A stretch of 51,426 nucleotides of DNA from Thomasclavelia saccharogumia DSM 17460 (GTDB taxonomy: Bacteria > Bacillota_I > Bacilli_A > Erysipelotrichales > Coprobacillaceae), in assembly GCF_000686665.1 (NCBI RefSeq), contig NZ_JMLH01000017.1, positions 1 to 51,426 on the forward strand, in the 5' to 3' direction. Every line of letters starts with the position of its first letter. Within the stretch, counting starts at the first letter, position 1. The translations under genes were made by a program, and so were the position numbers. Shown piece by piece: positions 1 through 51,426 of this stretch. The notes beneath the pieces were generated by a model. The model made no database searches. It had not been told where the DNA came from and worked only from the letters and a program-made list of their open reading frames with translations.

Positions 1-349
1 CTTTCCATAATCTAATAGGAATTTCGATTCGTTTAGGTATAAAATAAAAATATCAATCATAGGGGTATATGAAATGGCTGGATATTTTTATCGGCTAAAA
101 AAGTGTTAGAAATATTATTTTTTCCTAATCATAGTTTCATTGCATTTCATCGGTATCATTATCTCTGGTTTCCTCAATAATTCTGCTAGTTCTTCATTGG
201 TCAGATTAATCACTTGTTTACCTTCTTTATATGCTTATAGCTGTATTTTGCTTTGAGAATTTTTCAATCACGATGTTGATTAGCACATTATATAAATAAA
301 AAAGACAGGAACGAATCAAATTAAATTAATAAATATAATAAAACAGTTA

Positions 350-600
350 AAATAATTCGAGAAAGTAATATGCAAATTATCTTAATGACGGTGATAGAAC
401 TAGCGAATCATTTTTTTGTCATCATCATAGTTTACTATCTTGCTTTCATATATTATTGATCTGGTTATATATTGAACACATTTTTCAATAGCGTCTTTAG
501 TTTGTTCATCTTTGATTTTGGGGCATAGACATAGAACACTTTCTCGTATCTTCGGTAGAACCATCTTTTGAGCCTTTGAAATCTTTTGTCATTGCTAATA
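350..600 (-). pseudogene. IS91-type transposase, C-terminal relic
   Basis: Read on the minus strand, this stretch gives pieces such as FYRRYEKVFYVYAPKSK and, after a one-base frameshift, VQYITRSIIYESKIVNYD followed by FYHRH. These resemble the later part of IS91/Y2-type transposases (the YIGRYLSRP.IA...I.NYD region and the following F.Y..H.D). Two in-frame stops flank the FYHRH piece. There is no start and no complete domain, so it is dead. It has the same orientation as the N-terminal transposase relic near 4.8-5.3 kb, so both may come from one element. The identification rests on remembered family patterns. Confidence 0.5.
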
Positions 601-615
601 TGTCTATTAACCATT

Positions 616-1176
616 TATGAGTGCTATAATTTTCATATTTATGACCTGCTTGGAGAATATGAGAGTTTAAACGAGCTCAATTACCTTGTAGGAAAGATTA
701 TAGAACTTGACGAAAGCGAGGATTTCTGGCAGGCGGTTTTAGACTTGGGAGAATAGGGCAGTGTTAGAAACTTAATTAACCTTACCGAAAATATGGACTG
801 TTTTGACTATCTTCCAGGTGTTATCGATGCTTCCGACCTTGGCTATTATTGGATTGAACAAAGCAACTGCTATGGTACAAGCAAACTAGGTGCTCTTTCA
901 AATTATATCGACTATGAAAATTTTAGGTGGGATATTTGTTTTGATGAAAGCAAAGTATTTACCAACAACGGTTATGTACGCTCAAATGGCGACCGTTTTG
1001 TTGATATTTACGACGGCAATATTGAGAATATTCCTGAAGAATACCGTATTCAAAGTCCTAATCTCTATGTTCGCACTCTTGGAAAAACAGAAAAAGTTAT
1101 GGAACGCCAACGGATATATTTTAGAGGACATGCCAACTGTATTTCATATCTGAAAAAGCTCGGGGCATTAAATTGA
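616..1176 (+). pseudogene. ArdA-type antirestriction protein relic
   Basis: One frame reads YDLLGEYESLNELNYLVGK, then an amber stop (754-756), then NLTENMDCFDYLPGV, SDLGYYWIEQ, a DYENF..D segment and FTNNGYVRSNGDRF. This is the pattern of ArdA-like antirestriction proteins, acidic DNA mimics carried by conjugative elements of Firmicutes that block type I restriction. The beginning of the gene is missing, and after about PEEYRI the sequence no longer looks like the family. The amber stop fits a CAG-to-TAG change because Gln suits the position. A 127-codon open frame from 793 remains but is probably not functional. Together with the TOPRIM relic at 4.4 kb it marks a decayed conjugative element. 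Confidence 0.6.
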
Positions 1177-1346
1177 ATATTTCGACATAAGCGGTACAGA
1201 GTTTTCCAGAATTGCTTTTTACATGATTAAAGTTTATGATAAGACCAAAAAACAAATTAAAATATAAAAGTTTTTATTTAATTCAAGTAAAAACTATTAA
1301 TTATTTATATGTTTTTTGGTATACTAATAGTAAAGGAGGCATTAGT

Positions 1347-2546
1347 ATGATTGTTAGACCCCATTATTTAGATTTACTGAAAACTTATCGTGATGTGCCA
1401 CTGGTGAAAATCCTTGCGGGTATTCGTCGCTGTGGTAAGTCCACAATTTTAGACATGTTACAGGATGATTTGATAAAAAGTGGCGTTCTTGCCGACCACA
1501 TTATCAGTATGCGCTACACTTCGGAAGATTTTGATGACGGTATGACCGATAAAGATATGTACAATGGAATCAAGGAAAAAATGACAGACGGTAAACGTTA
1601 CTATCTTCTGCTTGACGAGGTACAGGAAATCACAGGTTGGGAAAAGGCTGTAAACAGTCTGCTTGAAAACGCTGATACGGATATTTATGTGACTGGTTCT
1701 AATTCTAAGCTGATGTCAAGTGAAATATCCACCTATCTTTCAGGACGGTATATCTCTATCCCTGTATTTACGCTGTCCTTTGCCGAATATATGGAGTTCA
1801 AAAAGGCAAGCGGACGCACGCCGAAAGAATTGCTTGCAGAGTATATTCGCATGGGTGGTTTTCCAATCATTGCGCTGAGCAATTTTGACGAGAGCGCAGC
1901 ATATCAGATTGTTGAGGGCATTTATAATTCCGTTATCACCAGCGATATAACGAAACGGCATAATATTACGAAATTTGACCTGTTCAACCGTGTTGTAAAG
2001 TATATTGTTGAAAATGTCGGTAAGACCTTTTCTGCAAATGCTATTGTAAAATTCTTGAAAAGTGAGAGACGTTCTCTCTCGGTGGAATCGGTCTATAATT
2101 ATTTGGAATGGCTGGAAAAAGCCTTTGTGATTTATCGCTGCCAGCGATACGATCTGCAAGGTAAATCCGTGCTGAAAACGCAAGAGAAATTCTATCTTGC
2201 TGACGCTTCTTTGAAATACTGCATGATGGGTTTCAATCCGAAGTCTGTTGCCGCAATGCTTGAAAATATCATATACTTTGAGCTTCGTAGAAAAGGTTAC
2301 GAGGTCTATATTGGCAAGAACGAAACGAAAGAAATTGACTTTGTGGCGGTACGGCGCGATGAGCGTATCTATGTGCAGGTGTGCCGCAATCTACCAGAAG
2401 AATCTGACCGCGAGATTGCCAATCTGCTTGAAATCAAAGACCACTATCCCAAGTATGTCGTAACGCTTGACGAGCTCGCCGCAGGTAATATCAACGGTGT
2501 AAAGATCGTACATTTAGCAGATTTTCTATTGGCTGATGGATATTAA
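1347..2546 (+). CDS. AAA-type ATPase with DUF4143 domain
   Basis: A 399-residue protein starting at the ATG preceded by AAAGGAGGC at normal spacing; an upstream in-frame start lacks a ribosome site. The N-terminal ATPase has a Walker A loop (AGIRRCGKST, near residue 25) and a Walker B-like YYLLLDEVQEI. The C-terminal half has the DUF4143 pattern with an ID.V endonuclease-like motif (KEIDFVAVR). The family is widespread in anaerobes and archaea and its role is unknown; some members lie on mobile elements. The reading frame is intact and visibly more GC-rich than its neighbours, with codons such as GCG, CGC and CTG that are rare elsewhere here. This points to recent acquisition. It sits alone between relics, so it is not in an operon. 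Confidence 0.85.
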   Translation: MIVRPHYLDLLKTYRDVPLVKILAGIRRCGKSTILDMLQDDLIKSGVLADHIISMRYTSEDFDDGMTDKDMYNGIKEKMTDGKRYYLLLDEVQEITGWEKAVNSLLENADTDIYVTGSNSKLMSSEISTYLSGRYISIPVFTLSFAEYMEFKKASGRTPKELLAEYIRMGGFPIIALSNFDESAAYQIVEGIYNSVITSDITKRHNITKFDLFNRVVKYIVENVGKTFSANAIVKFLKSERRSLSVESVYNYLEWLEKAFVIYRCQRYDLQGKSVLKTQEKFYLADASLKYCMMGFNPKSVAAMLENIIYFELRRKGYEVYIGKNETKEIDFVAVRRDERIYVQVCRNLPEESDREIANLLEIKDHYPKYVVTLDELAAGNINGVKIVHLADFLLADGY

Positions 2547-2956
2547 AATTATCATAAAGTGTAGATTAGCATATTATTTTAACAAATTTTTAGCAAATTA
2601 AATTAGATAACAGTAGTAATAGACATGAGCTAATTAGTTAAAAATAGCAAAATATAATGATACAAACAATCAAATTAATTTATACCAATTTCCTTATTTA
2701 CAGTGGAGCCAAATTCCTAAGAACTGTTAAAACCAAGCAAAATCAAGAAGATTTTGCTTATGAAAAAGTATAACTTAGGAATATCCACTATAAATAAGTT
2801 TTCTCGGCATAAAATAATTTGAATAAAATATTGTCAAATTAAATTAGTTATATTTAATTTTAGCTAATTTACGAATGCAAAAACAGTAGTTTTTTGAGTT
2901 AAAATAATTTGCATATCAACAATAAAGATTAAAAATCGAGGTTTAGAGGAGTAACT
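2547..2956. other. AT-rich intergenic region with a large nested hairpin
   Basis: No coding sequence is seen. The one notable structure is the nested inverted repeat listed separately. The rest is AT-rich and contains short repeats of AAATTA type. Confidence 0.6.
2694..2797. repeat. Nested inverted repeat, possible MITE or structured RNA
   Basis: Three successive arm pairs are nested: an outer TTATTTACAGTGGA with TCCACTATAAATAA (one mismatch), a middle TTCCTAAG with CTTAGGAA, and an inner AGCAAAATC with GATTTTGCT around a five-base loop. The middle and inner arms are separated by unpaired stretches of about 14-15 bases. The whole is about 104 bp and could fold as one long interrupted hairpin. 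It may be a miniature inverted-repeat element or a non-coding RNA. No T-run follows, so it is not a plain terminator. Confidence 0.55.
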
Positions 2957-4285
2957 ATGAAATGATATCAAGTATTTATTAGTTCCACATATACAGATTT
3001 ACAATTAGAGAGACAAGCAGTTTTAGAGAGTATTCTTAAACTTCGTCATATTCCTGTTGGTATGGAACATTTTGTTTCAACAAACGAGGAATAGTTTAAT
3101 TATATTAAGCGGTTTCTTGATGAAACGGATTACTATATTATCATTATAGGGAATAGATATGGTTCACAAGCTGATGATGGTATTAGTTATACTGAAAAAG
3201 AGTTTGATTATGCTGTGGATTTAGAGATTCCAGTAATTGCGTTCATTCATAGCAATCCTGATTCTCTTCCGGTTAACAGATCCGATATAGAACTAGATGC
3301 CAAACAGAAACTTAATAAATTTAGAAATAAGGTGATGCATCATAGAATGGTGAGTCATTTTAGCTGGGATAGTCCATCAGCTCTTTCTGAAAATGTTGTT
3401 ATCGCTTTAGTAAATTGTATTAATTATTATCCAAGACTTGGTTGGGAGAGAGTTGCGTCCTACGAAAATTCAGATTTACTGAATCAAATAAACGATTTAA
3501 GGATTGAAAATGATAGATTAAAAGCTCTGCTTGAGGACGAAAAGCAATCAGAGAAATATGAGCAATTCATTATGCAGTTTCCATGGAATGAAATTCGTAC
3601 TTTTATGGGTTATTCAAAGTGAGATGATTACAAGAATATTTCCATACCAGTTTCTTTGCCTGTTTCTTTGACATGGTCACAAATATTTTCAATCTTTGGT
3701 CCAATTTTATTGGTTGAAAGCAACATTAGCCTAATTCATTATGCATTCAATCATGCATTGTTTTTAGATCATGCTCCTTATTTTTGTGTTCCTGATGTGG
3801 AGTTTCAGCGAATAGTTGCAGAATTTTTTGAGTATGGAATAATAGATATTGCTCAAGATAAAATTACTTTAACCAAACTTGGAAAGCAAGGTTTGCATAC
3901 AATAAGGGTTTCTGTTGATGACGAACTTAATTCAATTCATGCAAAAGTAATGGAGGTGTTTAATAATATGCCTCAAAAATCACATGAAGAAATCTCCAAG
4001 TATATAAGACTGTTGTCGGATTTCAATTCAAATCCAGAAGCAATAAATTATATTGGACAAACTTTGCTTAGTTTAAGAGTGTTTTTAGGTAACCATCCTG
4101 AATGGGATAAAGAGCAGGTAGAAATTGCGCAAAATGAAATCGAAGATATTCTAAATGAAGCATCTGAAAGTGAAAGAGCAGAGATGGGTGCTTTTGATCC
4201 TGTTTTCAATCTTTCCAAAATTATGAAACTAATTGATTTTTTAAATGCACAGTTACAAGAATGCCAAATAAAAAATAATTTATAA
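2957..4285 (+). pseudogene. DUF4062 protein gene with three in-frame stops
   Basis: A single reading frame of about 443 codons begins at an ATG preceded by AGAGGAG. It encodes VFISSTYTDLQLERQAV, then IPVGMEHF, DYYIIIIGNRYGS and SYTEKEFDYA, the hallmark of DUF4062, a TIR/SLOG-like N-terminal domain often found in nucleotide-signalling defence proteins. A coiled stretch and a winged-helix-like C-terminal part follow. The frame is cut by TGA (2963), TAG (3092) and TGA (3620) with no frameshift. The TAG falls where Gln is expected after NEE, and the TGAs would suit Trp. Two long open pieces remain (3215-3622, and 3656-4285 from a TTG). I read it as a pseudogene. Translational readthrough is possible but unsupported. 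Confidence 0.75.
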
Positions 4286-4340
4286 AACAGTTTAGTAAAT
4301 ATGGTTTTCCCCATGTAATTTAAAGTAAGTAATATTTTAC

Positions 4341-4386
4341 ATAGCCGAGAAATTTTCATTTTGAAAGTTCCTAGGCTTTTTCTATT
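4341..4386 (+). terminator. Probable terminator after the DUF4062 gene
   Basis: TAGCCGAGAA and TTCCTAGGCT can pair imperfectly around an AT-rich loop and are followed by TTTTTC. The position, about 60 bp after the last DUF4062 codon, fits. Confidence 0.45.
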
Positions 4387-4407
4387 TCAAAATGGAGGTG
4401 AAAAAGT

Positions 4408-4765
4408 ATGCCATATATCCCTTCGCGGTGGTAGAGAAAGCCGTGAAATGGATTTGCTGATCTATCCAAAAAGCTATGAGCTGCAGAAACTTTTCAAACG
4501 ACAAATGGTGTTGGCTTTCTCGTGGAATCGGCGTTATTTTGCACTGGACTATCTAATCAAGGTCAAAGAAATGCACTTTATTCAGGCAGTTGAAACGATT
4601 ATGAGAAATGTTGATGTATCGTCGTCAACCTATACTTTCGCACCGAAAGTTTTACTATTGCCAACAACCAGAACATGGATATGTGGATTTCAGTCAAGTG
4701 TTCTACCAAAAGTGTACGATGAGGTAATGACACCAAAGATCATATATTAGTTGGATCTTTGTAAA
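4408..4765 (+). pseudogene. TOPRIM/DUF3991 mobile-element protein relic
   Basis: After AATGGAGGTGAAAAAGT an ATG opens MPYIP. The sequence then matches the N-terminus of the DUF3991/TOPRIM proteins carried by Firmicutes conjugative elements only if the frame is changed several times: FAVVEKA, REMDLLIY..SYE, WCWLSRGIG and ALDYLIKVKEMHFIQAVE fall in different frames. At least three indels are therefore present. The TOPRIM half is absent. The relic supports the idea that this end of the window holds the remains of an integrative conjugative element. It is not functional. Confidence 0.6.
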
Positions 4766-4776
4766 GATATTGAGAT

Positions 4777-5298
4777 TTATTGCTTTTTTATGATAGAAGA
4801 TATTTTTTTAAGATGCTTTTGTCTGCGATATTTGCTATCGTTGAAAAAGGAGGCCAGAGTATTTCTGGCAACGACAAAAAGGCCATCAAGCAGTGTTCGC
4901 TTCTTGATAAAATAGAAGCGCAGCTGAGCAGGGATGGTAAAGATGATATGGTGATGTTTGGATTTAAAAGCCATAGAGCTGACATAAGCAGCATGTCTTT
5001 GACTGGATTTAGAACCACATTTGGTACAGTATTTGGAACTGCAGGTATGAGCAACAATAGTTTCTTTGCCACAGTTAGGACAGACAAAGAAATCATAACC
5101 AAGATGGATAGAAGAACAAAGGATAATCTTTTAAATGTTATCAAAAGAAACATCTCTAAGTTTACCTTTATCATGTAAATTAACGATACAGTCGTAATTA
5201 TCAAAGAAGGTATATTTAAAAGTATTTTACTGTTTTTTTACATACTGTTTAAAATTAAAAAGACCTAATGTATCAGAAGGAATAGATAAATTGATCAT
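4777..5298 (-). pseudogene. IS91-type transposase, N-terminal relic
   Basis: Read on the minus strand from an ATG preceded by TTAGGAGATGAG, one frame of 174 codons encodes a zinc-binding transposase N-terminus. It contains YDFFVCPNCGKE, HTCSSKYCTKCG and then KHHHIIFTIPAQLR, the C..C / C....C..C and H.HIIFT(I/L)P pattern of IS91-family transposases. Ochre stops at 5227-5229 and 5131-5133 interrupt it in frame; both could be CAA-to-TAA changes (KKQ-stop, DNI-stop). The 3' part breaks off at 4777 next to the TOPRIM relic. A C-terminal relic in the same orientation lies near 350-600. Confidence 0.7.
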
Positions 5299-5333
5299 AA
5301 ACTCATCTCCTAAAATCATTATAATACCAAAAA

Positions 5334-5389
5334 GGATGATAGGCATTTAAAATGCACTATCATCCAGGTGGACAAAATTTATTTTGTCC
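5334..5389. terminator. Double hairpin terminator at the end of ponA
   Basis: Two hairpins lie side by side. On the minus strand, after the ponA stop, GGACAAAA pairs with TTTTGTCC, and then GGATGATAG pairs with CTATCATCC followed by TTTTT. On the plus strand the first of these is followed by CTTTTTTAT. The pair can therefore stop transcription from both sides and separates the transposase relic from ponA. Confidence 0.75.
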
Positions 5390-5394
5390 CTTTT

Positions 5395-8085
5395 TTATTC
5401 TGTTGATGAATTAGAATTACCAATCGTAAATGTAACTGTATCACTAATTGTTTTAGTACCATCAGACTCACTAATTTTAACGCGATACTGAACACCAGGT
5501 GTTAGTTCAAAGTCTTTACTACCAGTACCAGTGAAAGTATATGCATCATTAATTTCACTGCCGTCTAGAGTGAAAAATTGAATACTGATGTTGTTAGAAC
5601 TATTTTGAGCAGTTACTTTGATCGTAACCGTATTAGAAGAAGTAGTACTTCCGTTTGTAATAGTTACTCCATCGGAAGTAATTGAATAATTAATTTTGTT
5701 TTCAGAACTATTAGAACCTACAGATTTAGTTATTTTATTAGACACTTTTCTTGGAGCTTTATGGAAGCGATAATAGCCTGTTACATTGACTTTTTCGTTA
5801 GGTGTATAATCAATAATACCATCAGACTGATTTAATGTCGTCGTGTATAAAATTTCATTGCTATTTGGATTGCTAACTTCAACAACATATTCGATTACAC
5901 CATACATTTTGGTTGCTTCAGTTGCATTTTCATCGGTTGCTGCACTTGCAGGATTATATTCACTGAATTTGACAGAAATCTTTCCATTACTAGAAAGAGA
6001 AGCATCAAAAGATGATAAATTATTAATACTATATTCAGTTGACGATTTGCTAGGGCCAGTGCCTTTTTTAGCCCAACCAGTATATATTTTGTCAGATGGG
6101 GTGCTTGCAGTTGGACTTTCATAAGGATATACTCCAGCAATAATACTTATTTCTTCAACGCTATCAGGTTTATCAGGATATGACTTTTTATCTGTAGTAT
6201 TATCTTGTAAATACTCTAATAATTCACCAACTACTTTTCCAGGATAAGCCTTATATTTAGAAGTGTTTTTTCCATCAGCTAAGGCTTTTTCTTCAAATCC
6301 CATCCAAACTGAGCAGGTATAGTCCGGTGTATAAGCAGTCATCCATAAATCTTTACTAGCACCGCTATTAGTATTAGAAGTACCTGTTTTAGCTCCAACG
6401 TTATCAATTCCACTTAGATAAGCATAATTACTATAGCCGCTGTCAGAATAACTTAACATCGTTTCTCTGATCATGAAAGAAACATCTTCACCAATACTTT
6501 GTTTAGCATCATCTTGAATGTCTTTATCGATATTATAAGTTTTATTTTTAGTTGGAACTTCTACATAGTTAACTGTGTGTGATTCAATATAAACACCATT
6601 ATTTGCAATAGTTGCATAAGCGCCAGCTAATTCAATTGGACTAGTACCATTAGCCCAACCACCAATAGCATATGGTAAACTTAATTCTTTATCCTCAGTA
6701 GACATATCAATACCTAAAGATTCCATGTCAGCAATTATTTTTTTAGAAGACGAAGCTTCTAAAACTTCCTGAAAAGTTGATACTGCAGGGATATTCCATG
6801 ATTTAACTAAAGCTTCTTTAATTGGCATTGAACCATGATAACTATTATCCCAGTTTTTAGGAGTATAGTCACCAAAACTTGTTGGCTCATCAACAACTGT
6901 ATGCACTGTTGACCAGTCTAGATATTTGTAAGCTAAACCATAATCAAGAATTGGTTTCATTGAAGAACCAGGTTGTCTTTTTAATGTTGCCTTATTTTTA
7001 TCACCAAGTTTATAATTACGTCCCCCAATTACTGCAACGATTCGACCATCTTGAGTAGACTGGATACTGCCAGACATTTGCATATCTTCATCAGTATAGT
7101 CATATGTTTCACCATTTGCCATTTTTGCAGCTTCTTTTTGAACATCTTGATTACAGTATGTGTAGATATTCATTTGGGTCTCAGCAGGATCTAAACCTGT
7201 TTTCTCTTTTACTTCAGCAGTGACTAAATCAACGTATGCTGCTAATGCACTATCTGAAGTAGTACTTGATTGTGATAACATATTTTCAATCTTTACTTTT
7301 TTTGCTAGATCGCATTCTTCTTGAGAAATATAGCCATGATCGACCATTAAGTTTAAAATGATATCGCGCCGTTTAGTTGCTAAATCAAGATTGTAATATG
7401 GATCATAAGCGCTAGGAGAATTCAAAGTGCCTGCCAATAAGGCTGCTTCTGGTAAAGTAAGCTGAGATACTTCTTTATTAAAATAATATTTGCTGGCTGC
7501 AGCAATACCGATCGAACTAGTACTGCGACCAAAATAAATTTTATTTAAATATAAAGTAATGATTTCTTCTTTGCTTACTTCTTTTGTTGCCTGAATAGCT
7601 AAAATGATTTCACTGATTTTACGAGTATAAGTTTTTTGTTCTTCTGGGAAATAAGATTTTTTGATTACTTGCTGCGTGATCGTAGAACCACCGCCACGAA
7701 TACTAAAATGTGCTAGATTAGTAATCAATGTTTTAGCAATACGAGGTAAATCGAAACCATCGTGTTCAAAGAAGCGGGAATCTTCTGCAGCAACTACAGC
7801 ATCAATTAATACTTGTGGTAAATCTTTATAAGTAATATTTTCTCGCTTACCATTGATATCACTGCCATATGTATACATTAGTTCTCCATTAGCATCATAA
7901 ATTTTACTGGCTTCACCAGAAAGGAGACGCTGTGCAGAAAAGTCTTCAGTTTCTTTGTATACTGACCAGGCGAAAAAACATCCTCCAGAAAGACAAATGA
8001 CAATAATTATTACAATAAAACTAGTAAAAATTTTTTTCCAGTTCAATCTTCTTTTTTTGCTTCTTGTAGTAGGGTTATCTGTCAT
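5395..8085 (-). CDS. ponA: Class A penicillin-binding protein 1A
   Basis: A bifunctional peptidoglycan synthase of 896 residues. A basic N-terminus and one membrane helix (about residues 17-40) anchor it facing outward. The GT51 glycosyltransferase domain shows AAEDSRFFEHDGFD with the catalytic Glu, then RGGGSTITQQ and KIYFGRS. The transpeptidase domain carries PGSSMKP with the nucleophile Ser near residue 373, KSWN as the SxN motif, and KTGTS near residue 565. A Ser/Thr-rich C-terminal extension with fibronectin/Ig-like character follows, as in many Firmicutes PBP1A proteins. The start is preceded by AGGAGG. The gene overlaps the end of recU by 11 bases, so the two are co-transcribed, an arrangement known from Bacillus. 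Confidence 0.96.
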   Translation of the reverse strand: MTDNPTTRSKKRRLNWKKIFTSFIVIIIVICLSGGCFFAWSVYKETEDFSAQRLLSGEASKIYDANGELMYTYGSDINGKRENITYKDLPQVLIDAVVAAEDSRFFEHDGFDLPRIAKTLITNLAHFSIRGGGSTITQQVIKKSYFPEEQKTYTRKISEIILAIQATKEVSKEEIITLYLNKIYFGRSTSSIGIAAASKYYFNKEVSQLTLPEAALLAGTLNSPSAYDPYYNLDLATKRRDIILNLMVDHGYISQEECDLAKKVKIENMLSQSSTTSDSALAAYVDLVTAEVKEKTGLDPAETQMNIYTYCNQDVQKEAAKMANGETYDYTDEDMQMSGSIQSTQDGRIVAVIGGRNYKLGDKNKATLKRQPGSSMKPILDYGLAYKYLDWSTVHTVVDEPTSFGDYTPKNWDNSYHGSMPIKEALVKSWNIPAVSTFQEVLEASSSKKIIADMESLGIDMSTEDKELSLPYAIGGWANGTSPIELAGAYATIANNGVYIESHTVNYVEVPTKNKTYNIDKDIQDDAKQSIGEDVSFMIRETMLSYSDSGYSNYAYLSGIDNVGAKTGTSNTNSGASKDLWMTAYTPDYTCSVWMGFEEKALADGKNTSKYKAYPGKVVGELLEYLQDNTTDKKSYPDKPDSVEEISIIAGVYPYESPTASTPSDKIYTGWAKKGTGPSKSSTEYSINNLSSFDASLSSNGKISVKFSEYNPASAATDENATEATKMYGVIEYVVEVSNPNSNEILYTTTLNQSDGIIDYTPNEKVNVTGYYRFHKAPRKVSNKITKSVGSNSSENKINYSITSDGVTITNGSTTSSNTVTIKVTAQNSSNNISIQFFTLDGSEINDAYTFTGTGSKDFELTPGVQYRVKISESDGTKTISDTVTFTIGNSNSSTE

Positions 8086-8674
8086 TTTTAAGACCTCCTA
8101 AATAATATTGATCAATTATTTTTAAATAATTTAAGCGCGGATTAAATCCCTGCTCAATCAAATGTCCTTTTTCTTTAATTTCCTCATAAGAAATAGATTT
8201 TTGATTGGGCTGATAATATGCTTCAATCATATATGAGGCATCAATTAAGTATACCTCATTTAGGTGGGTAAAAGCAATAATAACAAAGGCAATTCCATGG
8301 TGATTAATAATACTTTGTAAATGCTTGATCTGGTGAACGCCAATATTAGTAAAAGGAAAGTTTTGTCTTTTGGTTTCCTTTGCTTCAAAATCTAAGTATC
8401 TACCTTTATAAATCCCGTTATAGTCAGTTGTAGAAGGAGTCTTGAAGTAAGCTTCAACAATTCTAGCTGCTGATCTTTTGGGATAATCAACTTTCACGAT
8501 TTGAATTGGTGTGGGTTTTTTGTGAATATTGGCGATGCCATTAGTAAGATAATATTTATTTGTTAAATTTAAATCTTCTTCAAGATTCATCCCGCGATGG
8601 CGGGTATTTAATTTTCCATCAATTAATTTGGTTTGATGGATAGTAGTTTTTTTCATATTTGGATAATTAACCAT
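8075..8674 (-). CDS. recU: Holliday junction resolvase RecU
   Basis: A 199-residue protein of the usual RecU length. RecU cuts Holliday junctions during recombinational repair and chromosome segregation. RHRGMNLEEDLN near residue 26 is the conserved entry to the nuclease fold. TTDYNGIYKGRYLDFEAKE holds the acidic metal-binding residues of the PD-(D/E)xK-like centre, followed by the conserved Lys/Thr and the HQ..HL helix. AAAAGGAGC lies ahead of the ATG. The gene is first in an operon with ponA and diverges from gpsB, the conserved Firmicutes layout. Confidence 0.95.
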   Translation of the reverse strand: MVNYPNMKKTTIHQTKLIDGKLNTRHRGMNLEEDLNLTNKYYLTNGIANIHKKPTPIQIVKVDYPKRSAARIVEAYFKTPSTTDYNGIYKGRYLDFEAKETKRQNFPFTNIGVHQIKHLQSIINHHGIAFVIIAFTHLNEVYLIDASYMIEAYYQPNQKSISYEEIKEKGHLIEQGFNPRLNYLKIIDQYYLGGLKNDR

Positions 8675-8701
8675 AGTTGCTCCTTTTTATTACTTTACGT
8701 A

Positions 8702-8710
8702 GGTATTATA
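8702..8710 (-). promoter_or_regulatory. Extended -10 promoter of recU-ponA
   Basis: On the minus strand TGGTATAAT, a TGn-extended -10 box, lies about 30 bp upstream of the recU start. The -35 region is weak. Assigned by position and motif. Confidence 0.5.
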
Positions 8711-8854
8711 CCATAACTAAAATAAAATATCATAATATCTTGCGAGTTTCCTAAACATTGTATATTTTGTTAAAATTCATGACAAATATATTAAATCCTT
8801 GCATTTAATCAAGAATTTTGTTTCAATATATTATATAGATAGGAGTTGATTACT

Positions 8855-9190
8855 TTGGAACCAAAAATTATGTTAAGTCCAAAAAAAATAGTTGCGAAAG
8901 AATTTAAAGTTGATTTTAAAGGATATAATGCAGAAGAAGTTGATCATTTTTTAGATATGATCGTTAAAGATTATGAATCATTTGCTGCTATGTTAAATGC
9001 ATCGTATGATAAAATAGATCAATTGGAAGCTCGTTTAAATGAACAAAAGATCAAAATTGCTAAACTTGAGCGTGAAAAAGCACTTCAAGATGACAATATC
9101 CATGCAATGGAAGAAAATCTTTCAACTAATGTGGATATTTTAAAAAGACTTTCTTTATTAGAAAAAGTAGTATTTAATCAAAATAAATAG
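8855..9190 (+). CDS. gpsB: Cell division protein GpsB (DivIVA family)
   Basis: A small coiled-coil protein of about 111 residues. GpsB links PBP1A to the divisome and elongation machinery at the membrane. The N-terminal DivIVA-type segment reads AKEFKVDFKGYNAEEVDHFLD, then a coiled coil follows, and the C-terminus TNVDILKRLSLLEKVVF closely matches the GpsB trimerisation tail. The chosen start is a TTG nine bases after AGGAG. An in-frame TTG abuts the ribosome site (8846) and the first ATG lies too far downstream, so the exact start is uncertain. It is divergent from recU-ponA, whose product is its known partner, and is followed by rnpB. Confidence 0.9.
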   Translation: MEPKIMLSPKKIVAKEFKVDFKGYNAEEVDHFLDMIVKDYESFAAMLNASYDKIDQLEARLNEQKIKIAKLEREKALQDDNIHAMEENLSTNVDILKRLSLLEKVVFNQNK

Positions 9191-9208
9191 TACCAAATAA
9201 CTTTATAC

Positions 9209-9236
9209 TTGCTTTCTAAAAAAAAATAAGTAAAAT
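9209..9236 (+). promoter_or_regulatory. Promoter of rnpB
   Basis: TTGCTT and TAAAAT are separated by 16 bases. Initiation about six bases later would match the expected 5' end of the RNase P RNA. Confidence 0.6.
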
Positions 9237-9240
9237 AAAG

Positions 9241-9576
9241 AAGACTCGTAGAAAACGATTGCTACGAAAGTAGAGGAAAGTCCAGGCTTCCACAAGCTGC
9301 GATGCTTGTAGTGTTTGTACATGACGAATCAATAAGTCATGGTAGCGTGAGCTAACGACAGGCCTAAGACCTAACCATCAGTATGGTCGATAAGCCATAA
9401 AGTGCCACAGAAACTATTCTAATCGAAAGATTAGCTGAAAAGAGGTAAACTCTGCAAGGAAGAAACCCAAATTTGGTAGGGGAATCGTCTCAAGGAAATT
9501 GAACTAAAAGACGAATGCATATGCATAGATAAATAATCGTTTGAAAAACAGAACTTGGCTTACGAAGCGAGTCACA
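9241..9576 (+). ncRNA. rnpB: RNase P RNA, type B
   Basis: This is the catalytic RNA that matures tRNA 5' ends. Seen directly are the conserved GTAGAGGAAAGTCC block near the 5' end, GCCACAGAAAC, AAACTCTGCAAGG, GAAACCCAAATTTGGTAGGGGA split over the central core, and AGAACTTGGCTTACGA near the 3' end. The terminal P1 helix closes between GACTCG (9243-9248) and CGAGTC (9568-9573). The location downstream of gpsB is the usual one in Firmicutes. The ends are inferred from P1 and may be off by a few bases. Confidence 0.95.
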
Positions 9577-9578
9577 TT

Positions 9579-9602
9579 AGCTGATTTTATCAGCTTTTTT
9601 GT
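9579..9602 (+). terminator. Terminator of rnpB
   Basis: AGCTGA pairs with TCAGCT around a five-base loop and is followed by a T-run, directly after the P1 helix. Confidence 0.9.
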
Positions 9603-9651
9603 TTGTATAGATGTTTATATTTGTTTATAATGAATTAAAAGAGGTATATTT

Positions 9652-10200
9652 ATGGATAAACATGATGAAACGAAATATATATTTGCTCAGGCAATAAAAG
9701 AATTAATTAAAAATAGACCATTAGATAAGATTACAGTGACAGATATTGTTATTAAAGCTGGAATGACTAGACAAACGTTTTATCGTTATTTTATGGATAA
9801 ATACGATTTGGTGAACTGGTATTTTGAAAAACTGGTATTGAAATCTTTTCGACAAATGGGGAATGGATGTTCGTTATATGAAGCACTATGTTTGAAATTT
9901 GAGTTTATTCAAAATGAGCACTCTTTTTTTAAAGAAGCGTTTAAGTCAAATGATTGCAATAATTTGATTAATTATGATTTTAGTTGTATTTATAGTTTTT
10001 ATAAAAAAATTATTGAACGAAACTTAGGGCATCAAGTAGATAAAGATATTGATTTTTTATTGCAAATGTATTGTAAAGGATCGATTGATATGACAGTAGA
10101 CTGGATATTAAATGATATGCCTATAAGTATTAAAGAAATCGTTATTTTATTGATTGAGGCTTTACCAAAGAAATTAGAACCTTTTATTTTGAATACATAA
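9652..10200 (+). CDS. TetR/AcrR family transcriptional regulator
   Basis: A 182-residue regulator. The N-terminal helix-turn-helix reads ITVTDIVIKAGMTRQTFYRYF, the TetR signature in which the RQTFY..F stretch inserts into the DNA groove. The C-terminal ligand and dimer domain is helical and resembles the DhaS-like group (TetR_C). AAAGAGG precedes the ATG. The gene stands alone: rnpB is upstream and an unrelated small gene lies downstream, so its target is not evident. DhaS-like regulators often respond to metabolites, but no effector can be read here. Confidence 0.88.
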   Translation: MDKHDETKYIFAQAIKELIKNRPLDKITVTDIVIKAGMTRQTFYRYFMDKYDLVNWYFEKLVLKSFRQMGNGCSLYEALCLKFEFIQNEHSFFKEAFKSNDCNNLINYDFSCIYSFYKKIIERNLGHQVDKDIDFLLQMYCKGSIDMTVDWILNDMPISIKEIVILLIEALPKKLEPFILNT

Positions 10201-10320
10201 AATCATAAAAGATAGGAATATTTTTTGATAATAAAAGTAAGTATATAGAGTTATTACAAGAGATAGTTGTTTTAAGCAAAGAAAGAGATAATTAAAAATA
10301 ATGGTATCTTAGCATTTTTG

Positions 10321-10329
10321 TGATATAAT
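10321..10329 (+). promoter_or_regulatory. Extended -10 promoter
   Basis: TGATATAAT is a TGn-extended -10 box about 45 bp before the small gene at 10374. The -35 region is poor. Confidence 0.5.
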
Positions 10330-10373
10330 TCATTATGAATTTAATATTTTCACGTAAAAGGAGAGAGCTTATC

Positions 10374-10556
10374 ATGGAGATAGAATTTTTAAAAGCGGTT
10401 AAGATTGGTAATAAGGTATATGATATTGGTGAACATTTAGAAATTAAGGAACCTCAAGATACACTTATGGATTTAAATGAAGATTTTTATATCTTGATCT
10501 ATCATGGGTTAAGATATGATGTTTATAGAAATGCTATTAAAATTATAAGAAATTAA
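10374..10556 (+). CDS. Small hypothetical protein
   Basis: A 60-residue protein that I do not recognise. The ATG is chosen because AAAAGGAGAGAG precedes it; an upstream in-frame ATG at 10335 has no ribosome site. The sequence is soluble and mixed alpha/beta in appearance, with no cysteines, signal or membrane helix. It has its own extended -10 promoter and a strong terminator, which supports a real single-gene transcript. Confidence 0.6.
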   Translation: MEIEFLKAVKIGNKVYDIGEHLEIKEPQDTLMDLNEDFYILIYHGLRYDVYRNAIKIIRN

Positions 10557-10566
10557 ATAAATCGAT

Positions 10567-10605
10567 AAAGAGCTTGATTTTGATGATAAAATCAAGCTCT
10601 TTATT
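10567..10605 (+). terminator. Strong terminator
   Basis: AAAGAGCTTGATTTT and its exact reverse complement form a 15-bp stem around a six-base loop. The arms end in a T-run. Confidence 0.9.
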
Positions 10606-10662
10606 GTCTACAATAAAAAGCTTTAGCAAAGTGATAATGAAAAATCCTCAAATATAATATAA

Positions 10663-10960
10663 ATGCGTGCTTCTGGTATTAAATTGATGTGGAATGAAAC
10701 AATTGAAAATGACAAGATGATAGCCAAGCAGGCAACAAACTTTGATTTTAATGCAACACTTACTTATAGTGGAGGGAGAAGTGCTAAAAGATCAAAGTAA
10801 CATTCATTATTTATATACTGGTGTGACAAGTAAATTTCGTCTTTATTCAAGTACTACTACACTTCCAACTGAATCAGGAAGATATGTTGTTACTGTTGTG
10901 ACTTTAGGTGGTAATTATCTAGCTGCACCAATAACAAGAACATTCCAAATTACAAAATAA
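10663..10960 (+). pseudogene. Surface protein (MBG/Ig-like repeat) fragment
   Basis: Two frames together give pieces of a bacterial Ig-like MBG repeat: NATLTYSGG in the first, then EVLKDQSN, HYLYTGVTSKFRLYSSTT, TESGRYVVTVVTLGGNY and TRTFQITK in the second. Such repeats are normally tandem in large cell-wall adhesins. Here only about one repeat remains, with a frameshift, no signal peptide and no sorting signal. It is therefore a leftover of a deleted surface-protein gene. A hairpin terminator follows. Confidence 0.6.
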
Positions 10961-10982
10961 TTATTGTTATAAAATATCGATT

Positions 10983-11010
10983 AAAAGGCGATGATTCGCC
11001 TTTTATTTTT
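10983..11010 (+). terminator. Terminator after the surface-protein relic
   Basis: AAAAGGCGA pairs with TCGCCTTTT around TGAT and is followed by ATTTTT. Confidence 0.85.
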
Positions 11011-11438
11011 GCAAATAAAAACATTTAAGTAATCTAATAAAATAAAATTAATTTCTATATGCTTTAAAAGCATTATAATAATTTAATATAGGTATTAGAT
11101 ATTTGTTATTTATTATAATATAATATAGGTGTCAAAAGAGAAGAATAGTAAATGTTATTTTTGAGTCAATTAAAAAATTATCTAGTTTTAATTGTAATAG
11201 TTGGTTCGAGTAATATCTACTTTTTATCAGTTTCAACAGTATTCGTACTAATCAATTGAAAGATTTATTATTTATTGATTGATGAATTATTATTAAGATC
11301 TGATAAAGTGATTTTAAGTGTAAAGCTTATATTATTTTTTAAGTACTTTGTAGTATATATCCTTTTTATAGAAATACTACAAAATAAAATTTGAATAAGT
11401 GTTGTGTCTAAGTGATGAAGACAGAAATGGAGGAAAGT
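11011..11438. other. AT-rich non-coding stretch upstream of the flavodoxin gene
   Basis: No convincing gene is seen. The only structure of note is a pair of 10-bp inverted arms near 11347-11383, listed separately. Confidence 0.5.
11347..11383. repeat. Inverted repeat upstream of flavodoxin gene
   Basis: TTTGTAGTAT and ATACTACAAA are exact inverted arms separated by 17 bases, ending about 55 bp before the flavodoxin start. It may be a regulator site, for example for the LysR protein encoded just downstream, or an RNA hairpin. No T-run follows. Confidence 0.45.
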
Positions 11439-11915
11439 ATGAAAACTTTAGTTGCTTATTTTTCATGTAGTGGTGTAACAAAAAAAGTTGCGCAATCAAT
11501 TGCAGAGATATTATCAGGAGATCTTTATGAAATCAAGCCAAAGGTTCCTTATAGTTCTGCTGATTTGAATTGGAATGATCCTAACTCACGCAGTAGTCTA
11601 GAAATGAAAAACAAAACATCACGACCTGCAATAGCTACAGATATTGAAAATATGGAGCTATATGATGTAATCTTTATAGGATTTCCAATTTGGTGGTATC
11701 TTGCTCCAACGGTTATTAATACTTTTTTAGAAAGTTATGATTTTAAAGGTAAAACAATTGTTCCTTTTGCAACTTCTGGCGGAAGTAGTGCTGGTGAAAC
11801 AAATAAATATTTACAAGTTAGTTGTTCGAATGGTGTTAATTGGTATCCAACAACGATACTAAATGGATGTTCATTGGCTAAATTAACAAAATGGATCGAT
11901 GATTTAAATTTATAA
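11439..11915 (+). CDS. Cytoplasmic flavodoxin
   Basis: A 158-residue flavodoxin, an FMN-binding one- or two-electron carrier. LVAYFSCSGVTKKVAQSIA holds the phosphate-binding loop after the first beta strand. YDVIFIGFPIWWYLAPTVINTFLE is the conserved FMN-stacking region with tandem Trp, and TIVPFATSGGSSAGET is the third FMN loop. There is no signal peptide, so unlike the other flavodoxins in this island it is cytoplasmic. The ATG after GGAGGAAAGT is chosen over an upstream GTG. A truncated iron-alcohol-dehydrogenase gene follows after 14 bases, and a LysR gene after that. Confidence 0.9.
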   Translation: MKTLVAYFSCSGVTKKVAQSIAEILSGDLYEIKPKVPYSSADLNWNDPNSRSSLEMKNKTSRPAIATDIENMELYDVIFIGFPIWWYLAPTVINTFLESYDFKGKTIVPFATSGGSSAGETNKYLQVSCSNGVNWYPTTILNGCSLAKLTKWIDDLNL

Positions 11916-11929
11916 AGGAGAAGGTTTTT

Positions 11930-12097
11930 ATGAGTTTTCAAATGTGTATTCCTACCCGTATTTTATTTGGGACTGGAAAATTGAACGAATTACATCAACA
12001 AAAAATGCCAGAGAGACGATGGGGTTTGTTCTATGTTGCTCCAATCGAATTAGATCATGAAAATTGCAGAATAATATTTGAAAAAGCATATCAATAA
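11930..12097 (+). pseudogene. Iron-containing alcohol dehydrogenase, internally deleted
   Basis: A 55-codon open frame with a good ribosome site (AAAGGAGAAGG). Its first half (MSFQMCIPTRILFGTGKL, then ELHQQKMP) is the start of an iron-dependent alcohol dehydrogenase. Its second half (APIELDHENCRIIFEKAYQ) looks like the very C-terminus of the same family. The roughly 300 residues between, with all NAD and metal ligands, are missing. The join is in frame, so a peptide could be made, but it cannot be an enzyme. A terminator follows. Confidence 0.6.
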
Positions 12098-12104
12098 ATG
12101 TATG

Positions 12105-12143
12105 AAAAGATTGAAAATAAGATATATTTTTCAATCTTTTTTT
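12105..12143 (+). terminator. Terminator after the deleted dehydrogenase
   Basis: AAAAGATTGAAAA pairs with TTTTCAATCTTTT around about ten bases, followed by TTT. It separates this short operon from the LysR gene. Confidence 0.85.
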
Positions 12144-12198
12144 CCGTTGCTTAACATTCTTTTGAATGATAGAATAATAGAAATGAGGAGTGATCATG

Positions 12199-13086
12199 AT
12201 GGAAATACGGGTTTTAAAATATTTCTTAGCAGTGGCTCGAGAAGGAAATATCACCAAAGCTGCTGAAATTCTGCATATTACACAACCAACGTTAAGCAGA
12301 CAGCTGATGCAGTTAGAAGATGAATTAGGTGCTGCTTTATTTGTTAGGGGAAAGAGGAAAATCATATTAACCGAAGCAGGGATGCTTTTAAAAAGACGTG
12401 CTGAAGAAATAGTTAGTCTATCTGAAAAAACTGAATTAGAAATTAGTCATCAAGATAATGAGGTTTCAGGTGAAATCGTTTTAGCTTGTGGAATTACCGA
12501 AGCAACAAAAACAATGGGGCAATATATTCAAAAATTTAAGAATATTTATCCTGAAGTGATTTTTCATGTGCGAAATGGTAATAGCGATTTTATTATTGAA
12601 AATATCGATAAAGGACTTGTTGATATAGGTTTTGTTTTAGAACCAGTTAATTTAGAAAAACTTAATTTTTTAAAAATGCATAAGGTTGAAAGATATGGAA
12701 TTCTCACAAAGAAAAATTCTTTTTTGGCGCAAAAAGAATATATCATGCCTGAAGATCTAAAAGGCATTTCACTTATTAATACAGCAAGAAGTGAAACCCA
12801 AAATGAATTAAAAAAATGGATGGGTAGCGGCTATGATCAGCTTCATTTTGCAGCTGTATCAGAATTAACAACGACGGCATCTATTTTAGTTTCAAATAAC
12901 ATAGGACATGCTGTTGTTGTAGAAGGTTCAATTAATTATGCGGCTAATCAGGAATTATGTTTTAGACCTTTTTATCCAGAACTCATAACAACATCGCTCA
13001 TTGTCTGGAAAAAATATCAATCATTTAGCTTTACAGTATCTAAATTCATTGATTTTTTAGCAAAAGAAATCAAAGAGAATAGCTAG
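12199..13086 (+). CDS. LysR family transcriptional regulator
   Basis: A 295-residue LysR-type regulator. The winged helix-turn-helix reads VLKYFLAVAREGNITKAAE, then HITQPTLSRQLMQLEDELG and LFVRGKRKIILTEAG. The periplasmic-binding-like effector domain occupies the rest (for example GEIVLACGITEA and the hinge near ISLINTARS). The start is the second of two adjacent ATGs, eight bases from GAGGAG; MEIRVLKYF is the usual beginning. Relatives are often encoded next to the flavodoxin or dehydrogenase genes they control, which suggests the flavodoxin at 11439 as a target. That link is inferred from position only. Confidence 0.92.
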   Translation: MEIRVLKYFLAVAREGNITKAAEILHITQPTLSRQLMQLEDELGAALFVRGKRKIILTEAGMLLKRRAEEIVSLSEKTELEISHQDNEVSGEIVLACGITEATKTMGQYIQKFKNIYPEVIFHVRNGNSDFIIENIDKGLVDIGFVLEPVNLEKLNFLKMHKVERYGILTKKNSFLAQKEYIMPEDLKGISLINTARSETQNELKKWMGSGYDQLHFAAVSELTTTASILVSNNIGHAVVVEGSINYAANQELCFRPFYPELITTSLIVWKKYQSFSFTVSKFIDFLAKEIKENS

Positions 13087-13093
13087 TTTAAAT

Positions 13094-13137
13094 AAAAAAT
13101 AACAATGTAATTTTTCGTAAAAAACATTGTTATTTTT
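13094..13137. terminator. Bidirectional terminator
   Basis: AAAAATAACAATG and CATTGTTATTTTT form an exact 13-bp stem with A- and T-rich flanks. It lies between the LysR gene and the oppositely oriented Gx transporter gene, whose stop codon is inside the stem. Confidence 0.9.
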
Positions 13138-13645
13138 GTTTTATAATATAATTTCCTGTTTTTATATAAATAATTTGCGAGATTATACCGATTACTGTAC
13201 CTGTTATAGTTCCAATTAATAATAAATAAGGCAAATAATATAAAAATGTTGATGTGTTAAAGAAAAACATTGCTATTAATAATTGACCTATATTATGAAA
13301 AACACCTCCGATAATAGAAATAGTATAATTTGAAAATAATTTTGTTTGATAAAATAATGCCATCATAGTTAAAGATAATATCCCGCCAGCTAAACTATAT
13401 AACATCATATAAAGATTAGTAAAAGTTATCCCAACAATAAATACCCTAAGCAGCATAACAAAAAAAGCTTCTTTATAACCAAAACAGAATAACATGATTA
13501 TAGTGGTAATATTTGCAAGACCAATTTTTGTTCCCGGAATACTAAGATGAAAAGGAATCAATGTTTCGATATAGCTTAAAATAATTGCAATAGCACAGAA
13601 TAAGGCTAAATAACACATCCTTTTTACATTAATAGACTTTGACAT
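13130..13645 (-). CDS. Gx transporter family membrane protein (PF07456)
   Basis: A 171-residue integral membrane protein with about five to six helices. FHLSIPGTKIGLANITTIIML is the conserved segment (kept here to its core PGTKIGLAN) that gives the Gx family its name. The family was once annotated as heptaprenyl diphosphate synthase component I and resembles ECF-type S components. It is commonly paired with a NusG-II protein beside Rnf or ApbE genes, and homologous pairs occur in flavin-based extracellular electron transfer loci. The start is the ATG 11 bases after AAGGA, giving a 17-base overlap with the upstream NusG-II gene; a longer version from 13678 is less likely. Confidence 0.82.
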   Translation of the reverse strand: MSKSINVKRMCYLALFCAIAIILSYIETLIPFHLSIPGTKIGLANITTIIMLFCFGYKEAFFVMLLRVFIVGITFTNLYMMLYSLAGGILSLTMMALFYQTKLFSNYTISIIGGVFHNIGQLLIAMFFFNTSTFLYYLPYLLLIGTITGTVIGIISQIIYIKTGNYIIKQK

Positions 13646-13988
13646 CTTGATCACCATCCTTGCCATCAATGATTTCAACGATCAACTGATGTGGTAAACA
13701 AATAATACTAGCACCAGTTTTAGAAATATGCCCTTGTCTTATACAGGTATGATCTGGACATGTCGCCTTATCCATATATATTTCATTATTTTTAATAATT
13801 AAAATATTTTCATCATTGATATTGATTGTTTGATCTTCATTTAAATCATAAATACCATAATCTTCTTTATTAACTGTGATTTTAACTAAATGACCATTAT
13901 CAGATCTGTTTAATAAAAAAAATCCAATAATTATAATACTAATAACGAATATAATAATCATATCATATTTAAAAGTTTTATTCTTCAT
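13629..13988 (-). CDS. NusG domain II-containing membrane-anchored protein
   Basis: A 119-residue protein with one N-terminal membrane helix (about residues 9-27) and an extracytoplasmic NusG-II domain (PF07009). The signature is ATCPDHTCIRQGHIS followed by ASIICLPHQLIVEI, with the two-Cys motif and the conserved CLP. The ATG preceded by TGGAG is used; the reading frame extends upstream without a ribosome site. It forms an operon with the Gx transporter gene and diverges from apbE, a partnership seen in flavin-based electron transfer loci. Its biochemical role is not established. Confidence 0.85.
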   Translation of the reverse strand: MKNKTFKYDMIIIFVISIIIIGFFLLNRSDNGHLVKITVNKEDYGIYDLNEDQTININDENILIIKNNEIYMDKATCPDHTCIRQGHISKTGASIICLPHQLIVEIIDGKDGDQDVKVY

Positions 13989-14000
13989 TGTCTTACTCCA

Positions 14001-14009
14001 TGTTATAAT
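14001..14009 (+). promoter_or_regulatory. Extended -10 promoter of apbE
   Basis: TGTTATAAT is a TGn-extended -10 box just upstream of the apbE ribosome site, giving a very short leader. It lies in the divergent region with the NusG-II gene. Confidence 0.5.
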
Positions 14010-14028
14010 AGTTTGCAGGAGGCTTATC

Positions 14029-15006
14029 ATGAAAAAAATAATCAGTTTATTATTACTTTTTACATTGACTCTTTGTGGCTGTCAGAGTCAGTTTACGCCC
14101 CTATCAGATAAACAATTTTGCTTAGATACAATCGTTGAAATCACTTTATACGATTCAAAATCTACTGATATTTTAAATCACTGCTTCGATATTTGCAATG
14201 ATCTAGAGTTAGTTTTTTCATCAACAAATGAAAAGAGTGAATTATATAAAATCAATCATAACGTTAATAAATTACAAGAACAAACGATTTCAGATGATTT
14301 ATATGCGGTAATCAAAGAGGGGTTAAAATATAGTGAACTATCAAAAGGACAATTTGATATAACGATTGGATCTATTTCAGCATTATGGGATTTTAAAAAG
14401 GAGATACCTGAACTCCCTCAACAAGATATGATTCAAGAAAACTTACAAAATGTTTCTTATCAAAATATTATATTGACCACAAATAAGATTACATATCTCA
14501 ATGAAAATACTATGATTGATTTAGGAGCAATTGCAAAAGGATATATTGCTGATAAGATCAAGGATTATTTATTAAAAGAGAATATCAATAATGCCATTAT
14601 TAATTTAGGTGGCAATGTATTGTGTGTGGGAAATAAAAACAATGAGCAGTTTATGGTTGGATTGACAGATCCGCAAGAAATAGATCAATCTATTTTAACT
14701 TTATCAATAGATGATTTATCTGTTGTTACTAGTGGCGTATATCAAAGATATTTTGAATTGAATGGTCAAAAATATCATCATATCTTAAATCCCCAAACTG
14801 GTTATAGTTATGAAAATGGATTATCATCAGTAACGATCATATCTAAAACATCATTACAAGCAGATACTTTAAGTACTGTATGTTTTTCATTAGGAAAAGA
14901 AAAGGGGATAGAATTATTAAATTCAATGGATGATGTTTATGGTTGTTTTATTGATGAAAATAATCAAATCAGCTATTCAAATGGTTTTGAAGAATATATA
15001 AAATAA
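14029..15006 (+). CDS. apbE: FAD:protein FMN transferase ApbE (lipoprotein)
   Basis: A 325-residue lipoprotein; the signal ends in LTLCGC, with Cys as the lipid site. ApbE uses FAD to attach FMN covalently to Thr/Ser of exported redox proteins. The family motifs are present: IDLGAIAKGYIAD, INLGGNVLCVG, VVTSGVYQRYF with HHILNPQTGY, and the Mg-binding QADTLSTVCFSLG. AGGAGG precedes the ATG. It diverges from the NusG-II/Gx pair and stands at the head of the flavodoxin island. No protein with a recognisable FMN_bind domain is encoded in the window, so its substrate lies elsewhere or is unconventional. Confidence 0.94.
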   Translation: MKKIISLLLLFTLTLCGCQSQFTPLSDKQFCLDTIVEITLYDSKSTDILNHCFDICNDLELVFSSTNEKSELYKINHNVNKLQEQTISDDLYAVIKEGLKYSELSKGQFDITIGSISALWDFKKEIPELPQQDMIQENLQNVSYQNIILTTNKITYLNENTMIDLGAIAKGYIADKIKDYLLKENINNAIINLGGNVLCVGNKNNEQFMVGLTDPQEIDQSILTLSIDDLSVVTSGVYQRYFELNGQKYHHILNPQTGYSYENGLSSVTIISKTSLQADTLSTVCFSLGKEKGIELLNSMDDVYGCFIDENNQISYSNGFEEYIK

Positions 15007-15212
15007 AGAGATTTCTTGTTTTAGATTTAGAAAGAATATGGAAGAATTGATTTTATTGATTAATACAATGATTTCAATGCTTCCTTTTTTATTTCAATAA
15101 TGGGTTAAAATTTTATGCTTAAAAAGCATTAAATGCATTTATTTTAAGTATTAGACATAATTAATATTAGTATTTAAAATAAAAGTAGATAAAAAAGGGG
15201 TGCTTATTTGTA

Positions 15213-15554
15213 ATGAATATTCAAGATTTAACAAAATGTTATTACATTTTGCAGGAGGATATATTTAAATTTAAAAAATTAGGATTATTGGATAATGTAT
15301 CTACTATTAATGGTCAGATGGAGTTTGATGACGATGACGTTCGTCAAGTAATAGAAATGGTCAATTTAATGAAATTGGGTTTGGATGATCAAGAACTGGT
15401 GAAATATTACACCAATAAAGATATACAAACAGACATTTTAAAAAAAGTTCGAGTTTTGATCCTCGAACAATTACATTCGTATCAAAAGAAACTAGATGAT
15501 ATAGATTATATGATTTATGAAAAAGAAAAATTATGGCAAAAGGAGAAGATATGA
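15213..15554 (+). CDS. MerR-type transcriptional regulator
   Basis: A 113-residue protein. The N-terminal part (YYILQEDIFKFKKLGLL, then FDDDDVRQVIEMVNLMKLGLD) matches a divergent MerR winged helix, and a long helix (ILEQLHSYQKKLDDIDYMIYEK) forms the usual antiparallel dimer coil. There is no metal-binding Cys pattern. The start follows AAAAGGGG at a somewhat long spacing. It overlaps the next gene by ATGA, so they are translationally coupled. The most attractive target is the 19-bp-spacer promoter at 18148, the architecture that MerR proteins untwist. Confidence 0.75.
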   Translation: MNIQDLTKCYYILQEDIFKFKKLGLLDNVSTINGQMEFDDDDVRQVIEMVNLMKLGLDDQELVKYYTNKDIQTDILKKVRVLILEQLHSYQKKLDDIDYMIYEKEKLWQKEKI

Positions 15555-16585
15555 TACAAAAGATTATAAAAATTATTTTAGCTGTTTGTTTTGTATTTAC
15601 CATAACAGCCTGTCAAGTTCAAGAAGACACATTAGATAATCATCAGATCGATGCTGCAGAAAATAAGACAAAAGTACTTATAGCTTATTTTAGTTTATAT
15701 GGAAATGCTGATTATAATGAAAATACAGATGCTTTAACTTCAGCAAGCATTGTCATTGATAAAAATCAACGTCTAGGGATAACAGAATATGCTGCTAATT
15801 TGATTCAAGAAAAAACTGGTGGCGATAAGTACTTGATTGAGGTAGATGAAAAATATTCTGATGATTTTCAAGAAGTTATTGATTAAAATCATCGTGAGCA
15901 AAATCAAGATATCTTACCTCAAATAAGTGGACAGGATATACAAATTGACGAATACAATATTATCTTTATTGGTTATCCTGTATGGGCGACAGGAATCCCG
16001 CAAGTAATTCGCTTGTTTATGGAAAAATATGATCTAAGTGAAAAAACAGTGATTCCATTTTGCAGCCATAATGGATATGGAAGCGGGAACAGTTATGACG
16101 AAATTCAGGAATATTCAAAAAGCAAAAATGTATTAGAAGGAATTGCAATTGATTCTCAAGAAATCCTTGAATCTGAAAGTCAAATAGAACAATGGCTTGA
16201 TGATCTTGATTTAAATATCAATGATAGTAGTCAAATAAGTATACAAATTGGTGATTATCAATTAGATGGACAATTAAATGATAGTCAAATGGCATAACAA
16301 TTAAAAACGATGTTACCACTTACTGTTTCAATGGTTCATTATGGCAATAGAGAATTTTATGGCACGATTGATAAAACAATAGCGGTACAAGGTAGAGGAC
16401 AACTTTCTTTTGAAAATGGTGACATTACTTATTGTCCCACAAATAACTCACTTGCTATTTTCTATAATCAATCAGATAATCCTAATTTAACGATGAAAGT
16501 CTATGTTATAGGAAAAGTAACATCAGATTTAAAAATATTTCATGAACTCTCTTCAAAAGAAGATATAACATTTAATACAAAATAG
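15551..16585 (+). pseudogene. Secreted flavodoxin-cyclophilin-like fusion, two in-frame stops
   Basis: One frame of 345 codons begins with a lipoprotein signal (VFTITAC) coupled to the MerR gene. It then encodes a flavodoxin: KVLIAYFSLYGNADY, an insertion DALTSASIVI, GITEYAANLI, YNIIFIGYPVWATGIP and KTVIPFCSHNGYGSG. A cyclophilin-like domain follows: QIGDYQLDGQLNDS, then LKTMLPLTVSM, REFYGTIDK, NGDITYCPTNNSLAIFYN. TAA stops at 15884-15886 (VID-stop-NHRE) and 16295-16297 (QMA-stop-QLK) break it without any frameshift. Both positions suit Gln, so CAA-to-TAA changes explain them. Flavodoxin plus cyclophilin-like fusions are known in gut Firmicutes. Confidence 0.78.
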
Positions 16586-16596
16586 AAGGATAAATA

Positions 16597-17280
16597 ATGA
16601 AAAAGATTTTAATGATTCTTATGGTATTGATGTTGGTCGGATGTCAAAATACCCAAAATGAAGAACCTTCATCATTACAGGGTGATACTAAGCAAACTGA
16701 AGAAACTACAAGTAACCAAACAGAAAAAGATCAAAAAATTCTTGTGGCTTATTTTTCAAGAGTAGGTAATACAGATTTTCCTAGTGATGTTGATACTTCT
16801 TCATCAGCAAGCGTAATTGTAGATGGAGATATACTTGTTGGAAGTACCGAATATATTGCTAATGTTATTGTAGAACAAACAGGTGGAGATAAATTTCTTA
16901 TTGAGACACAAACAAAATATTCAGCTGATTATGATGAGCTGGTTGATCAACAGCAAGGTGAAAGAAATAAGAATGCACGTCCAGTTTTAGCATCACATGT
17001 TGAAGATTTTGATAGTTATGATGTTATCTATTTAGGTTTCCCTAACTGGTGGTATGGTATGCCAATGCCTCTTTATACATTTTTAGAAGAATATGATTTT
17101 TCAGGCAAAATAATAATTCCTTTTAATACATCAGGTGGTTCAGGATTTTCTGATGCAATAAGTGAGATAGAGGCTTTATGTCCAAATGCTACAGTTTTAG
17201 ATGGATATACAACAAGTGGCAGCAGTGTTCAAAATGATCGAGAAGAAATCATCGAATGGATCAATGAAGTTAGTCAGTAA
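16597..17280 (+). CDS. Flavodoxin-fold lipoprotein
   Basis: A 227-residue lipoprotein with signal MKKILMILMVLMLVGC and a polar linker of about 30 residues. The flavodoxin domain starts at KILVAYFSRVGNTDF, then has an insertion containing VDTSSSASVIV before VGSTEYIANVI, where normal flavodoxins go straight into the first helix. The FMN-stacking region reads YDVIYLGFPNWWYGMPMPLYTFLE, and the last loop is IIPFNTSGGSGFS. It would sit on the outer face of the membrane. It starts 11 bases after the broken flavodoxin-cyclophilin gene, in one operon with the next gene. It closely resembles the lipoprotein at 22488. Confidence 0.88.
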   Translation: MKKILMILMVLMLVGCQNTQNEEPSSLQGDTKQTEETTSNQTEKDQKILVAYFSRVGNTDFPSDVDTSSSASVIVDGDILVGSTEYIANVIVEQTGGDKFLIETQTKYSADYDELVDQQQGERNKNARPVLASHVEDFDSYDVIYLGFPNWWYGMPMPLYTFLEEYDFSGKIIIPFNTSGGSGFSDAISEIEALCPNATVLDGYTTSGSSVQNDREEIIEWINEVSQ

Positions 17281-17314
17281 TTTTATAAATGTTATTTAAT
17301 ATGGGGGAACGTTG

Positions 17315-17908
17315 ATGAAAAAGAAATTTCTAAAAAGAGATGTGATATTTAGGTTAATTGTTTTTATTACAGTTATTATTCAAGGATCTGTATTATTAAA
17401 ATATAATGTAACTTCTTTTCAAAATAATGAACAGGATGAGTCAGCTTATATCTTGAATATTCATGAAATACCAAAAATAGAATCTAATATCATATTTGAA
17501 AATGAAAGAAATATTTTGATTTTGTACGATGGTGCTTGTGGTTCTCTTGAGACTTTTAATTCTATGATACAAGAAAAAATAGTATGTGATATTTGTGAAA
17601 TCGATCGTATTGAAAGCTGTCAAATAGAAGATTATGATTTGATATTATTAGGAAATGTAGTGATAGATAATCAACCTAGTGAATCAATGATAAATTTTTT
17701 GGAGCAATATGATTTCTCTGGATTAGATATAGCACCTTATTGGGTAGGAGGAATGGATCATGATTTATTTGAAAGTACGATGCGATCATATCTACAAGGA
17801 GCAGATATTTTACCTGGTTTAGGTTTTAATGGTGATGAAATTTCTGAAACTGAGGAAATCGGTTATTTTATTGATGGGTGGTTAACAACAGTATATACAA
17901 CTACATAA
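17315..17908 (+). CDS. Membrane-anchored degenerate flavodoxin-like protein
   Basis: A 197-residue protein with an N-terminal helix (VIFRLIVFITVIIQGSVLL) and no lipobox. The domain keeps the flavodoxin strand order: NILILYDGACGSLETFN in place of the usual AYFS.TGNT loop, YDLILLGNVVI in place of the WW-containing loop, then FLEQYDFSGLDIAPYWVGG. The phosphate-binding and FMN-stacking residues are thus missing. It may be a structural partner or a diverging duplicate. The ATG after GGGGGAACGTTG is used. It ends the operon; a terminator follows. Confidence 0.7.
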   Translation: MKKKFLKRDVIFRLIVFITVIIQGSVLLKYNVTSFQNNEQDESAYILNIHEIPKIESNIIFENERNILILYDGACGSLETFNSMIQEKIVCDICEIDRIESCQIEDYDLILLGNVVIDNQPSESMINFLEQYDFSGLDIAPYWVGGMDHDLFESTMRSYLQGADILPGLGFNGDEISETEEIGYFIDGWLTTVYTTT

Positions 17909-17913
17909 ATAGT

Positions 17914-17952
17914 AAAAGATGAAGAATTTATAATTGATCTTCATCTTTTGTT
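17914..17952 (+). terminator. Terminator of the flavodoxin operon
   Basis: AAAAGATGAAGA and TCTTCATCTTTT form a 12-bp stem around about 12 bases, followed by a short T-rich stretch. Confidence 0.85.
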
Positions 17953-18147
17953 ACATTAAAGATAGTTTTAGTATCTGATTTAACTATGTAAAACTTTTTG
18001 TAAAGATTTTGTTGTTGATTTTATGATCAAAAATTTTTTATAAATCAATAAATTTAGAAAAATATATTGCTAATCTTATAGCAGATTAAAAATTTATGTG
18101 TTTTATAAGTTGTGTAAATAAAATTTTAAAAAAATTGAAAATAGTAC

Positions 18148-18178
18148 TTGACCGATTCTTACAATCGGTTGATACAAT
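18148..18178 (+). promoter_or_regulatory. MerR-type promoter with 19-bp spacer and operator
   Basis: TTGACC (-35) and TACAAT (-10) are 19 bases apart, two more than optimal. The spacer carries the perfect inverted repeat ACCGATT-cttac-AATCGGT (18151-18169), which begins inside the -35 box. This is the classic architecture activated by MerR-family regulators that distort the spacer DNA. It drives the operon starting at 18218. The MerR gene at 15213 is the nearest candidate regulator. Confidence 0.85.
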
Positions 18179-18217
18179 TACATTGTAGTAAAAGAAAGCA
18201 AGGAGGTAAATATAAAG

Positions 18218-18946
18218 GTGAAAAAACAAAAAGCACAATTATTTAATAATAAATTTATAACTACTGATCCAGAATTTGTAGATATTATTAAAAACTTTTT
18301 ACAAGAAGATGTCTTGAATGCTGGTAATTTATCAGAGAAAGAGAGAATGCTATGTATTTTATCAGTCCTATTAGGCTGTCAAGGAATGGAAGAATATTGT
18401 CATATGCTTCATGTAGCATTAGATTCAAATATTGATCCTGTTGCTATTAAGGAAACTGTTTACCAAGCAGCTGCTTATTTAGGCATTGGGAGAATATCTG
18501 ATTATTTATTAAAGACGAATGAAATTATGAAAGAATATGGAATTTCTTTACCATTACCAGCTCAGAGTACAACAAATAGAGAATCAAGATTTGAAAAAGG
18601 GCTTGCAAAACAAGTGGAATTATTTGGTTTGCAAATGGCTGATAGACAAAAAGATACAGGACCAAGGCAAAATATTAATCGTTGGCTAGCTTCTAATTGT
18701 TTTGGAGATTACTATACGAGAAATGGACTTAATGACCGAGAAAGAGAAATGATAACTTTTTGTTTTATTTTAGCACAGGGTGGTTGTGAAAATCAGTTAA
18801 GAGGACATACTGCGGGAAACTTTGGGGTAGGAAATGATAAAGAAAAACTGTATCAGGTTGTTGAACAATGTATGCCTTATATTGGCTATCCTCAATCATT
18901 AAATGCATTGGCTATTATTGATGAAGTAGCTTCAAAATTAAAATAA
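18218..18946 (+). CDS. Carboxymuconolactone decarboxylase-like protein
   Basis: A 242-residue protein made of two CMD-type helical repeats (PF02627). The first spans LSEKERMLCILSVLLGCQG to about AAYLGIGRISDYL. The second runs from LNDREREMITFCFILAQGGC through QLRGHTAGNFGVG to CMPYIGYPQSLNAL. The CxxC redox pair of AhpD is absent; single Cys residues and the RGH motif are kept. In Bacillus subtilis the CMD-like yraC belongs to the AdhR (MerR/NmlR family) carbonyl-stress regulon with an alcohol dehydrogenase, and here a CMD gene, a dehydrogenase and a MerR-type promoter again occur together. The GTG start follows AAGGAGG. It is first in the operon. Confidence 0.88.
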   Translation: MKKQKAQLFNNKFITTDPEFVDIIKNFLQEDVLNAGNLSEKERMLCILSVLLGCQGMEEYCHMLHVALDSNIDPVAIKETVYQAAAYLGIGRISDYLLKTNEIMKEYGISLPLPAQSTTNRESRFEKGLAKQVELFGLQMADRQKDTGPRQNINRWLASNCFGDYYTRNGLNDREREMITFCFILAQGGCENQLRGHTAGNFGVGNDKEKLYQVVEQCMPYIGYPQSLNALAIIDEVASKLK

Positions 18947-18959
18947 TGGGGATAGTGTA

Positions 18960-19643
18960 ATGAAGTATCAAAGAGGAAGGAAAATGATATTAGTTATATT
19001 AGGTGTCATTATTTTGGTTCTTGCTGGTATCGTTATTTATTGTATGACAGGAAGTTCTTTGCATTATGAAACACAAAACATTGTTAAAGGTGAGAAAGAT
19101 TCAAGATCGATCATTATCTATTTTTCAAGATCAAATGCTTTAGATTATGATGATGAGATCGATGTTAGTACCCATGCAAGTTTAAATTTAAAAAATGATC
19201 ACATAGAAGGTAATACAGAAATAGCTGCTAAGATGATTCAAGAGAAGACTGGCGATGATTTATATTCAATTCAAGTTTCAAAAAGCTATAGATCCCCATT
19301 TCTTGCTACCTCTTTAAGAGCCTGGTTAGAAAAATATTTAAATATTAAACCAGATTTATCAAACATGCCAGAAAATTTAGATGATTATGATGTTATTTAT
19401 TTAGGATATCCTATTTGGTGGTACAAAGAACCTATGGCAGTTGATACATTTTTAGAAAACTATGATTTAAGGGGAAAAACAATTATTCCATTTTGTACAA
19501 GCACAAGTTCATCGATTGATGAAAGTGTTCAATCAATACAAAAAATATGCCCTCATTCTCATATACTTGAAGGGGTAAGAATGGAACAGGCAAATGAAAA
19601 AGAAATAGATGAATGGTTAAAAAAAATAAATATTGGAGGATAA
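18960..19643 (+). CDS. Membrane-anchored flavodoxin
   Basis: A 227-residue protein with an uncleaved N-terminal helix (MILVILGVIILVLAGIVIY) and an outward-facing flavodoxin domain. SIIIYFSRSNALDYDDE is followed by the insertion VSTHASLNL and NTEIAAKMI. The FMN-stacking part is YDVIYLGYPIWWYKEPMAVDTFLE, and the last loop is TIIPFCTSTSSSI. It lies between the CMD-like gene and the alcohol dehydrogenase with 13- and 4-base gaps, so all three share the MerR-type promoter. This implies that the membrane flavodoxin and the dehydrogenase work in the same response. Confidence 0.88.
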   Translation: MKYQRGRKMILVILGVIILVLAGIVIYCMTGSSLHYETQNIVKGEKDSRSIIIYFSRSNALDYDDEIDVSTHASLNLKNDHIEGNTEIAAKMIQEKTGDDLYSIQVSKSYRSPFLATSLRAWLEKYLNIKPDLSNMPENLDDYDVIYLGYPIWWYKEPMAVDTFLENYDLRGKTIIPFCTSTSSSIDESVQSIQKICPHSHILEGVRMEQANEKEIDEWLKKINIGG

Positions 19644-19647
19644 AACG

Positions 19648-20808
19648 ATGAATACATTTAATTATGAATTAAAAACAAAAACTTATTTTGGAAAAGGTGC
19701 AGCAAAACAAAATTTACCAGCTGAATTAGCAAAAGCAGGACATACTGTGATGCTTGCTTATGGTGGCGGATCAATAAAAAAGAATGGAATTTATGATGAA
19801 ATAAAAGAAATCTTAGAAAATGCGGGAAAAGAAGTTGTCGATTTTTCAGGTATTATGCCTAATCCTACATATGCAAAAGTGCAGGAAGGGGCTAAATTGG
19901 CTAAAGATAAAAAAGTTGATTTTATTTTAGCAGTTGGCGGAGGCTCTGTAATTGACTGCTGTAAAATTATTTCAGCTCAAGCAAAATTGGATCAGGATAT
20001 TTTTGATTATGAGTATGTTGATAAAAAATTTCCTACTACTGGTATCTTAATGGGAGCAATCGTTACAGCGAGTGGAACTGGTGCTGAAATGAATGCCGGA
20101 GCAGTCATTACACATGAAGAAAAAATGTGGAAAGGACCGATCGTTGGAACACAGGCCGATTTTGCAATATTAGATCCCTGGTATACCAAATCATTACCAA
20201 TGAAGCAGGTTATCTCAGGGGCATTCGATACATTAAGTCATTGTATGGAGACATATTTAGGAACTCCTAGAATTCCTAATTTATCAGATCGAATCAACGA
20301 ATCAATTATGCAGTTAGTTATTGAAAATATGCGAAAGTTGTTAGTTGATGAATATGATATGGAAGCAAGAAGTGAATTGATGTGGGCTTCTGCGATGGCA
20401 GAAAATGGTATTTTAAAAATTGGAAAGGTTACTGATTTTCAAGCACATCAAATAGAACATCAGTTAGGAGCATATACAGATTGTAATCATGGACAGGGGC
20501 TTGCAATCATTCATCCAGTATTATATCGCCATATGTACAAAGAAGGATTGGAACAATTTGTAAGACTAGCCAAAGAAGTTTGGCATGTTGATCCAGCTGA
20601 TAAAACAGCTGAAGAAATAGCATTAGCAGGGATCGATGCTTTAACTAATTTTATTAAAGAGATGGGACTTCCTGCAACATTAAAAGAAATTAATATTGAT
20701 GATGTTGAGATGCTAAGAAAAGTAGCTGATACTTGTAATTTAACAGCTGGATGTGCAAAGAAATTTGAAAGAGATGAAATCTTTGAAATTCTTAAAGAAT
20801 GCTTATAA
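19648..20808 (+). CDS. Iron-containing alcohol dehydrogenase (butanol dehydrogenase type)
   Basis: A 386-residue group III alcohol dehydrogenase that reduces aldehydes with NAD(P)H. The Rossmann half has DFILAVGGGSVIDCCKII, and the metal half has GAFDTLSHCMETYLG and DFQAHQIEHQLGAYTDCNHGQGLAI, which supply the Asp and three His ligands. It resembles YugJ/BdhA-type enzymes. GGAGG precedes the ATG used, four bases after the flavodoxin gene; an upstream in-frame start at 19633 overlaps that gene. Within a MerR-controlled operon a role in detoxifying reactive aldehydes is likely. Confidence 0.93.
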   Translation: MNTFNYELKTKTYFGKGAAKQNLPAELAKAGHTVMLAYGGGSIKKNGIYDEIKEILENAGKEVVDFSGIMPNPTYAKVQEGAKLAKDKKVDFILAVGGGSVIDCCKIISAQAKLDQDIFDYEYVDKKFPTTGILMGAIVTASGTGAEMNAGAVITHEEKMWKGPIVGTQADFAILDPWYTKSLPMKQVISGAFDTLSHCMETYLGTPRIPNLSDRINESIMQLVIENMRKLLVDEYDMEARSELMWASAMAENGILKIGKVTDFQAHQIEHQLGAYTDCNHGQGLAIIHPVLYRHMYKEGLEQFVRLAKEVWHVDPADKTAEEIALAGIDALTNFIKEMGLPATLKEINIDDVEMLRKVADTCNLTAGCAKKFERDEIFEILKECL

Positions 20809-20814
20809 TGACAG

Positions 20815-21494
20815 TAAAATAAAGAAAAAGAAATATCTAAGATTTCTATTTGTTTTATTAATATGCTTATTTTTAGGGTGTAATATTCAAAATAATGAAT
20901 CAGTAGATGAAAAGGATGATGATCTGACCATTCTTGCAGATCAATCATATATTATGCAGGAATTAAACATAAGTAGGGATAGTCAACAAATATATGGTTA
21001 ATTATATAGACCTCTGTATATTGATAAGAAGGTGCCAATAATTATTTATTGTCATGGTCTTAGTGGTTATCATGAAAGTGGTGTTCAGTATGCTAAGGAA
21101 CTTGTAAAATTAGGCTATGGGGTTTATTGTTTTGATTTTTGTGGTGGTGGATTATGCGCAGACTTTGTTTAAGAGTACTGATGATATTCCAGATAATTAT
21201 TATCATCTATGGATGAGGGTAGGAAAAGTCTATTTTGAAAAATTGTTGAATTATGATATTTATGATGAAATATCTTCTTATGACAATGATGTTCTTATCA
21301 TTCATAGTGATGCTGATAGTGTTGTATTGCTATCTTATTAAAAAAAAGCAGAGAATGTTTATTTATCTGCTCAATTAAAAGTGATTGAAGGAGCAGACCA
21401 TGGGTTTTATGATTATAATTTTAAAGAAGCAATGAGTTATATAGAAAATTATTTAGTTGAAAATATATATGCTGAAGATAACTATAAATATTGA
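20815..21494 (+). pseudogene. Alpha/beta hydrolase lipoprotein, broken
   Basis: A lipoprotein signal (FLFVLLICLFLGC) lacks an in-frame ATG. The frame then runs to an ochre stop at 20999-21001 (QIYG-stop-LYRP, where Gln suits) and on through PIIIYCHGLSGYHESG and YGVYCFDFCGG. After that about 90 residues, including the nucleophile elbow GxSxG, are deleted. The frame changes and resumes as DDIPDNYYHLWMRVGKVYFE, DVLIIHSDADS and VIEGADHGFYDY with another stop at 21339-21341. The serine nucleophile is gone, so it is inactive. It was probably part of the preceding operon. Confidence 0.78.
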
Positions 21495-21640
21495 ATAGGT
21501 AATTATTGTTAGATATTTTCAAATAGGTTTATCTTAATTAATGTAATTCAGATTATTATTGAAATAATCTTAGATCATATTTGGAATATACAAGATGGCT
21601 TTTGTTGAATCAAGAAATAAATTTTTAGGAGGAATTGAAA

Positions 21641-22216
21641 ATGAAAAAAGTATTATCGTTTTTATTAGCTGTGTTTGTTACGCTGACTCTAGCGGGATGT
21701 AGTCAAACAAATCAAAAAGAACAAAATCAAACCTCAGAGGATTCAAAACAAACTGTAACAGCTACAGATCAAGATATTCTTATTGCTTATTTCTCGTATA
21801 GTGGCAATACTGAAAAAGCAGCTCAAGAAATTCAAAAACAGACAGGTGGGCAATTGGTAGAAATTACTAGAAAAGAAGCATATCCAAATGATTTTTATGA
21901 TATAGCTGAAAATGAGATAATCAATGGGGAACAGCCTGAAATCACTTTATCTATTAATAGTATTGATCAATATGATATTATTTTTATTGGTTATCCTATC
22001 TGGTGGCAAAAAGCTCCGGCAATGATCAACACATTTGTTCATCAGTTTGATTTTACTGATAAAACTGTTATTCCTTTTTGTACAAGCAGTAGTGATGGTA
22101 TAGAAGAAAGTTTAGATGTATTTGATGATCTTCAAGATCAAGCAAATGTGAAAGAGGGCTTACGAATTAATGATTATGATGAAATATCTAGCTGGTTAGA
22201 TAGAGTATTAGAATAA
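21641..22216 (+). CDS. Flavodoxin lipoprotein
   Basis: A 191-residue lipoprotein with signal ending LTLAGC and a Gln/Thr-rich linker. This flavodoxin has a canonical loop, ILIAYFSYSGNTEKAAQEI, without the insertion seen in its neighbours. YDIIFIGYPIWWQKAPAMINTF provides the FMN-stacking tryptophans, and TVIPFCTSSSDGI is the third loop. The ATG seven bases after AGGAGG is used. It has about 140 bases of its own upstream sequence, so it is likely transcribed separately. It should carry FMN on the outer face of the membrane. Confidence 0.9.
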   Translation: MKKVLSFLLAVFVTLTLAGCSQTNQKEQNQTSEDSKQTVTATDQDILIAYFSYSGNTEKAAQEIQKQTGGQLVEITRKEAYPNDFYDIAENEIINGEQPEITLSINSIDQYDIIFIGYPIWWQKAPAMINTFVHQFDFTDKTVIPFCTSSSDGIEESLDVFDDLQDQANVKEGLRINDYDEISSWLDRVLE

Positions 22217-22487
22217 AGTAATCAAATATGTATAAAAAACATATTAATTTTGACAAATCATCTAGCGATTAACTTTATCATGATTGCAAGAAAGTTGATT
22301 GCTGATGATATTACAAAAGAGCAGTCATTTTATCTTTATGTATTTATTTCTATTTTATCAATTTAGCAATGGATATAGTGGTTGTTTAACCGATTGAAAA
22401 GTAAGAAATGAAATCGATTTAGTGATAAAGAGATTCTGCTTTAAAAAAAGTTTATGAATGTAGCAAAAATGTGTAAGGAGAAACTAT
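22217..22487. other. Intergenic region without recognisable features
   Basis: This stretch is AT-rich and holds only short open frames with no family resemblance. It probably contains the promoter of the next flavodoxin, but no clear boxes were found. Confidence 0.4.
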
Positions 22488-23174
22488 ATGATGAAAAAAA
22501 TAATTAAACTATTGTTAGTGACAATGTTTACTGTATCATTGGTTGGATGTTCATCAGATAATGAGCGATCAAATACAGTTGACACAACTGAGCAGATAAA
22601 TCAGAATTCAAATGATACACAGATCACAGCAGATAAAATCTTAGTTGTTTATTTTTCAGTACCGGAAATGGATGGTGTAGATACATCATCTTCAGCAAGT
22701 AGAGTTGCGACTGAAGATGGTGTTGTAGGGAATACCCAATATGTTGCAAATATCATTTCACAGGAAATGGGTGATGATTTATATAGAATTGAAACAGTCC
22801 AGACCTACCCCGAAACACATGATTCGTTATTGGAATTTGCTTATGAAGAACGTAGTGAAGATGCAAGACCAGAATTAAAAAATGAGATAGATAATTTTGA
22901 TGAATATGATACAGTATTTATTGGTTATCCTAACTGGAATGCTGATCTACCAATGCCATTGTATACTTTTTTAGAACAATATGATTTTACTGATAAAACA
23001 ATTATTCCATTTACTACACATGGTGGTAGTGGTTTTTCAGGAACGATTGGAGTAATTGCTGACTTACAGCCAAATGCAACAGTTATCTCAAATGGTTTAT
23101 CGATTTCAAGAAATGATGTGGCGTCTTGTGATAATGAAATTAAGGAATGGTTAGATGAACTTCAAATAAAATAA
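22488..23174 (+). CDS. Flavodoxin-fold lipoprotein
   Basis: A 228-residue lipoprotein with signal ending VSLVGC. The domain begins KILVVYFSVPEMDGVDTSSSASR, so the usual TGxT phosphate loop is replaced by a stretch that runs directly into the DTSSSAS insertion, followed by VGNTQYVANII. YDTVFIGYPNWNADLPMPLYTFLE keeps one of the two Trp residues, and TIIPFTTHGGSGFS is the last loop. It is most like the lipoprotein at 16597, which suggests duplication. AAGGAG lies eight bases before the first of two adjacent ATGs. The cytochrome-b-like gene follows after about 56 bases. Confidence 0.86.
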   Translation: MMKKIIKLLLVTMFTVSLVGCSSDNERSNTVDTTEQINQNSNDTQITADKILVVYFSVPEMDGVDTSSSASRVATEDGVVGNTQYVANIISQEMGDDLYRIETVQTYPETHDSLLEFAYEERSEDARPELKNEIDNFDEYDTVFIGYPNWNADLPMPLYTFLEQYDFTDKTIIPFTTHGGSGFSGTIGVIADLQPNATVISNGLSISRNDVASCDNEIKEWLDELQIK

Positions 23175-23230
23175 ATAAAGAAATTACTTATTAAAAGAGC
23201 AGCTTTCGTATATTATAGGTGGTGATATAG

Positions 23231-23902
23231 ATGAAAAGGAAATTGATGAGAAGCTTGGATATTATGATGTTTGTTTTAGTATTATTATTGATGGCTTTTC
23301 ATTTGACGGGTCAACAATTACATGAATTGTTAGGAACAATTACTCTTCTTTGTTTTATTGTTCATCATATATTGAATTGGAAGTGGCATCAAAGCATCTT
23401 AAAAAGACGTTATCAATTGCCAAGAAAATTAATGACTTTTGTAAATGTTATTCTTTTTATAGATGTAATGTGTTTAGGAATAAGTGGAATGTTGATGTCT
23501 AATTATGTTTTTCGTTTTATTCCTTCATTTGGATCGATTTCATTGGCTAGAAGAATTCATATGATTGCTTCATATTGGGGATTTGTTATGATGTCTGTTC
23601 ATTTGGGATTCCATTGGCATATGATCCTCATACCAATAAAAAAGAAGTTTGATAATCTATCTTATTATACACAGTTAATTTTTTATAAATTTTTACCAGT
23701 TGTTATATGTTTGATAGGGTTGTTCTTTTTTATAAAAAATAGAATCTATATGTATATGTTTTCGATAGAAAATTTTGTATTTTTTGATTATCAAATGAAT
23801 TTTTTAAATTTTATTAAAGAATATCTTTTCATTAGTTTTTTATATATAGGAATAGGATATATAATACTAAAAAAAATAAGGGATAGAAGGAGTAAAGAAT
23901 AA
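23231..23902 (+). CDS. DUF4405 cytochrome-b-like membrane protein
   Basis: A 223-residue membrane protein. The first half has four helices with His residues in positions expected for haem b: H24, H31, H45/H46 and H53, then H110 in ARRIHMIASYWGF and H124, H128, H130 in SVHLGFHWH. This is the DUF4405 pattern, a cytochrome b561-like fold proposed to pass electrons across the membrane to flavoproteins. A second, more hydrophobic part adds two helices. GGTGG precedes the ATG. The stop overlaps the start of the Fe-S flavoprotein by one base, so they are coupled and may form a cytoplasm-to-membrane relay. Confidence 0.85.
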   Translation: MKRKLMRSLDIMMFVLVLLLMAFHLTGQQLHELLGTITLLCFIVHHILNWKWHQSILKRRYQLPRKLMTFVNVILFIDVMCLGISGMLMSNYVFRFIPSFGSISLARRIHMIASYWGFVMMSVHLGFHWHMILIPIKKKFDNLSYYTQLIFYKFLPVVICLIGLFFFIKNRIYMYMFSIENFVFFDYQMNFLNFIKEYLFISFLYIGIGYIILKKIRDRRSKE

Positions 23903-24519
23903 TGAAAGTTATTTTAATAAATGGCAGTCCCAATGCAAGAGGCTGTACATATACAGCACTGCAGGAAGTTGAAAAGGTTTTAAATGCTGAAAATATCAAT
24001 ACAGAAATTATTCAGGTAGGAAATAAAGATATTCGCGGCTGTATTGGATGTCGTCAATGTAAAAAAATAGGAAAGTGCATTTTTGATGATTATGTTAATG
24101 ATGTAGCAGCAAAATTTACAGAATGTGACGGTATCGTGATAGGATCACCTGTTTATTTTGCTTCTGCCAATGGAACCCTTGTTTCTTTTATTGATCGTTT
24201 GTTTTATAGTAGTCAGTGTGATAAAACAATGAAAGTTGGCGCAGCTGTAGTTTCAGCAAGACGAGGAGGCTGTTCAGCAACATTTGATGAATTAAACAAA
24301 TATTTTACAATTTCTTCGATGCCGGTTGTTTCTAGTCAATATTGGAATAGTGTTCATGGATATACTCCTGAGGATGTAAGAAAAGATGCAGAAGGACTAC
24401 AAACGATGCGGGTACTGGGGAAGAATATGGCATTTTTAATAAAAAGTATCCAGCTAGGGAAAGAAAAGTATGGACTTCCTGAAAAAGAAAAAAGTGTGCA
24501 TACTCATTTTATAAGATAG
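23902..24519 (+). CDS. Iron-sulfur flavoprotein (Isf-type, flavodoxin fold)
   Basis: A 205-residue cytoplasmic NADPH-dependent FMN reductase-like protein. ILINGSPNARGCTYTAL is the FMN phosphate loop. CIGCRQCKKIGKC (Cys 47, 50, 53, 59; CX2CX2CX5C) is the compact cysteine motif that binds a 4Fe-4S cluster in Isf proteins, and GIVIGSPVYFASANGTL follows. Isf-type proteins move electrons between ferredoxin and other acceptors. TAATG overlap with the DUF4405 gene implies that it feeds or drains that membrane cytochrome. Confidence 0.9.
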   Translation: MKVILINGSPNARGCTYTALQEVEKVLNAENINTEIIQVGNKDIRGCIGCRQCKKIGKCIFDDYVNDVAAKFTECDGIVIGSPVYFASANGTLVSFIDRLFYSSQCDKTMKVGAAVVSARRGGCSATFDELNKYFTISSMPVVSSQYWNSVHGYTPEDVRKDAEGLQTMRVLGKNMAFLIKSIQLGKEKYGLPEKEKSVHTHFIR

Positions 24520-25187
24520 TTTTAAAAGAATAAAATGATAATGTTTCGTAATTTATTAATAAGTTTATAACTTATTTAACCTAAAAAGACATCATACCCA
24601 AATGTTTCCTTTGCACAATTATTTTAAGTTGTGGTGTATTTTAGAAAGCTGATAATTCAGGAAATATTATCTTTTTCGATTGAAAATGCTAGATCATGCC
24701 GGATTGTAGAAAGTAGAGTCTATACAATTGGTAATGATGAATTAAGAGCAAAGAGTTACTCATTAAATTATAAATATGTTTTTGAATATGAAATAAAATT
24801 TTAGATATTTAATAAATGAATTTAACTGTTTTAGATGAAAATAGAAAAGTCTTTCAAGAACTACTGGAAGTAATGTGTAGATTCCTGATGAGACTTTTTT
24901 TGTTATGAATTTTTATTAATTTAGTGAATTTACAATATTATTAATAAATTCATGATCTTATTGGCTAGAAACTGTTTTTTGATAGTGTCGCTTTTACTTA
25001 AAATAGTATCTATCTTATCAAAACGAGATTTTGTAATATAGGGTTATTGGTATTATTAGAGGATTGATTGATAATAAAATTGTAGATAGATTGGATGGCA
25101 TGTTGATTTATATTATGATTGAAATAAGTAAATTGATGAATGCAAATTATAACAAGTTTAAGATATATTATTTATACTTTTATCATA
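24520..25187. other. Long non-coding, decayed stretch
   Basis: About 670 bases with no gene I can support. Short open pieces have no family resemblance. One structured segment with a T-run (24845-24901) is listed separately. Confidence 0.5.
24845..24901 (+). terminator. Possible terminator or structured RNA end
   Basis: AAAAGTCT and AGACTTTT pair around 38 bases that can themselves fold (CTAC with GTAG, GGAA with TTCC). A T-run follows. It lies 330 bases beyond the Fe-S flavoprotein, so it may end an unrecognised transcript. Confidence 0.4.
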
Positions 25188-25234
25188 AAAAAACTGGTTA
25201 ATTACAAGATATAGCTTGTATTATCCAGTTTTAT
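25188..25234 (-). terminator. Terminator of the ABC exporter operon
   Basis: On the minus strand AAAACTGG..TAAT.ACAAG pairs with CTTGTAATTAACCAGTTTT, followed by a T-run, about 10 bases after the last exporter stop codon. Confidence 0.85.
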
Positions 25235-25244
25235 TTTATTCAAT

Positions 25245-26978
25245 TTATAATTTCCATCCCGAAGCTATTTCTCTTGAATTTATAAATTTTTGATAAATAC
25301 CTGGTTGTGCAATTAACTCCTGATGTGTTCCGTATTGAACGATTTGTCCATTATCTATAACTATGATTTGATCAGCATTTTGTACAGTCTTTAATCTATG
25401 AGCAATCATAAAGATTGTTTTTTCTTGAGTAAGGGCTTCAATAGCTGTCATCAATTCTTTTTCATTTTCTGGATCAATATTTGCTGTTGCCTCATCTAAG
25501 ATAATGATAGGAGAGTCTTTCATAATTGCTCTAGCAATAGAGATTCTTTGCTTTTCACCACCAGATAAACTAGCTCCGCCTTCACCAATAATAGTATCAT
25601 ATCCATCTGGTAATGCCATAATAAAATCATGACAACATGCTTTTTTAGCAGCTTCCTTGACACGTTCTATAGAAGCATCAACTTGACCAAAGCGGATATT
25701 ATTAGCAATCGTATCTTGAAACAAATAAACATTTTGAAAAACAAAACTAAAATTTTTCATTAAACTGTCCATACTGTAATCTTTCACATTTCTTTGTCCA
25801 ACACTGATACTTCCTTGATCAACATCCCAAAATCTTGCAATCAAATGACATAAAGTTGTTTTTCCGCTGCCGCTAGGTCCTACAATAGCTGTTGTTGTTT
25901 TTTGAGGAATATGAGCAGTGATATGATTGATGATTTTTTTATTATCATAGGAAAAAACAATATTTTCTATATCTACATTATAATTATCAGGAATAATGTC
26001 TTCGCCATCAATATCCATTGCAGGAAGATCAAGAATCTTTTGTGCTTTATCAACACTTAAATCAACTGTACGTAATAATGAAGAATAGCTGCCTGCTTGT
26101 TCAAGACTTGAAAAAATCATAAATGAACAAATCATCATACCTATACAAATAAGAAGGTCCATACTTCCTTGAAGATAAAAATAAATAGAAAATAAAGCAA
26201 TAGCCACCCCAGTTAATTTAATAATTAAATTTTGTATAGTTAAATAAGGAATAAAGGTCATTTCTAAATCAGTATTACACTTAGAATTTTCATCAATAGC
26301 TTGATTTAAGGCTTTAGACATTTGACCAGTCAAATTATAACTTTTAACTTCACTGATTCCTTGAATATATTCAATAACTTTTTCAACAACTGCTGTATCT
26401 GTTTTCAATTTTTGAGGAGAAATTTTTTGACTGCTTTTTTGCATCATTTTATTAATCAAAAAGAATAAAAAAATTCCCAGCAAACAAAGTAAACCAATAC
26501 GATAATCATAAAACAAAACCATAAATGTAATCATAAAAGTTGTAATAATCCCCTGTGTTGTCAGCATAATCACACGAGTTGCGACATCAGCTAAATTTTC
26601 CATTGTATTAGTTGTTACAGAAGTAATATAACCTAAACTGTTTTTATTAAAATATCCCATTGGTAAATAACGCAAATGTTCAGCAATCTCTATTCTTTTA
26701 TTAGCAGCAGTCCCATAACCAGCTTCGCATTGTAAAATTGTTGAACGATATTTAACAATAGAACCAATAATAATACTACAAAGGAGTATAATGAAGCTTT
26801 GTAAGATAACATCCATTGTTAATGTATGATTGAGAGCCGCTTGTAAAACAAGCATAATAGCAGGAATTTTTAAAGCTTCCATAAAGGCTAGAATAATACC
26901 ATTAACTAACGAACGATAAAATTTATGCTTATTGACTGTCCCGCAAAATGCAAAGAACTTTTGAAAAATTTTAAGCAT
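25245..26978 (-). CDS. ABC exporter subunit B (permease-ATPase)
   Basis: A 577-residue half-transporter with six N-terminal membrane helices and a C-terminal ATPase. Walker A is GPSGSGKTTL, the signature is LSGGEKQRISIARA, Walker B with the catalytic Glu is PIIILDEAT, and the H-loop is IAHRL. Its start overlaps the stop of the upstream half-transporter by eight bases, so the two are coupled and form a heterodimer. Paired exporters downstream of a TetR regulator usually expel drugs or peptides. The substrate cannot be read from the sequence. Confidence 0.93.
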   Translation of the reverse strand: MLKIFQKFFAFCGTVNKHKFYRSLVNGIILAFMEALKIPAIMLVLQAALNHTLTMDVILQSFIILLCSIIIGSIVKYRSTILQCEAGYGTAANKRIEIAEHLRYLPMGYFNKNSLGYITSVTTNTMENLADVATRVIMLTTQGIITTFMITFMVLFYDYRIGLLCLLGIFLFFLINKMMQKSSQKISPQKLKTDTAVVEKVIEYIQGISEVKSYNLTGQMSKALNQAIDENSKCNTDLEMTFIPYLTIQNLIIKLTGVAIALFSIYFYLQGSMDLLICIGMMICSFMIFSSLEQAGSYSSLLRTVDLSVDKAQKILDLPAMDIDGEDIIPDNYNVDIENIVFSYDNKKIINHITAHIPQKTTTAIVGPSGSGKTTLCHLIARFWDVDQGSISVGQRNVKDYSMDSLMKNFSFVFQNVYLFQDTIANNIRFGQVDASIERVKEAAKKACCHDFIMALPDGYDTIIGEGGASLSGGEKQRISIARAIMKDSPIIILDEATANIDPENEKELMTAIEALTQEKTIFMIAHRLKTVQNADQIIVIDNGQIVQYGTHQELIAQPGIYQKFINSREIASGWKL

Positions 26979-28731
26979 GAACTATTTCTCCTTTCTTGAC
27001 ATCTTTAACAGAAATATGTGATGCCCACATTTTTGCATAAAGACCTTGTTTATTTAAAAGTGCTTGATGTGTGCCAGTTTCAATCACTTGACCATCATCT
27101 ATAACATAAATCTGATCAGCATCAGCAATCGTTGAAAGACGATGGGCAATAACGATCAAAGTTTTTCCAGCAACAAGTCGAGCGACCGATGCTTGAATAA
27201 GTGCTTCATTTTCAGGATCAGTATAGGCTGTTGCTTCATCAAGAATAACGATAGGCGCATTTTTCAACATTGCTCTAGCAATTGCAATACGTTGACGTTC
27301 ACCACCAGAAAGATGTCCGCCAGCTCCCCCAACAATCGTTTCATAACCATTTTCTAACTGCATAATAAAATCATGACAGCCGCTTTTTTTAGCAACTTCT
27401 TCAACTTCCAAATCACTGGCATTAGCTTTACCCATACGTATATTTTCACGAATCGTTGTATCAAATAAATAATTATCTTGTGATACGTAAGCAATCTGTT
27501 GATTATAATAATCTAAAGGTATTTCATTAATATTGATGTTTCCTACAGATATACTTCCTGATTTGACATCCCATAAGGAAGCAATCAACTTAGCAATCGT
27601 ACTTTTTCCAGAACCGCTAGGACCAACAAGAGCAGTGACACTGCCTTCTTTAATAGACATATTGATACCATGAAGAACTTCTTGTTCATGATAAGCAAAA
27701 TATACATTTTTTAATTCAATATCATAATTTTGAATTTTTTGTGTTTGTTTAAGGGGTCTATCAATATCCTGCCATTTTAAAACATCAACCACTTCTCCAA
27801 CGATCGTTTTCATTTTTCCAATATCATCTGAATAAGACATTACAGTAATCAATGGAGCAATCAAACCTAATGATAAAATAAGACATAAGATAAAATGAGG
27901 TAAAGATAAAGAACCATTCATCATGAAATAAGCACCTATAGGTAGAACAGAAATTGTTGTACATGGAGCTAATACCATTGCTATACTGAAAAATACATTA
28001 CAGCGACGCATCCATTCAATATAACAATCCGCTCCTTCTTTAGCAGCAATCTTAAATTTTTCATAAGAATTTTGAGCTTTTCCAAAAGCTTTGATTACTT
28101 CGATACCATTAATATATTCAACAGCAGTATTATTTAAGATCTTTGTTTTTTCTACAGTATTTTTAAAACTTTTTTCATATCCAATCATCATTCCCATATA
28201 ACAAATCAAACCAAGAGGCAGACTGATTAAAGAAACAAGAGCCATACGCCAATCAATAAACAACAAATAAATAAAAACAATGAATGGTGCTAATAAATTG
28301 GCAGTAAATTCTGGTAGGACATGTGCTAACGTCGTTTCAATACTATCAATTCTTTCCACGATAATATTTTTTAATGAACCAGTTGGCATATCTTTGACTT
28401 TTCCTAAAGGAACTTGTGATAATTTTTGACAAACAAGTTTTCTCATATTTCCTAAAACCTGAAAAGTTGCTTTATGAGATGATGATGTAGAAAGACTATG
28501 AAAAACAACTTTCCCTAACCAAAAAATACTCATTATTAAACCATCTTTTAAATAAACATGAAATTCTTTCACTCCAGCAATGAGCTTACTGACAACATCT
28601 CCCATAATGAAATAAGGCACGAGGCTACAGGCAACACCACATATTGCCAAAATAACACTTGTTATATAAAGTTTTTTATATGGATTGGCAAATTCAGCCA
28701 AATAACTAAGTATAGATTTTTCTTTTTGCAT
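26971..28731 (-). CDS. ABC exporter subunit A (permease-ATPase)
   Basis: A 586-residue half-transporter of the same build: a six-helix membrane domain, Walker A GPSGSGKSTI, signature LSGGERQRIAIARA, Walker B PIVILDEAT followed by AYTDPENE, and H-loop IAHRL. Both nucleotide sites of the heterodimer therefore look catalytically competent by signature and Walker B Glu. GGAGGGA precedes the ATG. It is the middle gene of a TetR, subunit A, subunit B operon. A GTTAGC/GCTAAC inverted repeat sits immediately upstream of its ribosome site. Confidence 0.93.
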   Translation of the reverse strand: MQKEKSILSYLAEFANPYKKLYITSVILAICGVACSLVPYFIMGDVVSKLIAGVKEFHVYLKDGLIMSIFWLGKVVFHSLSTSSSHKATFQVLGNMRKLVCQKLSQVPLGKVKDMPTGSLKNIIVERIDSIETTLAHVLPEFTANLLAPFIVFIYLLFIDWRMALVSLISLPLGLICYMGMMIGYEKSFKNTVEKTKILNNTAVEYINGIEVIKAFGKAQNSYEKFKIAAKEGADCYIEWMRRCNVFFSIAMVLAPCTTISVLPIGAYFMMNGSLSLPHFILCLILSLGLIAPLITVMSYSDDIGKMKTIVGEVVDVLKWQDIDRPLKQTQKIQNYDIELKNVYFAYHEQEVLHGINMSIKEGSVTALVGPSGSGKSTIAKLIASLWDVKSGSISVGNININEIPLDYYNQQIAYVSQDNYLFDTTIRENIRMGKANASDLEVEEVAKKSGCHDFIMQLENGYETIVGGAGGHLSGGERQRIAIARAMLKNAPIVILDEATAYTDPENEALIQASVARLVAGKTLIVIAHRLSTIADADQIYVIDDGQVIETGTHQALLNKQGLYAKMWASHISVKDVKKGEIVHA

Positions 28732-28746
28732 ATTATCCCTCCTGTA

Positions 28747-28762
28747 GTTAGCTAAAGCTAAC
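28747..28762 (-). promoter_or_regulatory. Second operator-like inverted repeat
   Basis: GTTAGC and GCTAAC arms separated by four bases repeat the core of the palindrome upstream of the TetR gene. The site lies directly before the exporter ribosome site and may be an internal operator. Confidence 0.45.
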
Positions 28763-28778
28763 CCATAACCATTTTTTT

Positions 28779-28801
28779 GAGAAACTATAAAAGTTTCTCA
28801 T
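28779..28801. repeat. Intercistronic hairpin
   Basis: TGAGAAACT and AGTTTCTCA form a nine-bp stem around five bases between the TetR and exporter genes. No T-run follows on the coding strand, so it is more likely an RNA processing or stability element than a terminator. Confidence 0.55.
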
Positions 28802-28806
28802 CAATA

Positions 28807-29442
28807 CTATTTTTGCTTTGTTTTTAAAAAATCTAAATCAAATAATTCAGACCATCCTGCCGAATAAAATCGTCTTAACTGTATGACATATTCATTGGCT
28901 TCCTCTTTAGGCATATCATGAATAACAGTTTCAAACATCGCTGAAAATAATCCACTTGCGATAATATGAATAAGATTTTTATTGATGTGTTTGACATGAT
29001 AGCCAGCCTTTTGAAGTGTTTCTAAATATTTGTACGTTGAATCAACTTCTCTTTCTACCAATTGATGAATAAAATTGGCATAGGGAGTTCCTTCAGAATG
29101 TTCTAAGATCAAATGAAAAGCATCAAGATGCTCATAAATATAATCAAGCATTTTTTGAATACAATCTGAAGACGTTTCATACATCATATCGGTTTGATGA
29201 TCAGCTGGCATTTTTTCAAACTGATCAATCGTCGTATTAAATAAATTCAAGATATATTCAGCGTGTTTATCAACAAGTGCTTGAAACAAGGCTTCTTTAC
29301 TATTGTAATAGCGATACATTGCTCCTGTTGTGACACCAGCATTTTTTACGATTTGACGTAATGAAGCATTAAGAAAGCCTTTTTCCATAAACTCTTGTAA
29401 AGCACAATTTAAAATCTTATCTTGAGTTGACAGTTCATCCAT
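28807..29442 (-). CDS. TetR/AcrR family regulator of the ABC exporter
   Basis: A 211-residue regulator. The helix-turn-helix is NASLRQIVKNAGVTTGAMYRYYNSKEALF, the canonical TetR pattern (core GVTTGAMYRYY). The C-terminal helical domain would bind the inducer. It is first in the operon with the two exporter genes, and a 32-bp perfect palindrome lies about 20 bases ahead of its start. Autorepression and induction by an exported compound are therefore likely. AAGGAGGATC precedes the ATG. Confidence 0.92.
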   Translation of the reverse strand: MDELSTQDKILNCALQEFMEKGFLNASLRQIVKNAGVTTGAMYRYYNSKEALFQALVDKHAEYILNLFNTTIDQFEKMPADHQTDMMYETSSDCIQKMLDYIYEHLDAFHLILEHSEGTPYANFIHQLVEREVDSTYKYLETLQKAGYHVKHINKNLIHIIASGLFSAMFETVIHDMPKEEANEYVIQLRRFYSAGWSELFDLDFLKTKQK

Positions 29443-29459
29443 TAGAAAGATCCTCCTTA

Positions 29460-29491
29460 AAAATAACAGTGTTAGCTAACACTGTTATTTT
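29460..29491. promoter_or_regulatory. Probable TetR operator, 32-bp perfect palindrome
   Basis: A perfect 32-bp palindrome centred on AGTGTTAGCTAACACT, immediately upstream of the TetR ribosome site. The position and symmetry fit the binding site of the TetR repressor. The GTTAGC core recurs before the exporter gene. Confidence 0.8.
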
Positions 29492-29813
29492 ATGACTGAT
29501 AAAAATTATTGTCAATACTTTTTGTTAATAATATGAAAAGTAGTTATAACGGTTTGATTTTTCAAATTCAAAAAAAATAAATATAAATGATATTTGAAGA
29601 GTTCTCCGTTGATTTATTCTTGAATTTGATTATGAAATAAAGTTATGAAAAAATCAGTGATTCAAATGGGTGGATATTGTAAAGGTCAAAAAGACACTTG
29701 AATAAGAATATATTGATAACTGAATAATAGCCATTGATAACAGCTGCATGAGAACTATGCGACAGTTATACATAACCATTTTATAAAATGTGACATTTGC
29801 TTATATCTGTAAC
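29492..29813. other. Intergenic region between the TetR operon and fucO
   Basis: AT-rich, with no gene seen. It presumably contains the promoter of the TetR operon, but no clear boxes were found. Confidence 0.4.
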
Positions 29814-29843
29814 TTGTTTTTTATTTCACAAGAATGATAAAAT
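29814..29843 (+). promoter_or_regulatory. fucO promoter with Rex-like site
   Basis: TTGTTT and TAAAAT are 18 bases apart. The -35 box starts an 18-bp imperfect palindrome (TTGTTTTTTATTTCACAA) that resembles the clostridial Rex consensus TTGTTAA-N4-TTAACAA. Rex senses NADH/NAD and represses fermentative dehydrogenases. The assignment is by motif only. Confidence 0.5.
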
Positions 29844-29876
29844 ATAGATAATAAAACAAAGGAGATGTAATAAAAA

Positions 29877-31022
29877 ATGGCAAACAGATTTGTATTAAAC
29901 GAAACAAGTTATCATGGAAAAGGTGCAATTGAAGCTATCCCTACTGAAGCAAAAGCAAGAGGATTTAAAAAAGCTTTAGTTTGCTCTGATCCAGATTTAC
30001 TTAAATTTGGAGTTACTAAAAAAGTAACAGATTTATTGGATAAAGAAGGATTGGCATATGAAGTTTATTCAGATATTAAACCAAATCCAACGATTGAAAA
30101 TGTTCAACATGGTGTCAAAGCATTACATGATGCTGATGCTGATTATATTATTGCGATTGGTGGAGGATCATCAATGGATACTGCAAAAGCAGTAGGTATT
30201 ATTGATAAAAATCCTGACTTTGCTGATGTAAGAAGTCTTGAAGGTGTTGCAGATACTAAAAACCCTTGTACACCGATCTTTGCAGTACCTTCAACTGCTG
30301 GAACTGCAGCTGAAGTTACTATAAATTATGTTATTACTGACGCTGAAAAGAACAGAAAAATGGTATGTGTAGATGTACATGATATTCCTGTTGTTGCATT
30401 TGTTGATCCAGATATGATGTCAACGATGCCTAAAGGTTTAACTGCTGCAACTGGTATGGACGCATTAACTCATGCAATTGAAGGTTATATTACTAAAGGT
30501 GCTTGGGAATTATCAGATATGTTCCATATCAAAGCAATTGAAATTATTGCAAAATCATTAAGAGGAGCAGTTGACAATACTCCAGAAGGTAGAGAAGGTA
30601 TGGCTTTAGGTCAATATGTTGCAGGTATGGGATTCTCTAACGTAGGTTTAGGATTAGTTCACTCAATGGCTCACCCACTTGGAGCTTTATATGACACTCC
30701 TCATGGTGTTGCAAATGCAATTATCTTACCAACAGTTATGGAATATAACGCAGAATATACTGGAGAAAAATATAAAGATATTGCTGAAGCAATGGGTGTA
30801 GATACAACAGGTATGACTCAAGTTGAATACAGAAAAGCAGCTGTAGATGCAGTTAAACAATTATCTCAAGATGTTGGAATTCCGGCAGACTTAAAAGAAA
30901 TCGTAAAAGCTGAAGATTTAGATTTCTTAAGTGAATCTGCATTAGCAGATGCCTGCTGTCCAGGTAATCCAAGAGATACAAGTGTAGAAGAAATCAAAAA
31001 ATTGTATGAATCTTTGTTATAA
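29877..31022 (+). CDS. fucO: Lactaldehyde reductase (iron-dependent alcohol dehydrogenase)
   Basis: A 381-residue group III alcohol dehydrogenase of FucO length and type. It interconverts lactaldehyde and 1,2-propanediol with NADH in fucose/rhamnose fermentation. Seen are DYIIAIGGGSSMDTAKAV for NAD, GMDALTHAIEGY with the Asp and His ligands, and VHSMAHPLGALYDTPHGVANA with the two further His ligands. AAAGGAGATG precedes the ATG. The codons look like those of a highly expressed gene. It is a single-gene unit bounded by a Rex-like promoter and a strong terminator. No fucose or rhamnose genes are nearby, so a wider aldehyde-reducing role in NADH recycling is possible. Confidence 0.93.
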   Translation: MANRFVLNETSYHGKGAIEAIPTEAKARGFKKALVCSDPDLLKFGVTKKVTDLLDKEGLAYEVYSDIKPNPTIENVQHGVKALHDADADYIIAIGGGSSMDTAKAVGIIDKNPDFADVRSLEGVADTKNPCTPIFAVPSTAGTAAEVTINYVITDAEKNRKMVCVDVHDIPVVAFVDPDMMSTMPKGLTAATGMDALTHAIEGYITKGAWELSDMFHIKAIEIIAKSLRGAVDNTPEGREGMALGQYVAGMGFSNVGLGLVHSMAHPLGALYDTPHGVANAIILPTVMEYNAEYTGEKYKDIAEAMGVDTTGMTQVEYRKAAVDAVKQLSQDVGIPADLKEIVKAEDLDFLSESALADACCPGNPRDTSVEEIKKLYESLL

Positions 31023-31036
31023 TAATTAAAATATTG

Positions 31037-31069
31037 CTGAATAGATTTAAATCTATTCAGTTTTTTTTT
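31037..31069 (+). terminator. Terminator of fucO
   Basis: A 24-bp perfect palindrome beginning CTGAATAGATTT is followed by nine T residues. Confidence 0.92.
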
Positions 31070-31271
31070 ATAAAATATTTTTTGTTAACTTAAAGTTAAT
31101 AAAAAAATATTATTATTTATAGGGAATAATAGAATTAAAGAGATGATGTATAAATTTTAAAAATCTTTCATAAAATAAATGTGATTAGGTTATTGTCATT
31201 AATAATAATTATGATATAATTTAGATGTTTATTATGGGTTTTTTAATTAAATAGAAAAAGGAGGATAGCTC

Positions 31272-32276
31272 ATGGAAAGTATTAGCGAACATGTAAAAAG
31301 AGAGCGTGAAGCTAGAGGAATTACGTTAGAGGAATTAGCTAAAGGAACATTTATTTCTGTAGCTGTCTTGAAGGATATAGAATCAGGAGCATTTGATAAA
31401 TATAAAGGCGATGAATTGTATTTAAAGATGTATTTGAGAAAAATTGCCAAGTATTTAGGAATGGAAGAAAAAGAATTAGATGCTGAGTTTGAAGCATTGA
31501 CTCAAGAGATACAATTAGAACAAATAAATCAAAGTAAAAGGAAAAAACGATCTGATGAAGAAAATAAAAAAAATGTAACTATTTCTGGGAAAGTTAGTGA
31601 TACATTTAAAGATTTGAAGGGTGCTAAACCCAAGAAACCAGTTCCCAATAAAAGAGTTTATGAAGATCGCTATTTGATGAGATATTTTAAATATGCTTTG
31701 GTTGTTTTGGTTTGTGTAGCGATTATTTTTGTGGTTTGGTATTCAATCGTTGCAAGTAAATCACCAAGTGACGATAATGGCTTTAAAGAGAATAATACGC
31801 CAACTGTTGAGGGAAATAATGAAAGCGGCACTCAGGATACAGATGATTCTAATGATACAAATGATAACAAAGATAACAAGGATGATAATAAAGATGATGG
31901 ACAAACTGCAGCTAATGGTGTGGAAATAACTAAAAATGGAAAGCTGGATTATAGTTTTAAATTAGCTGATGGAGAAGAAAAAATTAAATTTAAGGCTGAA
32001 TTTGTAGGGCGTACATGGTGTCAATTAAAAGTAAATGGGGCAGAGTATGAGGGATTCAAGAGTGGAATTTATAATGATGCTAATAAAAGTAATTCATTAG
32101 ATGCAGCTCCTCAAACTGTCGAATTAGAATTCGATGCAGGAACTTTTGAAAATTTAGATTTAAGAATTGGATATTTCATGGGACATCGTTTTTATATCAA
32201 TGATGAATTATTAGAAATTGATCCAAGTGAATATAACGGGGGTAGTGAAACCCTTAAGATAACGCAGGTGAAATAA
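31272..32276 (+). CDS. rodZ: RodZ-like cell-shape protein
   Basis: A 334-residue protein. The N-terminal helix-turn-helix (REREARGITLEELAKGTFIS, then LKDIESGAFDKYKGDELYLKMYLRKIAKYLG) binds MreB in RodZ. A membrane helix (YALVVLVCVAIIFVVWYSI) follows near residue 140, then an Asp/Asn-rich linker with DNKD repeats and a C-terminal outer domain of the DUF4115 kind. GGAGGA precedes the ATG. The position ahead of pgsA, cinA and recA matches ymfM in Bacillus. Its stop overlaps the pgsA start by one base. Confidence 0.88.
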   Translation: MESISEHVKREREARGITLEELAKGTFISVAVLKDIESGAFDKYKGDELYLKMYLRKIAKYLGMEEKELDAEFEALTQEIQLEQINQSKRKKRSDEENKKNVTISGKVSDTFKDLKGAKPKKPVPNKRVYEDRYLMRYFKYALVVLVCVAIIFVVWYSIVASKSPSDDNGFKENNTPTVEGNNESGTQDTDDSNDTNDNKDNKDDNKDDGQTAANGVEITKNGKLDYSFKLADGEEKIKFKAEFVGRTWCQLKVNGAEYEGFKSGIYNDANKSNSLDAAPQTVELEFDAGTFENLDLRIGYFMGHRFYINDELLEIDPSEYNGGSETLKITQVK

Positions 32277-32869
32277 TGAATTTACCTAATAAATTGACAA
32301 TTACAAGAGTGCTGTTAGTACCATTATTGATTTTAATATATATGTTTCCTTATGATACGGCAGGAATTAATGTTCCTGTCTATCATGTCTTACAAACAGA
32401 TATTGCCCTAACAAATATTATTATATTGATTATTTTTATAATTGCTTCAATCACTGATTATTTTGATGGACAAATAGCCAGAAAAAATAAATTAATTACT
32501 ACTTTTGGTAAATTTGCTGATCCAATTGCTGATAAGTTATTAATCAATACAATTTTTTTACTATTAGCAAGTGATGGTACGATCAACATTATTATTCCAA
32601 TAATCATGATATCTCGGGATACGATAGTTGATGCTATTAAAATGTCTGCAGCTAGTAAACAAGTAGTAGTTGCAGCTAGTAAATTAGGAAAATTAAAAAC
32701 AGTTAGTCAAATGATTGCTTTAAGTTTTTTATTAATAAATAATTTTCCTTTTTCTGCATTGAACATTGACGTTGCTACAATTTTAGCATGGGTAGCGACA
32801 ATTATATCAGTTATCAGTGGAATCGATTATTTTATTAAAAATCAAGAAATGCTTACGGAGACAATGTGA
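32276..32869 (+). CDS. pgsA: Phosphatidylglycerophosphate synthase
   Basis: A 197-residue membrane enzyme that transfers phosphatidyl from CDP-diacylglycerol to glycerol 3-phosphate, the first step to phosphatidylglycerol. The CDP-alcohol phosphotransferase motif is complete: DGQIAR, eight residues, G, three, D, three, D (within DYFDGQIARKNK and GKFADPIAD). About five hydrophobic helices are visible. The ATG overlaps the rodZ stop and the stop overlaps the reading frame of cinA, a tight operon conserved in Firmicutes. Confidence 0.95.
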   Translation: MNLPNKLTITRVLLVPLLILIYMFPYDTAGINVPVYHVLQTDIALTNIIILIIFIIASITDYFDGQIARKNKLITTFGKFADPIADKLLINTIFLLLASDGTINIIIPIIMISRDTIVDAIKMSAASKQVVVAASKLGKLKTVSQMIALSFLLINNFPFSALNIDVATILAWVATIISVISGIDYFIKNQEMLTETM

Positions 32870-33327
32870 TGGATGAATTAGCTAAAGCGTTAATAAAATA
32901 TAATATTAGTATATCTAGTGTAGAAAGTTTTACAGTAGGTAATTTTGCTGCAATGCTAGGAAGTATTCCTGGCATTTCTAAGGTTTATAAAGGAAGTTTA
33001 GTAACTTATCAAAGTAAAACAAAAGAAAGGTTACTAGGAATATCTCACGAAGTAATCGAAAAATATGGTGTAGTAAGTAAAGAAATAGCTTCTTTAATGT
33101 GTATTAATGGAAAACAAATATTAGATAGTGATATATGTGTGTCTTTTACTGGTAATGCTGGACCAGATGCGATGGAAGAAAAACCGGTTGGTCTGGTATA
33201 TATTGGTATTTTATACGAAGGTGTAAATATTTATGAATTAAAGTTAAAAGGGACCCGTGAAGAAATTCAACAACAGGCAATTGATTTTGTAATTAGAAAA
33301 TTAATTGAAAAAATTAAAGTAAATTAG
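32869..33327 (+). CDS. cinA: CinA C-terminal domain protein (nicotinamide-nucleotide amidase type)
   Basis: A 152-residue protein made only of the CinA C-terminal domain (PncC type), which deamidates nicotinamide mononucleotide. GISKVYKGSLVTYQSKTKERLLGIS, shown here by its core YKGSLVTYQ, and FTGNAGPD with EKPVGLVYIG fit the family. The usual ESCTGG stretch is ESFTVGN here, so the active-site loop is altered and activity is uncertain. The N-terminal COG1058 half is absent. The ATG eight bases after GGAG is preferred over an overlapping GTG. It sits just ahead of recA as in many Firmicutes. Confidence 0.88.
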   Translation: MDELAKALIKYNISISSVESFTVGNFAAMLGSIPGISKVYKGSLVTYQSKTKERLLGISHEVIEKYGVVSKEIASLMCINGKQILDSDICVSFTGNAGPDAMEEKPVGLVYIGILYEGVNIYELKLKGTREEIQQQAIDFVIRKLIEKIKVN

Positions 33328-33364
33328 CAATTTTGAAAGTATATAATAGTAGGAGGGTAAGTAA

Positions 33365-34384
33365 ATGGCAGAAGCAAAGACAAAAGAAAATAAAGAAGAA
33401 GCTAAAAAAGCTCAGGCATTAGATGATGCTATTAAACAAATTGAAAAAAAGTATGGAAAAGGTTCTGTAATGAAACTAGGTGATCGTGCTGCTGTTAGTG
33501 TTGATGTGATTCCTACAGGATCTTTAACTCTTGATTTGGCACTTGGAATCGGTGGATATCCTAAAGGGCGTATAATCGAAATATATGGGCCTGAATCAAG
33601 TGGAAAAACAACTTTAACTCTTCATGCTATAGCTGAATGTCAAAAACAAGGAGGTCGGGCAGCATTTATTGATGCTGAACATGCTATCGATCCTGTTTAT
33701 GCACAAAGTTTAGGTGTTAATATTGATGAATTAATTTTATCACAGCCGGATTCTGGTGAACAGGGCTTAGAAATTGCGGAAACATTGGTTCGTTCTGGTG
33801 CAATTGATTTAGTTGTGGTAGATTCTGTAGCAGCATTAGTTCCTCAAGTTGAATTAGATGGCGAAATGGGTGATGCTCAAATGGGATTACAGGCACGTTT
33901 GATGTCTAAAGCATTGAGAAAAATTGCAGCTGAATTAAATAAGTCTGAATGTACAATAATTTTTATTAATCAGTTAAGAGAAAAAATTGGTGTTATGTTT
34001 GGTAATCCTGAGACGACAACAGGTGGTAGAGCTTTGAAATTTTATTCTTCGGTTAGAATAGAAATTCGTCGTGGTGAAGCAATCAAACAGGGTACAGATA
34101 TCGTTGGAAATAAAACTAATATCAAAGTTGTGAAAAATAAAGTGGCTCCACCTTTTAAAACGACACAGGTAGATATTATCTATGGTAAAGGAATTTCACG
34201 TGATGGCGAAGTACTAGATTTAGCGGTAGAAAAAGATATTGTTGAAAAAAGCGGTGCCTGGTATGCATATAAGGGCGATAAGATCGGTCAAGGACGTGAA
34301 AATGCTAAAAATTTCTTAAACACACATCCAGAAATCATGGAAGAAATTACGCAAACTATTATTGATTCTTTAGAACAGGCATAA
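33365..34384 (+). CDS. recA: Recombinase RecA
   Basis: A 339-residue RecA, which forms filaments on single-stranded DNA for strand exchange and triggers LexA cleavage. Walker A is [10 protein letters not shown], the catalytic EHAIDP follows, Walker B is [13 protein letters not shown], loop L1 is [12 protein letters not shown], and [24 protein letters not shown] leads into L2 (core NQLREKIG). The N-terminal [22 protein letters not shown] is typical. TAGGAGGG precedes the ATG. The acidic C-terminal tail is short. The order cinA-recA-rny is kept except that topB is inserted on the opposite strand. Confidence 0.98.
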
Positions 34385-34439
34385 AAGATTAAAATCAAAT
34401 TCTTAATTTTTTATTAAATTATAAGATATGATCTTTAAT

Positions 34440-34473
34440 AAAATAGTTCTTATCAAATGATAAGAACTATTTT
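34440..34473. terminator. Bidirectional terminator between recA and topB
   Basis: AAAATAGTTCTTATC pairs exactly with GATAAGAACTATTTT around AAAT. The topB stop codon is inside the stem. The T-runs are short, so efficiency is uncertain. Confidence 0.7.
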
Positions 34474-36647
34474 AATTCATTTTTAAGATTTAATAGGGCA
34501 GCAAATGGTGAATCTTCAACATTTGTTTGTTGCCTTTTTTGTTGTTGTTGTAAATATTTTTTTACATCATTTCTACGTGCTGACTGCTGCTTGTTTTCGC
34601 GTTCTTTTTTAAAGGCGTTCATATGTTGACGATAACCACATGTTTTACAAACAAACAGCTGTTTATCACCTTTACCAACTAGTTCAAGTTTTTTATGACA
34701 GTTTGGGCATCTAGCGTTAGTAATAATTGAAAGTGTTTCACGATGTTTACAATCAGGGTTTGAACATACTAACATTTTACCTTTTTTACCATTTACTTCA
34801 AGCATTAGTTCGCCGCATTCAGGGCATTTTTTAGAAGTTAGATTGTCATGTTTGAACTTAGCTTCACTAGTACTGATTTCTGTAATTAAATCTTGAGTAT
34901 ATGTTTTGATTTCATTAATAAATACATTTGATTTCTGCTTGTTTTTAGCGATTTTTGCTAGTTCCATTTCCCATTTAGCAGTTAACTCAGGTTCTTTTAA
35001 ATCTTGCGGTACTAATTGTAATAGCTGTTTACCTTTTCCGGTGACTCTAATATCATTGCCATGTTTTTCAATTAAAAAAGTATTGAAAAGTTTTTCAATG
35101 ATATCAGCTCTTGTTGCAACAGTCCCTAAACCACCCGTATTTTTTAATGTCGTATTAATTTGTTTTGAGGAGCTGTTTGTATATTGAGTTGGATTTTCCA
35201 TTGCTGATAATAATGTCGCTTCATTAAAATATGCTGGTGGTGTTGTTTGACCAGTAGTTTTAGTAAGCTCATTTACGGTTAAAATTTGATTTGGTTTTAA
35301 TGATGGTAATGATTGTTCGTCATTATCTTCATCTTCGATTTGACCATAAACTTCTTTCCAGCCGATCTGTTTTTCGATTTTCCCTCGAGCAATAAATTTT
35401 TCTTGATTGATAGAAGCTTTAATAACTGTTTGTTCATAAAGATATGGGGGAAGTAAAACAGCTAAAAAACGTTTTAAAACTAGTTCATAAATTTTTAGTT
35501 CTTTATCGGTAAATGAACCTAGCATAGCTGGCTGTTCTGTAGGAATAATAGCGTGATGATCACTAACTTTGCTGTTATTTACAAAATGAGCTTGCTTTTT
35601 TATTGGGTTAGCTAAAATTTTGTTGATTATTTGATCATAATACCCACCCCGACTAGCTTCAAGACGCTCTTTTAAAGTTGGAACAATATCATCTGTTAAA
35701 TAACGTGAATCAGTTCGAGGGTAAGTTAAAACTTTATGGTATTCATAGAGATCCTGCATGATCGATAATGTTTCTTTAGCTGAAAAGCCATAAAGTTTGT
35801 TAGCGTCTCTTTGTAATTCGGTTAAATCATATAATTGGGGAGCATATTTCTTTTTTGTTGTTTTATTGATTTCATTGATTTTTAAAGGTTGTTTAGAAAG
35901 ATCATTAATTATTTGATCAATCTTTTTTTCATTAAAAAGATATGTTTCGTTTTTGTTTGAGTGCCAGGACCAGTTAATATCACCAGTTGCTGCTTTTATG
36001 CCGTAAAAATTACGAGGAACGAAATTCTTGATTTCTTCTTCTCTTTTAGCAATCATAGCCAAGGTTGGAGTTTGAACACGACCACAGGCTAATTGGGCAT
36101 TATATTTGCAAGTTAAAGCTCGAGTAGCATTGATGCCGACTAACCAGTCAGCAATGCTGCGACTATATGCACTATGATATAAAGCATCATAATCATGAGC
36201 ATTTTTAAGATTTTTAAAACCTTCTTTAATAGCTTTATCAGTTACTGAAGAAATCCATAACCGCTGCATTGGTTTTTTTATATGAGCTTTATTGATGATC
36301 CAGCGAGCTACTAATTCTCCTTCTCTTCCAGCATCAGTTGCAATAACGATGCTATTGACATCATTACGATTCATTAGATTTTTAACTGCATTATACTGTT
36401 TTGTTGTTTGTTTAATGACAACAAGCTGCATTTTTGAAGGAATTATCGGTAGATCGTTAATATCCCATTTTTGATAATGTTTGTCATATTTTTCAGGATC
36501 GGCTAAAGTGACAAGGTGTCCTAAAGCCCATGTTACAATATATTTATTACCTTCCAAACCGCCGTTGACGTTTTTATTGCAATTAAAAACACGTGCAATA
36601 TCACGCCCTACTGATGGTTTTTCGGCCAAAATTAATGTTTTTGCCAT
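34467..36647 (-). CDS. topB: DNA topoisomerase III
   Basis: A 726-residue type IA topoisomerase that relaxes and decatenates DNA. The TOPRIM domain has LILAEKPSVGRDIARVF and IATDAGREGELVARW. The active-site Tyr is in LTYPRTDSRYL, and HHAIIPTEQ follows. Two C-terminal zinc fingers are visible (CPECGELM to CSNPDCKH, and CPNCHKKL to CKTCGYRQ). The tail is Gln- and Lys-rich. GAGGTAATAAC precedes the ATG. It is transcribed against recA and rny and interrupts an otherwise conserved block. Confidence 0.95.
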   Translation of the reverse strand: MAKTLILAEKPSVGRDIARVFNCNKNVNGGLEGNKYIVTWALGHLVTLADPEKYDKHYQKWDINDLPIIPSKMQLVVIKQTTKQYNAVKNLMNRNDVNSIVIATDAGREGELVARWIINKAHIKKPMQRLWISSVTDKAIKEGFKNLKNAHDYDALYHSAYSRSIADWLVGINATRALTCKYNAQLACGRVQTPTLAMIAKREEEIKNFVPRNFYGIKAATGDINWSWHSNKNETYLFNEKKIDQIINDLSKQPLKINEINKTTKKKYAPQLYDLTELQRDANKLYGFSAKETLSIMQDLYEYHKVLTYPRTDSRYLTDDIVPTLKERLEASRGGYYDQIINKILANPIKKQAHFVNNSKVSDHHAIIPTEQPAMLGSFTDKELKIYELVLKRFLAVLLPPYLYEQTVIKASINQEKFIARGKIEKQIGWKEVYGQIEDEDNDEQSLPSLKPNQILTVNELTKTTGQTTPPAYFNEATLLSAMENPTQYTNSSSKQINTTLKNTGGLGTVATRADIIEKLFNTFLIEKHGNDIRVTGKGKQLLQLVPQDLKEPELTAKWEMELAKIAKNKQKSNVFINEIKTYTQDLITEISTSEAKFKHDNLTSKKCPECGELMLEVNGKKGKMLVCSNPDCKHRETLSIITNARCPNCHKKLELVGKGDKQLFVCKTCGYRQHMNAFKKERENKQQSARRNDVKKYLQQQQKRQQTNVEDSPFAALLNLKNELK

Positions 36648-36871
36648 GTTATTACCTCATTTCTTAATTATTTTATCATATCATCTAGTATTATGTACAT
36701 TACTATTTTAAAATGATACCGCTATCTTTTTTGCTTGATAAAATCAAAGATATTTTAATTCTAATAAAATTTCTGCGTATAATCAACAAAAAATTGCTCA
36801 GGATACTTAAAGAAAAAAATTAAGTAAAAATAGTTTTCATTGTAAATAAAGTGAAAATATTATACAATACT

Positions 36872-36891
36872 ATTGTGCTTTTTGGCACAAT
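36872..36891 (+). repeat. Hairpin in the rny leader
   Basis: ATTGTGC and GCACAAT form a seven-bp stem about 55 bases before the rny start, downstream of a TATACAAT-like box. A role in mRNA stability is possible but unproven. Confidence 0.4.
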
Positions 36892-36944
36892 GAATGCATA
36901 TATTCATAAAAATAAACTACATAGAAGAAAATGGAGGGCAAATA

Positions 36945-38501
36945 ATGTCAGGAATTAATGCCGTTTCTATTTTAACCTATGTTCTAGCTGTAGCTTTAGG
37001 TTTTTTTATTGACTATTTCATTAATAAACTAAAAATATCTAAAGCAAACGTAAGTGCTGCAAAAATTATAGATGAAGCAACTGTTAAAGCAGATAATCTT
37101 GTTAAAGAAGCAATTTTAGATGCTAAAACAGAAGCTTATGAGTTAAAACTACTTGCTGAAAAGGAAGCAAAACAGCAAAGACAAGAGATTAATGAACTTG
37201 AAAATAAACTTTTACAAAGGGAACAGACAATTGATCGAAGAGATATTGCTGTTCAGGGAAGAGAATATGTTTTAGCGCAAAAAGTAGTACAATTAGACGA
37301 AAGAGAAGCCAGAATAGGGAAACTAGAAGCTGAATTAAAAGAAAAAATTGATGCCAAAGTTGGCGAATTAGAGAAAATTGCTGCTATGTCAGCAAATGAA
37401 GCTAAGCAAGAATTGTTCAAACAAGTTGAACAACAAACTGCTACAGAAATGACGGCTTATATTAAAGAACAGGAAGAGGAAGCAAAATCAAAAGCCAGTA
37501 TGCTTTCTCGTGATATAATTGCAAATGCAATTAATCGTTATGCTCAAGAAGAAACAGTAGAAAGAACAGTTTCGGTAGTTGCTTTACCAAGTGAAGAGAT
37601 GAAGGGAAGAATCATTGGACGCGAAGGCCGGAATATTAAAGCAATCGAACAAACTACGGGAGTAGATTTAATTATTGATGATACTCCGGAAGCGATTACA
37701 ATTTCATGTTTTGACCCTGTTCGTCGTGAAATTGCAAGATTATCATTAGAAACGTTGATTCGTGATGGACGAATTCAGCCAGGAAGAATTGAAGAAGTTG
37801 TTCAAAAAACAAAAAATGAATTAAATGAAGTAATTAGAAAAACTGGTGAGGATGCAATATTTGAATTAGGTATTTCTAGAATTGATAAAGATATCGTGAT
37901 GATGTTAGGAAAACTTAAATATCGTACTAGTTACGGTCAAAACGCCTTACAGCATTCTTTAGAAGTAGCGCATTTGGCTGGAATCATGGCAGCTGAATTA
38001 GGGTTGAACCAGCAATTAGCACGACGGGCCGGATTATTGCATGATTTAGGAAAAGCAATTGATCATGAAATGCAGGGAAGCCATGTTGAATTAGGTGCTA
38101 AATATGCTAAAAAACATGGTGAACATCCAGTGGTCGTAAATGCAATCGAGTCACATCATGGTGATGTTCCAGCAACTAGCGTTATTTCAATTTTGGTAGC
38201 TGCTGCTGATACTTTAAGTGCGGCTCGCCCAGGAAGTCGCAGTGAAACGATTGAAAATTATATTCAACGTTTAGAAAAACTTGAAGAGATGGCAAAAAGT
38301 TTTGATGGTGTTGATCGTGTGTTTGCAATTCAAGCTGGACGTGAAATTCGAATTGTCGTCAAACCGGATAAAGTTGATGATTTAATGTCACATAAAATTG
38401 CTCGAGATATTAAAACGAAGATTGAAGAAGAACTTACATATCCAGGGCATATCAAAGTTACAGTGATTCGTGAAGTGCGGGCTAGTGAAATAGCTAAATA
38501 A
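36945..38501 (+). CDS. rny: Ribonuclease Y
   Basis: A 518-residue membrane-anchored endoribonuclease that starts bulk mRNA decay. An N-terminal helix (about residues 6-25) is followed by a long coiled coil to about residue 190. The KH domain is at MKGRIIGREGRNIKAIE, and the HD catalytic domain is at QHSLEVAHLAGIMA with LLHDLGKAIDHE and ESHHGDV. The length is that of Bacillus RNase Y. The ATG after GGAGGGCAAATA is chosen over an upstream frame extension. Its known regulator subunit YmcA is encoded about 2.7 kb downstream. Confidence 0.97.
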   Translation: MSGINAVSILTYVLAVALGFFIDYFINKLKISKANVSAAKIIDEATVKADNLVKEAILDAKTEAYELKLLAEKEAKQQRQEINELENKLLQREQTIDRRDIAVQGREYVLAQKVVQLDEREARIGKLEAELKEKIDAKVGELEKIAAMSANEAKQELFKQVEQQTATEMTAYIKEQEEEAKSKASMLSRDIIANAINRYAQEETVERTVSVVALPSEEMKGRIIGREGRNIKAIEQTTGVDLIIDDTPEAITISCFDPVRREIARLSLETLIRDGRIQPGRIEEVVQKTKNELNEVIRKTGEDAIFELGISRIDKDIVMMLGKLKYRTSYGQNALQHSLEVAHLAGIMAAELGLNQQLARRAGLLHDLGKAIDHEMQGSHVELGAKYAKKHGEHPVVVNAIESHHGDVPATSVISILVAAADTLSAARPGSRSETIENYIQRLEKLEEMAKSFDGVDRVFAIQAGREIRIVVKPDKVDDLMSHKIARDIKTKIEEELTYPGHIKVTVIREVRASEIAK

Positions 38502-38504
38502 ATA

Positions 38505-38527
38505 GGATAGGCTAAGCCTATCCTTTT
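38505..38527 (+). terminator. Terminator between rny and ymdB
   Basis: GGATAGGC pairs with GCCTATCC around a three-base loop, followed by TTTTAT. The weak T-run may allow partial readthrough into ymdB. Confidence 0.7.
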
Positions 38528-38539
38528 ATATGAAAGGGA

Positions 38540-39325
38540 ATGAAAATGAAAATATTATTTATTGGAGATATATTTGGTGAAATCGGTCGCGAGATGGCAG
38601 CTGATTATTTGCATCGGCTAGTTAAAGATCATCAGATTGATTTTGTTATTGCTAATGTTGAAAATACCAGTCATGGAAAAGGCTTGTTAAAAAGGCATTA
38701 TGATGAGTTACAATTTCTAGGAATTCAGGCAATGACGATGGGAAATCATACTTTTGATAAAAAAGAATTATATGATTATATTGATGAAGCAGATAAATTG
38801 ATTGTTCCAGTCAATCAGCCTAAAGTGTTACCGGGAGTTAAATCACGAGTATTTAATGTTTTAAATAAAAAGGTACGAGTGACCAATGTTTTAGGATCAG
38901 CTTTTATGGATAATCGGAATGGTAATCCTTTTGAAGTTATTGATGATTATTTAGGGTTATCTCAAGATATTCATATTATTGATTTTCATGGAGAAACAAC
39001 AAGCGAGAAGATAGCTTTTGCTCATTATGTTAAAGATCGAGTTAATGGTGCTGTTCTAGGTACTCATACCCATGTGCAGACAGCTGATGAAAAAATAATT
39101 GATGGGAAATTAGCTTTTATTAGTGATGTAGGGATGACAGGGCCATATATGAGTGCGATTGGCTGTGACTTAGATGCTATTGTAACAAGATTAAGAGGTT
39201 TTGGATCACCTTTTGTGGTAGCGAAAAGTACGGGACAATTATCAGGGGTAATTTTAACTTTTGAGGGAAATGTGCCAGTAAAAATCGAAAGAATATTAAT
39301 TAATCAAGATCATCCTTATATTTAG
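38540..39325 (+). CDS. ymdB: YmdB family metallophosphoesterase
   Basis: A 261-residue phosphodiesterase; in Bacillus YmdB hydrolyses cyclic nucleotides and affects biofilm choice. Metal-binding motifs are FIGDIFGEIGRE, NVENTSHGKG, MGNHTFDK and LGTHTHVQTADE, in the family order. AAAGGG precedes the first ATG; an ATG two codons later is possible. It follows rny and precedes spoVS, exactly the conserved order. Confidence 0.95.
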   Translation: MKMKILFIGDIFGEIGREMAADYLHRLVKDHQIDFVIANVENTSHGKGLLKRHYDELQFLGIQAMTMGNHTFDKKELYDYIDEADKLIVPVNQPKVLPGVKSRVFNVLNKKVRVTNVLGSAFMDNRNGNPFEVIDDYLGLSQDIHIIDFHGETTSEKIAFAHYVKDRVNGAVLGTHTHVQTADEKIIDGKLAFISDVGMTGPYMSAIGCDLDAIVTRLRGFGSPFVVAKSTGQLSGVILTFEGNVPVKIERILINQDHPYI

Positions 39326-39371
39326 GTATAATTTCTTTGTGTTTTCATATAGTTGATTAGGAGGCAAAAAT

Positions 39372-39632
39372 ATGGAAACAATCAAAGTATCATCATCGTC
39401 TAGCCCTAATAGTGTTGCTGGGGCTATTGCTAGTATGATTAGAAATGAATCTAAATTACAGATTCAAGTTATTGGTGCGGCAGCTTTGAATCAAGCGATA
39501 AAAGCGGTAGCTATTGCTAGGGGATATATTATTCCTACGGGAAATGAAATTGTTTGTATTCCTTCATTTCATGATTTGATCGTTGAGGATAAGGAAATTA
39601 CAGCGATTAGATTGTTATTGGAATTAAAGTGA
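39372..39632 (+). CDS. spoVS: Stage V sporulation protein S
   Basis: An 86-residue Alba-like protein of standard SpoVS length. KVSSSSSPNSVAGAIASMIR, shown by its core SSPNSVAGAIA, and IGAAALNQAIKAVAIARGY are nearly invariant in the family. It is needed for progress through late sporulation in Bacillus. TAGGAGGC precedes the ATG. Its presence supports a spore-forming host. Confidence 0.97.
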   Translation: METIKVSSSSSPNSVAGAIASMIRNESKLQIQVIGAAALNQAIKAVAIARGYIIPTGNEIVCIPSFHDLIVEDKEITAIRLLLELK

Positions 39633-39731
39633 TTTATTAGCTGTGATAAAAATAAGAGATAATGCTTAAATTAAGGCCTAAATTTTATATTTATAAGATG
39701 GTTTTAAGTTTAGCTGAATGGATTTTTAGAT

Positions 39732-39759
39732 ATAAGGACATTCAGTCCTTATTTTTTTG
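39732..39759 (+). terminator. Terminator after spoVS
   Basis: ATAAGGAC pairs with GTCCTTAT around ATTCA, followed by a T-run. It lies about 100 bases after the gene. Confidence 0.85.
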
Positions 39760-39810
39760 TGGAAATATTGATGATTTATGTATATAATATGTTAGAAAAG
39801 TGGTGAACAA

Positions 39811-41253
39811 ATGAAAGATTATAGTAATTATTTTAAAAAACCTTCATTAAATGAAGCAAAGAGAAGAAGTCGTGATCAAGTAAGGCGATATGATGATGCT
39901 TATCATGTTCCTTTAGATATGGTTAAAGCTGGTATTGGAAAAAAATATTATATTCAAACATATGGTTGTCAAGCCAATGAAAGAGATAGTGAAACATTAT
40001 CGGGTATTTTAGAAAGTATGTCATATCAGCCAACAACAGAAATCAAAGAGGCTGATGTAATTATTTTAAATACATGTGCAATTAGAGAAAATGCTGAAGA
40101 AAAAGTGTTTGGTAAAGTTGGATATGTGAAGAATTTGAAAAAAACTAATCCGGATTTAATTTTTGCAATGTGCGGCTGTATGGCGCAAGAAGAAGTTGTT
40201 GTCAATCGAATCTTAGAAAAACATCCTCATGTAGATTTGATTTTTGGAACACATAATATCCATCGTTTACCAGAATTACTAAAAGAGGCGCTTTATAGTA
40301 AGGAAATGGTTGTTGAAGTCTGGTCTAAAGAAGGCGATGTAATTGAAAATGCTCCAGTTCGTCGTGAAAAAAAATACAAAGCATGGGTAAATATTATGTA
40401 TGGCTGCAATAAGTTTTGTACATACTGTATTGTCCCTTATACTCGGGGTAAAGAGCGTTCACGTTTGGCGAAAGATATTATCAAAGAGGTAGAAGGGTTA
40501 GTTGCTGATGGTTATCAGGAAATTACTCTTTTAGGACAAAATGTTAATAGCTATGGTAAAGATCTAGGTGATGATTATAGCTTTTCAAATTTACTTGAAG
40601 ATGTAGCTAAAACAGGAATTCCGAGAATTCGTTTTACGACAAGTCATCCTTGGGATTTTAGTGAAGAGATGATCAAAATCATTGCTAAATATGATAATAT
40701 TATGCCAGCAATTCATTTACCGGTACAATCAGGTAACAATGAGGTGCTAAAATTAATGGGACGTCGTTATAGTCGTGAGCAATATCTTGAGTTATTTCAC
40801 AAAATTAAAGAATACATTCCAGATTGCACAGTTACAACGGATATTATTGTGGGATTTCCAAATGAAACTCATGAACAATATTTAGATACTTTATCACTAT
40901 ATCAAGAATGTGAATATGATTTAGCTTATACGTTTGTTTATTCTCCGCGAGCTGGAACACCAGCAGCTAAAATGGTTGATAATGTATCGAGTGAAGAAAA
41001 AGATCAGCGTTTGTATAAATTAAATGAGATCGTCAATGAAAAAGCGTATAAACAAAATCAGCGGTTTTTAAATGAAGTTGTTGAAGTGTTAGTTGAAGGG
41101 ACTTCAAAAAAGGATGATTCAATGTTGACTGGGTATACAAGACATCAAAAGCTGGTTAATTTTAAGGGTAATTCAAAAGATATTGGAAAGATCATTAAAG
41201 TAAGGATTACTGAAGCTAAAACATGGGCATTAAAGGGTGAAGCAATTGAATAG
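39811..41253 (+). CDS. miaB: tRNA methylthiotransferase MiaB
   Basis: A 480-residue radical SAM enzyme that adds the 2-methylthio group to i6A37 of tRNA. The N-terminal cluster ligands are in [24 protein letters not shown] and [10 protein letters not shown]. The radical SAM motif is [15 protein letters not shown] (CX3CX2C). The C-terminal TRAM domain follows. GTGGTG lies ahead of the ATG. MiaA, which makes its substrate, is encoded further along the same strand. Confidence 0.97.
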
Positions 41254-41572
41254 TTTTGACTATGCTAAAGAGTTAAATGATTATTTACTAAATCTTGAAG
41301 TGATCAAAGAATATCAAAAATATGAACGGTTGATCGATCAAGATAATGAAATCAAAGAATTAGAATTAAAAATAAAAGCTTATCAAAAAAAAATCGTTAA
41401 TCAAAAAGCTGATCAGGATGAAACAGTTGTAAAAACGATTGATGAATATCAAAAGTTAAAGGCTGAGTTTGAAAATAATCCGATAGTTGTTAATTATCTT
41501 TATTTAAAAGAAGAAGTAAATGAGATTTTACAATTTATAAATAGTTACATAAATGGACAATTATTAAAATAA
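41246..41572 (+). CDS. ymcA: YmcA/YlbF family protein (RicA-like)
   Basis: A 108- to 111-residue helical protein of the Com_YlbF family (PF06133). [21 protein letters not shown], shown by its core [10 protein letters not shown], and the long helix with [21 protein letters not shown] match YmcA. In Bacillus YmcA, YlbF and YaaT form a complex that directs RNase Y. This version is shorter and has no cysteine. The start is a TTG about eight bases after AGGG, overlapping the end of miaB; a GTG three codons earlier is an alternative. The miaB-ymcA pairing is conserved. Confidence 0.85.
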
Positions 41573-41575
41573 GGG

Positions 41576-41604
41576 TTGACTTAACTGTTGATCCTATTTA
41601 TAAT
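41576..41604 (+). promoter_or_regulatory. Strong promoter of guaB
   Basis: TTGACT and TATAAT are exactly 17 bases apart, a near-consensus sigma-A promoter that starts just after ymcA. Confidence 0.9.
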
Positions 41605-41647
41605 TTATGAAAATCAAACAGAAAAAATGAAGAAAAGGAGACGCAAA

Positions 41648-43162
41648 ATGGCATATTTTTTTGATGAACCATCGCATACATTTAACGAATATCTTTTAGT
41701 ACCAGGATATTCATCTACAGAGTGTCAAACTAAAAACGTTAGTTTAAAAACCCCTTTAGTTAAATTTAAAAAAGGTGAAGAACCAGCATTATCATTAAAT
41801 ATTCCTTTAGTTTCAGCAGTAATGCAGGCAGTATCTGATGATAAAATGGCAGTAGCCCTTGCAAGAGAAGGTGGGGTATCATTTATTTATGGATCACAAA
41901 CGATCGAAGATCAAGCAGCTATGGTTAAGCGCGCAAAAACTTATAAAGCAGGTTTTGTACCAAGTGATTCTAATCTAAGTATTAGTGATACATTGGCTGA
42001 TGTTATTGCTTTAAAAGAAAAAACTGGGCATTCAACGATGGCGGTAACAGAAGATGGTAGTGCTAATGGTAAATTATTAGGAATCGTAACGGGTAGAGAT
42101 TACCGTGTTTCAAGAACTGGATTAAATACAAAAGTTACTGAATTTATGACACCGTTTGATAAATTGATCTGTGGTCATACGGGAATTACTTTAAAAGAAG
42201 CAAATGATCTTATTTGGGATAACAAGCTTAATGCTTTACCAATTATTGATGACGATCAAAAATTAGCATATTTTGTTTTTAGAAAAGACTATGAAACAAG
42301 AAAATCTAATCCAAATGAGTTATTAGATGATTCAAAACGCTATGTTGTTGGAGCGGGAATCAATACTCGTGACTATGCTGAACGAGTACCTGCTTTAATA
42401 GAAGCGGGTGTAGACGTATTATGTATTGATTCATCTGAGGGATTTACAGAATGGCAAAAAATTACAATTGACTGGATCAGAGAACATTATGGTGATAATG
42501 TTAAAGTCGGTGCTGGAAATGTCGTTGATGCTGAAGGATTTAGATTCTTAGCTGAAGCTGGGGCTGATTTTGTTAAAGTTGGTATTGGTGGTGGATCTAT
42601 CTGTATCACTCGTGAACAAAAAGGAATTGGACGTGGTCAGGCAACAGCAACGATTGAAGTAGCTAAAGCTCGTGATGAATATTTTGAAGAAACTGGAGTT
42701 TATGTGCCAATTTGTTCTGATGGTGGAATCGTTCACGATTATCATATGACACTAGCATTAGCAATGGGATCAGATTTTATTATGTTAGGTAGATATTTTT
42801 CAAGATTCGATGAATCACCAACTAATAAGGTAAGTATCAATGGTCAGTATATGAAAGAATACTGGGGTGAAGGTTCGGCTCGAGCTCGTAACTGGCAGCG
42901 TTATGATATGGGTGGTGATGCAAAACTTTCATTTGAAGAAGGTGTTGATTCATATGTACCATATGCTGGTAGCTTAAAAGATAATGTGGGATTAACCTTA
43001 AGTAAAATCAAATCAACAATGTGTAATTGTGGGGCTTTAACTATTTCTGAGTTACAGAAAAAGGCTAAAATTACACTTGTATCTTCAACTAGTATTGTTG
43101 AAGGTGGTGCACATGATGTTGTTTTGAAAGACTCATCATCAGGAAATGGACATCAAAATTAG
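41648..43162 (+). CDS. guaB: IMP dehydrogenase
   Basis: A 504-residue enzyme that oxidises IMP to XMP, the committed step to GMP. The catalytic Cys is in [19 protein letters not shown], shown by its core GGGSICITR, a variant of the usual GPGSICTTR. Two CBS domains lie between about residues 100 and 220 (for example [20 protein letters not shown]). [19 protein letters not shown] and MLGRYFSRF bind the phosphate. AAGGAGACG precedes the chosen ATG. It has its own consensus promoter and terminator and interrupts the usual ymcA-cotE neighbourhood. Confidence 0.96.
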
Positions 43163-43190
43163 AAGATACAGTCAAGTATCTTCTTTTATT
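43161..43190 (+). terminator. Terminator of guaB
   Basis: AGAAGATAC pairs with GTATCTTCT around six bases, followed by TTTATT. It starts at the stop codon. Confidence 0.85.
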
Positions 43191-43246
43191 ATTGAGTTTT
43201 TTGGACATTTTTTTAGATTCTTGCATATATTAAAATAGGTGAGAAC

Positions 43247-43741
43247 ATGGCAAATAATATTCGTGAAATTATTACCCAGGCAGTTATTGCTAAAGGGAAA
43301 AAAAGAACTCTTAATAAATATCCATTTGTAATTGAAAATTATGACAAAATTCTTGGGTGCTGGATTGCAAATCATCGCTATAATGCTACCTTTAAAAAAG
43401 GACAGCCGATCGTTTTAGGAACTTTCGATGTCCATTTATGGTATAGTTATAATGATGACAGCAACGTTTTAAAACAGACAGTAAGTTATATGAATGAATT
43501 GGATCTAGTTAAAAAAGAGAGTCGAGACTTTAATGAGAATGATGAATTAATGGTTGTTTGCAATCGCGAACCAAAATGTATCAGTGTAAATAAAACTGAT
43601 GAATCGGTTTTGATTGAAATTGAAAAAGAAATTTCTTTAAGTGTGATTGGTAAAACAACAATGAAAGTAGAAACAAAGAATGAAAAAGAGTCATGGGATG
43701 AAATTGATAATATTACTGTTGATGAAAATTTTATTAAATGA
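43247..43741 (+). CDS. cotE: Outer spore coat protein CotE
   Basis: A 164-residue coat morphogenetic protein that directs outer-coat assembly. NIREIITQAVIAKGKKR near the start, ILGCWIANHRYNA, FDVHLWYSYNDDSNVLKQTVSY (core DVHLWYSYN) and the acidic C-terminal tail match the family. It is slightly shorter than Bacillus CotE. AGGTGAG precedes the ATG. Its place just ahead of mutS is the Bacillus arrangement and supports the identification. Confidence 0.93.
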   Translation: MANNIREIITQAVIAKGKKRTLNKYPFVIENYDKILGCWIANHRYNATFKKGQPIVLGTFDVHLWYSYNDDSNVLKQTVSYMNELDLVKKESRDFNENDELMVVCNREPKCISVNKTDESVLIEIEKEISLSVIGKTTMKVETKNEKESWDEIDNITVDENFIK

Positions 43742-43760
43742 AGGCGTAAGCCTTTTTTCT
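43741..43760 (+). terminator. Terminator of cotE
   Basis: AAGGC pairs with GCCTT around GTAA, followed by a T-run. It overlaps the cotE stop codon. Confidence 0.8.
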
Positions 43761-43774
43761 TTTGTAAAGAGTTG

Positions 43775-43783
43775 TGTTATAAT
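43775..43783 (+). promoter_or_regulatory. Extended -10 promoter of mutS
   Basis: TGTTATAAT is a TGn-extended -10 box about 35 bases before mutS, just after the cotE terminator. Confidence 0.6.
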
Positions 43784-43816
43784 GTGATAGTAATTTTTTA
43801 GAAGTGGAGTTAGTAT

Positions 43817-46330
43817 ATGAAACCTAAATATAGTCCAATGATGATGCAGTATTTATCGATAAAAGAAGAAAATCAAGATTCAATCGTAATGTTTAGACTA
43901 GGCGATTTTTATGAAATGTTTTTTGATGATGCTATTCTTGTTTCTAAAGAGCTGGAAATAGCATTGACGGGCAAGAATGCCGGTGTGGCGGAAAGAGTGC
44001 CAATGTGTGGCGTACCATATCATTCAGCTGCCAGTTATATTCAAAAGTTAGTTGATAATGGTCACCGAGTTGCAATCGTTGAACAATTAACGGAACCAGG
44101 TAAAAAAGGAATCGTTGAACGTGGTGTAGTTCAAATTATTACACCAGGGACAATATTTGATGAATCATTGACAAATAATAGAAATAATTATATTGCAGCA
44201 TTAGAAGAATTTGATTTTAATTATACATTAGCTTTTTGTGATATCTCTACCGGCGAATTTAGTGTTGTTAATATTGATAAAAAAGAAAAACTTTTATTAA
44301 ATCAACTGCAGTCAATGGCGGTTAAAGAGATAGTTTGTTTGTCTAATCAAAGTTATGAATTTGATGATATTTTATTATCGCCATTTGATAATGATAAGTA
44401 TAACGAAAAATACGATAAGATATTTAGTAAGATCAAAGATTTAAAACAGATAAAAACAGCATCTTTATTATTAAATTATTTATTAGATACCCAAAAAAGG
44501 GAATTAGAGCATCTTCAGGTAATTGAAGAAATCAATAATGATGATTTTTTAACAATGGATATGTATACCAAAAAAGCTTTAGAGTTAACGATCAATACTA
44601 AAAATAATGATAAATATGGAAGTTTATATTGGCTGTTAGATCAGACAAAAACAGCAATGGGTTCAAGATTGTTGAAACAGTGGATCGAACGACCCCTAAT
44701 TAATCAAGCACAAATCGAAGAACGTTTAGATATAGTCGAAATTTTTACTAAATACTTTATTCAAAGAGAAAGTGTTAAAGAAATTTTGAAAGATATTTAT
44801 GATCTTGAAAGGCTGTCTTCACGAATTGCTTTTGGCAATATAAATGCTCGAGATTTAAAATGGATCAGCAGTTCTTTAAAGGTTTTACCGGAATTAAAAG
44901 CCCAATTAGTTTCTTTAGATGAACCATTACTTGATGAATTAGCTAACAAACTAGTTGATTTAAAGCATATAACAGAACTAATTGATAATGCTATCGTTGA
45001 CAATCCACCTTTAACAGTAAAAGAAGGTGGGATCATTAAAGATGGTTTTAATGAAGAATTAGATGAATTAAGATATATTCGTGATCATGGGAAGCAGTGG
45101 CTAGCAAACTTTGAACAAAAAGAGCGTGATAAAACGGGAATCAAGGGATTAAAAATTGGGTATAACCGGGTTTTTGGCTACTATATTGAAGTAACAAAAA
45201 GTTATTTATCATTAATAAAAGATGAGTTTAACTATACTCGTAAACAAAGTTTAGCCAATGCAGAGCGATTTGTGACCCCTGAATTAAAAGAAATGGAATC
45301 AAAACTATTAAGCGCCCAAGATAAAATGGTCAAGCTTGAATATGTCTTGTTTACACAAATCAGAGATTACATCAAAAAAGATGTTCATATACTTCAAGAT
45401 GTGGCAAAAGTCGTTGCTAAAGTCGATGTTTACCAATCAATGGCTGTGATTTCAAGTGAAAATAGCTATGTTCGGCCAATATTTAATCAAGAGAAGATTT
45501 TCAAAGTCGTTGATGGGCGTCATGGCGTTATTGAAAGAGTAATGGCTCAAGGAACTTATGTATCTAATGATGTTGAAATCGATCATGATCATCCGGTTTT
45601 ATTGATTACAGGTCCTAATATGGGTGGTAAATCAACTTATATGCGCCAAATTGCATTAATTGCTTTAATGGCACAGATTGGTTGTTTTGTACCATGCAGC
45701 GAGGCTAATATCCCGATTTTTGATCAAATTTTTACGCGTATCGGAGCTAGTGATGATTTGATTTCGGGTCAGTCGACATTTATGGTAGAAATGCTCGAAG
45801 CTAATAATGCTTTACGCTATGCAACGGAAAATTCATTGATTATTTTCGATGAAATTGGACGTGGGACAGCAACTTTTGATGGTATGGCTATTGCCCAGGC
45901 AATGATTGAATATATTGCTAGTTCAATCAAATGTATTACTTTATTTTCGACTCATTATCATGAATTAACATTTTTAGAAGAAAAAGATCTCGGAATCAAA
46001 AATGTTCATGCAAGTGCTTCGATAAAAAATGATGATTTAGTATTTTTATATCGCATCAAGCCAGGACGCTCAAATAAATCATATGGAATCAATGTTGCAA
46101 AACTAGCAAAATTACCAGATGTTATCTTAAATCGTGCCAATGTTTTATTAGAAGCATTGGAAGAAAATAATATTGAACATCATTTAAGTGATGAAACCTT
46201 AAAAGAAGTACCAGTGGTTTCAACAAGTGTTGTAGAAAAATATCTTGATGGTATTGATCCAATGACATTGTCGCCTTTGGATGCTTTATCAACATTGATA
46301 GAATTAAAGAAATTAAATGAAAGCAGGTGA
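43817..46330 (+). CDS. mutS: DNA mismatch repair protein MutS
   Basis: An 837-residue mismatch sensor. The N-terminal FRLGDFYEMFFDDA holds the Phe-x-Glu that wedges into mismatched bases. The Walker A is GPNMGGKSTYMRQ, followed by SDDLISGQSTFMVEM and the Walker B IIFDEIGRGTATFDGMAIA (core IFDEIGRGT), then STHYHEL. The length is near that of Bacillus MutS. AGAAGTGGAG precedes the ATG. It starts the mutS-mutL-miaA operon, with a short overlap into mutL. Confidence 0.98.
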   Translation: MKPKYSPMMMQYLSIKEENQDSIVMFRLGDFYEMFFDDAILVSKELEIALTGKNAGVAERVPMCGVPYHSAASYIQKLVDNGHRVAIVEQLTEPGKKGIVERGVVQIITPGTIFDESLTNNRNNYIAALEEFDFNYTLAFCDISTGEFSVVNIDKKEKLLLNQLQSMAVKEIVCLSNQSYEFDDILLSPFDNDKYNEKYDKIFSKIKDLKQIKTASLLLNYLLDTQKRELEHLQVIEEINNDDFLTMDMYTKKALELTINTKNNDKYGSLYWLLDQTKTAMGSRLLKQWIERPLINQAQIEERLDIVEIFTKYFIQRESVKEILKDIYDLERLSSRIAFGNINARDLKWISSSLKVLPELKAQLVSLDEPLLDELANKLVDLKHITELIDNAIVDNPPLTVKEGGIIKDGFNEELDELRYIRDHGKQWLANFEQKERDKTGIKGLKIGYNRVFGYYIEVTKSYLSLIKDEFNYTRKQSLANAERFVTPELKEMESKLLSAQDKMVKLEYVLFTQIRDYIKKDVHILQDVAKVVAKVDVYQSMAVISSENSYVRPIFNQEKIFKVVDGRHGVIERVMAQGTYVSNDVEIDHDHPVLLITGPNMGGKSTYMRQIALIALMAQIGCFVPCSEANIPIFDQIFTRIGASDDLISGQSTFMVEMLEANNALRYATENSLIIFDEIGRGTATFDGMAIAQAMIEYIASSIKCITLFSTHYHELTFLEEKDLGIKNVHASASIKNDDLVFLYRIKPGRSNKSYGINVAKLAKLPDVILNRANVLLEALEENNIEHHLSDETLKEVPVVSTSVVEKYLDGIDPMTLSPLDALSTLIELKKLNESR

Positions 46331-46335
46331 TATGT

Positions 46336-48162
46336 TTGCAAAAAATTAGACAGCTTGATGATGTTTTAGCCAATAAGATTGCAGCGGGTGAGGTAATTGA
46401 ACGACCTGCCAATGTTGTAAAAGAATTAGTTGAAAATAGCATTGATGCAAATAGTAGTAAAATAGATGTTATTATTGAAGAAGGCGGTCTGAATTTGATT
46501 CAGGTCATTGATAATGGTGAGGGAATGATCAAAGAAGATGCTTTATTATGTTTTAGTCGTCATGCGACAAGTAAAATCAAAGATGATCAGGATTTGTTTT
46601 GTATTCAAACTTTAGGCTTTCGTGGTGAAGCAATTCCTTCAATTGCGTCAATTAGTAACTTTGAATTAAAAACTAGTATTGGTGAAAAAGGAACGACAGT
46701 AAATTATCAATATGGTAAATATATTAAATGTGAGGATAGTGATTGTAAAAAAGGAACTAATATTAAAGTAAAAAAATTATTTCAAAATGTTCCCGCTCGG
46801 TTAAAGTATGTTAAGTCGATCAATGCTGAATTTGCTAATATTCAAACATATTTAGAGCGCTTATCACTTTCGCATCCCCAAATTGCCTTTTCATTAGTGC
46901 ATAATGGAAGAATGATTTATAAAACTAATGGTAATGGTAATTTATTAGAAGTTATTTCTAATGTATATGGACTAAATGTGGCGAAAAATATGATTGCAGT
47001 TGATTTTGAAGATGATGAATTTCATGTTACCGGTTATATATCAAAGATAGATATTAATCGTGCCAGTAAAAATCATATCGTGACAATGGTCAATTCCCGA
47101 ATCGTTAAAAATAAAATCACAGTAGACAGTATTAATAATGCTTATCGACGCTATCTTGCTGATAAACGTTTTCCTATTGCAATCGTTAATATTGAAATTG
47201 ATCCTTTTTTAGTCGATGTCAATGTTCACCCATCTAAATTGGAAGTCCGTTTTTCTAAAGAGATGAAACTTAAAGAGTTAGTATACCAGGGAATTAGTGA
47301 TGCGCTAGCTAAAATAAATTTGACATATGAAGCTCCAGTGTTAAACAAACCAAAATTTGTTCCTGATTTAACACAGGTAGAACTTGATCTAAGCTATGAA
47401 AATGATCCATCTATAAATACTGAAAGAACTAATGTTGAAAGTTCAAAAAAAACAGTTTATCAAGAACAAGTTTTTAACGACAGTAAAGAAGATTTAAAAA
47501 TAGTTGCCGAAAATAAAGATGACTATATTATCCCTGATCAACAAATAATTGAAACCAAAGTCGAACCAAGAGAGAAACTGATGAAAAAGAAATTGTTTGT
47601 CAAAGGTCAGATTCATGGAACTTATATTATTTGTGAAGATGAAACGGGAATGTATATTGTTGATCAACATGCAGCTCAAGAACGGATCAATTATGAATAT
47701 TATTTAGAAAAATATCAAAATCTTGATTTATCGATGCGTGATTTGTTAGTACCGATTACTTTAGAATATCCTTTAAGTGAATTTTTGATTATTGAAGAAA
47801 GAAAAGAAATGTTAGCACAGTTAGGAATTAATTTAGAGGTTTTTGGTAGTGGCAGTTATGTGATCAAACAGTTACCGTTATGGATGCAAAATATTGATGA
47901 GCATGTATTTATCGAAGATATGGTAACGCAATTATTAAATGATAATAAAGTTGACGTAGTTAAATTACAAGATCATGCAATTGCAACATTAAGTTGTAAA
48001 GCATCATTAAAAGCCAATACCCATTTATCAAACGAAGGAATGCAAAATATAATTGATAATTTAATGCGTTGTGATAATCCCTATGTTTGTCCCCATGGCA
48101 GACCAACGATCATTTACTATTCTACATATGAAATTGAAAAATTATTTAAGCGGGTAGGATAA
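46336..48162 (+). CDS. mutL: DNA mismatch repair endonuclease MutL
   Basis: A 608-residue mismatch-repair protein. The GHKL ATPase motifs are ANKIAAGEVIERPANVVKEL (core KIAAGEVIERP), ENSIDANS, DNGEGM and LGFRGEAIPSIASIS (core GFRGEA). The C-terminal domain has DQHAAQERINYE, matching the DQHA-x2-E-x4-E metal site, so it is a nicking MutL as expected in bacteria without MutH. The start is taken as the TTG after AGGTGAT; a GTG at 46327 overlaps mutS. Its stop overlaps the miaA start by one base. Confidence 0.96.
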   Translation: MQKIRQLDDVLANKIAAGEVIERPANVVKELVENSIDANSSKIDVIIEEGGLNLIQVIDNGEGMIKEDALLCFSRHATSKIKDDQDLFCIQTLGFRGEAIPSIASISNFELKTSIGEKGTTVNYQYGKYIKCEDSDCKKGTNIKVKKLFQNVPARLKYVKSINAEFANIQTYLERLSLSHPQIAFSLVHNGRMIYKTNGNGNLLEVISNVYGLNVAKNMIAVDFEDDEFHVTGYISKIDINRASKNHIVTMVNSRIVKNKITVDSINNAYRRYLADKRFPIAIVNIEIDPFLVDVNVHPSKLEVRFSKEMKLKELVYQGISDALAKINLTYEAPVLNKPKFVPDLTQVELDLSYENDPSINTERTNVESSKKTVYQEQVFNDSKEDLKIVAENKDDYIIPDQQIIETKVEPREKLMKKKLFVKGQIHGTYIICEDETGMYIVDQHAAQERINYEYYLEKYQNLDLSMRDLLVPITLEYPLSEFLIIEERKEMLAQLGINLEVFGSGSYVIKQLPLWMQNIDEHVFIEDMVTQLLNDNKVDVVKLQDHAIATLSCKASLKANTHLSNEGMQNIIDNLMRCDNPYVCPHGRPTIIYYSTYEIEKLFKRVG

Positions 48163-49076
48163 TGGAAAAAGTAATCGTAATAGTTGGACCAACAGGGGTT
48201 GGTAAAACAAAAATGGGGGTAGCGCTTGCTAAATATTTTAATGGTGAAGTGATTAGTGGTGATTCAATGCAGATTTATAAAACGATGGATATTGGAACGG
48301 CAAAAGTAACCGTTGATGAAATGGAAGGCATTAAACATCATTTGATTGATATTAAAGAGCCTACGGAAAGTTATAGCGTTAAGGATTTTCAAGATGAAGT
48401 TAGGCTAAAGATCAAAGAAATCAGCAGTCGTGGCAAATTGCCGATTATTGTTGGAGGAACAGGACTGTATATAAAAGCAGCTCTTTATGATTATGAATTT
48501 GGTGAAAGCCAAATGGATCATCAAGAGTATATAAATAAATATCAGGATCATACTAATGAGCAATTATATGATTTATTACTTAAAATTGATGAAGTTAGTG
48601 CTAAAGAATTACATCCTAATAATCGCCAGCGGGTACTTCGGGCAATTGCAATATATGAAAGTACCGGAGTGAAAAAAAGCGAGACTTTAGCTAAACAAAA
48701 TCATGAATTGATTTATGATGCTAGATTTATTGGTCTTACTTTAGAACGAGATGTATTATATGAGCGAATCAATCAAAGGGTGGATTTGATGATGGAACAA
48801 GGTTTATATCAAGAAATTGAAAAATTGATGAAAAAAAATTATTCTTCTTCTCTTCAGAGTATGAAAGCGATTGGTTATAAAGAATGGTTTGCATATTTTC
48901 AAGGAAATCAAAGTCTTGAAGAAACTCTAGAGTTGATTAAAAAGAATTCTCGAAATTATGCTAAAAGACAATATACATGGTTTAATAATCAATTACCTGT
49001 AAAATGGTTTAATGTTAATTTAAATGATTTTGATGAAACAATTAATATGGTAATTGATGATTTGAAAACTAGTTAA
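48162..49076 (+). CDS. miaA: tRNA dimethylallyltransferase MiaA
   Basis: A 304-residue enzyme that transfers a dimethylallyl group to A37 of tRNA. IVGPTGVGKTKM is the P-loop, GDSMQIYKTMDIGTAK and HHLIDI follow, then IIVGGTGLYIKA, RVLRAI and NYAKRQYTWF. The ATG overlaps the mutL stop. It ends the operon and supplies the substrate for MiaB. Confidence 0.97.
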   Translation: MEKVIVIVGPTGVGKTKMGVALAKYFNGEVISGDSMQIYKTMDIGTAKVTVDEMEGIKHHLIDIKEPTESYSVKDFQDEVRLKIKEISSRGKLPIIVGGTGLYIKAALYDYEFGESQMDHQEYINKYQDHTNEQLYDLLLKIDEVSAKELHPNNRQRVLRAIAIYESTGVKKSETLAKQNHELIYDARFIGLTLERDVLYERINQRVDLMMEQGLYQEIEKLMKKNYSSSLQSMKAIGYKEWFAYFQGNQSLEETLELIKKNSRNYAKRQYTWFNNQLPVKWFNVNLNDFDETINMVIDDLKTS

Positions 49077-49086
49077 TAATAAATAG

Positions 49087-49130
49087 AAAAAACATCAAGA
49101 GAAATCTAATTTGTATCTTTGATGTTTTTT
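49087..49130 (+). terminator. Terminator of the mutS-mutL-miaA operon
   Basis: AAAAAACATCAA pairs with TTGATGTTTTTT around 20 bases, ending in a T-run. Confidence 0.85.
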
Positions 49131-49259
49131 ATTTAATAATCTATTTATTTAAATATAATTCTAGCGTTTTCTATGTTTTTAAAAGATAATAGAAGGATTG
49201 AAAACTGATATGATATGAGTTTGTTTATGTTGATGATTTTATTAAGAATTAATAAAAAA

Positions 49260-50528
49260 TTATTTATTTTTTTTCTGGTTTAATTTTTTTATATTACTAG
49301 TGCGTCCATGTTTTAAGATTCGTCGATAATTTTCTGCTAATGCTTTTTCATAATTACTTGTCATCCAGGGAATATAAAATTGCATATTACCTAGTTCTTG
49401 AGGAAGATATTGAATATATTCCCATAACTCAGGACGATCATAATCATATTTTTCATCATCTGCTAAACCGACAGGAGTTAAGCGTAAGTAATCAGGTGTT
49501 TTAAATGAGTGTTCATTTAAAGATGCCATAGCTCTATCGATGGCATTTTCACTTGATTTAGATTTAGGTGATAAACAAAGATCAATAATTGCACTGGCAA
49601 TTGGAATTCTTGCTTCAGGAAAGCCAATCGTTTTAGCAGCTTGTAACGCAATAACAGTTCGCATACAGGCATTAGGATTAGCTAAACCAATATCTTCATA
49701 GGCAGTTGTAATCAAACGCCTTTCTAATGATTCAATGTCATTAGATTCGATTAGTTTTGCAAAATAATACATTGCTCCATTGGGATCACTGCCACGAATT
49801 GATTTTTGTAGACCGCTTAAAGTATCATAATAATTATCTTCGTCTTTATCATAGATGACATTAGTTTTAATAACAGCAGTTTTTAAATCACCTAAGGTGA
49901 TATGATGATTCTCACAGACAATAGTACAAATTTCTAAACAGTTATAACCATATCTAATATCCCCGCTGCTCAATTTAGCGATACTATATAAAGCTTCATC
50001 TTCAATTGTATATTCGTTATTTAATCCATCAGGTGATGTCATAGCTTTATTTAAACCATCGATAATTTCTGCAGTTGTCAATGGTTTGACTTCAAGAATA
50101 TGACAACGTGAGCGAATTGCTGGATTAATTGAGTGAAAAGGGTTAGCGGTCGTACATCCAGCTATTATTAATAAACCACTTTCCATATGAGAAAGAAGGT
50201 CATCTTGGCGAGCTTTGTTTAAACGATGAACCTCATCAATAATAACAAAAAGGCCATTACTTAACTTAGCTTCTTCAATAATGGCATCCATTTCCTTTTT
50301 ATTTCCCGTTGAAGCATTAAAGATTCGATATGGTATGTTAAGATCATTAGCTAAAGCCATAGCAATAGTTGTCTTACCACAGCCGGGATTACCATATAAA
50401 ATAATTGAAAAAGGATGATTTTTAGTTACAAATTTAGTTAAAATAGCTTTGGGACCAATTAAGTGTTGTTGACCAATGATATCAGATAATTTCTTAGGTC
50501 GCATTTTATTTGCAAGTGTAGATAACAT
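49260..50528 (-). CDS. rarA: Replication-associated recombination protein RarA
   Basis: A 422-residue AAA+ ATPase (MgsA/WRNIP1 family) that acts at stalled replication forks. MRPKKLSDIIGQQHLIG starts the protein. Walker A is YGNPGCGKTTIA, Walker B is VIIDEVHRLNKARQD, sensor 1 is IAGCTTANP, and the Arg finger region is NPAIRSRCHILE. The C-terminal tetramerisation domain has LITTAYEDIGLANP and PVGLADDEKYDYD. AAGGAAG precedes the ATG. It diverges from dtd across a short promoter region. Confidence 0.96.
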   Translation of the reverse strand: MLSTLANKMRPKKLSDIIGQQHLIGPKAILTKFVTKNHPFSIILYGNPGCGKTTIAMALANDLNIPYRIFNASTGNKKEMDAIIEEAKLSNGLFVIIDEVHRLNKARQDDLLSHMESGLLIIAGCTTANPFHSINPAIRSRCHILEVKPLTTAEIIDGLNKAMTSPDGLNNEYTIEDEALYSIAKLSSGDIRYGYNCLEICTIVCENHHITLGDLKTAVIKTNVIYDKDEDNYYDTLSGLQKSIRGSDPNGAMYYFAKLIESNDIESLERRLITTAYEDIGLANPNACMRTVIALQAAKTIGFPEARIPIASAIIDLCLSPKSKSSENAIDRAMASLNEHSFKTPDYLRLTPVGLADDEKYDYDRPELWEYIQYLPQELGNMQFYIPWMTSNYEKALAENYRRILKHGRTSNIKKLNQKKNK

Positions 50529-50555
50529 ATTAACTTCCTTTCGTTTTTAAAATCA

Positions 50556-50572
50556 GTTATAATAATTATAAC
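50556..50572. promoter_or_regulatory. Palindromic divergent promoter core between rarA and dtd
   Basis: GTTATAATAATTATAAC is a perfect 17-bp palindrome that contains a TATAAT on each strand. It lies in the 75-bp gap between the divergent genes. The -35 boxes are weak on both sides. Confidence 0.5.
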
Positions 50573-50603
50573 ATTTTTAGATATTGAAAGATAGGTGATT
50601 TAA

Positions 50604-51053
50604 ATGAGATTAGTTATTCAAAAAGTTAGTCAAAGTAGTGTTAAAATCGATGGTAAGATAGTTGGAAAAATTGGAAAAGGCTACATGGTTTTAGTAGGAA
50701 TTACAAATGGTGATGATAAGATGCTAGTTGAAAAAATGGTTGATAAATTGGTGAATTTAAGAATTTTTGAAGATGAAAACGATAAATTGAATTTATCATT
50801 ATTAGATGTAAATGGCAGCATTTTGTCGATTTCACAATTTACTTTATATGCAAATTGTAAAAAAGGACGAAGACCAAGTTTTATAGATGCAGCTAAGCCA
50901 AATGTATCAAGTCCTTTATATGATTATTTTAATGAAGTGCTAGAAAAAAAAGGAGTTAATGTAGAACGAGGAGTTTTTGGAGCAATGATGGAAGTATCGC
51001 TAATAAATGATGGTCCGGTCACGATTATTTTAGATAGTAAAGAGATTTTTTAA
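50604..51053 (+). CDS. dtd: D-aminoacyl-tRNA deacylase
   Basis: A 149-residue enzyme that clears D-amino acids from mischarged tRNA. MRLVIQKVSQSSVKIDG is the typical start. SISQFTLYANCKKGRRPSF carries the SQFTLY substrate motif, and SLINDGPVTIIL the NDGPVT motif with the Gly-cisPro partner. AGATAGGTGAT precedes the ATG. It is a single gene upstream of the rRNA operon. Confidence 0.96.
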   Translation: MRLVIQKVSQSSVKIDGKIVGKIGKGYMVLVGITNGDDKMLVEKMVDKLVNLRIFEDENDKLNLSLLDVNGSILSISQFTLYANCKKGRRPSFIDAAKPNVSSPLYDYFNEVLEKKGVNVERGVFGAMMEVSLINDGPVTIILDSKEIF

Positions 51054-51076
51054 TGATGAACCTAGTTCATCGTTAA
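51053..51076. terminator. Hairpin between dtd and the rRNA leader
   Basis: GATGAAC pairs with GTTCATC around CTA (51055-51071). The T-run lies on the minus strand only, so as a plus-strand terminator it would be weak. Confidence 0.45.
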
Positions 51077-51104
51077 AAAAAGTAAAAAAAAGGCGAAAAA
51101 GGTA

Positions 51105-51133
51105 TTTACAAAGAGGGAGAGATATGGTAAATT
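51105..51133 (+). promoter_or_regulatory. rRNA operon promoter P1
   Basis: TTTACA and TAAATT are 17 bases apart, upstream of a second promoter. The arrangement suits tandem rrn promoters. Confidence 0.6.
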
Positions 51134-51197
51134 AAGGAAGCACTCAAGAGAAGGGTGAGAGAAGCCCGAAAGAGGAGAAAAAAAGTCAAAAAAAAGA

Positions 51198-51226
51198 TTG
51201 ACTAAAAAGAGAAAAGAGTGTAAGAT
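51198..51226 (+). promoter_or_regulatory. rRNA operon promoter P2
   Basis: TTGACT and TAAGAT are exactly 17 bases apart, about 117 bases before the 16S start. The consensus -35 and AT/purine-rich upstream sequence fit a strong rrn promoter. Confidence 0.75.
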
Positions 51227-51342
51227 GAGTAAGTCGGCGAAAGGAGCCGGAGAGATCATTGAAAACTAAACAGAATTAAGAAACACACGTCAAAGAAGAG
51301 AAAAAGAAGAGCTAAACAAACGAAAGATTGTAAAGATAAAGA

Positions 51343-51426
<84 letters not shown>

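Follow-up and report, generated by a model that had tools for sequence, protein, structure and literature searches.

A partly decayed accessory island in Thomasclavelia saccharogumia resembling ApbE/DUF4405/Flavodoxin_4 systems for extracytosolic electron transfer

Described systems and the layout of the island

Gene clusters combining apbE, DUF4405, Flavodoxin_4 and flavin transporter genes are described in the consulted sections of Huang et al. 2024 (PMC11334425), where two Flavodoxin_4 proteins were found to be flavinylated by ApbE, the motif lies in the b1-a1 insertion, and one DUF4405 protein was shown to bind heme b. The original prediction that the arrangement analysed here is undescribed was therefore wrong. 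According to the consulted part of PMC9973259, eetB homologues are defined by PF07456, eetA-eetB pairing is widespread, and FAD export requires EetB, as shown for homologues (flavin export by Listeria EetB).

The window, which is the whole analysed stretch of 51,426 nucleotides from T. saccharogumia DSM 17460, carries the genes listed below (named by their first position).

11439..11915, +, cytosolic Flavodoxin_4 of the SxSGVT type, without insertion or motif (PF12682, 227 bits; signal-free)
11930..12097, +, remnant of an iron-type alcohol dehydrogenase (Fe-ADH) gene (frame judged by eye; two longer pieces at the equivalent site of G004)
12190..13086, +, LysR regulator (PF00126 and PF03466)
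13130..13678, -, EetB-type flavin exporter S subunit (PF07456, 140 bits)
13629..14030, -, NusG_II protein (PF07009, 93 bits), putatively EetA-type by position
14029..15006, +, ApbE FMN transferase (PF02424, 278 bits; lipobox by eye)
15213..15554, +, small regulator-like protein heading the flavodoxin operon, MerR-like via relatives
15551..16585, +, broken flavodoxin lipoprotein gene with motif DALTSAS, a cyclophilin-like domain and two in-frame TAA (intact G004 homologue)
16597..17280, +, flavodoxin lipoprotein, motif DTSSSAS within a 25-aa insertion (PF12682, 105 bits)
17315..17908, +, degenerate flavodoxin relative with hydrophobic N-terminus, lacking the FMN loop (loop and N-terminus by eye)
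18218..18946, +, carboxymuconolactone decarboxylase-like (CMD) protein (PF02627, 68 bits)
18960..19643, +, membrane-anchored flavodoxin, motif DVSTHAS (PF12682, 99 bits)
19648..20808, +, Fe-ADH (PF00465, 140 bits)
20753..21490, +, broken lipoprotein alpha/beta hydrolase (split frames; the intact 317-aa G004 homologue is Abhydrolase_1)
21641..22216, +, flavodoxin lipoprotein without insertion or motif (PF12682, 101 bits)
22488..23174, +, flavodoxin lipoprotein, motif DTSSSAS within a 21-aa insertion (PF12682, 73 bits)
23231..23902, +, DUF4405 membrane protein with six predicted helices (DUF4405, 34 bits)
23902..24519, +, Isf-like FMN_red flavoprotein with CX2CX2CX5C (FMN_red, 100 bits)

Pfam matches bear out the neighbours originally named for the flavodoxins, that is ApbE, a NusG-II/Gx pair, DUF4405, an Isf-type protein, a CMD-like protein and an alcohol dehydrogenase. 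The product of 15213..15554 had no Pfam match of its own above cut-off; a gene with the same iterated-profile label (L043:8673-9094) is MerR_1. The island thus shares with the system of PMC11334425, as far as the consulted sections go, the clustering of motif-bearing Flavodoxin_4 insertions, ApbE, DUF4405 and a flavin transporter, the last presumably being PF07456 there. It differs in having several exported flavodoxins with and without motif, an Isf gene beside DUF4405, a cyclophilin-like fusion, partly broken genes and a genome without UbiA or ferrochelatase matches. With Listeria EetB export and FmnB flavinylation (PMC9973259, in part) it has in common a PF07456 protein accompanied by an ApbE-type transferase, whereas here the window holds no FMN_bind match and the genome no UbiA match. 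We consider it fairly probable (roughly 0.7) that an ApbE/DUF4405/Flavodoxin_4 system for extracytosolic electron transfer is encoded here in an accessory version that is partly decaying. DUF4405-flavodoxin fusions, motif-less exported flavodoxins in front of DUF4405, multi-flavodoxin loci, divergent members and the lack of UbiA-family and ferrochelatase matches in the genome are what the present analysis adds.

Exported flavodoxins and their probable flavin supply

All seven flavodoxin starts originally named sit within real reading frames. Five of these genes, 11439, 16597, 18960, 21641 and 22488, are intact Flavodoxin_4 genes (PF12682, cut-off 24 bits), four of them exported and one cytosolic, whereas 15551 is broken and 17315 degenerate. 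The frame of 15551 is interrupted by a TAA at 15884-15886 and a second at 16295-16297; read across one internal stop it scores 65.5 bits with PF12682, and its homologue in the congener G004 is intact, with 350 aa and a C-terminal cyclophilin-like domain. The 17315 product, scoring 13-15 bits and thus below cut-off, is a distant flavodoxin relative (hhalign probability 97.4, E 1.5e-11) which, judged by eye, lacks the phosphate-binding loop and tryptophan. An AlphaFold model of 16597 (mean pLDDT 85.6) matched best to the PDB entries 4ici, 4j8p and 3klb.

Predicted signals agree with the proposed export of six members: a hydropathy script called lipoboxes in 15551, 16597, 21641 and 22488 and an N-terminal membrane helix in 18960, and the hydrophobic N-terminus of 17315 was assigned by eye. 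For 11439 the script found no export signal. One of the exported six is broken, one is without the FMN loop, and four carry a flavinylation-type motif in the insertion, namely 15551 (the broken one), 16597, 18960 and 22488. Since 21641 has neither insertion nor motif and 17315 shows no motif by eye, both are treated as neighbours of the system and not claimed as flavinylated members.

The motif was followed in related loci. From 205 flavodoxin domain matches, 39 without readable b1 and 3 fragments were removed, leaving 163, of which 141 belong to 79 named loci; these loci rank highest among 585 matches obtained with motif-bearing proteins as query, and class frequencies are accordingly biased towards the motif class. 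The pattern D-x4-[AP]-[ST], broadened after the sequences had been inspected, was present in the b1-a1 insertion of 41 of the 141 readable domains and of 37 of the 43 exported domains whose insertion reached at least 16 aa, but in 0/31 cytosolic domains. Exported domains lacking this covalent-site motif were nevertheless frequent (65/102, although sampling favoured motif-bearing ones), so that the published picture of exported flavodoxins as proteins with signs of flavinylation needs some qualification.

ApbE and the PF07456 flavin exporter are both encoded in the cluster, and the NusG_II gene adjoins that of PF07456. The pair would export FAD, and ApbE would then link FMN covalently to the motif serine of exported 16597, 18960 and 22488, and formerly of 15551. 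None of the eight FMN_bind matches of the genome lies in the window; six are found on contig C93, where a separate ApbE gene and EetA/B-like genes accompany them. Contigs C44 and C4 also have FMN_bind matches, which the ApbE of the window could serve as well. Locus family labels were derived from profiles iterated on window seeds, with Pfam assignments for some genes only. By these labels, enrichment near flavodoxins was found for DUF4405 (25 of 546 genes near flavodoxins versus 0 of 369 far from them, p 2.8e-6) but not for ApbE (2/546 versus 1/369). Four of the five named loci with ApbE hold a motif-bearing flavodoxin. Genome-wide presence of ApbE was also considered as a marker of motif-bearing flavodoxins and rejected (24 of 28 motif loci versus 17 of 22 motif-lacking loci, genome completeness being unstated).

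The putative DUF4405 cytochrome, its probable flavodoxin partners and its likely donor

The sole DUF4405 match of the genome (E 0.001) is 23231, in which H31, H45 and H110 are invariant and H124 is near-invariant among 17 sequences. Conserved heme histidines are likewise found in the archaeal cytochrome b family of PMC5898192 (2015), which belongs to the same Pfam family; the proteins there are archaeal, and the consulted part describes no flavodoxin array. As a putative six-helix heme b cytochrome, DUF4405 would move electrons from the cytosolic face to the motif-bearing flavodoxins. The motif-less lipoprotein 21641 may also receive them, holding its FMN non-covalently.

That DUF4405 feeds exported flavodoxins, as originally proposed, is supported by the consulted sections of PMC11334425, by adjacency and by fusions. 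Across the 79 loci, 20 of 26 free-standing DUF4405 genes (one 71-aa fragment included) are directly preceded by a flavodoxin gene in the same orientation. Where this flavodoxin was classed as exported, it lacks the motif in 11 cases and bears it in 5; covalent attachment is thus not needed for the pairing. DUF4405 occurred in 0/7 loci with cytosolic members only and in 24/63 with an exported or unplaced member, a difference that is not significant (p 0.087). Fusions of DUF4405 and flavodoxin were found in four related loci, three above the DUF4405 cut-off (L113, L118, L074) and one below it (L095, 19.9 bits). In each of them a seventh helix is predicted, compared with six helices in both free-standing forms examined, and this extra helix should place the flavodoxin outside; in L113 basic residues also follow helix 7 and the topology is less clear. 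With such fusions the step from cytochrome to flavodoxin, which published work presumes, could be tested within one polypeptide.

Alternatively, the exported flavodoxins might be separate surface reductases of quinones, aldehydes or other small molecules, with their FMN reduced by diffusible donors and DUF4405 a side partner of only one of them. Several observations would fit: Fe-ADH genes are more frequent near flavodoxins (27/546 versus 4/369 far, p 0.0012), L064 contains an aldo/keto reductase, fusions to cyclophilin-like and FGE-type domains suggest differing ligands, and ApbE is not enriched nearby. The counts for CMD (13 near, 4 far; p 0.21) and hydrolase genes (11 and 2; p 0.087) were not significant. 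We regard this explanation as improbable, as DUF4405 is fused to and directly adjoins exported flavodoxins, and cells are not expected to provide NAD(P)H outside.

A compact four-Cys motif on an FMN_red fold is what we take to define Isf. The Isf-like protein of the island has CX2CX2CX5C, with all four Cys invariant in 8 aligned sequences. Its best PDB sequence match, 7d38, is titled flavone reductase (E 4.5e-6, 30 bits), a match too weak for assigning that function. UbiA-family matches were absent from the genome and present in 14/14 controls; ferrochelatase was likewise without a match, the family being found in 8/14 controls. This suggests that the genome makes neither quinone nor heme. Consequently, the cell would depend on imported heme, menaquinol of its own making is unlikely as donor, and the likely donor is a cytosolic flavoprotein, for instance the Isf-like protein encoded next to DUF4405. 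It would act on DUF4405 by analogy with MsrQ/Fre (PMC11031084, in part), where a cytosolic flavin reductase reduces a heme membrane protein and electrons pass outward; here the Isf-like FMN_red protein would take the place of Fre, and flavodoxins that of MsrP.

The original prediction of Isf as cytosolic donor finds moderate support. Isf-like genes are enriched near flavodoxins (23/546 versus 3/369 far; p 0.0019, uncorrected for ten families), the Isf gene lies directly 3' of DUF4405 in the window and adjoins it in G004 as well, and L064, one complete operon, holds two flavodoxins, Isf, DUF4405, ApbE, NusG_II and PF07456 in this order on one strand. On the other hand, Isf is directly beside only 1/26 DUF4405 genes of the 79 named loci. 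Isf might be unrelated to DUF4405 and the cytochrome reduced by another donor, e.g. exogenous quinol; given the enrichment, the L064 operon and the genome without a UbiA match, we rate this somewhat below even odds.

Outward electron transfer in bacteria without their own quinone is poorly explained so far. A bolder and rather doubtful extension would make the single DUF4405 an outward hub which, with scavenged heme and fed by Isf in a cell free of its own quinone, serves covalent and non-covalent surface flavodoxins of different lineages and acceptors, these modules being fused elsewhere into DUF4405-flavodoxin and multi-flavodoxin polypeptides.

Accessory status, decay and origin of the array

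The island is accessory. In stretches of ~20 kb beside RecU-GpsB-TetR in five congeners (G005 and G006 were left out), its flavodoxin, ApbE, PF07456, NusG_II, DUF4405 and CMD genes are absent; a gap of ~140 bp separates TetR from the next Fe-ADH in G003. The congener G004 possesses a related, larger version of the island.

Its decay might indicate a relic in which most of the array is dead and one or two flavodoxins at most are in use. Besides the stops in 15551 and the lost FMN loop of 17315, the hydrolase gene and one Fe-ADH gene are fragmented, the G004 homologue of 17315 and the G004 DUF4405 frame are shortened to 149 and 154 aa, and contig C44 has another Flavodoxin_4 copy with six in-frame stops. 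However, ApbE, NusG_II, PF07456, DUF4405, Isf and four exported flavodoxins retain full frames, and the window and G004 copies are 97% (16597) and 93% (21641) identical. A mere relic therefore seems unlikely to us, and partial decay of an accessory electron-transfer island is preferred. The Fe-ADH remnant near 11930 and the pieces of the hydrolase at 20753-21490 had been overlooked in the original prediction.

Recent tandem duplication was rejected as the source of the array, window members being only ~33-44% identical to 16597. A quick tree of 160 domains was calculated with SH-aLRT supports only, 15551 being too short and represented by its G004 homologue. Apart from G004, the nearest relatives of 16597, 21641 and 22488 fall in other families; 11439 is nearest to congeners in a clade of 13 rows, 12 of them cytosolic, and 18960 sits on a long branch with unsure placement. 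With its many members and its partial decay, the array represents an unusual form of the system described in 2024, and at least three flavodoxin ORFs were present in 20 of the 79 related loci (best of 585 matches).

Composition and insertion of the island

The window spans one entire contig (C16) of a 3.14-Mb genome, and the genus is represented by nine genomes in the searched set. The original prediction placed seven flavodoxin-fold genes, here named by their start coordinates, in the island. Five of them (11439, 16597, 18960, 21641 and 22488) are intact and score above the Pfam cut-off for Flavodoxin_4, whereas 15551 is broken by two in-frame TAA codons and 17315, although its frame is complete, is only a distant relative in which the phosphate-binding loop is absent as judged by eye. 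The homologue of 15551 in the congener G004 is intact (350 aa) and carries an additional cyclophilin-like domain. The other predicted members were all found by Pfam: ApbE, the PF07456/NusG_II pair, CMD, Fe-ADH, DUF4405 and an FMN_red protein with CX2CX2CX5C lie within the same 13 kb, together with LysR. Decay is evident from what is left of an Fe-ADH gene and from a lipoprotein hydrolase gene that is broken. A short frame at 10742-10960 may, judged by position only, be what is left of a large surface protein: in G004 its place is taken by a protein of 754 aa.

The flavodoxin island is accessory. Stretches of ~20 kb beside TetR and the flanking genes which we take, from their sequences, to be RecU and GpsB were compared by tblastn (E 1e-8) in five congeners (G001, G002, G003, G007 and G008). 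No flavodoxin, ApbE, PF07456, NusG_II, DUF4405, CMD or LysR genes were detected in these stretches, and matches were limited to distant Fe-ADH and ABC-transporter sequences and a single Isf hit of 29% identity. In G003, ~140 bp separate TetR from the next Fe-ADH, which is followed by the same two genes as the corresponding window Fe-ADH at 29877. The Fe-ADH match lies 2.8 kb further on in G008 and on the opposite strand in G002, and none was obtained in the ~20-kb stretches of G001 and G007. A related island with more genes is present in G004. Based on this comparison, the inserted stretch extends from ~10200 to 29877. Judging by sequence, its remainder (25245-29442) is filled by a pair of ABC transporter genes and another TetR-like regulator. 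G004 also carries two extra exported flavodoxins (G004:C172:27127-28494), one of them of the long-insertion, motif-less class.

Flavodoxin classes and the putative flavinylation motif

The exported flavodoxins 15551, 16597, 18960 and 22488 carry D-x-x-[ST]-x-A-S in an insertion of 21-25 residues between strand 1 and helix 1. The same insertion has been described in Flavodoxin_4 proteins by Huang et al. 2024 (PMC11334425), who report that two insertion-bearing proteins were flavinylated with the cognate ApbE and that the motif serine or threonine was required. The broader pattern D-x4-[AP]-[ST] was scored over 141 readable domains of 79 related loci, chosen as the best among 585 matches, and occurred in 41: 37 of 102 exported, 4 of 8 unplaced and none of 31 cytosolic domains (exported versus cytosolic, Fisher 1.4e-5). 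In this set, where an exported domain has 16 or more inserted residues, the motif is present in 37 of 43 cases; among the 65 of 102 exported domains without it, 46 have fewer than 10 inserted residues, as does 21641. The predicted model of 16597 has a mean pLDDT of 85.6, falling to ~70 at residues 61-70 inside the insertion, and its best structural matches are three putative flavoproteins (4ici, 4j8p and 3klb), of which 3klb has FMN in the solved structure.

Recent tandem expansion of the array was rejected, since the other window flavodoxins show 33-44% identity to 16597 and fall in different lineages of a quick tree of 160 domains. Among the 79 best of 585 matches, at least three flavodoxin ORFs occur in 20 loci and at least four in eight (split frames counted separately), and motif-bearing and insertion-less exported flavodoxins stand together in 19. 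The array is real, but the system is not undescribed as had been proposed, being outlined already in PMC11334425. Its remaining points of interest are the multi-class array, fusions predicted to face outward and the occurrence in a genome that lacks markers of quinone and heme synthesis. Two more adjoining Flavodoxin_4 copies lie on another contig of the genome (C44:19909-21020); one has a membrane helix at its N-terminus and the other is interrupted by six in-frame stops.

Besides the ApbE gene of the window, the genome has a second one on contig C93. The eight FMN_bind matches of the genome lie on C93 (six), C44 (one) and C4 (one); as none is in the window, the ApbE encoded there probably acts on the flavodoxins, with the C44 and C4 proteins as further candidates. 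ApbE is held by 5 of the 79 loci (best of 585 matches), four of which have a motif-bearing flavodoxin. Nevertheless, ApbE was not enriched among genes near flavodoxins (at most 3 genes away, 546 genes) versus far from them (at least 6 genes away, 369 genes), nor does it follow the motif genome-wide (24/28 versus 17/22). The second ApbE, accompanied by its own NusG_II and PF07456-type genes (profile label) and by FMN_bind frames of 518 aa (four stretches) and 881 aa (one), appears to form a separate extracytosolic flavin system.

DUF4405 pairing, proposed electron supply and fusions

The product of 23231, the sole DUF4405 match of the genome (E 0.001), has six predicted helices; H31, H45 and H110 are invariant and H124 near-invariant in 17 sequences. 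As anticipated, DUF4405 co-occurs with flavodoxins (near 25/546 versus far 0/369, p 2.8e-6). In the 79 loci (best of 585 matches), 26 free-standing DUF4405 genes are spread over 25 loci, and 20 have a same-strand flavodoxin gene directly upstream. Of these 20 flavodoxins, 8 are exported and lack an insertion, 5 bear the motif, 3 have a different insertion, 3 were left unclassed and one was called cytosolic.

Isf-like genes were also more frequent near flavodoxins (23/546 versus 3/369, p 0.0019, uncorrected for ten families tested), and the Cys motif is present in 31 of the 33 Isf-like proteins encoded in the window and the named loci. Isf directly adjoins just 1 of the 26 DUF4405 genes in the 79 best of 585 matches. 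In Candidatus Cryptoclostridium obscurum, one strand carries in order flavodoxin, aldo/keto reductase, flavodoxin, hydrolase, Isf, DUF4405, ApbE, NusG_II and PF07456. The reduction of MsrQ by Fre, as given in PMC11031084, is a working parallel for how the putative DUF4405 cytochrome could be fed. The UbiA family gave no match in this genome (14/14 controls positive), so menaquinone is probably not made; ferrochelatase likewise gave none (8/14 controls positive), and heme is therefore probably taken up from outside.

Fusion genes were found in four loci.

DUF4405-flavodoxin fusions
L113: DUF4405-Flavodoxin_4
L118: DUF4405-Flavodoxin_4
L074, 5128-7407: DUF4405-FGE-like-Flavodoxin_4
L095, 1089-3149: DUF4405-FGE-like-Flavodoxin_4; DUF4405 part 19.9 bits, under the cut-off of 26.7

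A hydropathy script predicts a seventh helix in each of these fusions, following the six also seen in the two free-standing forms compared; with the amino terminus inside, the predicted topology therefore places their flavodoxin outside. Loop charges fit this in L118, L074 and L095, but in L113 the residues following helix 7 are basic too, leaving the topology of this fusion less certain. No earlier report of such fusions was found in a limited literature search, and the main text of PMC11334425 makes no mention of fused or tandem forms. An Anaeroplasmataceae MAG encodes three Flavodoxin_4 stretches in one 592-aa polypeptide (L088:9332-11110). FGE-sulfatase (formylglycine-generating-enzyme-like) domains lie between or beside flavodoxin domains in the L095 and L074 fusions and in L092:13917-15725, and all three proteins have N-terminal hydrophobic stretches.

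Follow-up and report, generated by a model that had tools for sequence, protein, structure and literature searches.

A 31-bp element at positions 18148-18178 of the window (the whole stretch of 51,426 nucleotides analysed here, contig NZ_JMLH01000017.1 of Thomasclavelia saccharogumia DSM 17460) is very probably the operator-promoter of an operon encoding a carboxymuconolactone-decarboxylase-type protein (CMD), a flavodoxin and an iron-containing alcohol dehydrogenase (Fe-ADH). It would belong to an NmlR-like MerR regulon, in which the copy of the regulator encoded on contig 47 of the same genome acts in trans. Genome comparison shows that the operator forms a class, that this class has a 19-bp geometry and that it pairs with this MerR subfamily.

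The promoter and its operon

The element reads TTGACCGATTCTTACAATCGGTTGATACAAT, and its parts are listed in Table 1 together with the neighbouring features. The original prediction of a TTGACC-N19-TACAAT promoter with a perfect 7-5-7 inverted repeat was borne out by the letters themselves, by a compensatory change in a sister strain and by recurrence in relatives. The left arm of the dyad overlaps the -35 box, and the dyad centre lies 7 bp from the 3' end of this box, the same distance as reported for CueR/CadR-type MerR promoters (PMC5045206). The latter also share with the window an abnormally long spacer (19-20 bp) and a left arm overlapping TTGACC (PMC5045206, PMC9909328). Such a spacer is typical of MerR promoters (PMC9909328); its length is 19 bp both in the window and in each of the 32 operators that were aligned. 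Unlike the CueR and CadR systems, however, the window operon is devoid of metal-handling genes and gives no sign of metal sensing.

Table 1. Positions of the promoter, the operon and related genes (window coordinates unless a contig is given)
Feature	Position	Strand	Remarks
Diverged MerR-like gene	15213-15554	+	family associated with LysR/MerR-like/CMD
Terminator-like hairpin	17910-17953	+	z = -3.2; between the 15213 operon and the CMD promoter
MerR-type promoter	18148-18178	+	-35 TTGACC 18148-18153; 19-bp spacer; -10 TACAAT 18173-18178
Operator dyad	18151-18169	.	ACCGATT-CTTAC-AATCGGT; perfect 7-5-7 repeat, centre 18160
Ribosome-binding site of the CMD gene	18200-18206	+	AAGGAGG; from the sequence
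CMD gene	18218-18946	+	242 aa; two carboxymuconolactone-decarboxylase domains
Membrane-anchored Flavodoxin_4 protein	18960-19643	+	227 aa
Fe-ADH	19648-20808	+	best NCBIfam model PRK15138, below its cut-off
FMN reductase	23902-24519	+	homologues 51-81% identical
NmlR-like MerR gene	contig 47, 17703-18062	minus	134 aa; leader carries ACCGGTT-type operator

The predicted content of the operon was likewise confirmed, its three products being assigned to CMD, Flavodoxin_4 and Fe-ADH. The CMD gene starts with GTG at 18218. For the Fe-ADH, the ATG at 19648 is a likelier start than the TTG at 19633, since the latter falls inside the ribosome site. Upstream, the hairpin closes the preceding MerR-like/flavodoxin gene set. 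The closest relatives of the CMD outside strain VE202-01 are found in Lachnospiraceae-type genomes (65-74% identity), whereas other members of the window's family reach 53% at most.

In the ~12 kb between 12190 and 24519, Flavodoxin_4 paralogues (lipoproteins or membrane-anchored proteins) are densely clustered with ApbE, cytochrome b-like and FMN reductase genes, which suggests an extracytoplasmic flavin/electron-transfer system. Homologues of the FMN reductase at the end of this region directly adjoin an NmlR-like MerR in relatives, as apparent targets; no operator of this class was found before it in the window's genome. An alpha/beta-hydrolase-like gene (20753-21490) is broken by two TAA stops and a frame change and misses ~60 residues; it is intact in VE202-01 (317 aa).

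Conservation of the operator

Under a permissive definition, 18148-18178 is the sole such site in the window. In dinucleotide-shuffled versions of the window the mean number of such sites is 0.25, and 23% of the shuffles contain at least one; taken alone, the site is not beyond chance and by itself proves little. These local statistics are insufficient to exclude that the repeat and the 19-bp spacing arose by chance in an ordinary promoter. This reading is nevertheless ruled out by conservation and deserves almost no credence: a compensatory change occurs in VE202-01, and homologous operons of other families and genera are also preceded by the full 31-bp element. The arm change in the sister strain and the further occurrences of the element, within the order as well as in Lachnospiraceae, make the promoter convincing, and we consider it confirmed at the level of sequence.

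The locus of VE202-01 (a Clostridiales bacterium; BAHP02000054.1, genome G038) is syntenic and ~93% identical to the window. Its promoter reads TTGACCGGTTCTTACAACCGGTTGATACAAT: the arms ACCGATT/AATCGGT of the window are replaced by ACCGGTT/AACCGGT, with A to G in one arm and T to C in the other, while the operator ACCGGTT-CTTAC-AACCGGT keeps the dyad, the spacer and the -35 and -10 boxes. By contrast, the 80 bp immediately 5' of the promoter are diverged and rich in indels. The paired change is compensatory, as expected with the dyad under selection. The nearest contig-47-type regulator of VE202-01 has 60% identity, and its own promoter carries an operator variant with 3 mismatches.

The perfect form, ACCGATT-N5-AATCGGT, occurs once in the 3.14-Mb genome of the window, at 18151-18169. 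Other near-matches to the repeat exist in this genome, but the promoter-context search recovered none of those in the inspected stretches of contigs 81, 83 and 13. A first pattern, TTGACC-N13-GGT-N3-TANNNT, gave 13 sites in 43 family genomes, six of them with matched or near-matched inner arms. One of these sites heads a cytochrome-b/flavodoxin/flavodoxin/Fe-ADH (65%) operon in G036; another precedes a MATE-like transporter, and a third a gene whose start resembles that of EFR1-type ferredoxins. Matches to ACCGGTT-N5-AACCGGT at G037:C1:3207901, G025 and G018:C4 lie inside genes or a terminator-like hairpin and were discarded.

Across 315 genomes of the order, a refined pattern recovered 39 sites, distributed over 31 genomes, compared with 9 for the reversed pattern. 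Twenty sites had zero mismatch; 8 of these served to draw the pattern and the remaining 12 provide independent support. The 31-bp element thus recurs in ~30 order genomes and in Lachnospiraceae, mostly as a divergent promoter beside an NmlR-like MerR gene (about two dozen sites), and the gene on the opposite side of the operator encodes an Fe-alcohol dehydrogenase, an aldo/keto reductase (AKR), an FMN reductase, a flavodoxin or a CMD. Of the 31 genomes that encode the regulator, 23 have the operator, as do 8 of the 284 that lack the regulator (Fisher p ~1e-21), a co-occurrence that largely reflects physical adjacency.

In the 32 aligned operators the dyad extends to a 9-1-9 arrangement, ACCGGTAGT-W-ACTACCGGT, with changes on both sides in 4 of the 9 dyad pairs. 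The covariation score is 0.141 against 0.080 for shuffled alignments (reached in 0 of 500), and any slid register gives 0.055 or less, so the repeat has a fixed centre inside the spacer. The window operator has the centre CTTAC where most have GTWAC; one inner position differs (GTTAC to CTTAC).

The same repeat was indeed found before CMD genes of relatives, where it is conserved. Genomes from outside the order thereby confirm the pairing independently. In Blautia pullistercoris (L297), a MerR 73% identical to that of contig 47 is divergent to a CMD(68%)-FeADH(64%)-flavodoxin operon, with TTGACCGGTAGTTACAACCGGTTGATACAAT between them; GGTTGATACAAT is common to this operator and that of the window. 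Roseburia sp. (L332) and Catenibacillus scindens (L330) show the same pairing, the contig-47-type MerR of the three (73-80%) being divergent to CMD with TTGACCGGTAGTWAC.. operators between. UBA7110 (L296) and Parachristensenella (L290) have the order MerR / operator / FMN reductase-CMD-Fe-ADH, and in S26M_St_56 the operator heads CMD-Fe-ADH-flavodoxin-cytochrome b.

The contig-47 protein as candidate regulator

The window's genome encodes 8 MerR_1 domains above cut-off. Its three small MerR genes have distinct leader repeats, and only that of contig 47 matches the operator. The contig-47 protein is 73-83% identical to the MerRs standing beside CMD(-Fe-ADH) operons in Blautia, Roseburia, Catenibacillus and others. 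Its wider relatives (47-83% identity) are divergent beside operators of the same class, next to genes for AKR, Fe-ADH, FMN reductase, EFR1-type or histidine-phosphatase proteins. In the window's genome, the contig-47 gene is unlinked to the CMD operon; the simplest reading of these arrangements is that the module was inherited and the regulator became unlinked afterwards. The leader repeat of contig 47, TCCGGTTATGATAACCGGT, is located 3' of a TATAAT, which suggests that the gene is autorepressed.

The protein carries a MerR winged helix-turn-helix domain (PF13411, 55.4 bits, above cut-off), and the closest solved structures are H. influenzae HI_0186 (5e01) and 5d8c. In an ungapped alignment its C56 falls on the cysteine of 5e01/5d8c, at the position of the NmlR/AdhR sensor cysteine, and none of C25, C56 and C60 varies among 26 members of the regulator class. 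Cys54 of H. influenzae NmlR and Cys52 of B. subtilis AdhR have been named as essential in a review (PMC4776306). On the NCBIfam NmlR equivalog the contig-47 protein scores 72.7 bits, under the cut-off of 175, and for this reason we treat it as a related subfamily rather than as NmlR.

The 15213 gene and other candidates

A small MerR-like gene had been correctly spotted upstream, ending 2.6 kb before the promoter, and its product was originally proposed to bind the repeat and activate the operon. This assignment was not supported. The 15213 protein is a MerR homologue by profile comparison (hhalign probability 98.8%) and its gene has the same orientation as the operon, but the protein has no Pfam MerR match and lacks the recognition and wing residues R35, N39 and R41, which are replaced, as well as C25, C56 and C60, all invariant in the regulator class of the operator. 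A functional link of its family with CMD is likely, since a CMD gene lies within 4 kb at 21 of the 24 listed places in the family, within LysR/MerR-like/CMD or flavodoxin modules. These genes are preceded, however, by a conserved AGTATTAGACAT promoter motif instead of the TTGACCG operator. Furthermore, in L297, L330 and L332, the close relatives with the operator and the clearest synteny, the CMD operon abuts an NmlR-like MerR. It is with a canonical MerR, of the contig-47 type, that the operator pairs. The 15213 protein is, therefore, probably not the regulator of 18148-18178; we regard such a role as unlikely, and the gene probably belongs to a parallel regulatory layer.

Several observations concern this second layer. 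At 15110-15195, 5' of the MerR-like gene and likewise before its family homologues, the AGTATTAGACAT element often comes with a TGCTT/AAGCA inverted repeat, and is probably a LysR-type site belonging to the family of the LysR encoded nearby (12190). In some relatives (L067, L072, L116), the stretch that separates the promoter from the MerR-like gene contains a hairpin and then a T-run, reminiscent of an attenuator or a terminator in a leader. The flavodoxin-like gene at 15533-16585 has two in-frame TAA stops, with no frameshift, where VE202-01 has CAA; the gene is intact there (350 aa) and otherwise 93% identical.

In four family genomes (G036, G041, G004 and G018) the operator is present with no close member of the NmlR-like MerR subfamily, and another MerR may read the element there; two of them, G004 and G041, carry the nearest relatives of 15213. 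By extension, the site of the window could be read by a third regulator, for instance a different small MerR or one that the draft assembly lacks. We hold this to be quite improbable: the MerRs of contig 14 and contig 48 have their own, distinct leader repeats, and the genome is rated 100% complete. The contig 14 gene, divergent to another Fe-ADH, was ruled out by its ACCTAA/TTTAGGT repeat, and the NmlR-like gene of contig 48 by its ACTTAGAGT/ACTCTAAGT repeat. The contig 48 gene (L023 / L076) is the genome's best NmlR match (98 bits) and has a perfect TTGACTTAGAGTAAACTCTAAGTTGTATACT promoter. It appears broken, since its open frame begins within the DNA-binding domain, the N-terminal DNA-binding part having apparently been lost.

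Comparison with known systems

The proposed analogy with the AdhR carbonyl regulon holds only in part. What stands is that the likely regulator belongs to a class that is closest to NmlR/AdhR, and that in B. subtilis a CMD gene, yraC, is likewise under AdhR control (PMC4776306). NmlR of H. influenzae and AdhR (YraB) of B. subtilis resemble the contig-47 protein in family, in size (~130 aa) and in the aligned sensor cysteine, and redox/aldehyde genes lie downstream in their regulons as well. On the other hand, the contig-47 class differs from them by the extra invariant C60 and C25, by its sub-cut-off NmlR score, by the type of its operator and by its targets (Fe-ADH, flavodoxin, FMN reductase and AKR).

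The LysR/MerR-like/CMD modules of the same family likewise combine CMD and flavodoxins with a MerR homologue that is related to 15213, but they have the AGTATTAGACAT promoter motif in place of TTGACCG-N13-GGT and form a separate regulatory layer. As for the enzymes, the Fe-ADH of the window may be likened to the E. coli YqhD/DkgA aldehyde reductases; it is of the PRK15138 (YqhD) type, and such enzymes are paired with aldo/keto reductases in relatives. It falls, however, below the PRK15138 cut-off, and the E. coli YqhD/DkgA system has an AraC-type regulator, not a MerR.

Proposed mechanism and significance

We infer that a dimer of the contig-47 protein occupies the dyad. With no signal, the over-long spacer would hold the -35 and -10 boxes out of register. 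An electrophile (aldehyde, dicarbonyl or quinone) would modify the conserved cysteines C56, C60 and C25, and the modified protein would kink the DNA, letting RNA polymerase contact the two boxes at once. Reduction or removal of the electrophile would then fall to the Fe-ADH, flavodoxin and CMD proteins. The nature of this putative inducer is deduced from the cysteines of the regulator and from the downstream enzymes.

More broadly, we lean towards the existence of a distinct electrophile-sensing MerR subfamily, with an invariant C-x3-C next to the NmlR cysteine position, in Erysipelotrichales-type and Lachnospiraceae-type gut anaerobes. It would act through a single, highly conserved 31-bp operator-promoter on a redox detoxification set of CMD, Fe-ADH, AKR, FMN reductase, membrane flavodoxins, cytochrome b and EFR1-type ferredoxin. 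Within the genus of the window, the regulator would have become separated from its operon, beside the second LysR/MerR-like CMD/flavodoxin layer. A literature search combining MerR, CMD, flavodoxin and alcohol dehydrogenase found no paper.

These results also illustrate that a MerR-like gene nearby need not be the cognate regulator. What began as a guess about a promoter has become a regulon open to testing across common gut Firmicutes, in which the regulator is named, the operator is defined and a sensor motif can be identified. Such a regulon would account for the way in which strict anaerobes perceive reactive carbonyls or quinones and switch on flavodoxin/Fe-ADH chemistry.
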